64,000 nt of DNA from Ctena decussata. Taxonomy: Eukaryota > Mollusca > Bivalvia > Lucinida > Lucinidae. A program made the translations under genes and the position numbers. The notes under the pieces were generated by a model. It had not been told where the DNA came from. It saw only the letters and a program-made list of their open reading frames with translations, and ran no database searches. The stretch is taken from NCBI GenBank assembly GCA_963989385.1, contig OZ022499.1, forward strand, positions 50,581,757-50,645,756, given 5' to 3'. Shown here piece by piece: positions 1 to 64,000 of the stretch (position 1 is its first letter; each line of letters begins with the position of its first letter).

Positions 1-72
1 TAATCTTTCAAATTCATCATCAGCTCTTCCTTTGTCATGTAAACTCTTTGGCAAAATATGCCTGAAATACAA

Positions 73-245
73 AATTTTACTTAAGAAATAAATTTCATTT
101 TTCAGATGTTCATGGAAGTATGAACACAATGGGTCATGTGCAAAGTAAGTGACACCGAAGGGCGTTCACCTTAACTTTGCAAATGATCCTTTGTGTTCAT
201 ACTTCTATGATCTTTGGAAAAATGAAATCTGTCTCTTAAAATTAC
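73..245. repeat. Palindromic MITE-like hairpin
   Basis: Two arms of roughly 75 bases are inverted copies of each other: the left arm holds ATTTCATTTTTC and GAAGTATGAACACA, and the right arm holds the reverse complements. A short spacer around 152-165 separates them. This fits a foldback MITE. The rest of 1-546 shows nothing else I can name; no exon was recognised. Confidence 0.7.
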
Positions 246-546
246 ATTGAATTTTGAAATTATTTTGTGCAGCATTTTTGAGTTTTAAGAGCAACATTTG
301 TAAAATATACGACGAAAAGCTGTCACTAACCAACAGGTAAGCTGCTTACATTAAATGGCCATTACCATGACGTGACGTCAAATAGAAGGTTACCACAGCC
401 AATGGCATCAATTGTTTACATGTGACGTTGCATATCAACGCTGTTGCGTGACCAAAATTTGCTGAAATAGGTTCATCTAAGGAAAATCAAATGGAATTTA
501 ATTATATAAGAATAATGCCCAAATAGGTCCCTACTAACATCAACAA

Positions 547-2646
547 ACAAGAGGGCCATGATGGCCCTGGATCGCTCACCTGAGTATCCTGTGAACCTAA
601 CCTCAGAGACATCCATATGACCGATAGACAGAGTTTCACAAAGATTTAATGGAAAATGAACCCTTTATTGTGTACCTAAGGTTTTTTTAAGATTTAACCT
701 AATGACCTAGATTTTGACCCCACATGACCCAGTTTCAAACCTGGTCTAGATTTCTTGGATATGAACATTCTGACAGAGTTATCAAAACTGTGCCCTCTAG
801 AGTGTACACAATGCTTTTCTGAGGTTTAACCTAGTGACCTACTTTTTGACCCAACATGACCAAGTTGCACCCTTGGTCCAGATTTGTTGAAGACAAACAT
901 TCTGACAAAGCCCTATGAAGATTAGAACAAAACTGTGTCCTCTAAAGCGTTCACACTGTTTTTCTAAGAACTGACCTAGTGACCTAGTTTTTGACCTGAC
1001 ATGGCCCAGTTCCAAATCTGGTATAGATTTCATGAAAATAAACATTCTGACAAGGTTTCACGTAGATTGGATCATAACTGTGCCTTCTTGAGTGTACACA
1101 AGGTTTTTCTAAGATTTGACCTAGTGACCTAGTTTTTGACCCCACAAGACTCAGATTCAAATTTGGCCTAGATTTTATATAAATAAACATTCTGACAAAG
1201 TTTCATGAAGATTGGATCATAACTGTGCCCTCTAGAGTGTGCACAAGGTTTTTCTAAGATTTGACCCAGTGACCTAGTTTTTGACCCCATATGACCCAGT
1301 TTCAAAGATGGTCTAGATTTCATTTAGATAAACATTCTGACAAAGTTTCATGATGATTGGATCATAACTGTGTCCTCAGTGTCATTCTAAGATGTATTTC
1401 TATTTTTAGCTCTGGCGGCAATTTTGTTCAGCGGAGTGGAACCGTTTAAGCAATTTTTGTTCAGGGCTATGAGTAAAACATTTCTGTGAATTTTTTTTTG
1501 AAATCGAGCTATTGGCTTCAGAGACGATGATGTTTAAAGCTTTTTTCTATTTTTAGCTCTGGTGGCCATATTGTTCCGCGGAGCAGAACGGTTTGAGCAA
1601 TTTTGGTAGAGAGTCTCCTAAGGAACATTTCTGTGAAATTATTTCAAAATCGACCAAGCAGTTTTGGAGGAGAAGTTGTTTAAAGGTTTTTCTATTTTTA
1701 GCTCTGGCGGCCATTTTGTTCAGCGGAGCGGAACCGTTTGAGCAATTTTGGTAGAGGGTCTCCTAAGGAATATTTCTGTGAAATTATTTCGAAATCGGCC
1801 CAGCAGTTTTGGAGGAGAAGTCGTTTAAAGGTTTTTCTATTTTTAGCTCTGGCGGCCATATTGTTCAGCGGAGCAGAACCGTTTGAGCAATTTTGGTAGA
1901 GGGTCTTCTAAGAAACATTTCTGTGAAATTATTTCAAAATCGGCCCAGCAGTTTTGGAGGAGAAGTCGTTTAAAGGTTTTCTATTTTTAGCTCTGGCGGC
2001 CATTTTGTTCAGCGGAGCGGAACCGTTTGAGCAATTTTGGTAGAGGGTCTCCTAAGGAATATTTCTGTGAAATTATTTCAAAATCGGCCAAGCAGTTTTG
2101 GAGGAGAAGTCGTTTAAAGGTTTTTCTATTTTTAGCTCTGGCGGCAATATTGTTCAGCGGAGCGGAACTGTTTGAGCAATTTTGGTAGAGGGTCTTCTAA
2201 GAAACATTTCTGTGAAATTATTTCAAAATCGGCCCAGCAGTTTTGGAGGAGTTGTTTAAAGGTTTTTCTATTTTTAGCTCTGGCGGCCATTTTGTTCAGC
2301 GGAGCGGAACCGTTTGAGCAATTTTGGTAGAGGGTCTCCTAAGGAACATTTCTGTGAAATTATTTCAAAATCGGCCCAGCAGTTTTGGAGGAGAAGTTGT
2401 TTAAAGGTTTTTCTATTTTTAGCTCTGGCGGCCATATTGTTCACTGGAGCGGAACCATTTGAGCAATTTTGGTAGGGAGTCCCCTAAGGAACATTTCTGT
2501 GAAATTATTTTGAAATCCTTCCAGCAGTTTTGGAGAAGAAGTCGTTTAAAGCAAAAGTTGACGCTGGACGACGGACGCCGGACGACGGACAAAGACCGAT
2601 CACGATACCTCACCTTGAGCACTTCGTGCTCAGGTGAGCTAAAAAG
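547..2646 (+). mobile_element. Non-autonomous tandem-repeat element (Helentron-associated / Pearl-like)
   Basis: The element opens with ACAAGAGGGCCATGATGGCC and GCTCACCTGAG and closes with the inverted GCTCAGGTGAGC, i.e. subterminal inverted repeats. The interior has two different tandem arrays. At 690-1390 there are about five copies of a roughly 133-146 bp monomer containing GACCTAGTGACCTAG. At 1401-2560 there are about eight copies of a roughly 145 bp monomer starting TATTTTTAGCTCTGGCGGCC. The 3' end has a GGACGACGGACG microsatellite and a stem-loop (GAGCAC-TTC-GTGCTC) followed by CTAA. No protein is encoded. Subterminal repeats, central monomers, a microsatellite and a 3' stem-loop match HINE/DINE-1-type and bivalve Pearl-type elements. 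Confidence 0.75.
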
Positions 2647-2925
2647 AGACTGAAATTGCAAATAAAATATTTTTGGCATAATTACATGTACATTGAAAAC
2701 CTAAATCTAAACTGAACAAAAACAACAAGAAGCTCACAGAATGCTATGTTGCACCTGCACTGCACTTCCACAGTAGCAGAGATTAAAGTGAGAAGGATGT
2801 GTGGGAAGGTTTGATGAATTCATGCATACAATGATAAAAATAGAGAAAACTTGACTTGGATGGATGCAATTCAGGCTGTAAACTTCCCCATGTCAACGAA
2901 GTGGATGATGTAAAAAAATTCTAGA

Positions 2926-3330
2926 GACAAAAAAGCATTTAATAGGGTTAAGGTTACATAAATAGCAGAATGCCATAAGGCCATTCAAAGAAGAAACTTT
3001 ATACAATATTTGATGATTGAAGGCACTGAAAGACTTAAATGCTAGGGCCGACTTAATTTTGGGCGTAAAATTTTTGAAGTCAGCAGAGCATAAAATATAG
3101 GTCAAGGGTAGAAATAAGTGCAACATCCCTGGAGATCATTCTAAGAAGCAACTTCAGGCCAGATTTGATAACAATAGTCAATGTTGTTAAAGAGTACATA
3201 AGTAACAGACTTGCTAGGGTTGACATAAATTTGGACATAAAACTTTACAAAATCAGTACAGCTTAAAATATAGATCAAGGGTAAAAATAAGTGCAACAAC
3301 CCTTGAGACCATTGTAGGGAGAAACTAAAT
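2926..3330. repeat. Two diverged ~175 bp tandem monomers
   Basis: The segment around 3032-3130 ('ctagggccgactta...caagggtagaaataagtgcaac') recurs in diverged form about 175 bases later ('ctagggttgacata...caagggtaaaaataagtgcaac'). Open frames here merely translate the repeat. Nothing else was recognised between 2647 and 3834. Confidence 0.6.
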
Positions 3331-3834
3331 GACAGGTTTGATAACTTGTAGGTATCACAGTTAGACAGAAATAGACTTGAATGGGATGGATAACACACAG
3401 ATGGACAAAGGAATGACTGATGAGCTGAGGAAATGGAAAATCACTCCTATACTGCACCTTGTCAAAGCAGGTGTGACAAAAATTAACTCAAGGCCTCAGC
3501 GCTCCAGACATTTACCAGGTTTCTTCACAATAATACAGAGGTAGTGCTTGGTACTTATCCATAAAATGTCAGCTGATAAAACTAATTTGATGCACATAGC
3601 TGTATGTGAAAAAATAATATCAAGACATGCCTGTGTACAAGAAATCTTTTGACTATCAAATAACATTTTGCCACCCAAGCTGATGCCCAGGTGATTGCAA
3701 TACATATACTCAAACAGACCTTCCTTCATAAAGCTGCATTTTCTGGTAGAAACAGGTAACAGAAATATTAAGAAAAGAGAAATCTTATTTCTGTTTAACT
3801 GATTTCTGAAAAAAAAAAAGATGAGTATCAAAAC

Positions 3835-3950
3835 AAGTGTATACCAAACTCCAAGCCTGATTTCTGGACTGACTTGAAGATAAAAATTTCTTGTCTCCCC
3901 TAGGCCAAGTAGCTCTGGCTCTGTAAAGTCTATAAATGGTGGCCATCTCA
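3835..3950 (-). CDS. ABHD12: ABHD12-like lysophospholipase, internal exon
   Basis: The conceptual peptide contains RWPPFIDFTEPELLGL, ETRNFYLQ and IRLGVWYTL. This matches the segment of vertebrate ABHD12 that precedes the alpha/beta-hydrolase core (FIDL..P...GL..T.NYYL......IGVWHTV). ABHD12 is a membrane-anchored serine hydrolase acting on lysophosphatidylserine and related lipids; the catalytic Ser-Asp-His lie in later exons, presumably beyond the left edge of the window. The 5' boundary is a good acceptor (TATTATTTCAG, ending at 3951). The 3' boundary is less certain: the GT at 3834-3833 keeps frame but is a weak donor. The exon begins in the phase left by the exon at 9229-9337, and joined in frame the two reproduce the family's order FLN..R.P.FID. 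Identification rests on remembered family sequence. Confidence 0.75.
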
Positions 3951-4039
3951 CTGAAATAATATATGATACATTATTAGCAAAAGCATGCATAGCCAAAATA
4001 TTTTTGAACACCAAAGAAAATAATAGCTTGTGAGTGACC

Positions 4040-4250
4040 CAGCACTCCAGATAAGTAAGGTAAGGCTTTTTAAGGATAAATTCTGAGATATCTTTTTTTC
4101 CCCTTATTTCTCAATGAAAACATATGTTGTGACCCCAACTTGGCAAGATGGTTCTAATATGAGGTCACAACATATATTTTCACTCAAATGTTCAGAGAAT
4201 TATCCCTAAATTATCCAAAATTACCCCTTCCTACCGTATCTGGAGCACCG
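4040..4250. repeat. Palindromic MITE family A, full copy
   Basis: Ends are CACTCCAGATAAG and the inverted TATCTGGAGC. The core is the long inverted repeat GTTGTGACC...GGTTCTAAT/ATGAGGTCACAAC. Inner arms carry GGATAAATTCTGAGATA and AATTATCCCTAAATTATC. This family recurs at least fifteen times in the window. Confidence 0.8.
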
Positions 4251-4305
4251 ATTATGACCACTGGTGCATGCTAATATTTTCAGAGCTTGAAGTATGACAA
4301 AAATA

Positions 4306-4547
4306 CATGAGCCATGACACGACAAAACTAACAAAGTGGCATGTGCGCCCAGCGAAGACTTAGGTCAGCCTGGGTCTCCGCCCGGTCTGATCAGAGTCTT
4401 TGCTGTCCACATGGAGGTAGCATAGACCGTAAGCTACCCTTTAAGCACACAGCAAAGACTCTGATGAGACCGGATGGCTGTCCAGGCTGATCTGAGTCTT
4501 CGCTAGGCGTACATCCACTATATTGGTTTTCTCTCATCACAGCTCAC
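4306..4547. repeat. MITE family B copy
   Basis: Termini are ATGAGCCATGACACGACAAA and the inverted TTTTCTCTCATCACAGCTCA. Inner arms contain GCGCCCAGCGAAGACT and GAGTCTTCGCTAGGCG, and 'agcaaagactctgat' is repeated in both orientations. Better-preserved relatives lie at 31422-31667 and 29229-29462. Confidence 0.75.
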
Positions 4548-4564
4548 ATCTTATTGATGCATGC

Positions 4565-4645
4565 TGAACTCCACACAAGGTGGGGTTTTGAGGATAATTC
4601 TGAGATAACTTTTTTGTTTCTCCATAAAAAGGAATGTTGTGACTG
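4565..4645. repeat. MITE family A, left half only
   Basis: AACTCCACACAAGGTGGGGTTTTGAGGATAATTC followed by TTTCTCCATAAAA and ATGTTGTGAC is the left arm of family A. No right arm follows, so it is a truncated copy. Confidence 0.6.
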
Positions 4646-4731
4646 TTAGGTTGTACAATGGCTCTTCCTGTACTTTGGTACAGCAAGCCGAAAATAAACA
4701 ATGTTACTTTGATGACTGCGTGTTCATACGT

Positions 4732-5845
4732 CTCCCGGATCATCCGGGAGTCTCCCGGAAATGAAGCCAATCTCCCGCGCTCCCGGAAAGTCTTCAGAAT
4801 CTCCCGGATGCTGAGTTTTCCTATCATAGTTTTTCTGATAGCCCCTTTTCCAACGTCATGCCCTTTGCCCCCGCCAGTAAGGAGATATCCACATGTGTAT
4901 TCACAGCATCAAATATTGTTTTGACTGTGCAATAAACAAACACATCATGTCTGTTGACATTAATCCCGTTATTCAGGTCACTAATAAACTCACTGACCCG
5001 TGAAAACACCTGGCTGTATTTTACACCTGACTGTGTTTTACCGACGAAATGTGTCAGAAAGATGTCACGTGAAAAGGAGCCGGTAGGCCTGCTTTACAAC
5101 TACACAAAATAAGCATGCACAATACAGTCAAAGACTCTAGTTTTCACTGCTTAGATTCCCTTAGACTCATAGACAGTAGATGCAAAACTCTGTTTAGACT
5201 GCACAGAGTTTAGACGGCACAGAGGTGCAGGCTGATCGGTGTCTTCACTTGTCGCTCTTTCCGTAAGGTATTTTTTCCCCTAAGTGTGCATATTATATCG
5301 GAGGAACTCTGATAATTTAAGTTGTAAAACTTACGCATGAAAGTTTTGATATTTCTGTCTGGTACATGGGTAGTTTTGTGTCAGAAACAGAATTTGAACA
5401 TTGTTGTATACACTTTTGATAGTTTTAGTAGCTCTGAGTTCCTTTAAACAAAACTTATTTGGTTATGAAAGAAGTTAAGTAGATATCTGAAATAGTAATT
5501 TCAAGGGAGACAAATCTGTATGACATATCAAGTATAAGCTTTTGCAAAAGCTAGATTCTGTGCAAGACAGATACCAAAATAATGATATAAATAACAGTAA
5601 TATAATAATAAATAAATAATAATTAAAGAAGGGAGGTATTGAGGAAAGCGGGGGGAGGGGGGGGAGGGGACTCAAAAAGTTCACTAAACAAACTATACTA
5701 TAGTTCATGTTTATTTTAAAATCAGAAAAAAAATACAGTAAACTACGTGAAACGACGCGTCAAAGTTGCCATCAAAAAAGTCTCCCTGATGGATATCTCA
5801 ATCTCCCTGAAATGAAATCCAAATCTCCCACATGGTCATCAGGAC
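4732..5845. mobile_element. Possible element bounded by TCTCCC-rich direct repeats
   Basis: At 4732-4812 the phrase TCTCCCGGAAATGAAGCC recurs amid several TCTCCCGGAT units. At 5775-5840 a diverged copy (CTCCCTGAAATGAAATCC with flanking TCTCCC units) appears in the same orientation. The pair could be the two ends of one 1.1 kb element, because another element here (29597-31183) also has clusters of short direct repeats inside both ends. Clear inverted termini or a target duplication were not found. The interior holds AT-rich (5575-5630) and G-rich (5650-5672) low-complexity DNA. Confidence 0.3.
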
Positions 5846-6017
5846 CTCATCACATGTATGCGTGTTTATCAAAATAAAGGCAGCAGGCCATGTCATGTCA
5901 GCTTGTATAATGCCTTGAATTTTCTGGAGACAAAGAAATTACAGTCAAACCTGTCATACTTAAAGATGTCATTCTATTAAGGGAGGGCCTGTCTTTAGCA
6001 GCCATCTTTTTAGCATC

Positions 6018-6180
6018 AAAGAAACAGTGGTGGTTTAGTGGTTACCACGTTAGGCCACCACTATGGGAGATGCAGGTTTGATTCCTTACTCCTCCAGTCT
6101 TTCACCAATTTCCCTGTCTCAGTGTGACCTACCTGTTGCAGGGATTTTAAACCCAATTTCATTCACTCACTCTCTTTTAG
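6018..6180 (+). repeat. tRNA-derived SINE, degenerate
   Basis: GTGGTTTAGTGGTTACCAC resembles a pol III A box, and GGTTTGATTCC, about 40 bases on, matches the B box. The body is unlike a tRNA, so this is a SINE head rather than a tRNA gene. The 3' limit is uncertain; a tandem-repeat element starts at about 6194. Confidence 0.55.
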
Positions 6181-6193
6181 CATCCCTTGAACC

Positions 6194-8666
6194 AACAAGA
6201 GCTTTGCAAGCGGCGCATAATACACCCGTTTCACTGTTTCAGTGTCATGAAGGAGTTACGGAATGAACAACATTGTTAAAAGAAGGATGTACAGGCAGTA
6301 AAACAGGGGAAACAACTCTGTAATTAATGACTGCAATGTTATTAAAACATCTAACACATCAAATACTATAAGTATGCCAAAAATCAGCCACAAGGATGAA
6401 CCAGCTCAGAAGTTGAGAAACGCCAAAGTCAAACAAGGGAAATAATTCATAAACTAAGTAAACAAGAGTACCATTCTTAGTCATAATACATTTCCTTGAT
6501 ACTATACACATCACCATAAAGTTTGTCAAAATATTTCCAACGGTTAAGGAGTTACAGAGTAAAACTGAAATTGATGCAAGGGCGGATAATTCAGAAGTAA
6601 GCCAGAGTTGTGGTTCATGCTCATGATATACTGCCCCGTTATTATACACATTCCTACAAAGTTTCATTAACATATTTCAAAGGGTTATGGAGATACGGAG
6701 TGAATGGGGGAATGGGGCTAGCCTACAAAACTAATCAAAGGGAGGTTACTCCAAAATTAAGGAAGGGGAAACAACCATTCTTATATGTGACACTCTGTCT
6801 TGTGATCATGCACACTGCTATAAAGTTTCATCAAGATATTCAAAATGGTTACTAAGTTATTGAATGCACAAGATTAGTATACACGAAAATAGCCCACAAA
6901 ATCTAATCAAAGGGATGCAACTCCAAAACGAAGAAAGGGAGAGCAACCACTGTCATAGGCGACATATCGTTAAAGCCCCATAGACATTGCTATGAAGTTT
7001 CATCAAGATATCCCAAACGGTTATCTAGTTATGGCGCGCACAAGACTAGTAGGGTAAAAAATAATCAAAGGGGCATACCGTAATCGCCCCATTTACCGTA
7101 CGGTGCGCTTAACTTTTTCAAAATTGCAACAAAAAGGTGTGTTTAAAATCGTTTCTAATAACCGCACGCTCAGAGCGAAAAAACAACAAACGGCCATTGT
7201 CTACTTAAAAGAGGAAAATCGATACGGTAAATTCTCATCTAGTTCGAACAGTTAATCGGGGTGTTCGAAGTGTCATGAAAATATTTAGTGTTCGAACTAT
7301 TTGAATTGCCAATTTCCGGGAGAAAAACAATCTCATGTCATGTCGCAAATTATATCTCATACCTCTCCGTATTTATGCATGTATTTCATTCTCTTCATCC
7401 TTCTTCAATATTCCAAATAAATATTCCGAAAGAAAGGAAAGTATTTCAACACATTTACGATGGCCTAATATGTGATTGTTTTTCAAACACGTCAGGTAAG
7501 TTTGTCAGTGCTCTGGCTATTCATTCACAAGGGGTCTGCTTTAAATTCACGGGCTTCTATTTATAACCCACACAGTCTAATTCTGGAAGATGCGGTCCTT
7601 TTGATCTTCCCTATTTCTGTCTGTCCTATATCACGTCCAAGGGTGCAGAAATATTGGCAACCTATCATGAGAAAGGTACCGTATTACATGTGCAAACAGC
7701 AAAGCCTTAGACCAGTCTGCGCATCTTCAAACAATTATTTTGCAAACTATCGGCGAATCCTGGAGATTTGCTAGACTGGTCAACGTTCGCAAATGCACTG
7801 TATGATGCGGGTGTTTGCTGATTGGATGTGTCCTGAGGCCTACGGGCCAGCTATGTCAATGATAAACCTATCCTATGGTTACCGCGAACTTTGTTTAAAT
7901 GCACAGACCATGCCTATGCGCAGGCTGGTCGCTTCGTTCAGTTTGCGCATGTATTCAGATTGACACAAGAGTTTGTCGTTATGACAATTTGTTTCTTTTG
8001 CAACCCCGGTTTCTCATCTGTCGTTCGTGTATCTTTCCCAAACGCACTTTGGCGCATGTGCACATTATCGCGATATACGCCAAGAATTGCTCTGAGAAAT
8101 GGCGCCTTTTCGCATGTACGAAAGGCAAAGACTCAGTTCAGCCTGCGCACCCCCGCAACCTCATAACTTCGTAGCTCGATCCTTCTCGGATCAACATGTA
8201 CATTCCCATTGTTGATACAGACAGAGAATACGCTAATCAGACGGCGCAGATGTGTAAGCTTATCGGAGTCCGCTGTTCGCACTCGTACACATCATAACAC
8301 TTCAGCCAACTCCGTAAATATCGGCGAGGATGCCCGATTGACATTTAGACCGATAGAGTTGCTCTCTTCGCACATTGCGTCGGGAAAACAAAACTGAAAA
8401 AAACTGTCGCTGTTGAAACAGTAATGGTAAGTTGAACTTGATGCGTTTTGTGAGTTTCAAAGGGAAAACGCAGTGTGCGCTTGTGATTTTTTTTCCGGAA
8501 ATGGCCTTGGTGTGCGGTTATAGGGGCATGTGCGGTAAATGGGGCGATTACGGTAACTTGAAAACTAAGAAAGGGGGAGCAACCATTACTGTACGCGGCA
8601 CTTTGCCCCATCCTAATAAATTTGCCTACAAAATTTCATGAAGATATGAAAACGGGGGTATGAAAA
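6194..8666 (+). mobile_element. Tandem-repeat element (GCGCATAATACGCCCG type), interrupted
   Basis: The 5' end ACAAGAGCTTTGCAAGCGGC with GCATAATACACCCGTTT matches intact relatives at 21296 and 62425. The body (6194-7077, resuming 8556-8666) is made of diverged ~155 bp monomers with the phrases AGCAACCATTCTTATA and TTTCATCAAGATATTC. The 3' end AAAACGGGGGTATG is a decayed form of the terminal hairpin seen at 22260. A TA-flanked transposon (7078-8553) splits it. No coding capacity. Confidence 0.7.
7078..8553. mobile_element. 1.48 kb TIR element with TA target duplication
   Basis: The ends are perfect 21 bp inverted repeats: the left end begins CCGTAATCGCCCCATTTACC and the right end is its reverse complement. 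TA dinucleotides flank both (7076-7077 and 8554-8555), and removing the insert restores the monomer phrase of the host repeat. TA duplication suggests Tc1/mariner-superfamily mobilisation. No transposase frame is visible. The interior (7700-8400) is richer in CpG and G+C than its surroundings and contains several short overlapping open frames with no recognised product, so it may be a captured host fragment. Confidence 0.8.
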
Positions 8667-8997
8667 AAAAAAAGAAAACAGTGCAGAGTGAAAATGAGCA
8701 TGTGCTAAGGGGTCACGTGTCTAGAACAGCCAATTTTGTATGCCCCATTAGCAGGTTTGACTGTAGATGTACTGACATGTAAAACATATGGAAATTATTT
8801 CTTAGGCATAGACCAAACAAACACTGCAAAGAAACATTTCATTTGCAAAATGAAAACAAAACAAAAAACTTGACACTAAATGAATTTGCAATATTCTGGT
8901 TTTCTATAGACCCCCAAAATAGTGTAATAAAGGGACTGTACTCTTAATTTATGATTATATCTGCCGATCTTGATAGGATACACAAAACTTACATTTT

Positions 8998-9219
8998 TCC
9001 CCATACCCTATTTATTTGATTATAAGACTTTTTGTTTTCTTCCAAAACAACCCTAAAAATCTAGATCTGTCTTACAAGACAGATTTAGATTTTTAGGTTT
9101 GTTTTGGAAGTGGAAAAAAAACACTTCTAACAGAAGAATTAAAAACTGATTTACATATTTCATATCTGGGATAATTCTGGATGTGGAAACACCTGCCTTA
9201 TAGCGAAGTAAATATGATA
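8998..9219. repeat. MITE family D copy beside a splice donor
   Basis: The core AAAATCTAGATCTGTCTTAC/AAGACAGATTTAGATTTTT is a foldback flanked by CCAAAACAACC and GTTTTGGAAG. The outer right end, 'cttatagcgaagtaaatatgata', matches the end of a relative at 48590. The element stops about four bases from the ABHD12-like exon's splice donor (9223-9228). Confidence 0.65.
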
Positions 9220-9228
9220 AATACTTAC

Positions 9229-9337
9229 AATTATTCAGGAAAATGATTTTAGTCTGTATCCACGGATTTGTCTTCACAAACACAGGTATAACTATATACA
9301 TCAGCAGTAGAAATATCACAGAAGCTTTGAGCAATCT
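9229..9337 (-). CDS. ABHD12: ABHD12-like lysophospholipase, membrane-anchor exon
   Basis: Translation from the acceptor gives RLLKASVIFLLLMYIVIPVF, then VKTNPWIQTKIIFLNN. This aligns with the single N-terminal transmembrane segment of ABHD12 and the conserved P.IQ.KLIFLN motif that follows it; the hydrolase domain faces the ER lumen in vertebrates. The exon starts after acceptor TTTCCTTCAG (9338-9340) and ends at a consensus donor GTAAGT (9228-9223), leaving one base that completes a codon with exon 3835-3950. The intron is 5.3 kb and filled with MITEs, a SINE and tandem-repeat elements. The N-terminal exon upstream (above 9340) was not recognised. Confidence 0.8.
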
Positions 9338-9397
9338 CTGAAGGAAACTGAAGCTGCAATGAAAAATTTTGTGTTGTTAATGCAGACATTATCACAC

Positions 9398-9633
9398 CTG
9401 GTTAACTATGTTTTCAAGGATGTTACGAAACGAAAAGGAGCTGTTACAAAAGTTATACACTATAAGGTGAAAAAAAGCTGTTACGAAACGAAAAAGAATC
9501 ATAGTTAACCAAACAACCTGGTAAACAAATTTTGTTTAGCCACAATGACCAGGTCGTTTGGTGACTCTTTTTCGTTTCGTAACAGCTTTTTATCATTTGG
9601 TAACAGCCCTTGTAATATACATAGTTAACCAGG
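9398..9633. repeat. MITE with CCTGGTTAACTATG termini
   Basis: The outer inverted repeats are CCTGGTTAACTATG and CATAGTTAACCAGG. An inner inverted pair is CTGTTACGAAACGAAAAAGA with its complement TCTTTTTCGTTTCGTAACAG. It has no open frame. Nothing recognisable lies between 9634 and 10223. Confidence 0.75.
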
Positions 9634-10223
9634 GGTGTAGGGTGAGTATGAGCCTTGGAGTTGTGCAAGCAGAACAATTATACATGTATTTTAATAAAAC
9701 ATAATTCTATTGATGTTGGGTAGTTTCAACAAGTCCTGCTGCCAGACAAGATAAGTCCCATGACCAAAGAGAACCAAAACAACTACACACACAAAAAACA
9801 ACAGAAAATGTTACAGCATGTAAAAAATGCCTCTAAATGCCCCTCAGAACTGACCTTTGACCACCTGACTGTGCCCTTGATGTAGGGTGGTGCATGACGC
9901 ACACTTGTCAGAATATTACAAGTATCTTGTATATTGTGAGTTATGTGATGCTCTCGTTTGTCTCAGCCTAGGTACAGGGGTCAGATATTTTGATTTATCA
10001 ATGGCTACAGCCTTTATGTGAATTCTGTAAAAGGTTTAGGGGGACTGCTCCCGCCGGACTTCCAGTGTTGGCCACTGCAACTCGTCCAGCATTTCGCCTG
10101 CATGACTTGTGTTTCTCCGATGCCTGTAAGTCCAGTGGGCTACCATCCTCTGTGCCTTCTCAATCTTACAGGAGTGAGTTTTAATGTATAGGTTCTAAAC
10201 TGGCGCTGCATATTCCATTTTGG

Positions 10224-11075
10224 ATGCATAAGCAGTTTATATGCTTCCATGGTTTCTCTGAGTGCCAGTACCAAATTCCGGCAAAGAAAGCTAAGAGTCA
10301 AAATATGATCACCAAAGCCAATATGACACTGGGCTTTGTTCGAAGAAATATTCACACAAAACATAAAAGCATATGCCAAGCAGTTTATAGTACATTAGTC
10401 AGGCCCCAACCAGAGTATGCCTTCCCTGTATAGAGACCATATACACAGACCAATATGAATAAGATCGAGGCTGTCCAGCTCTGGGCAGCACCCTGGGTCA
10501 CACACAACTATTCATCATATAGTTGTGTGGCTCAGATGATCGATACATTCTCTGGGAGGTCTTTAGAACAGAGACATGCTAACAAAAGTCTTATAATGTT
10601 CTATAAAATAGTATATGGTCTAGTTGAGATTTCTTTGCCACCATTTATTCAGCGCCAGGTCAGAATGACCCAGAATATGCATCCATATCATTTCATACAG
10701 ATCCATACATCAACTAACCACTTTAACCCATTGCATTCTGGGTATTTTTGTCGTCTGCTGAAATTGCCCTCTGCATCAAAAATCAAGAATATTTTGACAA
10801 TATTGGTCTAACTAACTCTAGTAGAAATGATGTCTAAGCAGCAAACAGTTTGGATCTCAGATCAGGCCCCATGTTTGTGGGACCTGATCTGGATCCAAAC
10901 TGTTTGCCCAGATATAGGGGTATCCCGAATGGAATGGGTTAAATACTCATTCTTTCCTTTGGCCATTGTGCAGTGGGACAACCTCCCTCCACCGGCTGTC
11001 CTTTCTGATGACCTAACCACATATAGGTCTATCGTCTGCAGTCTACTATGCCATAAATCAGGAATCTTTTTTTAA
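10224..11075 (+). pseudogene. Non-LTR retrotransposon, reverse-transcriptase C-terminal remnant
   Basis: Conceptual fragments TLGFVRRNIHTKHKSICQAV, STLVRPQPEYA, NKIEAVQ and SLEQRRA-like 'SLEQRHANKSLIMFYKIVYG' follow the order seen near the end of CR1/Jockey-group reverse transcriptases (a thumb-like region with LGFLRRN, TLVRP.LEYAS..W.P, KIEAVQRRAARWV). An in-frame stop at 10431-10433 and a MITE insertion at 10722-10943 break it. The reading resumes with AIVQWDNLPPPAV, the usual RDWN.LP motif, and ends near 11075. It is a dead 5'-truncated copy. Confidence 0.7.
10722..10943. repeat. MITE family E copy inside the LINE remnant
   Basis: Termini are TTTAACCCATTGCATTC and the inverted GAATGGAATGGGTTAAA. 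The central hairpin is GCAAACAGTTTGGATC...GATCTGGATCCAAACTGTTTGC. It belongs to the same family as the element hit by the LTR retrovirus at 38185/47726. Confidence 0.8.
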
Positions 11076-11121
11076 ACAACTTTTAAACTTTTACTTCTTT
11101 CTCATACTATTTTACTGTTAA

Positions 11122-14100
11122 GGTTCTGCAGTACACTTCGGCCATTTTGGACCATATTTCTGCATAAAATCACATCTAATCGCAGCCCAAATAAAGCAAT
11201 TTTTTTAAATAAAAGTGGTTCTTTACCCTAGAGTAGATATAATGAAACTGTATCTCTAAATGTACAGAATGCTATTGTAAAAGGTACCTTTGAAGAGTTC
11301 TCATTTTTTTCGTTTTTCTCTCACATGGTCAAAATTTGTCCAAGTCCATTTTATACAAGAAAGTGTTGATATTATCCCCGTGATGTCACATGATATTATT
11401 CAAGCATTACTGAGTTTGTCCCCCTGAACACACTGTTCACCCAGATGCAACAAGTTGGTGCCCATGCCAAAACATGCTCATATAAGTTTATGGGAAAATG
11501 CACTTTTTGAAGTGCATGCTACATGTACTATTATTTGTCTGTGTATTGTAATAGAAGTGCTAGGAATTTGCCATCAGTGTTGAAGGCAGCAAGTTCCAGC
11601 AGCTAAGCCTGGTTAAGTAATTGAAACTGTGGGGGCTTCGAGCCTAATGTGAAGCCATATATCAGTTATGAATCATTCTTTCTATTCTGTATGTTAAGTG
11701 CTTATTTTGTACAGTCTTTCACAACAATGTTCTGTATCATCAATTCAATATAATGATTAAAACGTTCATCTCTGTGATTTACTTGTCTTTTAAAAATCAT
11801 GTTATAACAAGTGATAAACAGCCTAGACTTTTCATTTGCTCCTTACTTGGAGCCCTTTACTCCATTTGTTTGGATGGGCACTCCTTTTTTCAGAGAATAG
11901 TCCACTCTTGATTTCTGAAAGTCAAAGTTCATCTCAAACTACTGGTAGCTCAAAGTCAATTTTCTGATCCCGGAAAATTTATTTTGAGATACCAGTAGTT
12001 TATAATAACAGGAGATGAAATATGTCCAAACCATTTTCTTTGATTTAAGAGGGTACTTTGAAATATCAGTGTTTGAGATAACAAGAGTTAACTATATCGT
12101 AAAAACTGCATTATCGTAAAAACTGCATTATGGGACATCTACGTTTTCTCAAGATATCTGTAAGCGACTCTTATTTCAACATCCTACTGAAAACCCTGGA
12201 GGGATTTTCTTTCTGTTCACAGGGGCCGAAAATGCAGAGCCCTATTGTCGATGGAAATATCATTAAAATCATGCAGAATTGACAATGTTTAAAAAACCCA
12301 AGGTTTGGGAAAAAGGCAACATTCTCAAAATACTTGGAAAAGCTCTGGCACATACATGTACTACCTAAATCAATATAAAAGCTTAATCTTGTTATGCATT
12401 TTGCAAATTTAAAGCCTATTGTATTTCTTCCGATAAATCTCTCTAACAAACACTCCTTCCCTTATTTTTTCTGTAAAGATTGACAAAATAACAAAAAGAT
12501 TGGCTCCAGACCACCATTTTTTATTCATTGACATAGTTTTGTCTAAAGAGTTTCATATACCGACCCTAGGACTAGCACTGCCCCTGGCATTTATTAAGAC
12601 ACATACAGTACTTTCTCAGTAAGGTGCCATTATGGATAGCTAATTATGGAAGTTCTTTGCGCGTTTGTTATTCATATAAAATTGTTTAGTCTCTCATACC
12701 TGCAGGGGAGTTTTTTATGGCCCTACCAAACATTTATCACCTAATGCAGCAAGAATAAAAAAAAATCTGATGGATGAGCTTCTGGAATCAAAGAATGAAA
12801 TTAGCAGACTCTGTTCATGTGCAGTTATTTAAATTTGCAACTTTACTGCCCATATACCCCTGCCCAGAAAGATCGGATAGAAAAAAAATGAATTGGATGA
12901 AAAAGTCAGCTACAAACAATCCCCATAAAGCACCTACTGCAAGAACAGCAGAGCCTTGTTCCAACATTGGCCAGTATCAGCAGTACTCCCCAGTGCTAAA
13001 GGCTGTCTTGGCATCTTCGCCCTCCCATTTATCTCCAAGTGTTAGAAATAATACTATATTTGTGACATGAAATTAAAACTGCCCATAGAATTAATGTTTT
13101 CATATATTCTCCCCTATTTCAATTGTTCTGTGTACAACTGGATATCCGGAGTGTTTGACAGCTATGCTGTGATACATATATTTGCTTGTAGACATTTAAA
13201 GCCTTGCATTTGTGATATTGAGTCAGAAACTTGATTCATGAAAAATCTCATGCTATAATTTAGATACAGAGTTTAAAAAATAAATTCCATGTGGCTGAAA
13301 CAGAATATGTTAGTATCATGCATCTAAATCCATTTGATAAGACAGTTATAGATTTTTTGGATTGTTTTTTTATAAGAGACCCCCCCCTTCCCTCCCCCAT
13401 TCTTGAAGCTGAAAAAATAGTGATATCACTCATTCAATGTCACATCAACATATAAATTTATACAGTCAGAGAAGGGCTGCAACAGGCAAAATTATGCAGC
13501 CATTAAAACGATGGTAATACCATTTTAGCTACCTATACAGTGGCTGTTGACCGAGAACACGGTAGCAAAAATTACCAGTAACGATGAACGATACTATTGT
13601 TAGTGGCTGTCGACCGAGCTGAAAGTGCTGTTGATTATCTCTGTCAACAGCCACTTTTGCATGTATGGCTGATGAATGTTTCGGTCAACAGCGCAGGTAG
13701 GAAAATTGGTATTACCCACTTTTAAATGTGGAATATTCAACCTGCATATCAAAGATATTTTTCAGGGTTATTCCACAACATATGTCTAAACAAACACACA
13801 ACCAAATATACATACCCACCCACACACCAAATTTTTGACAGACATGATGCATACTGACATATGTGGTCAGAAGAAACAATGCTGTTATAAGATTGTAAAT
13901 ATGGCAACAGTTTCACAGGTAACTTTCACAGGTGAAATAGGTATTAAATATAAGGCCAATAAAATGATACATGTGTGTTTTCAGTAACATTTGATTTCCA
14001 ATATAGATGGTATATCAGACTCGTTTTGTTTAAAAAAAAACTATATTGAGACAATAGGGAGTCAATATGGATGACTAAGGGAATACCCAAGAAATCTTTC

Positions 14101-14436
14101 CAAACATGTCGGTGTTGCAGTGGAAAAACTCTAGACATCACTGACTCGCCTGAAACATGCAACTTTTTAATGTAAGCCTAAGCAGGGTATATGTCAACAC
14201 TTTCTTGTATAAAATGGACTTAGACAAATTTTGACCATGTGAGAGAAAAACGAAAAAAATGAGAACTCTTCAAAGGTACCTTTTACAATAGCATTCTGTA
14301 CATTTAGAGATACAGTTTCATTATATCTAGGGGAAAGAAACACTTTTATTTCAAAAATTTGCTTTATTTGGGCTGTGATTAGATGTGATTTTATGCAGAA
14401 ATATGGTGCAAAATGGCCGAAGTGTACTGCAGAACC
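11122..14436. mobile_element. 3.3 kb TTAA-flanked element with ~248 bp inverted repeats
   Basis: The segment 11122-11369 reappears in inverted orientation at about 14193-14436, opening GGTTCTGCAGTACACTTCGG on the left and closing with the complement on the right. TTAA sits exactly outside both ends (11118-11121 and 14437-14440), the duplication expected of piggyBac or Kolobok superfamilies. The interior has no long frame and no recognisable transposase, so it is non-autonomous. It carries a nested MITE at 13513-13716 and a direct repeat TATCGTAAAAACTGCATTA at about 12096-12130. Confidence 0.8.
13513..13716. repeat. Nested MITE with GGTAATACCA termini
   Basis: Ends are GGTAATACCATTTTAGCTAC and the inverted GTAGGAAAATTGGTATTACC. 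Inside, AGTGGCTGTTGACCGA is mirrored by TCGGTCAACAGC, and a second GTGGCTGTCGACCGAG / CTGTCAACAGCCAC pair makes a compound hairpin. Confidence 0.7.
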
Positions 14437-14444
14437 TTAAGTCT

Positions 14445-14800
14445 TTAAAATAAGTTTGGTAAAGACTTCAACAAGCTTGTTGAGAAATCTAATTCTACAC
14501 TTGGCTTTTTGAAAAGAAATTTGAAACATTGTCCTTCAACCTGTAGGAAAACAGCATACCTCTCACTCGCTCCCTTAACTTTGGAATATAGCTCTACTGT
14601 TTGGGACCCACAATTACGAAAAGATATAGACAAATTGGAAAAAGTACAATGCCAGGCAGCCAGATTCATCTCAGGTGACTACAGCACACAAGATCAAGGT
14701 TGTGCATGATCTGGCTCTACCATTATCTCAAAACAGAAGGAAGGGGAACCGCAGACCTGTTTACTCTCAGACTTTGCCATGTGTATAGTCAGCGTATTTT
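14445..14800 (+). pseudogene. Non-LTR retrotransposon remnant (reverse-transcriptase C-terminus)
   Basis: The conceptual peptide TLGFLKRNLKHCP followed by LEYSSTVWDPQ and DKLEKVQCQAARFISGDY is the same conserved C-terminal region as at 10224-11075. The frame is lost after about 14705 ('STQDQGCA'). Around 14985-15070 another fragment (AEMRKRAGYGNYDSSLA) may belong to it. G-rich sequence at 14830-14865 follows. Confidence 0.65.
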
Positions 14801-15557
14801 ACAGTACTTATGTGTAGTAAAAGCATGTTAGTGGTTGGGTGGGGGTGGGGTGGGGTGGGGGTGGTTCAGGGGTCTTATCTTTTTTTTTTTAAATTTGACA
14901 AATTTGACATAGTGGTTTCTAGCCTAGGCTGTTTCTCTCTTTTTAAAATCAGGTCTTTCATAGGTATAAGTAAAGCAGAAATGAGGAAAAGAGCTGGGTA
15001 TGGCAACTATGACTCATCTTTGGCAAGTGCCAGCGTTTATAGGACCACTCTTTTCTATCCTAATAGATAGTAGGGAAATATTTATCACACCTCAATAATC
15101 TCTGTCAGTTAATGAATTCATTTTCACAGGATATATTATACATCTGTAATGATGATCAATAGTACACAGTTATGATCAACTTTTTCGATTGTGAAAACAC
15201 ATGACAATGGAGTGTAGCTGACAAAATCAGTTTGATATCATGATATAAAATCAACAGACCATGACTAATATTGCAATTGTTGAACTTCTCCTGAAGATTA
15301 GAGACTGGCAATTACACATGCAGCAAAATTTGATTGTTTGTTTGCAGTAAAATGCACTGTTGACCAGCTATCATCTGTGTTAAATAGATGCATTAATTAG
15401 GGGCCAGAGCATCCAAATATGGTCCAAAATCACTGGAAAAGGCTTGAAAAACTGGATTTGCACTCTTGCGTAGTTTTAGATGGCTGAAATGTAGAGCGTA
15501 TTTTTAAGCCAAAAAGCGTATAAAATACACCAAAATCGTGAAACGTGTTCGGACATA

Positions 15558-15640
15558 TTTCGCCTCGGGTGAGGATCGAACATACGACCTCTGGCTTCAG
15601 AGTCAAGTGCACTAACCACTGAGCCACCGCATTTCATCAC
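15558..15640 (-). repeat. tRNA-like sequence (SINE head or tRNA pseudogene)
   Basis: Read on the minus strand, GCGGTGGCTCAGTGGTTAG gives an A box, CTTGACTCTGAAGCC resembles the anticodon arm of a Gln-type tRNA, and GTTCGATCCTCAC gives a B box. The stems are imperfect, so it is more likely a SINE head than a working tRNA gene. Confidence 0.5.
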
Positions 15641-15676
15641 TATTTAACCCGTCCCACAGGTTACATTGACAATTTA

Positions 15677-16163
15677 GAAAGAAACTAGTCTCAAAGGCAA
15701 ATGGCAAAGAATGTATGAGAATTCAGAGTCAACAAACAAATTGCAGGAAATAATTCCAACTGTAGGGAAAGTGTCAAAAGTATATGACGATAGATCGGTA
15801 ACCATAGGTATTAATCAGATCACAACAGGGCAGGCATACCTGAACTATCTTATAGCTAAAATAGATAATACCAAATCAGACTTACATGTATGCGAAAATT
15901 GCAATGTCAAAGAGACAACCACACATTTCATCTATAACTGTCAGAAATATAACAAAGACAGAAAAGTATCAAAAGATTCAGTAGAGAGCATTTTAAATCA
16001 GCATGGATTAGGACACATAACAGATCTAAATTTCCAAGTTTTGACTGGAAACCTAGGGGACGCACCAAAGGAGGCAAATTTAGAACTGAGAAAAGCATTA
16101 GAAAAGTATATTAAGAGTACAGGAAGATTGAAGTGTACCCATAACAGGGGGCATTCCACTTAA
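15677..16163 (+). pseudogene. Non-LTR retrotransposon C-terminal fragment with CCHC motif
   Basis: An open frame runs from after a TAG at about 15674 to the stop at 16161. The segment GQAYLNYLIAKI, followed by CENCNVKETTTHFIYNC, has the C-x2-C-x8-H-x4-C pattern that ends many R1/Jockey/I-group LINE polyproteins. An A-rich tail (16165-16205) directly follows the stop, as expected at a LINE 3' end. The copy is 5'-truncated: no endonuclease or polymerase is present. Confidence 0.65.
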
Positions 16164-16164
16164 G

Positions 16165-16205
16165 TACAAAAAAAAAAAAAAAACAGAAAAAAAAAGAAAA
16201 ACTTG
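16165..16205 (+). repeat. Poly(A)-like tail of the LINE fragment
   Basis: A run of 15-plus A residues, then CAG and further A-rich sequence, directly follows the stop codon at 16163. From 16206 to 17355 no gene or element was recognised, apart from the G tract at 16720 and a short GT repeat at about 16850. Confidence 0.6.
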
Positions 16206-16719
16206 CTCGACACCTGCTTCACATGTGAGAAAGCACCTAGAGTTTGCATTAGAGTAATTTCAGCACATAGAGAACATCGCTGGTGTGATATTGGCTTAGA
16301 GAATCTACAACAACAACAAGAGTCTGTGTTGCTTTGGTCGATGAAAAAACTGCTCAAAATACCCGACTTAAGCATGCACACAATATCATAATATGAAATA
16401 CCTCAGAGAATTTTACTAAGATGATATACCTGTGTGAGTATACATGTACCTGCCAGATGCTTCGGCCAGATGGCTATGAACTTATGCACACTGCCATTCG
16501 AATTTTTAATAGGAATGTAAAATCTATGTTCACAGTCTAGTTGGCATTGGTGGCATGCAGGTTATGGTAATGTGTCTTTTCAAATTTTATCTTTTGTAGT
16601 ATAAACATTTGTATGCAGAGCTCCAGATAGATGGGCATAGTGGGGATGGTATAGGGTTGGTATTTCTTTTTTGTTCTATTTTAAGCATGTATTGTGGCCC
16701 TTCATTAGAGCTGTCTCAC

Positions 16720-16752
16720 CGAGGGGGGAGGGGGGGGGGGGGGGGGGGGGCA
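16720..16752 (+). repeat. Homopolymeric G tract
   Basis: GAGGGGGGAGG is followed by more than twenty consecutive G residues. It can form a G-quadruplex and is a likely site of assembly-length error. Confidence 0.9.
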
Positions 16753-17359
16753 GCTAGTGTTTTTGCCTCTTAAAGTCTGGAGCACTGAGTATACCTATGT
16801 CTGCAAATTTTTTTATGCCTGTATGTAGTATGTGTGGGGATGTAATTTTGTGCGTGTGTGTGTGTGTTGTTTCAAAATAGAAGCTCAGTCCTTTTTAATT
16901 GTATTTGATTTTGAATTGCCATTTACAAATAGTGGACCTTCCATATGACTTTAGTGTTTGATGAAATTGTTTTTGTTAAAGTGAAGATAAAACAGTACTG
17001 ATGTTCCGGTCAAAATAAGGGCTGAGAGGAGCTGTACTGTTGTTCTCTGTGGTGTTGTATATGGAGGGTTAACTAATAACTATGTAGTCATGTGTTTGTA
17101 AATTATTCTTAGAGCCTAGCCTAAGTCAATTATATGTTAGTGATATGTCAGAAAGATGATCATCAGTTGTCCTCACTATCAATAGTGAATGGTGAGATTG
17201 GCTGTTGATCAAACATTTCTAGAGAGGAGATATGCATATTTGATTTCCTTTAAAAACACTCATTTTTCTGCATGGACTTGAGTGATAATGAAATCAGACA
17301 GTTTATAGATTAACAATTATGGTTTGGTATTGTTTAAGGTACCATGATTGTTGCAGATC

Positions 17360-19695
17360 ATATATTTCGGGTTCGACCACTTACCGAAATAACCGGAATA
17401 ACCGAAATAACTACCGAAATACTGGAATAACCGACGATTTACCGAAATAACTTTAGAAATACCAAAATAACTATTATTCATGTTTAAAGTTGTCACTTTT
17501 GTGAGATATTTATAAAATTACTTTGTATTCATGACTTCTGCTGATCATTTTTATTTCAAAAATATTATAATTAACAGGCTTGATAATTTTAACCGTGTAA
17601 AATGGTGGTTAGATTTTGTGGGGCCATTAGTCAATGATGAAAACTCCATTTAGCTAAACCCAAGGCTAACCATCTTCACGTGTCCTATCTTCAACTGGTG
17701 TTCTTTCTCTTTTGCTTTAATTTCGCATATTTTTTTTTTCTTAAAAGAAATTTTATGCGGATCTAATTCCCGGTTATTACAGTCATTTTCCATATTTAAG
17801 TTTTACGGTACTGCCCGTATTTTGTGGTACAAAGCAGGCCCAGTAGGCACACAAGGTTGACTCAACGTTGAATCAATGTCATGACGTTGCATCAAGATTG
17901 AATCAAGGCTGATTCAGTCTTGTGTGTCAAGTGGGGGGCAGCCAGTTTCCATGCATTTTACCGTAACATTTACGTGCTTTACTTTTCGCAAAGTGAGAGT
18001 GAAAAACAAAAAAGAATACCTGTTCAGAGACTGCTCATTGTCAACAAATAATTTACCCTTTGACTGTCAGATATAAACCGATATTTTATGACATTTTCGA
18101 TTTAAGCAACAACAAATATTAATGCCCGTAATGTTATATTATATAAACACAAGTAAATAAACAATACTTGGATGCATTTTTTAGTGTTAAGTTATGGCGG
18201 CGTTGATACGTGTGATCTTAGCATAATTTCCCAAACACAGCTAAAACAAAACTTAAAATCGTTCATTCTTATTTTATCAATGTTCAATGTTATGCTAGTT
18301 TATGCATGAAACGCTGCTCCTTTGCTTATCCCATACTCATATTTCTAAAAAAAATATTGGCGATTTTAGTATTTTCAAAATTATTGCTTATTTTGGTAGG
18401 GCTTTTATGCCTTTGACAGCACAGACCTGATTGCAACCATTGATTTTCAAACACAAATCCTAATTCTAACTCAGTCTTACCAAGTAGTAGGTGTCAGAGG
18501 AGGAAAGTACATGTACAAACTGTGTGTGGAAAGGGCAACTTTCTGTAGCATATGTAATGATCTTATGATAGCAAAATATTCTGTAAGCAGGCAATATTAG
18601 GAGGGGTCCTCCTATATTTTAAAGCAGGCACAACATTTATTGCGCATGTCTTTCCTGCAAACCAATTTTCATAACAAAGAATACGTTTAGAATGGATATC
18701 GAGGTCCTGTTTTAGTCAAGTTTTTGCAAAGTGTTTGTATGGGGGTGGGGGACATGACATTCACTAGAACAGATGCATGTAATAATAATGACTTTTTTTT
18801 ATAGAGGAGGCCCAGTTGGACATATATCCAATCTTCCCTGGGGTCCTCAAACTAACTTAATAGATGTTGATAATTCATATGTATAAAGGGGGTCTGGGGC
18901 GCAGCCCCCAGAAGCCGAAACAATTTAGAAAATAACGTTCTGACAGACAGTGCTCCCCAGCTCCTCAAAATTACAAGCTTGCTCCCCAGCTCCTTGAAAA
19001 TATTTGCAAGTACCCCCCCCCCACCCCTCCCTGCTCCCTGAAAATAAATGGCCTTTCTCCCCAGCTCCCCAAAACCCCTGGGAGGGCCTCTAACTGTTTT
19101 CCACATTATACAGCAGTGATATAGATATTTTTTGTTAGAAATTATAATGTCAAAAATATATAAAACAAATAAATTTAAATAAAAGTGAAAATGGAATGGA
19201 ATTAAAACATATTACTCTAATACAACACTCTATAGTTGCAGCTCATAGTTGGTTAAAATATCGAACATCGAATAGCTTGTACTGGTTTTCAAATTGTATA
19301 CATTTAACTTTTTTTTTTATATCCCCTCACGCCCATCATCTTTTTTGAACCAAAAATATATATTTTACATTAAACAACCAAAAATGTATAGATTATGTAC
19401 ATGTGGGACAGATAAATAAATAAAATATTATGCATTTAAATGATACGGAATGCAAGTTTAAGGAAACTCGGGGACTTTTTAAAAAAGGAAACAATATACC
19501 AGCTCAATCAAAAAAATTTCTAATATACTACCAGTCTAACGCAATGAATCAATTTAGGGTAATAATCATTGAATTAGTATATTCTTAGTAAATTTTATGA
19601 TAATTATGGTTATTTTGGTATTTTCCAAGGTTATTTCGGTAAATCGTCGGTTATTCCAATTATTTTGGTAAGTCGTCGTACCGATATATTTCAAC
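17360..19695. mobile_element. 2.3 kb element with ACCGAAATAACC-rich inverted ends
   Basis: The left end (17360-17470) contains CCACTTACCGAAATAACCGG, more ACCGAAATAAC units and CCGACGATTTACCGAAATAA. The right end (19590-19695) carries the same words inverted, including TTATTTCGGTAAATCGTCGG and TATTTTGGTAAGTCGTCG. The terminal repeats are thus long, internally repetitive and inverted. The interior has no long open frame. It holds a short CAACGTTGA palindromic repeat (17847-17930) and C-rich sequence (19010-19030). Superfamily unknown. Confidence 0.65.
17847..17930. repeat. CAACGTTGA-type palindromic repeat
   Basis: ACACAAGGTTGACTCAACGT leads through GAATCAATGTC and CATCAAGATTGAATCAAGGC to a closing CTTGTGTGT, so the ends are inverted and the inside repeats the word 'GTTGAATCAA' in both orientations. 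A related cluster lies at 22683-22770. Confidence 0.55.
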
Positions 19696-20699
19696 ATGTC
19701 TAGTTGATGAATAGGAAGAATTTCACTTCAAAACCTGATTTTCAAAAAAAAAAATGCTCATTTTACTCCATGGACTTGAGCTAGTTGAAAATTGTACAGG
19801 ATACTCTTGAGTAAATGCAAAGAAGGATCTTTATAGTGCAGTAAGCTGGCTTTGTTTTTTCAGATCTCAGTGTACTTCGGAGTCATTAATCCAGTTTCTC
19901 AACAGTGTGTTTAGTGCGTCTTAAATTTAAAACATGAAAAGGACATTCAGCGCACCATCTACTACACGAGTACAAGTGTGTTAAATCTACCTAAAGAAGA
20001 ATACCCAGAGAAACATACCGAGAGATCACTACAGCCAATTGGGGCTTAGTAACAACCAACCAACCAACCGAACCTATATTTCAAATATAAAAGTAGACTG
20101 CAACTGAGGTTATTTTTAATAAGCCTCCCATGGAGGCATGAAAACAGGACATGCTGGTCAGCAGAAGATGGAAGAAATAAACAAATCGTATAAGGATACA
20201 ATAAAATAATCAGGAAATGTTACCATTTCTCTGTAAATTCGTCACAGAGCGACTTTTTGTTAGCTATTTTCTCAGCATTTCGCTCTTCTTGCTCTTCAGA
20301 TGTTGGTTCGAATCCACTTCTCAACTTCATTTCTTTACTTCAGACGACGCAACTGACTACAGTTTAATGGGTTGAACAGTAAATTATCAAAAACAAAAAA
20401 AGAGAAACTCAGAAAAATGTGATGAACAGGAAATCGTAACTGTAAACAACGTCCAAAAGTAACGAAGTTTTTCATTGGCCTTTGCTTCTTTATCATCCAA
20501 TGAAATTTGCTGTTACAACCGACCCTGAGAAATATTCAATTGGACCGAAAAGGAACATAATAAACCCAAAAGGCAACTATTGGCTTAGTGCCCGTGGATG
20601 ATTCAAAACTAATCACACACAGCTCTGTGTAAACCCATAGGGTGGGGTGGTACCAAGTAAAACTTTAGGCCAGTACCTAAGATTTGTCTCAGAAAATTA

Positions 20700-21012
20700 C
20701 ACTTGGAGTATGACTGGCACTCTGGAGAACCTTTGTGGGAATCTCTGAAAAGGAGAGGAAAGATAGTAGACTCATAATGCTTTACGAAGTCTGAAGGGTA
20801 CAGCTAATATATCCATTAATAACATCGTTTCCCCAAGCAGGGGTATAAGAAATCACCATTCCGTGGCATTCAAACCCCATTGGCTGTGACTGACATTTTC
20901 TTCCCCACACTACAGAGATTGGAACTCCCTGGCAAATTCCCTTTTTTATGCTGCTGAGTGTGCAGAGGATGCAGTTACTAAGTTCACTTCTCTTGTAAAG
21001 AATAGGGACTAG
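20700..21012 (+). pseudogene. Non-LTR retrotransposon 3' end (RT C-terminus)
   Basis: One frame reads RGIRNHHSVAFKPHWL and, after a frame change, RDWNSLANSLFYAAECAEDA, then VTKFTSLVKNRD and stop at 21012. This is the typical last stretch of CR1/Jockey-like reverse transcriptases (R..R.H......R...FFP..I.DWN.LP). Stops and frameshifts make it dead. Nothing was recognised in 19696-20699. Confidence 0.65.
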
Positions 21013-21295
21013 CTTCCCTGATTAAAGTTCTGATAAATGATTGTTCATGGACATATTACCAGTAAACAATTTGGATACTGATAAAAACATGCCAAATAAA
21101 AACAAAATCCATAACAAAGTTGAAAAAAAAGAGTTATCAAAAAGTTTACTATAACACTTTAATAACAGAATTTAAGCTTCTAGGTCCAAAGAGTATTAAA
21201 GTTATGGAGCGTTCATGAGTGTAGACAAGAAATAGTGCATGAAATCATCAAGGGGAAATGACTAATTGACTATGAAACCCAGAGCTGCCATTCTA

Positions 21296-22287
21296 ACAAG
21301 GGCTTCGCAAACGGCGCATAATACGCCCGTTTTAATCCCATGTCAGAAGGAGTTAACAGAATGAACAAGATTGTTTACAAAAGAATGGACAGGCAGACAA
21401 ACAGGGACAATGACTCTATAATTAATGATTGCAACATTATTTTAACGTTTAACACATCAATACTATTAGTATACAAAAATCAGCTTTCAAGGTCATATGG
21501 CTCAGAAGTTGAGTGAAGCCAAAGTCAAACAAGGGAGATAATTCATGAATTTAATATACAAGAGTTACCATTTTTAGTTTTAATACAGTCCCTTGACAAT
21601 ATACAAATCAGGAAATTTATGCAAGGGCAGATAATTCAGTAAGTAAGAGTTGTGGTTCTTGCTCAGGATACATTGCCCCATTAAAATACACATTTCTACA
21701 GTTTCATTATAATATTTCAAACAGTTAAGGAGATATGGAGTGACTTGGAATAGCCTAAAATACTTATAAAAGAGAAGTTACTCCATAATTAAGTAAGGGG
21801 AAGCAACCATTCTTATATGCAACACATTGTCTTATGATCAGCTACATTGCTATAAAGTTTCATCATGATATTCCAAAAGGTTACCAAGTTATGGTGTGCA
21901 CAAGATGAGTATACACAAAACTAATTAAAGGGACCTAACTCTAAAACGAAGTAAGGGAGAGCAACCATTGTTGTACGCGACATATCGTTAGTCTTCATAC
22001 TCACTGCTATGGAGTTTCATTAAGTTATCCAAAACGGTTATCTAGTTATGGCCCGCACAAGACTTGTAGGCAAAAAAATACTCAAAGGGGCATAACTTTG
22101 AAACTAAGGAAGGGGGAGCAACCATTCTTATACATGACACGTTGCCCCGAACTAATACATATTCCTACCAAATTTCATGGAGATATCCCAAACGGTTACT
22201 GAGTTATGGCGCGCACAAGAATGTTTACGGACGGATGGACAGCGCCATGACATAATACATCCGTTTTTTCAAAACGGGCGTATAAAA
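21296..22287 (+). mobile_element. Tandem-repeat element (GCGCATAATACGCCCG type), near complete
   Basis: The 5' end ACAAGGGCTTCGCAAACGGC with CATAATACGCCCGTTTT faces a 3' end with ACGGACGGATGGAC microsatellite and a terminal hairpin CCGTTTTTTCAAAACGGG, then CGTATAA. The interior is three or more diverged monomers of about 150-158 bp sharing GAGCAACCATTCTTATA and TATCCAAAACGGTTA. The layout matches the element at 6194-8666. No coding capacity. Confidence 0.75.
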
Positions 22288-22453
22288 ATGTGTAAAAACA
22301 TCATGACTTATTCCTCGATTCCTTTCCTTGACTGGGCGGTGCTTATTTCTGACCTTACCTTCGACGAGTATATTTCTAAAAAGGTATGCCGTAATAATTT
22401 TATGCTCACTCGCGCAGAACAAAGCTCACCTTTACAAAATGCATGGAGTGATC

Positions 22454-22604
22454 TCGGGTTTAACGTCCCACCAACAACGAGGTCATATGGAGACGGGCCC
22501 TCGGTTTAAAGTCTCATCCGAAACACCGGAGAAGCGGGGGATCGATCTTGCAACCCCTGGATTGGTAGTCTGGAGTGTTATCCACTACACTACATCCGCA
22601 CCTC
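22454..22604 (-). repeat. tRNA-derived SINE with long target duplication
   Basis: On the minus strand the head GCGGATGTAGTGTAGTGGAT plus AGATCGATCCC supplies A and B boxes, and the tail has GTTGGTGGGACGTTAAAC. The flanks 'caaaatgcatggagtgatc' and 'caaaacgcatggaatgatc' form a target duplication of about 19 bases with two mismatches. Confidence 0.7.
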
Positions 22605-22682
22605 AAAACGCATGGAATGATCGGGGATCGCACAATCTTCTTTTTTTTCTTCTTTCAACCCAGCATACATACATTGTCTAAA

Positions 22683-22770
22683 CAACGTTGTGACGACGTG
22701 GAAGCAACATTATGATGTTGGAACAACCTTGCAAATACGTCAATAAAGCGTCATAGCGTTGCATCGACGT
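22683..22770. repeat. CAACGTTG-word cluster
   Basis: CAACGTTGTGACGACGTGG, GCAACATTATGATGTTGG and GCGTTGCATCGACGTT make a small cluster of related palindromic words, similar to 17847-17930. Confidence 0.45.
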
Positions 22771-22999
22771 TCTTCAGACTTTGTTTCAATGCAGTGTGCC
22801 TTTACCAACTGTTTCATCATTTGTGATGTCCGATAGCGTTTACTAGGCATTTTTAATCTCACAATTATGCATAACAACTCACGTGCATGCTACTTTACCG
22901 ATTTTTCATGTGGACTGCTCAGTTTTGACTTTGAATGGTAAGCGTCTAACTGCCCCGCCCAGTCTTCCAATTGTGACTTTAGAATACTAGTACTTTGGT

Positions 23000-23560
23000 G
23001 CAGCTGCCAGGAAATTTCCATCAAAATCATCCAGAAGAATTAACTCATGATGTGTGAATGTGACATGCCATTCTGATATGCCACTCATGGTCATTACCTA
23101 CATAAGTGCACAGTATCAAGAAAATATTCCAGTGTCATAAAAATTTGGGGATAAATTGCAGCTCAAACCTCAAAGGGGAAATAACTCGAAGTATGAAGGT
23201 GAGAGTTGTCATTCATGTACACAACACATCATCATGACCTGTCCTACATAACTGTGAAGTATCATAAAATATTTCAAAGGGTATTCAAGTTATAGAGTGG
23301 TCACGAACTCACAGCTAAAACCATCAAGGAGAAATAACTCCATAAGAAAGCAAGAGTTGTCACGCTCGTATGGGACACATTGTCATGTTTATTTCAAAGG
23401 GTATTCATGTTACAGAGAGGACACAAATCTGCCAAAAAGACACCAAAGGGGAGATAACTAGAAAGTATAAACACAAGACTTACCATTCTTGTAAGCCACA
23501 GGTCTTGACCCGTTCTACATACCTATGAAGTTCTATGAAATACCTCAGGCTATTCAAGTC
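23000..23560. repeat. Diverged ~156 bp tandem monomers
   Basis: Three or four decayed copies of the monomer seen in clean form at 63296-64000 are present. Shared phrases are GGGGAAATAACTC, GAGTTGTCA, CATCATGACCTGT and TATCATAAAATATTTCAAAG. No ends were recognised. No feature was seen in 23561-24120. Confidence 0.6.
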
Positions 23561-24120
23561 ATAGAGAGGACAAGAAAATGTTTAAAAACGGCTGCCAGAC
23601 TCACGGCTTTATCCCACAAACCTTCCAGTTTGGGAATAAAAACCTCACTATTGCGTGCAATCTGTTTTTCTTACCATCAGCAGTTGTGTTCAGGGAGGTA
23701 TAGAAGGAAATGATAAGAATTGCTTCCCCTGACAGCACCTAACCCCAATGGAGATGCTGACCTTAGTGACCTGTACACAGCTTATTCTGACAGGTATGTA
23801 AATCCCAGTTATCATAGTGTGTAATTTTCAAAGAATGCAAAAGCAGTCACTGTAGGCAGTTCAGTGAGCATATAACCCAATACGGTCATATTTTATAGTC
23901 CTTTTAAAAACACTGGACACAAATAATCTTTAAATTCATCTTGGTCTCAACACATCAAATACTGATATTTCAAAAAGGCTGGGGACACAAAGAAAACGAA
24001 AACAATTATGTGTTCTAAACTACTTTAATTAGAAATTTTCACATCCGTAGTGAAGAGCAGATTAGAAGGATGCCTTAATTAAAGATGCCAAGTCTCTCTA
24101 TGTAAGGTAAAATCTTACTG

Positions 24121-24358
24121 GGCCCAGTTGTTCAAAATTAATGACATTAGTTAATGGGACATGATAACTTCAAACATATTGTACACAAAAACATCATCAT
24201 TTTTGCCAAAAAAATGTAAAAAGCTTTTGCAGTGCAAAAGCTCCTCACATTTTGTCAGCAAAAAATATCAAGACACTTGATTTTATTGCTACTAGAAGAC
24301 TTAATGAGTCCTTGACTAACAGCTTTGTTAAGCTTATGATGTTTTGAACAACCAGGGC
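24121..24358. repeat. MITE family F copy
   Basis: Termini are GGCCCAGTTGTTCAAAATTA and the inverted GTTTTGAACAACCAGGGC. The centre is a hairpin around TTTTGCAGTGCAAAAGC, flanked by inverted TTTTGCCAAAAAAATGT / ACATTTTGTCAGCAAAAA. Relatives lie at 33001-33437. Confidence 0.75.
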
Positions 24359-24650
24359 TCAGCTAGGGAGCTGATTCCCATAAGAATTTCAAATGTCACT
24401 TATATTTTGTAAGCACATAGCTCCTGTTTAGTTTTTCTGAAAATGTAAAATTACAAAACTCCATCCAAAATATATTAAGAAAAACTGAACAAGAGCTGCA
24501 TACTACTATGTATGTTTCTTGCATAGTTTAGGTCAAAAGAACTTTCGAAAATCTTAGTTTTATAAAAAATCTCACTTAAAAAAACCCAGACAGATCTCAT
24601 CAGCTCTCAAAGATTACTGAGCAGAGCTTATGGCATGGTTCTCAATGCAC

Positions 24651-25207
24651 ATACCATATTAATCCTATTAAATGCCCAGGGGGCATTGCATTTCAGAAAG
24701 GGGGGTGGGGGGGATAATTTAGAGCCTAAGTTGTAGTAAATCAGCCCTTGCCAAATTACCTCTTATGATCAGTATTAATGTGAATGGCTATACTTTCAGA
24801 GGAAGTAGGAGCCTCGGTAGCTCAGTGGGTTAAGCGCTGGCCTACAGATCTAGCGGTCGCGGGTTCGAGCCCCGCTGGAGGCGGAGTTATTTCCATCGTA
24901 AACGGGGTTCCATTGCACACAGCCTTTCATTATCACAAGCCCATCGTCCTGATATGACTGAAATACTGTTGAAAAGGACGTAAAATCGCAAGTCATCCAT
25001 CCATCAGAGGAAGTAACTACTAGTTTTTGCCTCTCTTCTGATCTAGGTAGGGGTGGAGTCAACTCATAAAGGAAAGAATTTGCCCCTCTAGGAGCAAATT
25101 TTTTCCTTTAAGAGTAGATCCCGTTTCAATCAAAGAGCTACCTCATCCAGAGAAGTAAACAGAAATTTATACAATATAAAAGATGCAGGGGGCATTTATT
25201 AGGATTC
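24651..25207. repeat. MITE family C copy, split by a SINE
   Basis: The left end is CCATATTAATCCTATTAAAT with GCCCAGGGGGCATT; the right end is GCAGGGGGCATTTATTAGGA inverted. The centre is the foldback AAAGGAAAGAATTTGCCCCT/AGGAGCAAATTTTTTCCTTT. A SINE (24808-25004) interrupts the left half. Confidence 0.75.
24808..25004 (+). repeat. tRNA-derived SINE with perfect 11 bp target duplication
   Basis: The head (24811-24882) folds as a tRNA-like cloverleaf: GCCTCGGTAGCTCAGTGG gives the A box, GCGGGTTCGAGCCCCGC gives the T arm and B box, and the closing GGAGGC pairs with GCCTC. The 3' body contains CTGATATGACTGAAATACTG and ends in CATCCATCCAT. CAGAGGAAGTA flanks both sides (24797-24807, 25005-25015). 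The intact promoter boxes and perfect duplication indicate a fairly recent insertion. Confidence 0.85.
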
Positions 25208-25349
25208 TTACAGTAGTTGTCACATTTACTCTGATCTTTCAAACATCTATCATTTCTGTACAATGAAATTCCAAATTAGAATCAAGACGTACATACATGT
25301 CAAGAACTCCCGATGAAGAGACCTTTTGATGATGGTTCTTGGAATTTAT

Positions 25350-25450
25350 TTTTCCATTCCTCGAAGAAAACGTATGTTGTGACCCCTCATTAGAACCACA
25401 TTACTGAGGTGATGCTAATGAGGGGTCACAACGTCTACTTAATGGGAGAA
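25350..25450. repeat. MITE family A core only
   Basis: ATGTTGTGACCCCTCATTAG...CTAATGAGGGGTCACAAC is the central foldback of family A; the outer GCTCCAGATAAG termini are missing. Confidence 0.7.
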
Positions 25451-25754
25451 CTAGGGTGAATGGGGACACCATGTTCTTTACCCCTTGAACAAAGGGAAAA
25501 AAACTTCCTGTTTTCTTGGAATACTCGTACAAAGCTCATCCAAATGGTGTCTACTAAGGAAATAAATGGCTCTTAGGAGCAGATTCTTTCCTTCAAGAGT
25601 TGACTTCCATTGAGAGGGGAGGCACAGATGAAAATGGCAAAGTTGCTTCCCCTGACAGTATTCCCATTTACCTTAGCTGTATTTATCTCTGAATTATTGA
25701 TCTGAATCCTGAACTGTCCTAACAAGAAATGTTAACTGAATTATTGGTACCTGT

Positions 25755-26108
25755 TAATCCTAATAAATGCCCCTGCTCTAATAAATGCCCCCCTGGCTTT
25801 TTCTGTGTCTGTTATATTAGATTGCATGAATTCCTGTTTGCTTCTCTAGCTGTTTGCAATGGGGTCTACTCTTAAAGGAAAGAATTTGTTCCTAGGGGAG
25901 CAAATTCTTTCCTTTAATAGTTGACCCCTACTGGAAAGGGAGGCAAAATGGTAGGGTTACTTCCTCTGCAAGTATACCCATTCACCTAAATGCTGTTTAT
26001 TAGATATATAGTGCAGTGCCTGATTTACTACAACTAAGGCTCTAAATAATGCCCCCCTATCATAAAATGCAACACCCCTTGGGCGTTTAATAGGATTAAT
26101 ATGGTATA
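25755..26108. repeat. MITE family C, full copy
   Basis: It opens TTAATCCTAATAAATGCCCC and closes with the inverted GGGCGTTTAATAGGATTAAT. The central palindrome is AAAGGAAAGAATTTGTTCCT/GGAGCAAATTCTTTCCTTT. This complete copy shows what the interrupted ones at 34575 and 48645 looked like before insertion. Confidence 0.8.
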
Positions 26109-26544
26109 TCTTGACCTTAGACCAACAGCAGTTTCCAAATGACATCAGCTGATCTCTATCAGCAAATAAGCAAACTTAGTCACAAACACAGCGGATAGGT
26201 GGCAATTGAAAACCCTCATGCAGTCGACAAACACAGATCAAAAAACGTTAGAAACAGCCTTTTCAGTTGCAAACTGGCGACAGTTTGCAATCGGAAACGC
26301 TGTTTTTAACTGTGTTTGACCCACGTTAATCGATTGTTAAGCCTGTCCAGGGTGACAAATGAACAAGCATTTTAGAAACATAAGCAGAAGAATACATGCT
26401 TTATGTAAAACTTTAATGCAAATTGTTATGGCAAAAGACAAATGAACAAATATGCAGTACCTGAGCAGACTACTCCTTAGGAGCAGCCAGATCTGCATCT
26501 ACTCTCTCTGTTCACTCATGCTGTCAAAATATAGAGGATAAACT

Positions 26545-26782
26545 ATGTGTTGTGTTATTGTTTAACATCCACAGTAAACAGCTACGGTTATGTCGTTAAT
26601 CTAACCACACAATTCCTGGGCAGGCTTAGACCTCCTTAATGGTTAACCAATACTAAGTGCACTTACTTTCACCGGTAACTGACAACTGCCCTTCCTGAAT
26701 CAGCAGAAGGGGTAATGGACCAGGTATCGAACCCGGGACCTCTGGCTTATAAGTCAGACGCGCTACATGGCCCAGTAATACA
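26545..26782 (-). repeat. tRNA-derived SINE, second family
   Basis: On the minus strand the tRNA-like head includes CTGACTTATAAGCCAGAGG (an anticodon arm with UAU) and GGGTTCGATACC (B box). The body contains AGTGCACTTAGTATTGGTTA and ends near GTTAAACAATAACAC. It is about 80% similar by eye to 33648-33908. Target duplication not resolved. Confidence 0.7.
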
Positions 26783-26975
26783 GAGCTCCAGATAAGTGGG
26801 AGTAAAAGGGATAATTTTCCGTATTTCTTCGTAAAACCATATATTGTGACCCCTCATTTGAACTGTCTGGGTGAGAGGGTTCTAATGAGGGGTCACAATA
26901 TATGTTTTTGTTGAGAAATAAGAAAAACTATCTAAGAATTATCTCTGTTACCCTTCTTATCTGGAGCTCTGTAAT
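26783..26975. repeat. MITE family A, full copy
   Basis: GAGCTCCAGATAAGTGGGAG and TTATCTGGAGCTC bound it. The core is TATTGTGACCCCTCATTTGA and its complement. The adjacent 26976-27272 holds nothing recognisable. Confidence 0.8.
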
Positions 26976-27272
26976 ATCCATTCTGTCCTTCCATGCTGCA
27001 AAAATTGCATCTTTTCCTGCTGTATTGATTACAATGACAATTTTAGATTCACCAATGAGCCCCCACCCCAGACATATAAACAACCTTCCGCAAACAGTCC
27101 TTAATAACTACACAGTAACAAATTTTAACTCAAACAACGACAAGTCAATAAGTTTCAAACAAGGGGAGCATTTATTTTGTTATATACGGATCTCTTGCAT
27201 TTGTAACTAAAAAGCATTTTTAGCTGACTAGATGTGTATTACAATCATCGCATGATCAAAGTTAACATCTTC

Positions 27273-27785
27273 CAGTGCTCCAGATAACAAGGATAATTTA
27301 GGGATAAGTTTCCATATTTTCCATCAAAACACAGGTTATGACCCATTATTAGAACTGTCTTGGTGTGACAGGAGGGGTAAAAAAATGTTTTATTCAGAAA
27401 CTAGAAACATGGCAATTAACTAACAGGCCCCGCATTCCAAGGATGACATAGAAAGGGCATACACACAAAATCATTGACTGTGATTAAAACAAGGACATCT
27501 CTGTGAGGCAGGAAGCTAGAGTTACTGCTCATGCACTCTGCACATCCTCACGGTACGGTAAGTATGCAAGGTTTAATGAAAATATTTCCACAGATATGGC
27601 CCAGACACGAAATCATGATGGACGGACGGCCCGACCGACAAAGATAGACAAACAAGGTTGTGGCCCCTCATAAGAACCATCTCATCAAGAATGCTCTATT
27701 AATGGGTCACAACTTATGTTTTCAAGTAGAAGTTTGAAAAATTATCCCTAAATTATCCCTGTTACTCCTGCTTATCTGGAGCACT
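27273..27785. repeat. MITE family A copy split by a ~270 bp insert
   Basis: The left half (27273-27370) begins GTGCTCCAGATAACAAGGAT, and the right half (27655-27785) ends CTTATCTGGAGCAC. The intervening 27371-27654 is unrelated, and its right end GGACGGACGGCCCGACCGAC is the microsatellite typical of tandem-repeat elements, so the insert is probably a remnant of one. Confidence 0.65.
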
Positions 27786-28066
27786 GACCTCAATTTCAAT
27801 TCTTCACCATAACATACAAAGAGGAAGATCAGCCAAAATTTTGGCAATGAAAATGTTGTGTACTTCTAATTTTTTTTTGGGGTAAAAATATATGAACAAC
27901 AACAAAAAGGAAAACAATAACCTCACAGCATGTACAAAAGCAAAGACTCGGATCAGCCTGTACATTCTTTATCAGAATGCACATGCATTCCAGTCTAATC
28001 AGTGGCTCATCTGCAGTCTCAATAGGATGAAACATATTCTCTCCTATGATGGCATAACATACATGT

Positions 28067-28182
28067 ATATGAGCCACGACATGTGAGAACAAATAAAGTG
28101 GTATGCGCACCCAACTAAGGCTCAGATCAGCCGAGCTGATCTGAGTCTTAGTTGGGCTCACATGCCCCTTGCAGCTCATATA
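28067..28182. repeat. MITE family B, internally deleted
   Basis: ATATGAGCCACGACATG and inverted GCAGCTCATATA bound a short foldback, CTCAGATCAGCCGAGCTGAT. It is half the length of other family B copies. A related but degraded stretch (AGCAAAGACTCGGATCAGCC) lies just upstream at 27940. Confidence 0.65.
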
Positions 28183-28249
28183 CAAAGAAGCAGGGAAGAA
28201 GACAACCCTCTTCAAATAGCAGAGATCACCATAAAGTAGGTTTTTGAAA

Positions 28250-28335
28250 ATAATTGTTTTCTCTCATTAAAACCTACGTAATGACCATCAATGGAACTGC
28301 TTCATCGAGGCGGTTCTAATGGGTACACAACATGT
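28250..28335. repeat. MITE family A core, degraded
   Basis: TTTTCTCTCATTAAAACCTA, then GAACTGCTTCATCGAGGCGG TTCTAAT with a displaced ACACAACATG, is a decayed central foldback. The segment 28336-28780 shows no other feature. Confidence 0.5.
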
Positions 28336-28782
28336 TTATGTACTGAGTATGATCAGAAAATATCTGATAATCAAAAGCCAACATAATCAAAAGCCAACCT
28401 AACTCAAACCTCTGCTAGAAACAACAAAATTACACTTACCAAATCTGTCAGTAACATTAAAACATACATAATTCCAAATAAACATAAGTATGATCAATGA
28501 TGGCACTAGTGAAAATCTGAAGATAAAGTACATGTACTTGCCAAAATTCAGCAACAACATAAAAACATATATAATTTGAAAACCAGCAACGATACATGTA
28601 TCAGCAATATGACATCAAAATATACCTACTATGCACTGAGAGGTCCCTTGACTAGAGAAACTATGCCTTACGGCAAGTATTTCGAGCTGTCAGTGTCTGG
28701 GTAAGGTGTACCGTATACATGTATTTACTCCAGACACTCCTCAATTCTATCAAAATTGGCACAATTCAGTAACACAGCTTAG

Positions 28783-28970
28783 AGCTCCAGATAAGGTGGG
28801 GTGGGGTTTTGAAGATAACTTTTCTTATTTCTCAAAAAACATATGTTGTGATCCTTCATTAGAACCTCCTCGGTGAGATGGTTCTGATGAAGGGTCACAG
28901 CGTATCTTTCTGTGGATAATAAAGGAAAATAATCCCTGAATTACCCCTGTTGCTCCTTATCTGAAGCACT
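28783..28970. repeat. MITE family A, full copy
   Basis: Begins GAGCTCCAGATAAGGTGGGG and ends CTTATCTGAAGCAC; the core is ATGTTGTGATCCTTCATTAG and its complement. Confidence 0.8.
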
Positions 28971-29029
28971 GACAGTCACTTCTCATTTCTTTATCATTAA
29001 AATACATGTTGCAACGCTTCATTGCAATC

Positions 29030-29207
29030 CTCTTTTTGAGATAACAGGGATAATCTATGGATAATTTTCCACATATCTCCATAATACCATATGTTGCGAC
29101 TCCTAAATAGAACCATCTTGCAGAATTACAACACACTTTTTTTGTTAAGAAATAAGAAAACTTATCCAAGAATTATCCTCAACACCCTACCTTATCTGGG
29201 GCTCTGA
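29030..29207. repeat. MITE family A copy, diverged
   Basis: The left side has GATAACAGGGATAATC, and the right end is CCTTATCTGGGGCTCTGAG. The core ATGTTGCGACTCCTAAATAG is decayed. Confidence 0.65.
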
Positions 29208-29228
29208 GAGCCATTATGAGCATTGCAA

Positions 29229-29462
29229 ATATGAGCCACAACATGACAAAACCAACAGTGACATTAGCCAACAGTGACATTAGCACCCTGCGCAGATTCA
29301 GATCAGCCTAGGCATCCATCCAGTCTTTGCTGTATGCTTAAAGGGTAGCTAAGGCTCTAAGCTACCTCCAGCAAAGACTCTAATCAGACTGGGCGGATGC
29401 CCACGCTGATCTGAGTTTTCGTTAAGAACACATATCAACATTGTCAAGCCGGGGCTCATATA
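29229..29462. repeat. MITE family B copy
   Basis: ATATGAGCCACAACATGACA and inverted CGGGGCTCATATA bound it; the interior has AGTCTTTGCTGTATGCTTAA and AGCAAAGACTCTAATCAGAC. A short internal duplication (AACAGTGACATTAGC twice at 29258-29290) is specific to this copy. Confidence 0.75.
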
Positions 29463-29596
29463 ATCTTTCACAATAAATTGCAAAACTTCCTTAATTTTAC
29501 AGTATATATAACAATAAAATCTCTCTCTTAATTTGGCACAAAAAGAAACAACAAACTGTACACTTTAACCCTTTTTTGACCTGTTAACTTGTAACT

Positions 29597-31183
29597 CAGG
29601 GTGTCCACAATTCGAGTAAAGCAAATTTCCCTGACATTTCCCTGACTTTTCCCTGACTAAAATCAAATTTCCCTGACTAACGAGTTTGTATTTTGCACGT
29701 AAAGTTCTGACATCTGTTGGCCTCCTTCTCCCCTACAGCCAACCCCTTCCATCTTTTACTTTACCAACTGTAATTGTATTACTCTTTATACATGTATTTT
29801 TAATTTTGTTTTTTGTTTTTCTATTTTTCTTTATCTACATAATATACATGTACATGTATTTTCAAAAGTTATTTATACTGTTTGATGAGTGCATGAAATT
29901 AAATGCTTGTCATAATACAGGGAAAATCTCTTGGCCTTCTCCTCCCCTACAGCCAACCCTTACTACTTTTTTTTTACTACCAATTGTCATTGTATAACTC
30001 TTTGTATTTTTAATTTTGTTTTTTATTTGTTTTTGTTTGATTTTGATAGCAATTTTTTTTCTTTTTTTTACATGGATACATATATGTACATGTATTAACA
30101 AAAGTAATTTATACTGTTGGATGTGGTGCTTGAAATTAGATGCATACCAAAATGGACAAAAATACAAGATAACCAAATAAGATTTATATCTCTTCATAAG
30201 TATGTACTTCAAAAAAAAATTGATATGTCTTTTTAGGCACTTCAAAATTTAATGATACAAGGCTGTTTTATATCATTAAAATTTCCAAGTGCCTAAAAAG
30301 ACATATCAATTTCATTTTGAAGTGCATACTTATGAACGGATATAAATCTTATTACGTTAACTTGTATTTTGTCCATTTTGGCATGCTAATCCACAATGTC
30401 CTTATCCACAGATATACTGAGCTCCAAATCATAGAATAACTGGTCAATCATATAAAAGATAGAATGAAATTTAACTAATACAAACAAATTATAAGAATGT
30501 TTTATTATAAGTTGCCACATATTAAAACATACATTTATTATGTTGTACATAAGTTTTCTTAACATATCTAAAATAGTAAGCAATGCATATGATACTAAAT
30601 TAGAAATGTTGACAACTTATAATTTGTAGACATTTAGTGAGTAGAGTCAAAATGAGAGACTAAATAACACGACAGAAGGTGAAGTGTTATAAAGCAAACA
30701 AGAAACCACAGCCAACAGTACTGAAAATGAGAAAATAACGTAATTTTCATAATTGACTTATAGCTCAAGCGAAGGTAATACAACAACCACCATCATATAG
30801 CATCAAGTGGTATGGTACTGAAGTAAGGTATGTGGTATGGTACAGAATCTTGCACATACCACATACCATACCAGATGCACAAACTTGATAAAACTAAACT
30901 GAGCTTTGTTTGGAGAACCCTTCTCAATACAGTCCAGTCATTTTAATTATTATTATTATGATTATTATCATTATGATAATAGCCAAACAGTAAGAAACTG
31001 CCTTAGCCTTTATTCTTGATGTTTTTATCATTCATAGACTTGTTATTTCAAAATTCCCTGACTTTTCCCTGACTTTTTGCTTAAATTCAAAATTCCCTGA
31101 CAAATTTCAAAATTCCCTGACAATTCCCTGACCTTGAAAAAATTTTTTTTTCCCTGACTTTTTCCCTGACCATGGACACCCTG
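29597..31183. mobile_element. 1.59 kb CAGGGTGTCCA element with TTCCCTGAC clusters
   Basis: The termini CAGGGTGTCCA (29597-29607) and TGGACACCCTG (31173-31183) are inverted. Just inside both ends, clusters of the word TTCCCTGAC occur in direct orientation (29630-29680 and 31048-31170). The interior has a ~215 bp tandem duplication (29717-29930 and 29931-30140, each opening with CTCCCCTACAGCCAACCC) and a very long foldback (30141-30386). The terminal motif resembles hAT ends, but the 8 bp flanks TTGTAACT and TTGTTTAT match only partly, so assignment is tentative. No transposase frame. Confidence 0.65.
30141..30386. repeat. Long foldback, ~117 bp arms
   Basis: The left arm (30141-30257) has GCATACCAAAATGGACAAAA, AAATTGATATGTCTTTTTAG and GGCACTT. 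The right arm (30267-30386) is the reverse complement with few mismatches. The loop is only about ten bases. It sits inside the CAGGGTGTCCA element. Confidence 0.8.
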
Positions 31184-31421
31184 TTGTTTATCTTTATCAT
31201 TTGGATGAGTCCATTACTAGTTTTAGGGGTTTCTGGTGAATGTTTTCACTGTTACTGTATTTGCATAGACATTCTTGAAAGCAAACAGTGTTGACCCTGA
31301 TCAGATACCACATTTTGCAGCGACTGAACTGGGGCTGCACTGCTTGCATATGTCCCCGAAACGGCTTCCAGCCTAAAAAGGGTTAGAAATAAGCACAGGA
31401 TAGAAACTCCTGAACATGCAA

Positions 31422-31667
31422 ATATGAGCTGCGACACGAGAAAACCAACAAAGTGGTTGTGCGCCCAGCGCAGACTCTTATCAGCCTAAAAATCCGCCTA
31501 GTCCGCTAAGAATCTTCGCTAAGCGCTTAAAGGGAAGCTAAGGGTCTAAGCAACCTCCATGCGGACAGCGAAGACTTTGATCAGACTGAGCGGATGCCCA
31601 GGCTGATCCGAGTCTGCGCTGGGCGCACAACCACATTGTTGGTTTTCTCGTGTCGCGGCTCATATAA
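31422..31667. repeat. MITE family B, best-preserved copy
   Basis: ATATGAGCTGCGACACGAGA is mirrored by TCTCGTGTCGCGGCTCATAT. Within, GTGCGCCCAGCGCAGACTC is mirrored by GAGTCTGCGCTGGGCGCAC. The terminal arms extend about 60 bases with few mismatches. Confidence 0.85.
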
Positions 31668-31769
31668 TCTTTAATACTACAAATTGCAAATTTGCCAATT
31701 ATACAGTAAATCAAGGCAAGAATCATGCAACTTACTTCAATTATTTTGTACCTGTATTTAGGCAGGGTT

Positions 31770-32063
31770 TAGAAAATTGTTCATTATTTCCTTAATACTC
31801 AATGAATTTTCATGAAGTGAAGTGCAAACACCTTGTCTTTATTTGCAGCAAAAGGCTGTTTAAGAATTTTTTATGCTATGTGCTGTAATTTCCCACACGA
31901 CCTCAAGCAAAGACTTTCATACTTTGCTCAAGGTTGTGTGGGAAAATACCGCATGCATAAAAATGGCTGTTATATCATGGCTTGCTGTTAAAGTGATGAG
32001 GTATTTGCATTTTACCACATGAAAATTCATTGAATATTAAAGAAACAGTGATCAATTTTCTTA
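31770..32063. repeat. MITE family G foldback
   Basis: The left arm AGAAAATTGTTCATTATTTC and AATGAATTTTCATG are inverted on the right as CATGAAAATTCATT and GATCAATTTTCTT. The centre is CCACACGACCTCAAGCAAAG with its complement CTTTGCTCAAGGTTGTGTGG. Confidence 0.75.
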
Positions 32064-32248
32064 CCCCTTCTGTCTGAAAATAGGTACAAAGTATCACCTG
32101 AGTCCCCATCGTGAGTATATAAACACCGTAAAATCTCAAACTCTTAACATAAACATAAGGCAGAACCTCGTGAACAAAAGTCAGCAAAGTCAAAGCAATT
32201 GTGTATTTGATTTTTATGTAACTTTGAGACAAATATGGATATGAACCA

Positions 32249-32880
32249 CTGCAGAACTCCAGATAAGGTGGCGTTTTGAGAATAATCCTGTGATACAGTG
32301 CTCCCGATAACAAGGGATAACAGGGATAATCTCCCAAATTTCTCCATAAAAACATAAGTTGTTAACCTTCATTAGAATCAACTCGCCGAGACACTTCTAA
32401 TGAGAGGTCCCAACATATGTTATGGAGAAAACATAAGTTGTTACCCCTCATTAGAACCGTCTTACCGAAACGGTTCTAATAAGGGGTCACAGCATATATT
32501 TTTATGGAGAAATAAAAGGAGAAAAATGTAAGTTGTTACCCCTCAATAGAACCGTCTCACCGAGGCGGTTCTAATGAGGTGTCACAACATATGTTTTAAT
32601 GGAGAAATAAAAATAAACTATTTATGAATTATACTCAAAACCCCACTTTATCTGGAGCTCTGGTGATATTTTTTCTTGCTTTTCATTAAACACATAATTG
32701 GGACCCCTCATTAGAAGCGCCTTGCTGACGTTATTCTAATGAGGGGGTCACAATGAAAGTTTTTATGGAAAATATTTTTTCTTATTTCTTAGTAAACATA
32801 TCTTGTGACCCCTCATTAGAACTGCCTCAGTGAGGTAATTCTACAGTGAGGAAGTCACAAGGTTTTTCTACTGAGATCAT
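32249..32880. repeat. Array of five family-A hairpin cores
   Basis: Between AACTCCAGATAAGGTGGCG (32249) and CTTTATCTGGAGCTC (32660) three complete foldback cores follow each other, each reading roughly GTTGTTACCCCTCATTAGAA...TTCTAATGAGGGGTCACAAC. Two more cores follow at about 32700-32760 and 32795-32865. The half-element GGTGGCGTTTTGAGAATAAT at the left shows nesting. It looks like insertion of the MITE into itself or slippage amplification. Confidence 0.75.
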
Positions 32881-33000
32881 AAGGAAGTTGTCTCTAAACA
32901 ATTCTTAGCCCCCACTCAACCTCTGTTTCAAGGCTTATGTATATTTTGCTATGGCAAAAGCTTCTTATCAATAAGCTGGGCTTTTGCTGGTACAAACCAA

Positions 33001-33437
33001 GGCCCAGTTTTTAAAACTAACGCCCTTAGTTAATGAAACGTTAAAATTTTGTACATATGATACACAAAAACACTGCTATTTTTTGCTGAAAAAAACAACA
33101 ACAACAAACCACAAGCTTCCGCAGTGCAAAAGCTCCTCTCATGTTTTGGCGCAAAATTTCTTTTTAGCAAACTTGATATGGGTACTAGAAGACTTAATGA
33201 ATCACAGACTAACAGCTTCATTAAGCTAACAATGCTTTGAACAACCTCACCAAGAAGTTAAAATTTCAAACATATGATTCACTAAAACACTGCAATTTTT
33301 GCCAAAAAAATGTGAGATGCTTTTGCAGTGCAAAAGCTCCTCATTTTTGTTTCAGCAAAAAAACTATCATCACACTTTATTTTGTGTGTACTAGAAGGCT
33401 TTACAAATCACTAACTAACTACTGCGTTAAGCTAATA
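33001..33437. repeat. Two abutting MITE family F copies
   Basis: The first (33001-33247) opens GGCCCAGTTTTTAAAACTAA and closes AATGCTTTGAACAACC. The second (from about 33241) shares AAAATTTCAAACATATGATT, TTTTGCAGTGCAAAAGCTCC and CTAGAAGGCTTTACAAATCA but lacks clean ends. Both match 24121-24358. Confidence 0.65.
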
Positions 33438-33440
33438 CCA

Positions 33441-33637
33441 GAGCCCTAGATAAGAGGGAGTATTTGGTGATAATTAGGGATAATTTTTGTTAATTCTGCA
33501 TAAAACCATATGTTGTGACCCCTCATCTGAACCGTCTCGAGACGGTTCAGGTGAGGGGTCACAACATATGGTTTCAATGAGAAATAAAGAAAATTATCCC
33601 TTAATTATCATCAAATACCCCTCTTATCTAGGGCTCC
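33441..33637. repeat. MITE family A, highly symmetrical copy
   Basis: GAGCCCTAGATAAGAGGGAG is mirrored by CCCTCTTATCTAGGGCTC. The core ATGTTGTGACCCCTCATCTG, AACCGTCTCGAGACGGTT and the complement is a nearly perfect palindrome of over 55 bases centred on CTCGAG. Confidence 0.85.
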
Positions 33638-33647
33638 GAAGTCTGAC

Positions 33648-33908
33648 TTGTTGCTTAACGTCCACGGTAAACAACTATGGTCATGTTGGGACGGTCAGTT
33701 AACCTAACCACACTATTCCTGGGCAGGCTTAGACCTCCTAAGCGGTTAACCAGTACTAAGTGCACATACTTTCGCCAGTAACTGACAACTGCCCTTCTTG
33801 AATCAGCGGAAGGAGAAACGAAAGTATGTGGCCAGACCGGGTTTCGAACCCAGGACTTCTGACTTATGAATCATGTGCCCTACCGATTGCGCTATGCGGC
33901 CTGGGTCT
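33648..33908 (-). repeat. tRNA-derived SINE, second family, with 10 bp target duplication
   Basis: On the minus strand the head reads GGCCGCATAGCGCAATCGG, then TGATTCATAAGTCAG (a CAU anticodon-like arm) and GGGTTCGAAACCC (B box). The body and tail match 26545-26782. GAAGTCTGAC flanks both sides exactly (33638-33647 and 33909-33918). Confidence 0.8.
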
Positions 33909-33939
33909 GAAGTCTGACACTGAGAATGTGTGACATACC

Positions 33940-34590
33940 GTAATTATTCAGTTGCAAAATGGAGGTCTTATACAGTTATAAAATGGGAGTCGTTTCCTTT
34001 CAAAACATTTCCAAAATCTGTATCTGTCTTGTAATCAAAACAATCTGACAAATCTAGATCCATCTTACAGGATGAATCTAGATTTTTGGACTGTTTGGAA
34101 GAGGACACCAAAGGCTGACAAATCCACCGCCGGACCCCCAGGACAAGCTCCAAATCGGGCCATACGAGTACTATTTCTAGCTCGATGCCCAGCCAGACAA
34201 GTGAAAGAAAATCTCCATCAGTCAAAATTCGAAAGATTAACACGAAGCGTGCACAAAAAGACAGCAGGGCCGATGTTTATTTTTAAAACAATAATGATTT
34301 TCTCACCTTTAATTCCTCAAAGTTTGTTTACTGCCATCCACATGTTAATCTGGTGTAACAGTCATTGATGGTGTTAGTGACAGCTGTCAATCATTTTGAA
34401 AATTTGTGAATATCCTTCCACCCTTGACCATTTTTTCCTTCTTGTCTTGTGGGCAAGTGGAAATTTTTTGATATGTCAACCCCTGAGAAAACCCATCTTG
34501 TTACAGAATAACACGACTGATATACATATTTGGGATAAGTTTTGGAAGGGAAAATCCCAAATTTATAGCTGAATACCATATTAATATACC
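33940..34590. repeat. MITE family D remnants around a GC-richer segment
   Basis: The left part (33940-34100) has AAATCTAGATCCATCTTACA and GATGAATCTAGATTTTTGGA. The right part (34500-34590) has TTTTGGAAGGGAAAATCCC and ATAGCTGAATACCATATTAA. Between them 34105-34260 is CpG- and GC-richer with no recognised product. Confidence 0.5.
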
Positions 34591-35765
34591 ATATTAATCC
34601 TAATAAATGCCCCTGCGCCAACAAACACCCCCTGCCTCTTTTCTGAAAATGATGTTATATTAACTTGCATTAATTCCTGTTTGCTTCTCTGAATGAGGTA
34701 GCTCTTTGAAATGGGGTCTATTCTTAAAGGAAAGAATTTATTCCTAAAGGAGCAAGTTCTTTCTTTTAAGAGTTGACCTCACTGAGAAGGGGACACAAAA
34801 TAGTAGAGCTTTTTAGATTTTAATTGCTTCCTCTGAAAGTATATCCATTCACCTTAATACTGTTTATTAGAAGTATTTAGGCAGTGGCTGTTTACTACAC
34901 TTTAGGCTCTAAATAATGTCCCTTTTCCATGCCGTGTACATGCTCTTAGAGAATTGACCCCGACCGACCCGACTTACTGCTATATAAACTCGGGTTACTC
35001 GGGGTATCGATTTCACATGTGTTTCCAATGAAACTGGTCGTATAATCTTCCGGTATACCAATAAATGATACAGAATTATGCAACTTCGCAGCAGTGCCCC
35101 AGGTGGTGAAGATAACGCTGTTAACCGATTTTCTCTAGTTAAAAGTAAAACATAAATATCCCGCATCCTAATCTTGATTTAAACTAGAAAATCGAAATCC
35201 TCGTTAAAATTTATGTTGTTTAGGCGTTTTGAACGGATTTCTACGTTAAAATTTAAGCGTTTTGTAATATAGCAATTTTGTAATGGCGCGGGAACCAGCG
35301 AAACAGTATTCCCTCTTTTACAGCCTTTATAAAAAATAGTTCCAGTTGTATTGGAAACTTATTTTCGTGTGATACTTCAAAAATATGTCTTCAAACACAC
35401 TGACTGTGTTTAGAATAAAAGTAGACAAAACTTTATCATTTAATATGCGATTTTCTAGAGTATTTTATGAGAGCGTTCTTTAATCGGCGCACTAATACCG
35501 TTAATCAGGTTTCAGTAGCACCGCTGATAAAATACTATATGCTTGAATTACCTGTATTATTAACCGGGAACCAGAGATAATGGCAAAAGTAGTTCACAGA
35601 GCATGTTTAGCTGATACCTGCAGTGTCCAGATAATTAGGAGATGGCGAAACATCTGGTCTGATTATCAGTTAGGCATAAATTTTAGGTTATTTTTCTCTA
35701 AGAGGATGTACACATCATGATATAATGCAATGCCCTGGGTCATTTAATAGGATTTATATGGTCAA
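34575..35765. repeat. MITE family C copy interrupted by another element
   Basis: The left end CCATATTAATCCTAATAAAT and the foldback AAAGGAAAGAATTTATTCCT/AGCAAGTTCTTTCTTTT lie in 34575-34927. The right end TTTAATAGGATTTATATGGT lies at 35740-35765. The 792 bp between 34928 and 35719 is a separate TIR element. Confidence 0.7.
34928..35719. mobile_element. 0.8 kb TIR element inside a MITE
   Basis: The left end CATGCCGTGTACATGCTCTT AGAGAA faces the right end TTCTCTAAGAGGATGTACAC ATCATG: 26 bases inverted with three mismatches. Its interior is unlike the surroundings, with several GTTAAAATTTA words and no coding capacity. The target duplication was not resolved, so the superfamily is unknown. Confidence 0.65.
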
Positions 35766-35803
35766 TATGGTAAATTTCACTTGCTAACAGAAAACTGTAG
35801 ATT

Positions 35804-37894
35804 TCAGACAATCTGTTCATCTGCCAACATGTATGTCTTTATAATTCTTTTCTTTGATAGGTATTCTGTACTAACTCTGGCTGAAAATGACCCAGTGATA
35901 CTGCTGAATGGAGGAGGGGTGTGAGAGCAGAGACTCAAGTTCCCATCCTTATCAACCGTCACCTCAGTGAGCGAGCTGAAATCTTTCTCATTTCCATCAA
36001 CGATCCAAACCGAGCGATCGTCTGACGCATATTCCCCGAAAGAACAAGGATAAAAGCTGCCCTGCTTGTTGAAATCAAACAGATGACTGTTGAAGGAAAC
36101 CTCACTGCCACTAGAAGGTGTTAAGGTGCGACTGTTATATTTATATTCATAGGAACAGTAAAGTCCACTCAACTGGCTTTCTGGTTTGATATCCGCGACT
36201 TCGAGAATGAAGAATCTGTCAGTGCCTTTCAATATCGCAAGTTCCCAGAATTTTTTCTCTGGCTTTGGCTTAGCTAAATCTTTGCCTTTCTCTGGGTAGA
36301 TCTGATAAATTTTTGGCTGCGCCTCATTTAGATAGGCAACATACCCACAAACAAGCTCGTCATTGTAAAACAGAATCATCATTTCATTGCTGACACTGCT
36401 TATGCCAACAAAAGTATGGTCACCATCTGCAAAATGAGGGTAATCAAATCTTTCGGTGGCAAACACCTGACTCGTGGTGTTGTCTGCCATCAGCTTGCAG
36501 CAAATGAAACAATACCGATACTGTGTCTCTTCGTCATTGTAAGAACGCTCATCAGATCTTACTTCCACGAAGTGGACTATGTAAATGTTACTGTCAGATG
36601 ATACTATTCGGTTTGTAAGACAATCTAAATATTCACCTGGATTATCATACTGATGATCATGGTCCGATTTTGTGCCCTTACATGTAACATCTTCCAAATG
36701 AAAACTTACAGGGTCAATGTCCATAGGGTGTATATAGAAAACTTTGTCCTTAAAATATAAGTAGTCATTATCTCCCGCATCCCTCATAATGCCCTTCATA
36801 GCTCCTTTATCATAGAATTGTGAAATGTGATACCACAATTTCTCTTGAGGCTGATAAGCACAAACATTGAAAAGAGGTTCAGACGCTGGGTGTGGCTTTC
36901 TATAGTTACTATGAAGAAGATTATGTATAGCGCTATTTCTGTCTATCAGGTATTTTCTTGGAGAGATTGTGATTATGACTTGTTCTAACTCTGAAGCTGC
37001 TGTGGATCCCTTTGGCCCTTTATCCTTTTGTCTCCTGTTGAGGGCTTGTTTACATTTTATTTTAGATTTCCTTTCATTCTTAAAATTAGACAATGCTGAT
37101 AAAGATAGAAATTTCTCCTTCAACTGTTTGCTGCATTCACTATCTGCAATCTTAACTGCCAGTTCATAGAAGGTTTTCCTCACTTCTGTGACCTGCTCCT
37201 CATCAATTTTCATTACATTTCTATCCAGCTGGGAAGCAATATAATCAAGCACATCTGACCCTACAGCAAGACGTTTATCACAAGCGTCCAGTTCAATCCA
37301 CTTAACCAGGAAATCCAAGACACTAACAGCAGGACAAAATTCAAGAACACCAATCCTGAACAAATGTGAGAATTCCTCAGGTTTGAGATTTAGAGTTTCT
37401 TCTTGAAACAGAAGGAAGTCGTGAAACCTGGACTTGACAACTGCCTCAAGATTCTTCTCCAATGACGGGAAACCATGCTCTGAGGCGCAGAAGTAATATT
37501 TAATACTTGAGCTCAAATTAAAATTCTTTAAGATGAATTCTGTGCAGAATTCTTGCAACTTTGTCATTAAAAAGAATGAAGAAAGTCTCATAAGAGTTTC
37601 CAGATTCTCACTGTGAATGTCTATTTCACCCGTGTACATGAAACTCAAGATATCGTTCATAGCACCAGTATCTTTTGTAGTTGCTGACAAATCAATTTCT
37701 GTCTTGGAAGCATCAGTAAACCGGCCCAGAAATAGTGATTTGAAATAATCAGATCCCAATACAAGCACATTCTTGTGAGCATGTAATTCATTTTCACCGA
37801 TTTTCAAACTGACATCGTAACAAGTACTTCGGAGTTCATTCATGCTTTGCAGGAGAGCACTAGAGTGTCCATCTTCAACCTTGTACAGTACCAT
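35804..37894 (-). CDS. BTB-BACK-kelch-like protein, single coding exon
   Basis: The 696-residue product has a BTB/POZ domain at about 25-125 (DVSLKIG, HAHKNVLVLGSDYFKSLF, FMYTGEIDI), a BACK domain at about 130-240 and a long C-terminal region (about 290-680) that looks like a degenerate kelch propeller, ending with HTPPPFSSITGSF. Proteins of this type usually dimerise through BTB and serve as substrate adaptors of cullin-3 ubiquitin ligases; the substrate is unknown. I chose ATG 37894 (A at -3, G at +4) over an upstream in-frame TTG. An acceptor-like TTTGCTTTTCAG (intron end at 37937) precedes it, suggesting a 5' UTR intron. The coding exon is uninterrupted and intact. It is paralogous to 57731-59764. 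The LTR retrovirus lies 0.3 kb upstream in the same orientation. Confidence 0.9.
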   Translation of the reverse strand: MVLYKVEDGHSSALLQSMNELRSTCYDVSLKIGENELHAHKNVLVLGSDYFKSLFLGRFTDASKTEIDLSATTKDTGAMNDILSFMYTGEIDIHSENLETLMRLSSFFLMTKLQEFCTEFILKNFNLSSSIKYYFCASEHGFPSLEKNLEAVVKSRFHDFLLFQEETLNLKPEEFSHLFRIGVLEFCPAVSVLDFLVKWIELDACDKRLAVGSDVLDYIASQLDRNVMKIDEEQVTEVRKTFYELAVKIADSECSKQLKEKFLSLSALSNFKNERKSKIKCKQALNRRQKDKGPKGSTAASELEQVIITISPRKYLIDRNSAIHNLLHSNYRKPHPASEPLFNVCAYQPQEKLWYHISQFYDKGAMKGIMRDAGDNDYLYFKDKVFYIHPMDIDPVSFHLEDVTCKGTKSDHDHQYDNPGEYLDCLTNRIVSSDSNIYIVHFVEVRSDERSYNDEETQYRYCFICCKLMADNTTSQVFATERFDYPHFADGDHTFVGISSVSNEMMILFYNDELVCGYVAYLNEAQPKIYQIYPEKGKDLAKPKPEKKFWELAILKGTDRFFILEVADIKPESQLSGLYCSYEYKYNSRTLTPSSGSEVSFNSHLFDFNKQGSFYPCSFGEYASDDRSVWIVDGNEKDFSSLTEVTVDKDGNLSLCSHTPPPFSSITGSFSARVSTEYLSKKRIIKTYMLADEQIV

Positions 37895-38185
37895 CTTTGG
37901 GAGACGAGTTTCAGTCAAAATTCACAATTACTTCACCTGAAAAGCAAATGAGTAATATGATGACCATAAATTTTGGGATTTCCTAGCCAATAACCATCAC
38001 AGAATGGATGTCCTGACACTTAATCCTTAATGCTCCAAAAAGCAGGCGACAAAATTTACGTCTGCAGAATTTCAAAAAATGCTTCGTCCAAGTGTATCAA
38101 ATTGAGAATTCGAATACTAGAGGGCAAACAGTGTAGATTCAGATGAGGTGGCTCATTATGAGCCACCTCATCTGGATCTACACTG

Positions 38186-38521
38186 TGTCCCACAGTCCCT
38201 AGGAGGGATCTAATGAATAACAAGTGATCGTATAGTTTCTACATGTTTTTATTATCTACTTCTAACAACCCAGGTATCCCATTCAGCCAAGTTCTACATA
38301 ATCAAGTTCAAATCCAAATCTAAAATCCAACTCCGCGCTTACCTGCCAGGGGAGGTCTTTTATACTTTCTACTGGGACTATTTCTTGGGATATTACTACG
38401 CTTCTGAAATATCTACGCAATTTCGAAAGGGGAGCAATTTGTCTGTGATCTAGTTCAAAGGGTGAATGTTTACAAATATATTAACCTAATAAAATGACAA
38501 CTACATGTGCACTCTGTGATA
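38186..38521 (-). repeat. 3' LTR
   Basis: The 336 bp copy is downstream in the element's orientation. The AATAAA at 38253-38248 (minus strand) is a plausible polyadenylation signal. It differs from the 5' LTR at two positions (around 38297 and 38405). A short purine stretch, CGGGAGGT (38530-38523), just upstream is the only polypurine-tract candidate. Confidence 0.92.
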
Positions 38522-40032
38522 GACCTCCCGTAGCAAGTCATTTTATTGTTTCACACTATCATGCATTTAGTATTTGATTTATAAATTGTTTTTAAAATAG
38601 TGAATAAATTATTTATATAATTATTACTTATGCTTAAAAATGACATTACAGTTAAAGTACTTTAGTAAGCAATAAACATTAAAATTAAAATATATAAAAG
38701 ACTTGAAAATTATCAATACTAAACAAACAAATACGTGACTAAATTGTGATTTCTTTACTACAGTTTATTCCAATAAAATCAATAATGTTTTCATTAGTGA
38801 AGTTCTTCGCTTCTAAAGTTCCAAATTATTCGTAAATTCTAATCCCGTTTTTTTTTTTTTTTCTAAAACAAAGTACAATGCACACATCCAGTTCGTTTAC
38901 TCATTTATAAGTCCGTACAGCCATCCTTCTGAACAGTTTATTCTGTTTGTGTCCCCACCAAACAATGCGTTATTTGCTGCAGTTGTCGTCCCCTGTGACG
39001 ATCTATACAGGACAACACCACCTCTTGCGCCACCTCACTCGCAAATTCTTCCGGGGTCACATCCATCCATAGCCCCCTCACGTTGATGATATACATTACT
39101 ATTCTGTAAACCATATCCATTAGCTCCGATGTATTTATCCAGATCATGATTGAGAATAATTTTAAATTGTTTTACTATTGTTTTCTTTTTGTAAGTAGTT
39201 GTATGCTGGAAGTAAATTTGTTGTGTAATTGTTTCTGTGCTCTTCATTATGTTTTTCTTGTAGGCCAAAATGTTTTCTTTTTACGTAATTGCGAAAATTG
39301 TTCCTAATTGTGTGTCTAAATGTCCAGGTTATCTGTAATTTCCATTGGGCTTTAGTTGTTTAGCTTTAGTCAAAAAAGTTCCAAGTAGATTATAATTTCC
39401 GATAGTTTTGGTTTCATATTTCACAGGTAACAGAATTTCCAGGAGAATGTCTTGAGCTAATCAATGTTGATATTTTCTTATCGATTTTATGTTCCGAAAT
39501 ACAGGGAAAGTTTTTTAAATTTCTCAGGTAATTGAGTTCCACAGGAAAAATATATCTATAGTCAATACAACTGTTCAGTCCCGGTAGTATATGGATGAAA
39601 CTGCGCACTCTATTTCTAATGCTAGTCCAGGTCTTCACAATCCACTAAATGGTTTCTCGATGTATGTCCGTTGTATGTTTTATCTCATTAATGTCCATGA
39701 CAGCAATTTTAGAAGAATAGTTTCGTGACAGTCTGCTACTGTTTTACTTTGACTTGGCAACACCAATATATACATATCCAGTAAACAGTTCAAAGTTGGC
39801 TGATAATTTAATCGTATGCACCATAGCACAAATATTAATGCAGCATTATGACGATATATACATATATACTTGACACTTCTAACATGAGTTAATTGCTGCT
39901 TTCTACATAACGGTGCATTTTAATTATAGTTATTATCAGGATCCTGGGTTATACACAATATATCCAAACAACACTGCAACAACATATAGTTTCTTTAACA
40001 CACATAGTTAATCAAAACGACAAGTCATGTAT
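38522..40032 (-). other. Long 3' region between env and LTR
   Basis: This is 1.5 kb of AT-rich sequence between the env stop and the 3' LTR. Small minus-strand frames occur (69 codons at 38938-39147, with MDVTPEEFASEVAQEVVL; 74 codons at 39414-39638), but none resembles a known protein. A T-run lies at 38850-38862. It may be a long 3' UTR, an accessory region or decayed sequence. Confidence 0.5.
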
Positions 40033-42057
40033 TTACAATCTAGTACTAGATTCAACTTCCCTATGTTCACTTCTCGTGGCGTCACTGTGGAATAGCATAG
40101 GATAAAGTCTCTTAACCATTTCCACATCCCCTTCTGAGTGTGACGGGCAAGACGGTATTTGTCCATCTCCGGCTAACTGTAAGCCATCCACTGTAGTGGG
40201 ACCCGCCGTGGTGCACGGTTGTTCAGTGTCACCAGCATCACGCCTGCACTCTCTCGATTTTATGGCAGAACAGAGGCTCAACATCTTACCTTTATAACGT
40301 TTATAAAGGACGCAGCCAGCTATGATTACTAATATAATTGCAAGTGCAATCCAAAAATATGTCCAAATGGGCCATTTAGAAGACTTCATGTTGACATTCT
40401 GCATATAGTGCAGTCTGTCAATCAAGTGTTGAAGAGGTATTCTCGGAATATCCTTAAGTTGCTGTGGAAGAGAGACAGTAGACATATTTGGCAAAGTTTC
40501 AAGAAAAGGCGACCATATTCTCTCTTGAGAAATGTTTATGTGTTTAAGTAAGTCAAGGTTACTATCCACTAGGTCGAATTCGCTATTTGTTTCATAGGAA
40601 GAACTAAGCGTCATGTACAAATTAGATGCTATGCAAGAAGCTGGGATTTGTAGCAAATGTACTGGGGGCTTAGTAGTCCTAGTTTCACTTGAACCATGTT
40701 CACAAACGAGAGAGAATTGAAGTTCTGTTTTTGATGCAATTGCCCAAATGGAGTCATATAAGTATACTCCAATTGGAAGTTTGGTGTTTAAGGTTACCAT
40801 ACTCTTACAATATGTTTGAATAGATTCCGAGTTCTTCAGAAACAGGTGAACAAGACAGAGTTTAGCTAAATTTACTGGAAAAATTGGTTTAGTAACACTA
40901 CACCATTTGATTGATGGGTCACTGCATTGGTCAGTTTCGTCTTTGTTCAAAAGCGCGTATTTAGTTCGTCCTTGGTCAATCATTAGACCATGGGCTTCTA
41001 AGTCATAAGTCGCAATCATATCAGGTGCATAATCATTATCTGTTTTGACCCCTTTTATGGTCAGTGGTAATCCATGTGCTTTAAATATTTCAAATCGATT
41101 GCTTGTGTGCAGGACGGGAATACTTAGTGCTATAATAATTCGGTCATCTTCCAACAAAGCACTTGAAGCTAGTTGTCGGTAGAATAAAAATAGATCTTTA
41201 GCTGGATCACCAATTAGTGATAATGTTGTAGGTAATTTAGACTTTATTTCTGATAAGAGTTGTCTAAGGTTTCTTGGGCTGATACTGCTCATAGATAAGC
41301 GACCTAAACTTAGAAAGTTAAGTTGTGTTTTCAAGTTTTCCAAATAGAATAACCCATTTTGTAGCATGTCCTTGAGCTCATTTATAATAAGGTCAAGCTT
41401 AAGGTACATTTCTAGAAAATACTTGTTTTCATGTATTTGCCTTTGCAATGCATCTGCAATATTTGCAAGTTTGGAATCAAGTCCTTGTAAGCTTCTAACT
41501 AACTCCATGATTGCTTGCCTGTTTTCAGATACTTCAGCACGTGTCATATTAAGGATTGTAATGCTGTCTTCAACGACATGGATTATCTCTTCTTGGTTTT
41601 GAGCCAAAAATGCAATATTTTTGCGAATGTTTTCAATTTCATCTTGAGTGACTAATCCAAATAAAAATGACCCTATGTCCCCTATGAAATTGAAAGGAGC
41701 ACGTTTTTGCCTAGTATGCAAAAGTTTATAGTCAAGAAGTCCACTAAGTAGATGTTCATGTGTCCCATTTAAAAATTGCAGCTCTTTTTGCAAGGACTCA
41801 AATGTGTTTAGATACTCTGTCTTGTTAGGCCTGTTATATTTACTAACAATGCACTCAGCGGTAACTGCAGCCAGGTGAAGGTCATTCTGCAGTTTCGATA
41901 AAAACTGACTAAAAGGCCTCAGGTCAATTACAAAAGTAGCCAGCCACTTCGCTCTAGTGGTCGAAATTTCATTAGTTTTATGAAATATGACATTTTCACT
42001 GACAAAGATGGCCTCTGTTAAGCCTAAAATTAGTGCAGTAAATAACTGTGTCCTCAT
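40033..42057 (-). CDS. env: Envelope-like fusion glycoprotein (baculovirus F / errantivirus Env type)
   Basis: The 674-residue product starts at ATG 42057, three bases after a strong acceptor-like site. The ORF continues upstream to an ATG at 42120, an alternative start. It opens with a signal-peptide-like segment (TQLFTALILGLTEAIF). A dibasic furin-type site RQKR at 116-119 is followed by a small/hydrophobic stretch beginning APFNFIGDIGSFLFG, typical of fusion peptides in this family. Heptad-rich helices follow (about 125-240), then several N-x-S/T glycosylation sites, a membrane anchor at about 563-585 (FWIALAIILVIIAGCVLY) and a cytoplasmic tail of about 88 residues. A short N-terminal and long C-terminal fragment is the layout of baculovirus F proteins, not of vertebrate retroviral Env. 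The expected role is membrane fusion of enveloped particles. Confidence 0.87.
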   Translation of the reverse strand: MRTQLFTALILGLTEAIFVSENVIFHKTNEISTTRAKWLATFVIDLRPFSQFLSKLQNDLHLAAVTAECIVSKYNRPNKTEYLNTFESLQKELQFLNGTHEHLLSGLLDYKLLHTRQKRAPFNFIGDIGSFLFGLVTQDEIENIRKNIAFLAQNQEEIIHVVEDSITILNMTRAEVSENRQAIMELVRSLQGLDSKLANIADALQRQIHENKYFLEMYLKLDLIINELKDMLQNGLFYLENLKTQLNFLSLGRLSMSSISPRNLRQLLSEIKSKLPTTLSLIGDPAKDLFLFYRQLASSALLEDDRIIIALSIPVLHTSNRFEIFKAHGLPLTIKGVKTDNDYAPDMIATYDLEAHGLMIDQGRTKYALLNKDETDQCSDPSIKWCSVTKPIFPVNLAKLCLVHLFLKNSESIQTYCKSMVTLNTKLPIGVYLYDSIWAIASKTELQFSLVCEHGSSETRTTKPPVHLLQIPASCIASNLYMTLSSSYETNSEFDLVDSNLDLLKHINISQERIWSPFLETLPNMSTVSLPQQLKDIPRIPLQHLIDRLHYMQNVNMKSSKWPIWTYFWIALAIILVIIAGCVLYKRYKGKMLSLCSAIKSRECRRDAGDTEQPCTTAGPTTVDGLQLAGDGQIPSCPSHSEGDVEMVKRLYPMLFHSDATRSEHREVESSTRL

Positions 42058-42060
42058 GTT

Positions 42061-42075
42061 CTGAAAATACAGAAA
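42061..42075 (-). promoter_or_regulatory. Candidate 3' splice site for env mRNA
   Basis: TTTCTGTATTTTCAG on the minus strand is a pyrimidine-rich acceptor ending three bases before the env ATG at 42057. Together with the donor at 47255/47254 it would remove gag and pol. Confidence 0.6.
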
Positions 42076-42228
42076 CATAAACGCGGGATTACTATGATGT
42101 AAGACGAGAACATCATGCATATCTCGCAAGTAACTTAATTACGTTACCATCTTGACTGAAGCTTAAAATTGGAGCCTAAAGCAAACCGTTTATTATAACA
42201 GAAACTATATATACACGTATGTCGAGGG

Positions 42229-42255
42229 TGTTTTTTTTTTTTTTTTTTTTTTTTT
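42229..42255. repeat. Poly(T) tract in pol-env spacer
   Basis: A run of about 27 T on the plus strand (A on the element's coding strand) lies in the 165-base gap between the pol stop and the env ORF. Confidence 0.85.
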
Positions 42256-42294
42256 CACCTCTCCAAGATACATGTATATATCACTGAAGTACAT

Positions 42295-45200
42295 CTAATC
42301 GATAGACATACCTTCTTCACCGATTTCTGTACATGACTCACTGTCCCAGTTATCAGACATTTCCTGATGATTTTCTCGGTCAGACATCTGGGAAGATTGA
42401 TCTGATTCACCATCACTTGTCTGACGCGTGCTAGCCTTGAGGCGTTTTGCCAGCTCCATCAGGGGAATATCTTCTTCACTGTCTGAGTCATGTCTTTGTC
42501 GGCGATAACGCTGTGCGATACGAGCTAAAGGTACCTTTTCGTCATCGGAGCTACTCTCTGTCTGTGATTCATCACTTACTGGCGGTATCACATAATTTGT
42601 TTTTCTCAACATGTGACCTTGGATTTGTGGAATTTTCCAATCATCTACATGTGCTTGACGTATGTCTTGAGCATGCACCTTGTTGACGACCGTGCCATCA
42701 AGCTGATTTTTCAAGACAAATGTAACTGGACCCGTCTTTTCAATAATTCTAAAATATGGCTTCCAGTCAACATTGAGTTTACTGCCTTTCTTATGCACTT
42801 TGTAGAAAACTGGATCACCCACTTCGTAAGTGATAGATTTTGCATTACGATCTGCATACTTTGCATATCGTTTCTTCGCCTGCTTCAGACGATTATGAAC
42901 CAAGACAAAGGACTTATGTTGTTGCTCCAATGCAATTTGATGCATGTCTTCACCTGTGTACTTGCGCCTAGGTCTTAAAATATTATCTAGTGGCAGTACA
43001 ACATCACGATTGAATAATAAGAAGAAAGGTGAAAATTTTGTTGACTCATTGATATTGAACCTAATAGCGGCCAGTGTTTGGTTAAGATACAAGTCCCAAG
43101 TGCTCAAATCATCTTGCAACTTCTTTGATAAGATATCATGTAGGGTTGCATGAAATTTTTCAATTTTGCTGTTTGATTGCGGGTGGTATCTACTTGTTCT
43201 TACATGATGTATGTTCAAGGTCTCCAGAGTGTCCTTCATGACCTTGTTTACGTTCTCAGTTCCGTTATCAGATATCATCTCTAACGGACATCCATAACGA
43301 GGGAATATTTCATCAATGAGCAAATGAGCTATGTTATCAGCACTCTTATCAGGAACAGCGTATGCTTCAGGATAACCGCTATAAAGATCAATAAATCCAA
43401 CAATGTACTTGTTTCCTGACAATGAAGTTGGATATGGGCCAGAAAGATCTAACCCAATTTTTGCAAAAGCATATGGTGGAATATCGGTCATTTGTAACGG
43501 TGGTTTGACCGACTGTTTGCTCCGCATTTGACATATCATGCATTGAGAAATGTAGTCATACAATTCCTTGTATAACCCTGGCCAGTAATATTTTTGCCTT
43601 ATTGCATCAAAGGTCTTGTCTAAACCCATATGTCCATTGAGGTCATGATATTGGTCTATGACGTGACCTTTAAGGTGTTGTGGAACATATAACCTTAGTG
43701 TGGGATTAGAGTCAACATCTGAGATGTAATACAAAATATCATCAATAATGATGTGCTTCTGTTGCACTGTCTTGGAAACTTTGTCATTTTGAAGGCCTAA
43801 TTTTACCTCCATCAATGTATTGTCCTTTGATTGTTCAGCCACTATATCAAGGTCATCCCCTAAAGTAGGTTTCTCTAGAGAATCTGTAGGCTGCAATGTA
43901 CACCGTGCATAGTCCCTAGGACTAAATCTGTTGGAATTCAGTGCACCAATTTCGTATGTTTTGTCGCTTACCTCTGGCTCATATGCCTTGTCCTCCTCCT
44001 GTGATAACCCAACATTTTGTGGGATACGTGACAATAAGTCTGCACAGGAGTTATCGGACCCTTTAAGATACTCGACTTTGCAGTTGTAGCCTGCAATACC
44101 TAACGCCCAAAGTTGTAATTTTTTATTCTGTAGATTAGGCGTGTCCAAGATGTATTTCAACGGTTTATGATCGGTTCTGATCACAAACTGCGCACCGTGC
44201 AGATAATGATCGAGTTTCTGCAATGCAAAGTGAATAGCATAAGCCTCTTTTTCTATGGTGGACCACCTAGTTTGTGTATCACTTAACTTATGCGAAAGAT
44301 AGTAAATAGGTTTCTCATTCCTAGAATTTGGATCAGAGCCATCATGATCATCACAAGGTTGCGTGAGACAGGCACCAATACAGTCATTTGAAGCGTCTGT
44401 GTAAAGCACATATGACCTATTTGGGTCAGGATAACCTAGCATTGGGAATTCTGCCAACTTATTTTTCAGCGTTTCGAATGCTGTCTGACATTTGGAATCC
44501 CGCCGATATTTGGCATACTTCCGAGTTAATGCTATCAATGGTTCTGCAATGTCCGAAAAACGGGGAATAAACCTGCGATAGTAACTGCACATTCCAATGA
44601 AACTACGCACCTCTTTGACACTCTGCGGGGGTGCTAAAGCTTTGATAACATTGACTTTCTTTTCTTCAGGTTTAATTCCATGGTCATTGACAACGAAACC
44701 CAAGTAAACTGTCTCTGCCTTCAAAAAACTACATTTCTTTAATTTCAGCTTTAAACTATGTTCTCTCAGCCTATGAAATACGGTCTGGATGTGAGCCAAA
44801 TGTTCTTCCAATGAACTGGAAAAAATTAGAATGTCATCCAGATAAGCTACGGTAAACTTGTCCAAGCCCTCAAGAACATGAGACATCAAATTTTGAAAAA
44901 CTGCTGGTGCATTGCATAATCCAAAAGGCATCGTATTGAACTGATAAAGACCTTTGTGACATGCAAAAGCTGTCTTTTCTTTACTATCATCATCCATCAA
45001 TACCTGCCAATAGCCACTTTTTAAATCCAGTGAAGTGAAGTATTTTGCCTCACCCAGTAATGCCAAGATATCATCTATTAACGGAAGAGGGTAGGAATTT
45101 GCTTTTGTTATCTTATTTAAAGCTCTAAAATCAACACAAAATCGTTTAGACCCATCCTTCTTATCAACTATGACCACTGGAAAACTCCAAGGAGATTTTG

Positions 45201-46242
45201 ATCTTTCAATTATTTTGGCCTCTAACATTTCAGAAATAGCATCATCAATAATCTTCCGATTATTTAAGGGAGTATGATATGGCCTACGGCGTATTGGTGG
45301 ATGGTCTCCAGTGTCAATTTTCATTGTGACTGTATCAGTATGGCTCAACTGAGAATCCTTTTGTGCAAATAAATCTGCATTACTTTGCAACAATGGAAGG
45401 ATCTTTTCCCTGTACTCGACAGGTACATCAACATCTTCGAAAGTTTCTAGGTGACCTTCAGAGGCTTGTACTTTAGATGATTCATTCACCGACATAATTC
45501 TTTGACCTTGAACGCGTTCTATTTTTGCTACAGGACACCCTTTTCTAATGGTGAACGTTTTATTTGTGTTGTTAACAATTAGAACAGGAATAATTCTGCT
45601 TGATTTGACTTTTCCTATAGAATTTGATACCATAAGACCAGGTTCATAACTTAGAAATCCAATTTCTAAAGGTGTAATTTCATATGTTTCATTCAGTGGT
45701 ACTTCTGGACTTTTCCGAACTTTACTTTTGCAGATAACTGCAGTCTGTGGCCTAATTTTAATCTTATTTTGTGCTCGTACCACCGAAGAAATATGAATAT
45801 CTTCCTGTAGAGGGATGTATGTCTGATGCACTCTTATGCAACCCAAATCAAAGTAGAGACGCACACCATTTTTCTGCAACCAATCACGCCCTAAAATTAG
45901 TCTTCTATTCATTTTTCTAACAACATAAAAGGTATGACTCATTTTTAAACCTCCAATTTCAAATGGCATATCAACAGCTCCGTCTACTAGCAACGTTTCG
46001 CCATTAACGGACTGCAAGTATGCCTTCTTATTTTGCAATTTTGGTTTAATCTTTAAGCTGTCATATACATGTCGATGCATCAGAGATACTTCTGCCCCAG
46101 AATCTAGTAGTGCTCTATACTTTTGTTTCTGTACTTTAATCAATAAAGAATTTGGATTTCCAGTTAAAGCTATAATAAAAGTAGGTTTGCTCTTTTTGCA
46201 CCTTTCGCCGGCTTCGGAACGAAAGGGGTATTTTAGTTTCCC
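42295..46242 (-). CDS. pol: Pol polyprotein: protease, RT, RNase H, integrase (made by -1 frameshift)
   Basis: The pol frame has no good ATG. It is open from the GGGAAAC slippery site (46242-46236) and gives about 1315 residues after the shift; positions below count from codon 46143. Aspartic protease LLDSGAEVSLMH is at about 12-23. Reverse transcriptase has FCVDFRALNK and the catalytic YLDDIL at about 431-436. RNase H has YTDAS near 580. The integrase has an HHCC zinc module (HDLNGH...CMIC, about 828-866), a DDE core (D in GLDLSGPY near 895, D in ISDNGTEN near 957, E in SKIEKFH near 993) and a GPY/F-like module (DWKPYFRIIEKTGPVTF). The acidic C-terminal tail repeats a PLxxLAxR-like motif. 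All catalytic residues are present, with no stop or frameshift. Confidence 0.93.
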   Translation of the reverse strand, partial: GKLKYPFRSEAGERCKKSKPTFIIALTGNPNSLLIKVQKQKYRALLDSGAEVSLMHRHVYDSLKIKPKLQNKKAYLQSVNGETLLVDGAVDMPFEIGGLKMSHTFYVVRKMNRRLILGRDWLQKNGVRLYFDLGCIRVHQTYIPLQEDIHISSVVRAQNKIKIRPQTAVICKSKVRKSPEVPLNETYEITPLEIGFLSYEPGLMVSNSIGKVKSSRIIPVLIVNNTNKTFTIRKGCPVAKIERVQGQRIMSVNESSKVQASEGHLETFEDVDVPVEYREKILPLLQSNADLFAQKDSQLSHTDTVTMKIDTGDHPPIRRRPYHTPLNNRKIIDDAISEMLEAKIIERSKSPWSFPVVIVDKKDGSKRFCVDFRALNKITKANSYPLPLIDDILALLGEAKYFTSLDLKSGYWQVLMDDDSKEKTAFACHKGLYQFNTMPFGLCNAPAVFQNLMSHVLEGLDKFTVAYLDDILIFSSSLEEHLAHIQTVFHRLREHSLKLKLKKCSFLKAETVYLGFVVNDHGIKPEEKKVNVIKALAPPQSVKEVRSFIGMCSYYRRFIPRFSDIAEPLIALTRKYAKYRRDSKCQTAFETLKNKLAEFPMLGYPDPNRSYVLYTDASNDCIGACLTQPCDDHDGSDPNSRNEKPIYYLSHKLSDTQTRWSTIEKEAYAIHFALQKLDHYLHGAQFVIRTDHKPLKYILDTPNLQNKKLQLWALGIAGYNCKVEYLKGSDNSCADLLSRIPQNVGLSQEEDKAYEPEVSDKTYEIGALNSNRFSPRDYARCTLQPTDSLEKPTLGDDLDIVAEQSKDNTLMEVKLGLQNDKVSKTVQQKHIIIDDILYYISDVDSNPTLRLYVPQHLKGHVIDQYHDLNGHMGLDKTFDAIRQKYYWPGLYKELYDYISQCMICQMRSKQSVKPPLQMTDIPPYAFAKIGLDLSGPYPTSLSGNKYIVGFIDLYSGYPEAYAVPDKSADNIAHLLIDEIFPRYGCPLEMISDNGTENVNKVMKDTLETLNIHHVRTSRYHPQSNSKIEKFHATLHDILSKKLQDDLSTWDLYLNQTLAAIRFNINESTKFSPFFLLFNRDVVLPLDNILRPRRKYTGEDMHQIALEQQHKSFVLVHNRLKQAKKRYAKYADRNAKSITYEVGDPVFYKVHKKGSKLNVDWKPYFRIIEKTGPVTFVLKNQLDGTVVNKVHAQDIRQAHVDDWKIPQIQGHMLRKTNYVIPPVSDESQTESSSDDEKVPLARIAQRYRRQRHDSDSEEDIPLMELAKRLKASTRQTSDGESDQSSQMSDRENHQEMSDNWDSESCTEIGEEGMSID
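46201..46242 (-). promoter_or_regulatory. Programmed -1 ribosomal frameshift signal
   Basis: The heptamer G GGA AAC (46242-46236) is in the gag frame and is followed at once by the gag stop TAA (46235-46233). Nine bases after the heptamer a 7 bp stem can form between CCTTTCG (46226-46220) and CGAAAGG (46207-46201), with a 12-base loop. The -1 frame is open into protease. Heptamer, spacing and stem all fit the standard X XXY YYZ model. Confidence 0.82.
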
Positions 46243-47216
46243 TGACCCTGAACCTGGCCTGGCCTGTTGCCAGTATGTTCCGGAACTACTTTCTTTGCCC
46301 TACATCTTCTGGCAATGTGCCCCGGTTTATGGCAATTCCAGCACACGATAGCAACGCGTGATGTTCCTGACTGATTTCTAACGGCATTGACACTTTGCTG
46401 CCTTGACCTACAATCTTTGGCCTTGTGTCCTATACGATGGCATGCAAAACAACGCTGATCGCGCGCGTGATCGACCTCCATTGGCTCCGGGCCATAATTA
46501 TCAGCATGTGAAACCTGCCTTTGACCACTATGGCTACCAGTTCTTAAATCAAAGCGTTTCCGTAAGTTATGTTCAACTGTGGCTACCGTTATCGCTGCTT
46601 GCAAAGTTGCAGGGTTTTCTCTCATGACCTTCATTTTCATGTAATCATGTGCGAGACCATCAATGAAAAAACCTACAAGTTGCGTTTGTACTGCATCCCC
46701 CATTTGACCTATAAATGCATCCTCGGCCAAGGCCAACAATCTTTCTGCATAAACTTGAATATTTTCATTGGGCTTTTGTCTGACCTTCCTTAGGAGCATC
46801 AATGCATGCTGGGGGTCAGTGACCTCAGCAAATCTACCAGTTAGCTCTGTCCGAATTTGCACCCAAGTGTGATCAGGGTTTGTTTCCAAGTAGCGTTTTA
46901 GAAAGTCGCTAACGGGACCCTTACTAGACTGATATGCTATCAATTTGACCTTATCAGGAGGAACACGAGTCAACACACAGTATTTTTCAATGCTTTTTAT
47001 CCATTCCTTAAAGCTTTTACTGTCACCATCAAACGCCGGAATTATTTTAGCCACGCCCTGTGCACCTACTGAGGTAGACAAACCAGCCACCTGTTCACCG
47101 AGAGTACCCAATACATTTACAAACTGAACGTCAGGAGGTGCAGGTAATTGTTGCTGGGCCTGAGCCTGTTGCTGCTGTTGCAAATGCGCTTGATGTTGAG
47201 CCTGTTGATCCACCAT
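46233..47216 (-). CDS. gag: Gag polyprotein with two CCHC zinc knuckles
   Basis: This 327-residue protein starts at ATG 47216. The first 30 or so residues are rich in Q, A and H, followed by a capsid-like segment (about 55-235, with FKEWIKSIEKYC, LRKVRQKPNENIQVYAERL and FIDGLAHDY, as in Gypsy capsids). Two zinc knuckles CFACHRIGHKAKDC (256-269) and CWNCHKPGHIARRC (292-305) have the C-x2-C-x4-H-x4-C spacing of nucleocapsids that bind genomic RNA. The protein would form the particle. It ends in a GQVQGQGN tail overlapping the frameshift site. Intact. Confidence 0.92.
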   Translation of the reverse strand: MVDQQAQHQAHLQQQQQAQAQQQLPAPPDVQFVNVLGTLGEQVAGLSTSVGAQGVAKIIPAFDGDSKSFKEWIKSIEKYCVLTRVPPDKVKLIAYQSSKGPVSDFLKRYLETNPDHTWVQIRTELTGRFAEVTDPQHALMLLRKVRQKPNENIQVYAERLLALAEDAFIGQMGDAVQTQLVGFFIDGLAHDYMKMKVMRENPATLQAAITVATVEHNLRKRFDLRTGSHSGQRQVSHADNYGPEPMEVDHARDQRCFACHRIGHKAKDCRSRQQSVNAVRNQSGTSRVAIVCWNCHKPGHIARRCRAKKVVPEHTGNRPGQVQGQGN

Positions 47217-47249
47217 AATTTAAGAGAAGCAAGCACAATAAAGATGACA

Positions 47250-47258
47250 CCTACCTTT
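47250..47258 (-). promoter_or_regulatory. Candidate 5' splice site in gag leader
   Basis: AAAG|GTAGGT on the minus strand (cut after 47255) is close to consensus and lies upstream of the gag ATG, where a retroviral major donor would sit. Confidence 0.55.
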
Positions 47259-47354
47259 GCACATCCACGTGTCTGTCTTCTATCTTCTGTTCTGGCACAT
47301 GTTCATGGTATCAAAGTTCAATGTCACATTTGTCACACTCAAAATGTCCCAAAA

Positions 47355-47373
47355 AATCCTGGTCACGGCACCA
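47355..47373 (-). promoter_or_regulatory. Primer-binding site, tRNA-His
   Basis: The plus-strand sequence AATCCTGGTCACGGCACCA equals the 3' end of an arthropod-type tRNA-His (acceptor strand TCACGGC, discriminator A, CCA), so the genome strand would pair with it over 19 bases. It begins 12 bases inside the 5' LTR boundary, further than usual. Confidence 0.75.
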
Positions 47374-47385
47374 AAAGAAGATCCC

Positions 47386-47721
47386 TGTCCCACAGTCCCT
47401 AGGAGGGATCTAATGAATAACAAGTGATCGTATAGTTTCTACATGTTTTTATTATCTACTTCTAACAACCCAGGTATCCCATTCAGCCAAGTTCTATATA
47501 ATCAAGTTCAAATCCAAATCTAAAATCCAACTCCGCGCTTACCTGCCAGGGGAGGTCTTTTATACTTTCTACTGGGACTATTTCTTGGGATATTACTACG
47601 CTTCTAAAATATCTACGCAATTTCGAAAGGGGAGCAATTTGTCTGTGATCTAGTTCAAAGGGTGAATGTTTACAAATATATTAACCTAATAAAATGACAA
47701 CTACATGTGCACTCTGTGATA
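47386..47721 (-). repeat. 5' LTR with TATA box
   Basis: The 336 bp upstream LTR. TATAAAA on the minus strand (47564-47558) is the likely core promoter element; AATAAA at 47453-47448 is the polyadenylation signal shared with the other LTR. Only two substitutions separate it from the 3' LTR. Confidence 0.92.
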
Positions 47722-47772
47722 ACTGTTTGCTAATTCAACTATTTTAATTTTTGGCGCTTTAAGGGTTAAGTG

Positions 47773-47957
47773 CCAGAAATGGAGAACAAATGAATCCGCA
47801 AACAGGGTAGATCCTGATATTGAGCTGCCACATCTGATCTACAATGTCTGCCCTCTAGACTTTGAATTCTCAGTATAATAAATCTTCAAAGAAACCTTTT
47901 CAGATATTTCGCAGACAAAAATTTTGTTGTCTGCTTTTTTTGAACTTTAATGGTTAA
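47773..47957. repeat. Second MITE family E copy, inverted beside the first
   Basis: CCGCAAACAGGGTAGATC, CTGATCTACAATGTCTGCCC and GACAAAAATTTTGTTGTCTG are the family E words in the opposite orientation; the far end is TTTAATGGTTAAAATTTG. It abuts the copy split by the retrovirus. Confidence 0.65.
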
Positions 47958-48019
47958 AATTTGATCAAGCAGATTACTATGTTTTCAGTGATGTGTCAAT
48001 GCAAGACATCCATGGAATG

Positions 48020-48262
48020 CCACTACATTTATTCTGTTATGAAACGAACCAGTTTTTCCCTTTCAAAACATTCTCAAAACTCTAGAGCCAGCTCACAATA
48101 CGGACCTAGATTTTTCAGATTGTTTCTGAAGGGAAACCCAATCTATTAGCCAAATTATTACAACTTATTTATGTATCGGGTCATTTTGGAGAATGTCCCT
48201 GTCTGAAAGCTGTCCGGTCATTTTGGAGAATATCCCCATCTAATAGCTGAATAAATATGCCT
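48020..48262. repeat. MITE family D copy, degraded
   Basis: TTCCCTTTCAAAACATTCTC, GGACCTAGATTTTTCAG and TAATAGCTGAATAAATATG match family D. A 42-base phrase (GGTCATTTTGGAGAATGTCC) is tandemly duplicated at 48179-48240. Confidence 0.6.
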
Positions 48263-48369
48263 TGCCTGTGTACATGCTGTCATAAAAATAGAACTATGGT
48301 AAATGTTCAATAGAGTCAAACATCAAGGTGTGTAGAAAATGCCTAGGCAAACACTGATTATACTTGTGC

Positions 48370-48603
48370 ATAAAATACCATATTGATTCTTTTATAAAAC
48401 GAGGGTTTTCCCTTCCAAAACGATCCCAAAAATCTAGATCTGTCTTCCAAGACAAAATGAATCTAGATTTATAATATTGTTTCGGTAGAGAAAATCCCAG
48501 CTTAAAGCTGAATTACACAATACTAATTCACAGTTTTGGGATAATTTTAGATGGGGAATTTACCGTCCTATAGCAGAATAAATATGGTACCATAAACTGC
48601 TGC
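48370..48603. repeat. MITE family D, full copy
   Basis: TACCATATTGATTCTTTTAT is mirrored by AGCAGAATAAATATGGTACC. The core AAAAATCTAGATCTGTCTTC against GAATCTAGATTTATAA is the family foldback. Confidence 0.75.
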
Positions 48604-48644
48604 ACACTATGTCACATACAGCAGAACAGTCATGATATGAACTA

Positions 48645-51107
48645 CCCTATTAATCCTATTAAACACCCCTGCTCTAATAAAAGCCCCCTGCTTGTTTTCT
48701 GACAATAATGTGATATTAACCTGCATAAATTCCTGTTTACTTCTCTGGATGAGGTAGTTCTTTGAAATGGGGTCTTCTCTTAAAGGAAAAGAATTTGCTC
48801 CTCTGGGAGCAAATTCTTTCCTTAAAGAGTTGACCCCTACCTAACAAAAATAGAAGAGTCACTGCCCCCTGCTTGTTTTCTGACAATAATGTTATATTAA
48901 CCTGCATAAATTCCAGTTTACTTCTCTGGATGAGGTAGTTCTTTGAAACGGGGTCTACTCTTAAAGGAAAACAATTTGCTCCCAGAGGAGCAAATTCTTT
49001 CCTTTAAGAGTTGACCCCTACCCTTTCTGAGAAGGGAGACAAAAATAGTAGAGTCACTTCCTCTGAAAGTATACCCATTCATATTAATACTGTTTATTAA
49101 GGGTATTTTGGAAGTGGCTGATTTACTACAATTTAGGCTCTAAACTAGAATTGTTTTTCTACGAAAAAAAAGAATGTCTCCCCCCTTTTTGATGTCAAAA
49201 GGATCAGTCATTAAGACGCCAAGGGAAAAACAATATGTTTCACTACCCTGAAGCAGGGATTCATAATAAGTAAAAAGTATAAATGCAAGAGTTGTAGTTG
49301 TTATGCTCTGCATGTCATGTAATGTTGACTCATATTCATATTTAGTTTTTGTCAAAGAATATAAATGCAAGAGTTACAGTGCTCTGCACGTCGTCTATTT
49401 ATATGTTGACTGATATTTGTATGAAGTTTCATGAATATAGCTTAAACGGTTTTCAAGTTATAGAGCTTAGACGATTGAGATACGATTTTGTGATTGACAA
49501 AGTTCCAAGGGAAATAATTCAAATAGTATAAATGCTGTGCTCTGCTGGTTGTCTAGTGTTGACTGACATTTGTATGAAGTTTCGTGAATATAGCTTGTCC
49601 GGTTTTCAAGTAATTAAGCGATTGAGACACGATTTTGTGACTGACAAAGTTCTAAGGGAAATAACTCAAGAAGTATAAATGCAAGAGTTATGGTTCTTGC
49701 ACTATGCAATTCTTCTAATGTTGATTGATATTTGTATGAAGTTTCGTGAATATAGCTTGAATGGTTTTCAAATTATAGAGCAGACACGACTGAGACACGA
49801 TTTTGTGACTGACAAAGTTCTAAGGGAAATAACTCAAATAGTATAAACGCTAAAGTTATGGTCCTTGCATTCTGCATGTCGTCTGATGTTGATTGATATT
49901 TGTATGAACTTTCGTGATTATAGCTTGAATGGTTTTAAAGTTATAGACGGACTCGACTGAGACGCAATTTTGTGATGGACAAAGTTCCAAGGGAAATAAC
50001 TCAAAAAGTATAAATGCCAGAGTTACCATTTGTGCACTCTGCAGATCGCCTCATGTTGATTGATATTTGTATGAAGTTTCGTGAATAAAGCTTGAGCAGT
50101 TTTCAAGTTATAGAGCGGACACAATTGAAACACAATTTTGTGATGGACTAAGTTCCAAGGGAAATAACTCAAAAAGTATAAATGCCAGAGTTACCATTCT
50201 TGCACTCTGCATGTCGTCTCATGTTGATTGATATTTATATGAAGTTTCCCGAATATTGCTTGAGCGGTTTTCAAGTTATAGAACGGACACGATTGAAACA
50301 CAATTTTGTGATGGACTAAGTTCCAAGGGAAATAACTCAAAAAGTATAAACGCCAGAGTTACCATTCTTGCACTTTGCACGTCGTCTCATGTTGATTGAT
50401 ATTTATATGAAGTTTCGCGAATATAGCTTGAGCGGTTTTCAAGTTATAGAACGGACACAATTGAAACACAATTTTGTGATGGACTAAGTTCCAAGGGAAA
50501 TAACTCAAAAAATATAAATGCCATAGTTACCATTCTTGCACTCTGCATGTCGTCTCATGTTGATTGATATTTATATGAAGTTTCGCGAATATAGCTTGAG
50601 CGGTTTTCAAGTTCTAGAACGGACACGATTGAAACACAATTTTGTGATGGACTAAGTTCCAAGGGAAATAACTCAAAAAGTATAAATGCCAGAGTTACCA
50701 TTCTTGCACTCTGCACGTTGTCTCATGTTGATTGATATTTATATGAAGTTTCGCGAATATAGCTTGAGCGGTTTTCAAGTTATAGAACGGACACGATTGA
50801 AACACAATTTTGTGATGGACTAAGTTCCAAGGGAAATAACTCAAAAAGTATAAATGCCAGAGTTACCATTCTTGCACTCTGCACGTCGTCTCATGTTGAT
50901 TGATATTTATATGAAGTTTCCCGAATATAGCTTGAGCGGTTATCAAGTTATAGAACGGACACGATTTGTGACAGACAGACGGATGGACGGACAGACGCCC
51001 GGGGAAAAACAATATGTCTCCAGACCCTAAAGGGGGGAGACATAATACCAACCCCCCTTTTATAAAATGCAACACCCCAGGGCCTTTAATATGATTAATA
51101 TGGTATA
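48645..51107. repeat. MITE family C copy with internal duplication, split by a tandem-repeat element
   Basis: The left part (48645-49145) opens TTAATCCTATTAAACACCCC and contains its foldback twice, because about 185 bases (48683-48866) are repeated. The right end TTTAATATGATTAATATGGT lies at 51085-51107, beyond the element at 49146-51047. Alignment to the uninterrupted copy at 25755-26108 shows the junction. Confidence 0.7.
49146..51047 (+). mobile_element. Tandem-repeat element with 168 bp satellite (Pearl/HINE-like)
   Basis: The subterminal inverted pair is GTCTCCCCCCTTTTT (49177) and AAAGGGGGGAGAC (51030). GGGAAAAACAATATGT occurs near both ends. The interior (about 49340-50990) holds around ten monomers; the last six are regular at exactly 168 bases (starts 50151, 50319, 50487, 50655, 50823), with GTTCCAAGGGAAATAACTCA and TCGCGAATATAGCTTGAGCG. 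A GACAGACGGATGGACGGACA microsatellite precedes the 3' end. Older monomers on the left are more diverged. No protein is encoded. Its satellite is the breakpoint of the BTB duplications. Confidence 0.8.
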
Positions 51108-51900
51108 TGAACTGGGCCACTGGGAACAGGGGAGGCTCAAACCTGACTGTGGATCCATGCAGTTTGACTTCAGCCTCCATTTTGTGCCCAATTCCTCAGG
51201 CCGCAGAGCTCCAGATAAGAGGGAGTATTTGATGACTATGAAGGATAATTTATCTTATTTCTCATTGAAAACAATGTTGTGACCCCTCATCTGAACCGAG
51301 GTGGGGTCACAACATATGTTTTTATACAGAATTAACAAAAATTATCCGAAATTATCACCAAATACTCCCTCTGATTAAATGGGCTAGCAGGGATTGTGTC
51401 TTGTCTGGTGTTGATCACATCTACATGTATTTACAATAATTTTACATTCAATTCAGCATAGGGTTACAAAACAACAGTCACTGCTTAATGACAAACATGC
51501 CTTTCCTGAGATACAGATAAGGTGGGGTCCTGATGGTAATTCTAAGATTTTTCTTATTTCTCGAAAACACGTTGTGACTCCTCATTAGAACCACCGATAC
51601 AGTTCTGATGAGGGGTCACGATGTATGTTCTCATCGAGAAATAAGGAAATTTATCCCTAAATTATTCCTGTTACCCTTTCTTATCTGCATCATCAACTTT
51701 TAAAGTGACCAAGAACACTTTCCAGGGAGATGTTTCTCACTAGAAGGAATTTCCCCCATTTAGAACTCTGAAAGGAAAGAATCTGCTCCATTTAGCCCTC
51801 ATTCCAGAAAGGATTTGCAGTCAAGAAAAGCAAACAAAGTGTCAAAAGTTGTTTACTTTGTAATAACGGCCAAAAACACGGAACTGCGTCCATTCTCACC
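51108..51900. repeat. MITE-rich 3' flank of BTB copy 1
   Basis: Two family A MITEs occur: 51206-51370 (GAGCTCCAGATAAGAGGGAG, with an internally shortened core) and about 51515-51690 (ACAGATAAGGTGGGGTCC to TTCTTATCTGCATC). The remaining sequence to 51900 is presumably 3' UTR. The same block recurs almost unchanged at 53855-54647 and 56938-57730. Confidence 0.75.
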
Positions 51901-53398
51901 TTAACAGTGATCAGTCTCAAGGGGACAAGAAGGCAGATATTCTGTTACTGGTGTCAACCTTAGCTGTGTCAAGTCTACTTTACCAGCTACAGCTGCTGTT
52001 ATGCTGGAAAATGGGGGTGGGATGTGTTCCTTCTTCGACAGACACCCGTCATCTCCAAGAACTATTTCAGTAAACTGGCTCCTGTCAGTTATAACACTGC
52101 CATTGAAATTCCATATGACTTTCCCATCATTACATGCCACTTGAGATTCACAAGGGCTCAAACTTTTCAGTATATCACACTTTCCAGCAGTAACACCAGC
52201 CAGATTGCAGGGTGTTAGTGTCCTTGCATCACGATTATACATAGCCTTGCAAGAATATTCAGTTGTATCAAGGTTACGGTCGCACTCACCAACTACATAA
52301 AACTGGCTACAGTCAGTCAAAATATGGCCACATTTGTCAGGGACTATTTGGTTAATTTCAAGGCAGGATTTAGAGTCTATCATAACAGCCTCAGGCTGAT
52401 CTTTATTTAAGTCCACTATGCAACAATAAAGTGTTTCACCTATATCTATATTAAAAAGTATAAGCATGTCACTGCCACTAACACAAGCATATATACCGGT
52501 TTCTTCCTCATTTGTGGCAAATTTCGGTGTACTGCAGATAAAGACCCAGCTTTTATTAGCATCAAGTTTATAGCAAAGGTTGTAATTTACTGTAATCTCA
52601 TCTTCATCAAGATTACGCCCCTTTATGTTAAGAATCAGGTATAAAACTTCATTATCAACAGTCAACCATGTATCAGAATAGTATTCAGCATAATGTTCAT
52701 TCTCTGGAAGATTCTCCAACAGGTGATCAAATGCAATAGATTTGCTTGAGAAGTCTTTTAGATTATAGAGGTAGAGATGATCATCTTCTGGTACCATAAC
52801 CGCCAGACTGTCTTTCACACAAGCATACCTCCATAAATATGATTCACCATGTCTAAGGAGCTTGCTGAATATGTGCTCATCGTTCACAGTTTTAAGATAG
52901 CACCACTGATTCTGAGAGGGAACGAAGAGGCACATATCAAAAATTCCCTCTGTGTATTTCTCTGGAAACTCGGGAGAATAAGCAGCTGTATGTAGGATTT
53001 CCTTACATTTTTCAACAATAATCTCTCTTGGTGACAGAGTAAGTACTACATTCTCCATGACTGATAAATCTTTTTCATTTTGACCTGAATTTTGCCAAAC
53101 AGCTTCTTCCAATTTGTTTCCTGTATCAAGAAGTTTCTTTACAAGTTTAGCACTAATATTATCATTGTCATGTTCTTGTTTCTTCACCACACAGTTCAAT
53201 TTTTCAATACAATTCCTGAATTCAAATTTCAAATCAACTCTGTATTGTGCTTCAGATGTCACTGTCAGGTTTTCTAGTAATTCATTAGCAATCACCAAAT
53301 GTGTGTCAGATATATCTATGTCTAGCCACTTTGAAATGAAAGAAATAATGCTGGGAATAGAGATAAAACTTGAAAAACCCCTTTGATAAATGTGGGAC
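51901..53398 (-). pseudogene. Truncated BTB-kelch-like copy 1 (BTB domain missing)
   Basis: This tandem copy matches residues ~190-677 of 57731-59764, i.e. the end of BACK and the kelch-like region through the stop (51901). Upstream of 53398 the gene is replaced by the 168 bp satellite, so start codon, BTB domain and promoter are gone. Near the junction it carries small compensating indels (YQRGFSSF instead of SKGFFKF), plus substitutions such as C for Y in NQWYYL. The remaining frame is fully open, so loss was recent. The few codons upstream of the junction come from satellite DNA. Confidence 0.85.
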
Positions 53399-53790
53399 AA
53401 GTTCCAAGGGAAATAACTCAAAAAGTATAAATGCCAGAGTTACCATTCTTGCACTCTGCACGTTGTCTCATGTTGATTGATATTTATATGAAGTTTCGCG
53501 AATATAGCTTGAGCGGTTTTCAAGTTATAGAACGGACACGATTGAAACACAATTTTGTGATGGACTAAGTTCCAAGGGAAATAACTCAAAAAGTATAAAT
53601 GCCAGAGTTACCATTCTTGCACTCTGCACGTCGTCTCATGTTGATTGATATTTATATGAAGTTTCGCGAATATAGCTTGAGCGGTTTTCAAGTTATAGAA
53701 CGGACACGATTTGTGACAGACAGACGGATGGACGGACAGACGCCCGGGGAAAAACAATATGTCTCCAGACCCTAAAGGGGGGAGACATAA
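53399..53790 (+). repeat. Satellite monomers and element end, duplicated block 2
   Basis: Two 168 bp monomers (from 53400 and 53568), the ACGG microsatellite and the GGGGGGAGACATAATACC terminus are present. Monomer variants (GCACGTTGTCTC in the first) align this block with 50655 onward in block 1. Confidence 0.85.
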
Positions 53791-54647
53791 TACCAACCCC
53801 CCTTTTATAAAATGCAACACCCCAGGGCCTTTAATATGATTAATATGGTATATGAACTGGGCCACTGGGAACAGGGGAGGCTCAAACCTGACTGTGGATC
53901 CATGCAGTTTGACTTCAGCCTCCATTTTGTGCCCAATTCCTCAGGCCGCAGAGCTCCAGATAAGAGGGAGTATTTGATGACTATGAAGGATAATTTATCT
54001 TATTTCTCATTGAAAACAATGTTGTGACCCCTCATCTGAACCGAGGTGGGGTCACAACATATGTTTTTATACAGAATTAACAAAAATTATCCGAAATTAT
54101 CACCAAATACTCCCTCTGATTAAATGGGCTAGCAGGGATTGTGTCTTGTCTGGTGTTGATCACATCTACATGTATTTACAATAATTTTACATTCAATTCA
54201 GCATAGGGTTACAAAACAACAGTCACTGCTTAATGACAAACATGCCTTTCCTGAGATACAGATAAGGTGGGGTCCTGATGGTAATTCTAAGATTTTTCTT
54301 ATTTCTCGAAAACACATGTTGTGACTCCTCATTAGAACCACCGATACAGTTCTGATGAGGGGTCACGATGTATGTTCTCCTCGAGAAATAAGGAAATTTA
54401 TCCCTAAATTATTCCTGTTACCCTTTCTTATCTGCATCATCAACTTTTAAAGTGACCAAGAGCACTTTCCAGGGAGATGTTTCTCACTAGAAGGAATTTC
54501 CCCCATTTAGAACTCTGAAAGGAAAGAATCTGCTCCATTTAGCCCTCATTCCAGAAAGGATTTGCAGTCAAGAAAAGCAAACAAAGTGTCAAAAGTTGTT
54601 TACTTTGTAATAACGGCCAAAAACACGGAACTGCGTCCATTCTCACC
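53791..54647. repeat. Duplicated 3' flank, block 2
   Basis: Near-identical to 51048-51900: the right end of MITE family C (to 53854), family A MITEs at about 53953-54117 and 54262-54437, then the presumed 3' UTR. A few single-base differences (AACACATGTTGTG here, AACACGTTGTG in block 1) separate the copies. Confidence 0.85.
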
Positions 54648-56145
54648 TTAACAGTGATCTGTCTCAAGGGGACAAGAAGGCAGATATTCTGTTACTGGTG
54701 TCAACCTTAGCTGTGTCAAGTCTACTTTACCAGCTACAGCTGCTGTTATGCTGGAAAATGGGGGTGGGATGTGTTCCTTCTTCGACAGACACCCGTCATC
54801 TCCAAGAACTATTTCAGTAAACTGGCTCCTGTCAGTTATAACACTGCCATTGAAATTCCATATGACTTTCCCATCATTACATGCCACTTGAGATTCACAA
54901 GGGCTCAAACTTTTCAGTATATCACACTTTCCAGCAGTAACACCAGCCAGATTGCAGGGTGTTAGTGTCCTTGCATCACGATTATACATAGCCTTGCAAG
55001 AATATTCAGTTGTATCAAGGTTACGGTCGCACTCACCAACAACATAAAACTGGCTACAGTCAGTCAAAATATGGCCACATTTGTCAGGGACTATTTGGTT
55101 AATTTCAAGGCAGGATTTAGAGTCTATCATAACAGCCTCAGGCTGATCTTTATTTAAGTCCACTATGCAACAATAAAGTGTTTCACCTATATCTACATTA
55201 AAAAGTATAAGCATGTCACTGCCACTAACACAAGCATATATACCGGTTTCTTCCTCATTTGTGGCAAATTTCGGTGTACTGCAGATAAAGACCCAGCTTT
55301 TATTAGCATCAAGTTTATAGCAAAGGTTGTAATTTACTGTAATCTCATCTTCGTCAAGATTACGCCCCTTTATGTTAAGAATCAGGTATAAAACTTCATT
55401 ATCAACAGTCAACCATGTATCAGAATAGTATTCAGCATAATGTTCATTCTCTGGAAGATTCTCCAACAGGTGATCAAATGCAATAGATTTGCTTGAGAAG
55501 TCTTTTAGATTATAGAGGTAGAGATGATCATCTTCTGGTACCATAACCGCCAGACTGTCTTTCACACAAGCATACCTCCATAAATATGATTCACCATGTC
55601 TAAGGAGCTTGCTGAATATGTGCTCATCGTTCACAGTTTTAAGATAGTACCACTGATTCTGAGAGGGAACGAAGAGGCACATATCAAAAATTCCCTCTGT
55701 GTATTTCTCTGGAAACTCTGGAGAATAAGCAGCTGTATGTAGGATTTCCTTACATTTTTCAACAATAATCTCTCTTGGTGACAGAGTAAGTACTACATTC
55801 TCCATGACTGATAAATCTTTTTCATTTTGACCTGAATTTTGCCAAACAGCTTCTTCCAATTTGTTTCCTGTATCAAGAAGTTTCTTTACAAGTTTAGCAC
55901 TAATATTATCATTGTCATGTTCTTGTTTCTTCACCACACAGTTCAATTTTTCAATACAATTCCTGAATTCAAATTTCAAATCAACTCTGTATTGTGCTTC
56001 AGATGTCACTGTCAGGTTTTCTAGTAATTCATTAGCAATCACCAAATGTTTGTCAGATATATCTATGTCTAGCCACTTTGAAATGAAAGAAATAATGCTG
56101 GGAATAGAGCAAAACTTGAAAAATCCCTTTGATAAAATGTGGGAC
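54648..56145 (-). pseudogene. Truncated BTB-kelch-like copy 2 (BTB domain missing)
   Basis: Its visible protein is identical to the corresponding part of the complete gene downstream (57731-59764), including LSKGFFKFCSIPS. At 56145 the gene breaks at exactly the same point as copy 1 (after GTGGGACA) and continues into satellite. It has no BTB domain, no native start and no promoter. It could be transcribed only by read-through from the complete gene 1.6 kb upstream in transcription direction. Confidence 0.87.
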
Positions 56146-56873
56146 AAGTTCCAAGGGAAATAACTCAAAAAGTATAAACGCCAGAGTTACCATTCTTGCA
56201 CTTTGCACATCGTCTCATGTTGATTAATATTTATATGAAGTTTCGCGAATATAGCTTGAGCGGTTTTCAAGTTATAGAACGGACACAATTGAAACACAAT
56301 TTTGTGATGGACTAAGTTCCAAGGGAAATAACTCAAAAAATATAAATGCCATAGTTACCATTCTTGCACTCTGCATGTCGTCTCATGTTGATTGATATTT
56401 ATATGAAGTTTCGCGAATATAGCTTGAGCGGTTTTCAAGTTATAGAACGGACACGATTGAAACACAATTTTGTGATGGACTAAGTTCCAAGGGAAATAAC
56501 TCAAAAAGTATAAATGCCAGAGTTACCATTCTTGCACTCTGCACGTTGTCTCATGTTGATTGATATTTATATGAAGTTTCGCGAATATAGCTTGAGCGGT
56601 TTTCAAGTTATAGAACGGACACGATTGAAACACAATTTTGTGATGGACTAAGTTCCAAGGGAAATAACTCAAAAAGTATAAATGCCAGAGTTACCATTCT
56701 TGCACTCTGCACGTCGTCTCATGTTGATTGATATTTATATGAAGTTTCCCGAATATAGCTTGAGCGGTTTTCAAGTTATAGAACGGACACGATTTGTGAC
56801 AGACAGACGGATGGACGGACAGACGCCCGGGGAAAAACAATATGTCTCCAGACCCTAAAGGGGGGAGACATAA
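56146..56873 (+). repeat. Satellite monomers and element end, duplicated block 3
   Basis: Four 168 bp monomers (from about 56147, 56315, 56483, 56651) precede the microsatellite and terminus. The first monomer has the variant AAACGCCAGAGTTACC and CTTTGCAC, matching the monomer at 50319 in block 1. The block is longer than block 2 by 336 bases, exactly two monomers. Confidence 0.85.
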
Positions 56874-57730
56874 TACCAACCCCCCTTTTATAAAATGCAA
56901 CACCCCAGGGCCTTTAATATGATTAATATGGTATATGAACTGGGCCACTGGGAACAGGGGAGGCTCAAACCTGACTGTGGATCCATGCAGTTTGACTTCA
57001 GCCTCCATTTTGTGCCCAATTCCTCAGGCCGCAGAGCTCCAGATAAGAGGGAGTATTTGATGACTATGAAGGATAATTTATCTTATTTCTCATTGAAAAC
57101 AATGTTGTGACCCCTCATCTGAACCGAGGTGGGGTCACAACATATGTTTTTATACAGAATTAACAAAAATTATCCGAAATTATCACCAAATACTCCCTCT
57201 GATTAAATGGGCTAGCAGGGATTGTGTCTTGTCTGGTGTTGATCACATCTACATGTATTTACAATAATTTTACATTCAATTCAGCATAGGGTTACAAAAC
57301 AACAGTCACTGCTTAATGACAAACATGCCTTTCCTGAGATACAGATAAGGTGGGGTCCTGATGGTAATTCTAAGATTTTTCTTATTTCTCGAAAACACAT
57401 GTTGTGACTCCTCATTAGAACCACCGATACAGTTCTGATGAGGGGTCACGATGTATGTTCTCATCGAGAAATAAGGAAATTTATCCCTAAATTATTCCTG
57501 TTACCCTTTCTTATCTGCATCATCAACTTTTAAAGTGACCAAGAACACTTTCCAGGGAGATGTTTCTCACTAGAAGGAATTTCCCCCATTTAGAACTCTG
57601 AAAGGAAAGAATCTGCTCCATTTAGCCCTCATTCCAGAAAGGATTTGCAGTCAAGAAAAGCAAACAAAGTGTCAAAAGTTGTTTACTTTGTAATAACGGC
57701 CAAAAACACGGAACTGCGTCCATTCTCACC
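56874..57730. repeat. Duplicated 3' flank, block 3
   Basis: Same content as 51048-51900 and 53791-54647: MITE family C right end, family A MITEs at about 57037-57200 and 57345-57520, then the 3' flank of the complete gene. This is presumably the parental copy. Confidence 0.85.
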
Positions 57731-59764
57731 TTAACAGTGATCTGTCTCAAGGGGACAAGAAGGCAGATATTCTGTTACTGGTGTCAACCTTAGCTGTGTC
57801 AAGTCTACTTTACCAGCTACAGCTGCTGTTATGCTGGAAAATGGGGGTGGGATGTGTTCCTTCTTCGACAGACACCCGTCATCTCCAAGAACTATTTCAG
57901 TAAACTGGCTCCTGTCAGTTATAACACTGCCATTGAAATTCCATATGACTTTCCCATCATTACATGCCACTTGAGATTCACAAGGGCTCAAACTTTTCAG
58001 TATATCACACTTTCCAGCAGTAACACCAGCCAGATTGCAGGGTGTTAGTGTCCTTGCATCACGATTATACATAGCCTTGCAAGAATATTCAGTTGTATCA
58101 AGGTTACGGTCGCACTCACCAACAACATAAAACTGGCTACAGTCAGTCAAAATATGGCCACATTTGTCAGGGACTATTTGGTTAATTTCAAGGCAGGATT
58201 TAGAGTCTATCATAACAGCCTCAGGCTGATCTTTATTTAAGTCCACTATGCAACAATAAAGTGTTTCACCTATATCTACATTAAAAAGTATAAGCATGTC
58301 ACTGCCACTAACACAAGCATATATACCGGTTTCTTCCTCATTTGTGGCAAATTTCGGTGTACTGCAGATAAAGACCCAGCTTTTATTAGCATCAAGTTTA
58401 TAGCAAAGGTTGTAATTTACTGTAATCTCATCTTCGTCAAGATTACGCCCCTTTATGTTAAGAATCAGGTATAAAACTTCATTATCAACAGTCAACCATG
58501 TATCAGAATAGTATTCAGCATAATGTTCATTCTCTGGAAGATTCTCCAACAGGTGATCAAATGCAATAGATTTGCTTGAGAAGTCTTTTAGATTATAGAG
58601 GTAGAGATGATCATCTTCTGGTACCATAACCGCCAGACTGTCTTTCACACAAGCATACCTCCATAAATATGATTCACCATGTCTAAGGAGCTTGCTGAAT
58701 ATGTGCTCATCGTTCACAGTTTTAAGATAGTACCACTGATTCTGAGAGGGAACGAAGAGGCACATATCAAAAATTCCCTCTGTGTATTTCTCTGGAAACT
58801 CGGGAGAATAAGCAGCTGTATGTAGGATTTCCTTACATTTTTCAACAATAATCTCTCTTGGTGACAGAGTAAGTACTACATTCTCCATGACTGATAAATC
58901 TTTTTCATTTTGACCTGAATTTTGCCAAACAGCTTCTTCCAATTTGTTTCCTGTATCAAGAAGTTTCTTTACAAGTTTAGCACTAATATTATCATTGTCA
59001 TGTTCTTGTTTCTTCACCACACAGTTCAATTTTTCAATACAATTCCTGAATTCAAACTTCAAATCAACTCTGTATTGTGCTTCAGATGTCACTGTCAGGT
59101 TTTCTAGTAATTCATTAGCAATCACCAAATGTTTGTCAGATATATCTATGTCTAGCCACTTTGAAATGAAAGAAATAATGCTGGGAATAGAGCAAAACTT
59201 GAAAAATCCCTTTGATAAAATGTGGGACATATCACTGGTAGATGCTTCTAAGAGCTCTTGTTTGAACAGTACATAGTCATGAAATCTAGTCTCTATAACC
59301 GGAGCAGCTTTCTCCTCAACACTTTGTAAGCTATGACTAACACTAAGAATGTAATATGCTAAACAATTCTTCCTGTTTAATGTGTCTAACATGAACTCAG
59401 CACAGAATTTTTGCAATGATTCTATCAAGAAATATGAACCAAGTTTTACAATACTGCTAACGTTGGCCTCATTAATCTCTATTTCCCCAGTGTAAATAAA
59501 ATCTATTATTGATTCAACAGAAGAAAAGTCTGTTGTAACAGCCGATAAGTCAATGTCTGACATAGATGACTCCTTAAAAGAACCCACCAATAAAGAACGA
59601 AAGTAATCGCTGGCTGCAACCAAAACCCACTTATCAGCTTTTATCTTTGTCTCACCTACCAGTAAAGTTATATCACTGAGCTGTGCTTTAGGCTCCTGCC
59701 GAAGTTTGTTTAAAGCCTTCAGAACTTCCTTACTGTGGGTATCTCTGGATCCAAACATAACCAT
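57731..59764 (-). CDS. BTB-BACK-kelch-like protein, complete tandem parent
   Basis: The 677-residue product has a BTB domain at about 30-130 (LSDITLLVGE, SDYFRSLLVGSF, FIYTGEIEI), BACK at about 135-240 and a degenerate kelch-like C-terminus at about 290-650 ending IPPPFSSITAAVAG. It is a paralogue of 35804-37894, and the last motif is shared. The likely role is a cullin-3 adaptor; substrate unknown. The usual BTB 'HK' before the VL motif is replaced by ADKWVL. ATG 59764 follows an acceptor-like TGTATTTTCCAG (intron end near 59796), implying a 5' UTR intron. The leader contains a tiny upstream frame (ATGGTGATAAACTAG). The coding region is one exon. Two truncated copies follow it downstream. 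Confidence 0.9.
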   Translation of the reverse strand: MVMFGSRDTHSKEVLKALNKLRQEPKAQLSDITLLVGETKIKADKWVLVAASDYFRSLLVGSFKESSMSDIDLSAVTTDFSSVESIIDFIYTGEIEINEANVSSIVKLGSYFLIESLQKFCAEFMLDTLNRKNCLAYYILSVSHSLQSVEEKAAPVIETRFHDYVLFKQELLEASTSDMSHILSKGFFKFCSIPSIISFISKWLDIDISDKHLVIANELLENLTVTSEAQYRVDLKFEFRNCIEKLNCVVKKQEHDNDNISAKLVKKLLDTGNKLEEAVWQNSGQNEKDLSVMENVVLTLSPREIIVEKCKEILHTAAYSPEFPEKYTEGIFDMCLFVPSQNQWYYLKTVNDEHIFSKLLRHGESYLWRYACVKDSLAVMVPEDDHLYLYNLKDFSSKSIAFDHLLENLPENEHYAEYYSDTWLTVDNEVLYLILNIKGRNLDEDEITVNYNLCYKLDANKSWVFICSTPKFATNEEETGIYACVSGSDMLILFNVDIGETLYCCIVDLNKDQPEAVMIDSKSCLEINQIVPDKCGHILTDCSQFYVVGECDRNLDTTEYSCKAMYNRDARTLTPCNLAGVTAGKCDILKSLSPCESQVACNDGKVIWNFNGSVITDRSQFTEIVLGDDGCLSKKEHIPPPFSSITAAVAGKVDLTQLRLTPVTEYLPSCPLETDHC

Positions 59765-59819
59765 CTTGTTGTTTAACCTAGTTTATCACCATAATCTGGA
59801 AAATACATAAATCTCTAAA

Positions 59820-60970
59820 GCTTTACCAGAGCTCCAGGTAAGATTGGGTACTGAGGATAATTGATATAATTTTTCTTATTTATCAATTTCAAAGGGTCAT
59901 TTTATATTTTTAAAGTGATCTTGGAACATGAAATATAAGCAAACCGACAGAATTTTGAAGAGCCACCTTAGCCCAATGTTTTATTTAAGCTGAAAGGGCC
60001 ACTGGATAGTTCAGGTAGCCCTCCTTGCCCTTATTAACACAAAAATGAACAGATAAAGATAAGAATTGTAATTTGAAGTGTAAGCCATGAAGGCTACAGT
60101 ACTTCTGAAAAAGATGAGCACTCAAGGTAATTCTAGGCAAGTTTTTACTTCTCCATAGAAACAAGTTGTGGCCACTTGTTAGAACTAACTTTCCAATGTG
60201 TACTCTTACGAGAAGCTACTTCATGTTATCAGAGTTCGAGATAAAGTGGTGTTTTGAAAATAATTCTGAAACACTTTTTTCTTAATTCTCAACAAAAACA
60301 TATGTTGAGACCCCTCATTAGAACCTTCTCATGTTTCAAAGCTCTAGATAAGAGCGAGTATCTGATGATAATTGAGGGATAATTTTTCTTATTTCTCACT
60401 GAAACCATAAGTTGTGACCCCTTATCTGAACCGTCTCATCGGGACGGTTCAGATGAGGAGTCACAACATATGTTTCTATGCAGAATTAACAAAAATTATA
60501 CTGCCTATTATCCAGAGCTCTGTGTTTTCAAGGAAAAATAAGGTAAACTATCCCTGTATTATCCCAGTTATGCTGTCATGTCTGAAGCATTGAATTGCCA
60601 TTTTATGAAGAAAGAACAGAGAACACCCAGACCAACCATTTTCTGAAACTCCTATTTTTATATCTGAAATACAACTAAAGCGCTGTTGTTGTCCCGAGTT
60701 AGTAAACCCAAATTTTCACAAAAAAGATTTTTGATTAACATTTTAAACTACCTCATGCTGAGCATGTTTTTTCAGCCTTTGTCCAGGATAGCTTTAGACA
60801 AGACTGAGAATCTGATGATAATTGAGGGATAATTTTTCTTATTTCTCATTGAAACCATATGCTGTGACCCTTCATCTGAACCATCTCAGACGAGATGGTT
60901 CAGATGAGGGGCCACAACATATGAGATGGTTCAGATGAGGGATCACAACCTATGTTTTTATGCAGAATTT
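59820..60970. repeat. Cluster of MITE family A copies and fragments
   Basis: Partial copy at 59826-59890 (GAGCTCCAGGTAAGATTGGG). Core fragment at about 60142-60225. Left half at 60233-60335 (GTTCGAGATAAAGTGGTG). Complete copy at 60338-60520 (AAGCTCTAGATAAGAGCGAG to TTATCCAGAGCTC, core CCGTCTCATCGGGACGG). Truncated copy at 60788-60970 whose core repeats GAGATGGTTCAGATGAGG twice and which is cut by the next element. Confidence 0.75.
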
Positions 60971-60972
60971 TA

Positions 60973-62373
60973 AACAAGAGGACCATTGGTTCTGTAGCTC
61001 ACCTGAGTCCATTCAGCCTCAGTACTCTAGGGTAAGTTACTCTAAAGCTATCGGTCAGTTGGTTCTGGAGAAGAAAATTTTTAAAGGTTTTTACCATATA
61101 TGGGCATGACGGCAATGTTGGTCATGAGACGTGGATGTCTGAACAAATTTTCATTTCCTCAACCCCTGGAGGCTCTATAAGAAATTTGGTTTCAAAATTA
61201 GCCCAAGGGCTTTTGAGGAGATTGTTTGATATTGTCAAAATGAGAGAGTTCTGAATCAAAAGTCAAAGAATGACCCTGACCTCTTGTACTCATAAACCTT
61301 CATGTACTCATTAAGATGACTCTAGATACCAATTTTTAGGCCTAAATCTACAAAACTTTCCGTAAAAATCTTATGTTCTTGCATTTTCCCAAATTTGACC
61401 TTGCCGTAAAATGGTCAAGGTCAACCCAAGCTCATAATTTGAATAATATTGATAGTACTCCAGTACCCAATGCTACATACCAAGTTTCAAGGCCATCTGT
61501 TAATTGGTTCTGGAGAAGAAGACTTTTAAAAGTTTTTACCATATATGTGCATGGTGGCCATGTTGGTCATGTAACCTGGACCGCTTGAAAACAAATTTTC
61601 ATTCCCTCAACCCCCGGAGGCTATATATGAAATTTGGTTACAATTGGCCCAGTGATTTTTGAGGAGATTGTTTGAAATTGTCAAAATATGAGAGTTCAGT
61701 GTCAAAGGTCAAAGAATGACCTTTGAACTCTTGTACTCAAAAATCTTCATGTTCTTATTAAGATGACTGTGTAGATACCAACTTTTAGGCCTAAATCTTC
61801 AAAACTTTCCATGAAATCTTATGTTCTAGCATTTTCCCATATTTGACCTTGCCATAAAAAAGGTCAAGGTCAACCCAAGGTCATAATTTGAACAATCTTG
61901 ATAGTACTCCAGTATCCAATGCTACAAATCAAGTTTCAAGGTCATTGGTCAATTCGTTGGTTCTGGAGAAGAAGATTTTTAAAGGTTTTTACCATATATG
62001 GGCGTGGCAGCATGTTGATCATGTGACCTGGACTGTCTGAACAAATTTTTGTTCCTCCTTCCTCTGGATGCCACATATGAAATTTGGTTTCAAAATTGGC
62101 CCCGTGGTTTTTGAGGAGATTGTTTGATATTGTCATAATATGAGAGTTCTGGGTCAAAGGTCAAAGAATAACCTTGACCTCTTGTACTCATAAATCTTCA
62201 TGTTCTCATTAAGATGACCGAGATACCAATTTTTGGATGATATCTTCAAAACTTTCCATGAAATCTTATGTTCTAGCATTTTCCCATATTTGACCTTGCC
62301 ATAAAAAAAGTCAAGGTCAACCCAAGGTCATAATTTGAACAATCTTGATAGTACTCCAGTACCCAATGCTACC
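60973..62373 (+). mobile_element. Tandem-repeat element with ~450 bp monomers, 3' truncated
   Basis: The 5' end ACAAGAGGACCATTGG with GTAGCTCACCTGAG resembles the start of 547-2646. The interior repeats a unit of about 436-455 bases (GGTTCTGGAGAAGAAG at about 61070, 61506 and 61959) containing AAGGTCAACCCAAG and TTTACCATATATGGGC. It breaks off at 62373 without a 3' stem-loop. Open frames here are incidental. Confidence 0.7.
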
Positions 62374-62424
62374 AGGGCTCTCACACCCCTTTTTGGGAAT
62401 GGGGCCGGGGCCTTTAGAATTGGG

Positions 62425-62545
62425 AACAAGGGCTTCGCAAGCGGCGCATAATACGCCCGTTTCAATGTCCTAAAGGAGTTACAGAATGAACAAAATTGTT
62501 TACAAAAGGATAGACAGGCAGACAAAGAGAGGACCACTCTATAAT
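62425..62545 (+). mobile_element. 5' fragment of a GCGCATAATACGCCCG-type element
   Basis: ACAAGGGCTTCGCAAGCGGC with CATAATACGCCCGTTT and GAGTTACAGAATGAACAAAA match the first 120 bases of 21296-22287. The rest is absent. Nothing recognisable follows in 62546-63100. Confidence 0.7.
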
Positions 62546-63101
62546 TAAGTAGAACTGTTGGCAAATCTGACTATACCCCCGCGCTTAACTGCTTAAATCA
62601 AATGGTGTTATTTTCGTAACAAAAAGCATAGAGAGAGAGAGAAATCATTGTTACCATGTATACCAAATATGAATGGTTGCTGTGAAATCTGTTACAAAAA
62701 ATTACATCATTCAAAGTAAAGAGAGAAAGAAAATCGGACAAATACAGGGAAGAAAAATAGCCATCAGAGGAGATGGCAAATCCCCCGACCGAAGACCCCA
62801 TGGGCCTTGGTAAAAAGGGTGCACTTCAAAACACATATTAGTAATATATTGTTGTTCTTTTATGCTTCTGATTGACATTAACTGTTAACAGATGCACGAT
62901 TATCTAACACTCAGACTAAAACAGTATGCTTGACTGCTAAAAAGAGGTAATATCTCAAACAGCCACCATATACACAAATGTATAGCATACGATACATTCA
63001 ACTTTCAAAATGTGTGAATAACTTCTAAAGTACAAGCCCTACAAACCTAATTTTGAGCTCTCTAGTAAGTGAATTTGGACAAAGAATCCAAATCTGGAAA
63101 A

Positions 63102-63122
63102 AAAAAAAAAAAATTTTGTGGG

Positions 63123-63153
<31 letters not shown>
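63102..63153 (+). repeat. Poly(A) then poly(G) low-complexity tract
   Basis: About 16 A, then TTTTGTGGGGGAGG and more than twenty G. Prone to assembly error and able to form G-quadruplexes. Confidence 0.9.
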
Positions 63154-63295
63154 AAGGAGGAGGCACGGGAATGTGGAGGGGTAAGAGAGAGTTAGGAACA
63201 CTGGTAGATATCACAGCATGATCATCAATATTCTAAAAGGTTCATGGTTATTAAAATTCTGGAGCTGGCCAGGGTTATACAGTTATGGAGCAGAG

Positions 63296-64000
63296 ACTCA
63301 AACAGCAGCTCAAACTACCAAAGGGAAATAATTCACTAGGTCTAAAAGCAAGAGTTATCATTCATGTATGAGACAAATTGTCATGACCTGTTATGCATAT
63401 CTGTGAAGTATCATGAAAATATTTCAAAAGGTATTCAAGCTATGTGGCGGACACTTAAAATCATTAAAGGGAAATAACTCCAAAAGTAAGAACGCAAGAG
63501 TTGTCATTCTTGTTCGTGACACATCATCATGACCTGTTCTACATATCTGCGAAGTATCATGAAAATATTCCAAAAGGTATTCAAGTTACAGAGCAGACAC
63601 GAAATCACACCTAAAACCATCAAGGGGAAATAACTCAAAAAGTAAGAAAGCAGGAGTTGTCTTTCTTGTTCGCGACACATCGTCATGACCTGTTCTACAT
63701 ATCTGTGAAGTATCATGAAAATATTCCAAAAGGTATTCAAGTTACAGAGCGGACACGAAATCACACCTAAAACCATCAAGGGGAAATAACTCAAAAAGTA
63801 AGAAAGCAGGAGTTGTCTTTCTTGTTCGCGACACATTGTTATGACCTGTTCTACATATCTGTGAAGTATCATGAAAATATTCCAAAAGGTATTCAAGTTA
63901 TAGAGCTGACACGAAATCATACCTAAAATGATCAAGGGGAAATAACTCAAAAAGTAAGAAAGCAAGAGTTGTCATTCTTGTTCGCGACACACCGTCATGA
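63296..64000 (+). repeat. 156 bp tandem satellite, running off the window
   Basis: Monomers are regular at exactly 156 bases where measured (CAAGGGGAAATAACTC at 63621, 63777, 63933). Shared words are GTAAGAAAGCAGGAGTTGTC, TTCGCGACACATCGTCATGA and TATTCCAAAAGGTATTCAAG. The three-fold repeated protein-like frame on the minus strand is only the satellite. It is probably the core of another Pearl/HINE-like element. Confidence 0.85.

What the first reader, a model, noticed from the sequence alone, without database searches (positions are those of the whole stretch)
38182..47725. Apparently intact env-bearing Gypsy-type endogenous retrovirus in a bivalve-like genome
Seen: ACTG target duplication, LTRs with 2 differences in 336 bases, open gag, pol and env, all catalytic motifs present. 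Known: most metazoan Gypsy elements lack env; env-bearing ones (errantiviruses) are best known in insects. Inference: a recent, possibly still active enveloped metavirus of a mollusc.
Basis: partly seen in the sequence, partly recalled or inferred. Interest (0 to 1): 0.9.

Follow-up and report, generated by a model that had tools for sequence, protein, structure and literature searches.

The report
Young mollusc retrovirus-like element with envelope
A mollusc-type genome carries a recently inserted, apparently complete retrovirus-like mobile element with its own envelope gene; such elements are now known across animals, so this is a good new example rather than a surprise.

Summary
It belongs to a young family in a 1.66 Gb assembly: at least 43 LTR matches; 8 LTR pairs compared differ at 0-4 sites, 7 of 8 with a target duplication. 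One other copy read also has all three frames open; the rest are broken. Pol follows gag in the -1 frame behind G GGA AAC and the gag stop. Env is an F-type (Baculo_F) class I fusion protein. Recency is well supported; infectivity is inferred; the host is inferred to be a mollusc, probably a bivalve. The novelty premise is outdated: envelope-carrying gypsy elements are reported across metazoan phyla (Chary and Hayashi 2025, seen only as cited). Not filed as canonical Errantivirus: its Gag has two CCHC knuckles. New here, as a hypothesis: Env tails of this family often share LYPxL, P[ST]AP and PDZ-type motifs, while this Gag has no classical late motif. New member of a known kind.

The parts
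38182..38185 (.). target-site duplication, 3' side of the element (ACTG on +)
38186..38521 (-). 3' LTR, 336 bp, TATCAC...GGGACA; TATAAA and AATAAA inside (found in the 5' LTR; both sites lie outside the two mismatches)
38522..38531 (-). purine-rich tract next to the 3' LTR (putative plus-strand primer); the same 10 bases precede all 9 LTRs with an internal 5' flank among the 20 printed
38522..40032 (-). 1511-nt stretch between env stop and 3' LTR without a convincing ORF; kept whole or nearly so in 4 and shortened in 3 of 7 other copies read
40033..42129 (-). env, 698 aa from the listed TTG (first Met is residue 4), F-type class I fusion protein
40036..40044 (-). Env C-terminus TRL, PDZ-ligand-like
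   Evidence: motif class recalled
40093..40107 (-). Env tail LYPML, LYPxL (ALIX-type) or YxxPhi motif
40306..40362 (-). Env transmembrane segment (residues 590-608 by hydropathy)
41701..41712 (-). Env furin-type site RQKR, followed by the fusion-peptide-like stretch
42175..42185 (-). putative splice acceptor TTTGCTTTAG|G upstream of env, present in 7 of 7 other copies scanned
42295..46143 (-). pol ORF from the listed TTG, 1282 aa: protease, RT, RNase H, integrase
46201..46226 (-). stem CCTTTCG/CGAAAGG downstream of the slippery site (fold not better than shuffles, z -0.87)
46236..46242 (-). G GGA AAC heptamer directly before the gag stop; pol is in the -1 frame
46233..47216 (-). gag, 327 aa, capsid plus two CCHC knuckles
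47249..47257 (-). putative splice donor AAG|GTAGGT in the leader, in 8 of 9 5' leaders (window included)
47356..47373 (-). putative primer-binding site, 12 nt after the 5' LTR (tRNA-His-type, recalled, not verified in the host)
47386..47721 (-). 5' LTR, 336 bp
47722..47725 (.). target-site duplication, 5' side of the element
38123..38191 (.). palindromic repeat whose end was the insertion target; joining the flanks lengthens the arms from 29 to 33 nt

Best explanation
It is a recently integrated, structurally complete provirus of an envelope-bearing Ty3/Gypsy (Metaviridae) family that has multiplied recently in a mollusc-type genome. Shown by sequence: integration with a 4-bp duplication; LTRs with promoter-like and polyadenylation-like signals; Gag; Pol in the -1 frame behind a slippery G GGA AAC; an F-type Env downstream; several young sister copies. 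Inferred: the LTR drives one RNA; Gag and, by -1 frameshift, Gag-Pol are made from it; a tRNA primes reverse transcription 12 nt behind the LTR; a spliced RNA (leader donor to an acceptor before env) gives Env; Env is cleaved by a furin-like protease and fuses membranes as a class I trimer, so that the family can pass between cells (soma to germ line) and perhaps between hosts.
For: TSD and LTR pair. At least 43 LTR matches in the 1.66 Gb assembly; 8 pairs with 0-4 mismatches, 7 of the 8 with TSDs of 4 or 5 bp. Window and C12:13.74 Mb copies have gag, pol and env open. dN/dS against the window copy: pol 0.20-0.53 in 7 copies, gag 0.23-0.64 in 7 copies that differ, env 0.42-0.92 in 6 copies with dS above 0. 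The 9-mer with the slippery site is identical in 8 distinct copies. Baculo_F in 13 of 17 family Envs; last arginine of the furin site nearly invariant; profile match to PDB fusion protein 9w4d, E 9.4e-16; fold matches to pneumo- and paramyxovirus F and baculovirus F.
Against: No RNA, particle or polymorphism data. Six of the 7 other copies whose pol and env pieces I read have both broken, and one of these has lost most of env, so env is not needed for every insertion. The frameshift stem is no more stable than shuffled sequence. The Env model has low confidence (mean pLDDT 62.5), and its fold matches have low TM-scores and large rmsd. Splice sites are consensus matches only.
Confidence: 0.88

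Rival explanations
1. An env-bearing retrotransposon that spreads only inside the germ line by retrotransposition; Env is a passenger kept by descent and not used for infection.
For: One young copy lost most of env yet has its own TSD and 2/335 LTR mismatches; env dN/dS among copies (0.42-0.92) runs higher than that of pol (0.20-0.53).
Against: Env sequences down to about 30% identity keep the furin-type site, cysteines and membrane anchor over 650-700 residues, which drift would not keep. The env-less copy may have been made in trans or may have lost env after insertion.
Confidence: 0.25
2. A member of the insect genus Errantivirus that reached a mollusc by horizontal transfer.
For: Same gag-pol-env order and F-type Env. 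The Pfam model named Gypsy (PF07253) matches 1 of 17 family Envs, E 5.7e-4.
Against: Gag has two CCHC knuckles, which errantiviral Gags are said to lack. The closest named RTs are mollusc or mollusc-associated. PF07253 did not match this Env at E 0.1.
Confidence: 0.05
3. An old, fixed and dead insertion whose LTRs look alike through gene conversion.
For: Gene conversion cannot be excluded from one individual.
Against: All 8 LTR pairs compared, at separate sites, are nearly identical; three of them are identical within the pair while differing from the window LTR; the window frames are open.
Confidence: 0.05

Closest known systems
Envelope-carrying gypsy elements / metazoan errantiviruses (Chary and Hayashi, eLife 2025 RP108449; not held, known here only from papers that cite it)
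   Same: gag, pol and env between LTRs; reported as widespread across metazoan phyla
   Different: Whether their set of 289 representatives holds this family could not be checked; PBS variation, the LTR-PBS spacer and Env-tail motifs were not compared
Insect Errantivirus (gypsy, ZAM, 17.6)
   Same: LTR-gag-pol-env order; Env related to baculovirus F
   Different: Gag here has two CCHC knuckles, which errantiviral Gags are said to lack; PF07253 not matched by this Env; nearest named RTs are mollusc-associated
Baculovirus F protein (PF12259)
   Same: Furin-type site followed by a fusion-peptide stretch, class I F fold
   Different: Part of a retroelement; the single sequence finds no solved F protein at E 1, only the family profile does
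Steamer and Steamer-like elements of clams and mussels
   Same: Ty3/Gypsy-type elements of bivalves
   Different: Recalled as lacking env; only search listings with abstract starts of papers on them were seen

Membership tests
Metaviridae (Ty3/Gypsy) | LTRs, short target duplication, domain order protease-RT-RNase H-integrase | tested here: met
Metaviridae (Ty3/Gypsy) | RT closest to Ty3 among solved RTs | tested here: met
   Ty3 chains rank first (E 6.3e-104 and 2.8e-86); best retroviral-type RT (Pr125Pol) E 3.9e-38; best 60 of 212 matches shown
Envelope-carrying metazoan gypsy elements | env gene downstream of pol in an LTR element | tested here: met
Envelope-carrying metazoan gypsy elements | pol falls in the clade defined by Chary and Hayashi | not testable with these tools
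   paper not held, no labelled references
Errantivirus (insect genus) | F-type Env related to baculovirus F | tested here: met
Errantivirus (insect genus) | Gag without C-terminal CCHC knuckles | tested here: not met
   two CCHC stretches; feature as stated in PMC2577118 passages
[quoted passage not shown]
   KPYF in place of GPY/F, read by eye in the translation; statement
Errantivirus (insect genus) | pol groups with insect errantiviruses | not tested
   no labelled errantivirus sequence obtained; only a tree with mollusc, pseudoscorpion, axolotl and unlabelled RTs
Errantivirus (insect genus) | Env made from a spliced RNA | tested here: inconclusive
   conserved donor and acceptor consensus only
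Baculovirus F-type (class I) fusion protein | PF12259 match, furin-type site plus fusion peptide, class I F fold | tested here: met
   fold match rests on a modest model

The most novel reading that the evidence does not exclude
In this mollusc retroelement lineage the budding signals sit on Env, not on Gag: the Env tail carries an LYPxL (ALIX-type) and often a P[ST]AP (Tsg101-type) motif plus a C-terminal PDZ ligand, so release would be tied to Env-containing membrane and particles could be aimed at polarised cell contacts. LYPxPhi occurs in 13 of 18 Env tails (shuffles: mean 0.12, maximum 2), P[ST]AP in 7 of 18 (mean 0.06), C-terminal [ST]xPhi in 10 of 18 (mean 0.72); this element's Gag has no classical late motif. 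Against it: shared ancestry is not corrected for; every LYPxPhi also fits the YxxPhi endocytosis signal, which is itself enriched (14 of 18, shuffle mean 8.39); Gags of the relatives were not examined.
Probability: 0.25. Interest if true: 0.65.

Novelty: new member of a known kind. Interest (0 to 1): 0.4.

Why it matters
It gives a young, multi-copy, envelope-bearing metavirus family in a non-insect, mollusc-type genome, where soma-to-germline infection, piRNA defence and env loss (one copy lost most of env) could be studied outside Drosophila. If the Env-tail motifs act in budding, it would show retroelements that put their release signal on the envelope.

Tried and rejected
Env and pol alignments were run against viral contigs: no relatives confirmed among 42 and 32 pattern matches. 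Env against genome contigs: none of 28; pol: 50 of 82 stretches, other Gypsy-type elements 26-44% identical in records filed as bacteria or archaea, probably eukaryotic contamination, of no use for env. A placement among named Gypsy clades was dropped because no labelled references could be had; the RT tree (FastTree, rooted at midpoint, support values not shown) only shows a mollusc-associated clade. Its 87 rows were chosen by me from 159 usable RTs: all labelled ones, all L loci, every third other protein. The frameshift stem was tested as a structured signal: not supported by energy (z -0.87). The U5-PBS region shows no special fold (z -0.19). Rfam found two tRNA matches in the window at gathering scores, ARAGORN one tRNA, a tRNA-Cys. 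The 3' stretch was checked for a fourth gene: no convincing ORF, and 3 of 7 other copies have shortened it. The whole-genome search for all env copies and for the primer tRNA gene did not complete.

Rows dropped: of 25 env clusters, 8 that are fragments or lack the tail (P0009, P0014, P0022, P0023, P0024, P0146, P0147, P0148) were left out of the tail test, leaving 17 plus the window Env. Of the LTR pairs suggested by the 43 matches (at least 11 by my reading), 8 were compared; C3:35.2 Mb was read for pol and env only; the short pairs on C2:105 and C9:17.8 were not examined. The C163 pair (17.6 kb apart) showed no TSD. In the dN/dS counts stop codons were skipped and overlapping matches of broken copies were counted twice in places (up to 716 env codons for 698), so those values are rough.
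Full report
What is there. The element lies on the minus strand from 47721 (5' LTR) to 38186 (3' LTR), flanked by the 4-bp duplication CAGT (ACTG on +). Its two 336-bp LTRs differ at 2 sites. The 5' LTR holds TATAAA at position 158 and AATAAA at 269. The LTRs begin TATCAC and end GGGACA; the same ends are seen in all 20 LTR loci fetched, of 43 matches. Gag (327 aa) matches retrotransposon gag and, below its cut-off, Ty3 capsid models, and has two CCHC stretches. Pol (1282 aa) has protease, RT, RNase H and integrase. Env (698 aa) matches Baculo_F.

Gag and pol. Pol is open in the -1 frame relative to gag. The gag frame ends G GGA AAC UAA, a slippery heptamer followed at once by the stop. The 9-mer around it was found in 8 distinct copies: 7 of 9 5' loci, plus the C3:35.2 Mb copy among the pol pieces; it was not found in L064, and L059 belongs to a copy that is deleted inside. 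A stem follows, but its energy is no better than shuffled sequence. That -1 frameshifting is used is an inference.

Env. The family alignment shows a furin-type site (R143 nearly invariant), a fusion-peptide-like stretch and conserved cysteines. Baculo_F is found in 13 of 17 members, and the Gypsy model PF07253 in 1 of 17, not the window Env. A family profile matches PDB fusion proteins 9w4d and 9w4c at E 9.4e-16 and 2.6e-15; the single sequence matches none at E 1. An AlphaFold2 model (mean pLDDT 62.5, so modest) matches RSV F and NDV F in the PDB (best E 9.7e-11, but TM-scores only about 0.26-0.46 and rmsd above 12), and baculovirus F and arthropod RNA-virus glycoproteins in BFVD. I read this as a class I F-type fusion protein.

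Family in the host genome. The assembly has 1,657,992,415 bases in 245 contigs. The LTR has 43 matches there (a lower bound). I compared 8 pairs of LTRs: 2 (window), 1, 0, 4, 2, 1, 0 and 0 mismatches of 335-336. Seven pairs have duplications: CAGT, TGTG, CCAT, GTTG, TGGC, TGCTG (5 bp) and CACG; the pair on C163 has none. A solo LTR on C14 is flanked by CAGG on both sides. No mutation rate for the host was available; with rates of 1-5 x 10^-9 per site and year (recalled, assumed) the window pair would be roughly 0.6-3 million years old, and the zero-difference pairs younger.

State of the copies. Besides the window copy, 1 of the 7 other copies read, that at C12:13.74 Mb, has gag, pol and env open. 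In the other six, env is split or stopped in C12:73.09, C11:34.46, C3:57.80, C3:35.23 and C163, and in C7:8.24 only the last 108 residues of env were found. Pol is interrupted in C12:73.09, C11, C7, both C3 copies and C163. Gag is open in 7 of 8 5' loci that hold it, the window's included, and stopped in L053. dN/dS against the window copy is below 1 wherever it could be formed: pol 0.20-0.53, gag 0.23-0.64, env 0.42-0.92, with one env fragment without synonymous change set aside. The counts are small, partly double-counted in broken copies, and mix selection with decay after insertion.

Target site. The 3' flank lies in a palindrome. Joining the two flanks in a script lengthens the palindrome arms from 29 to 33 nt, which supports a true insertion into one end of a hairpin-like repeat.

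Relatives and host. Env relatives: 22 clusters in the first search, 25 in the profile search. Among near full-length ones identity runs from 87% to 22%; fragments reach 90-91%. They include a Mytilus edulis protein in which the end of pol and the start of env lie in one product (P0024) and an 'envelope fusion protein' filed under Candidatus Thiodiazotropha endolucinida. The RT is up to 85% identical to proteins filed under Thiodiazotropha, 69% to Magallana gigas and 67% to Haliotis asinina (best 120 of 6217 listed). Thiodiazotropha are symbionts of lucinid clams (recalled), so I read those contigs as host DNA in symbiont bins. An RT tree of 87 sequences puts the window in a mollusc-associated clade, away from the axolotl and pseudoscorpion sequences. 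The host is therefore very likely a mollusc, probably a bivalve; the genome itself is unnamed, and a mobile element is weak evidence for its host.

Prior knowledge. PMC12992720 (passages) describes insect errantiviruses with F-type Env and cites Chary and Hayashi for their presence in many non-insect invertebrates. [quoted passage not shown] PMC12859917 (passages) names cnidarians, ctenophores and tunicates. The eLife paper itself is not held, nor is its preprint. PMC2577118 (passages) states that errantiviral Gags lack CCHC arrays and have lost the GPY/F motif. By the first test this element is not a canonical Errantivirus, although it works like one; the second was inconclusive. PMC12440569 on Troyka (passages) treats another Gypsy-like lineage, rich in bivalves, without env. 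Six searches (one listing, capped at 20 of 203) listed no paper that, by title and abstract start, describes an env-bearing bivalve element; most papers were seen as listings only.

A possible new feature. The cytoplasmic tail of Env is 69-97 residues long and varies, yet LYPxPhi occurs in 13 of 18 tails, P[ST]AP in 7 of 18, and a C-terminal class I PDZ-like end in 10 of 18, against shuffle means of 0.12, 0.06 and 0.72. The window Env has LYPML and ends TRL; it has no P[ST]AP. Four tails (P0013, P0017, P0019, P0021) have none of these motifs, and P0020 has PPEY instead; PPxY itself is not enriched (1 of 18, shuffle mean 0.20). Any YxxPhi, the endocytosis signal, is enriched too (14 of 18, shuffle mean 8.39). 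Gag of the window copy has none of the three classical late motifs; two YPx(1-3)L matches occur in pol. These are motifs with which other viruses recruit ALIX and Tsg101 (PMC2958808, abstract start in the listing). Two searches combining errantivirus or gypsy with 'late domain' listed no paper that, judged by title and abstract start, concerns Env late domains in such elements (listings only). The reading is bold: relatedness is not corrected for.

Primer site. A 12-nt spacer between 5' LTR and primer site is kept in 9 of 9 5' loci, and the site exists in two forms: one in the window and L059, the other in 7 loci. The window form fits the 3' end of tRNA-His as I recall it; the host tRNA gene search did not complete. 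If priming starts there, integrase would have to trim 12 nt from that end, which I cannot explain.

Verdict. A confirmed, young, apparently complete env-bearing metavirus copy in a recently expanding family: a good new member of a known kind.

Noticed in passing
47356-47385: 12-nt spacer between 5' LTR and primer-binding site in 9 of 9 loci, and two alternative primer-site sequences among copies (2 versus 7), as if the tRNA primer had been switched.
   Followed up: partly
38186-38521: LTR ends are TA...CA instead of the usual TG...CA, the same in all 20 LTR loci fetched.
   Followed up: partly
38123-38191: Palindromic repeat next to the element; the left flank also aligns with the reverse complement of the right flank (score 100, shuffled maximum 29), suggesting nested hairpin-type (MITE-like) repeats.
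   Followed up: partly
L074 (G000:C7:8241440-8245900): A young copy of the family keeps only the last 108 residues of env but has a 4-bp TSD and only 2 LTR mismatches.
   Followed up: partly
51901-53421 and 54648-56168, minus strand: Two neighbouring 506-aa ORFs, 98% identical, without any Pfam match at E 0.001.
   Followed up: partly
35804-37918 and 57731-59764, minus strand: Long BTB-domain ORFs (the first also with a BACK match); the 3' LTR lies about 270 bp upstream of the first, in the same orientation, and could influence it.
   Followed up: no
Env model m822013dd9ef0: Fold match to an uncharacterised protein (801 residues) of Abalone herpesvirus (A0A145VUZ2, E 1.8e-19), a possible F-type fusion protein in a mollusc herpesvirus.
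   Followed up: no
L001-L050: Gypsy-type pol sequences in 50 loci of genome records filed as bacteria or archaea; probably eukaryotic contamination.
   Followed up: no
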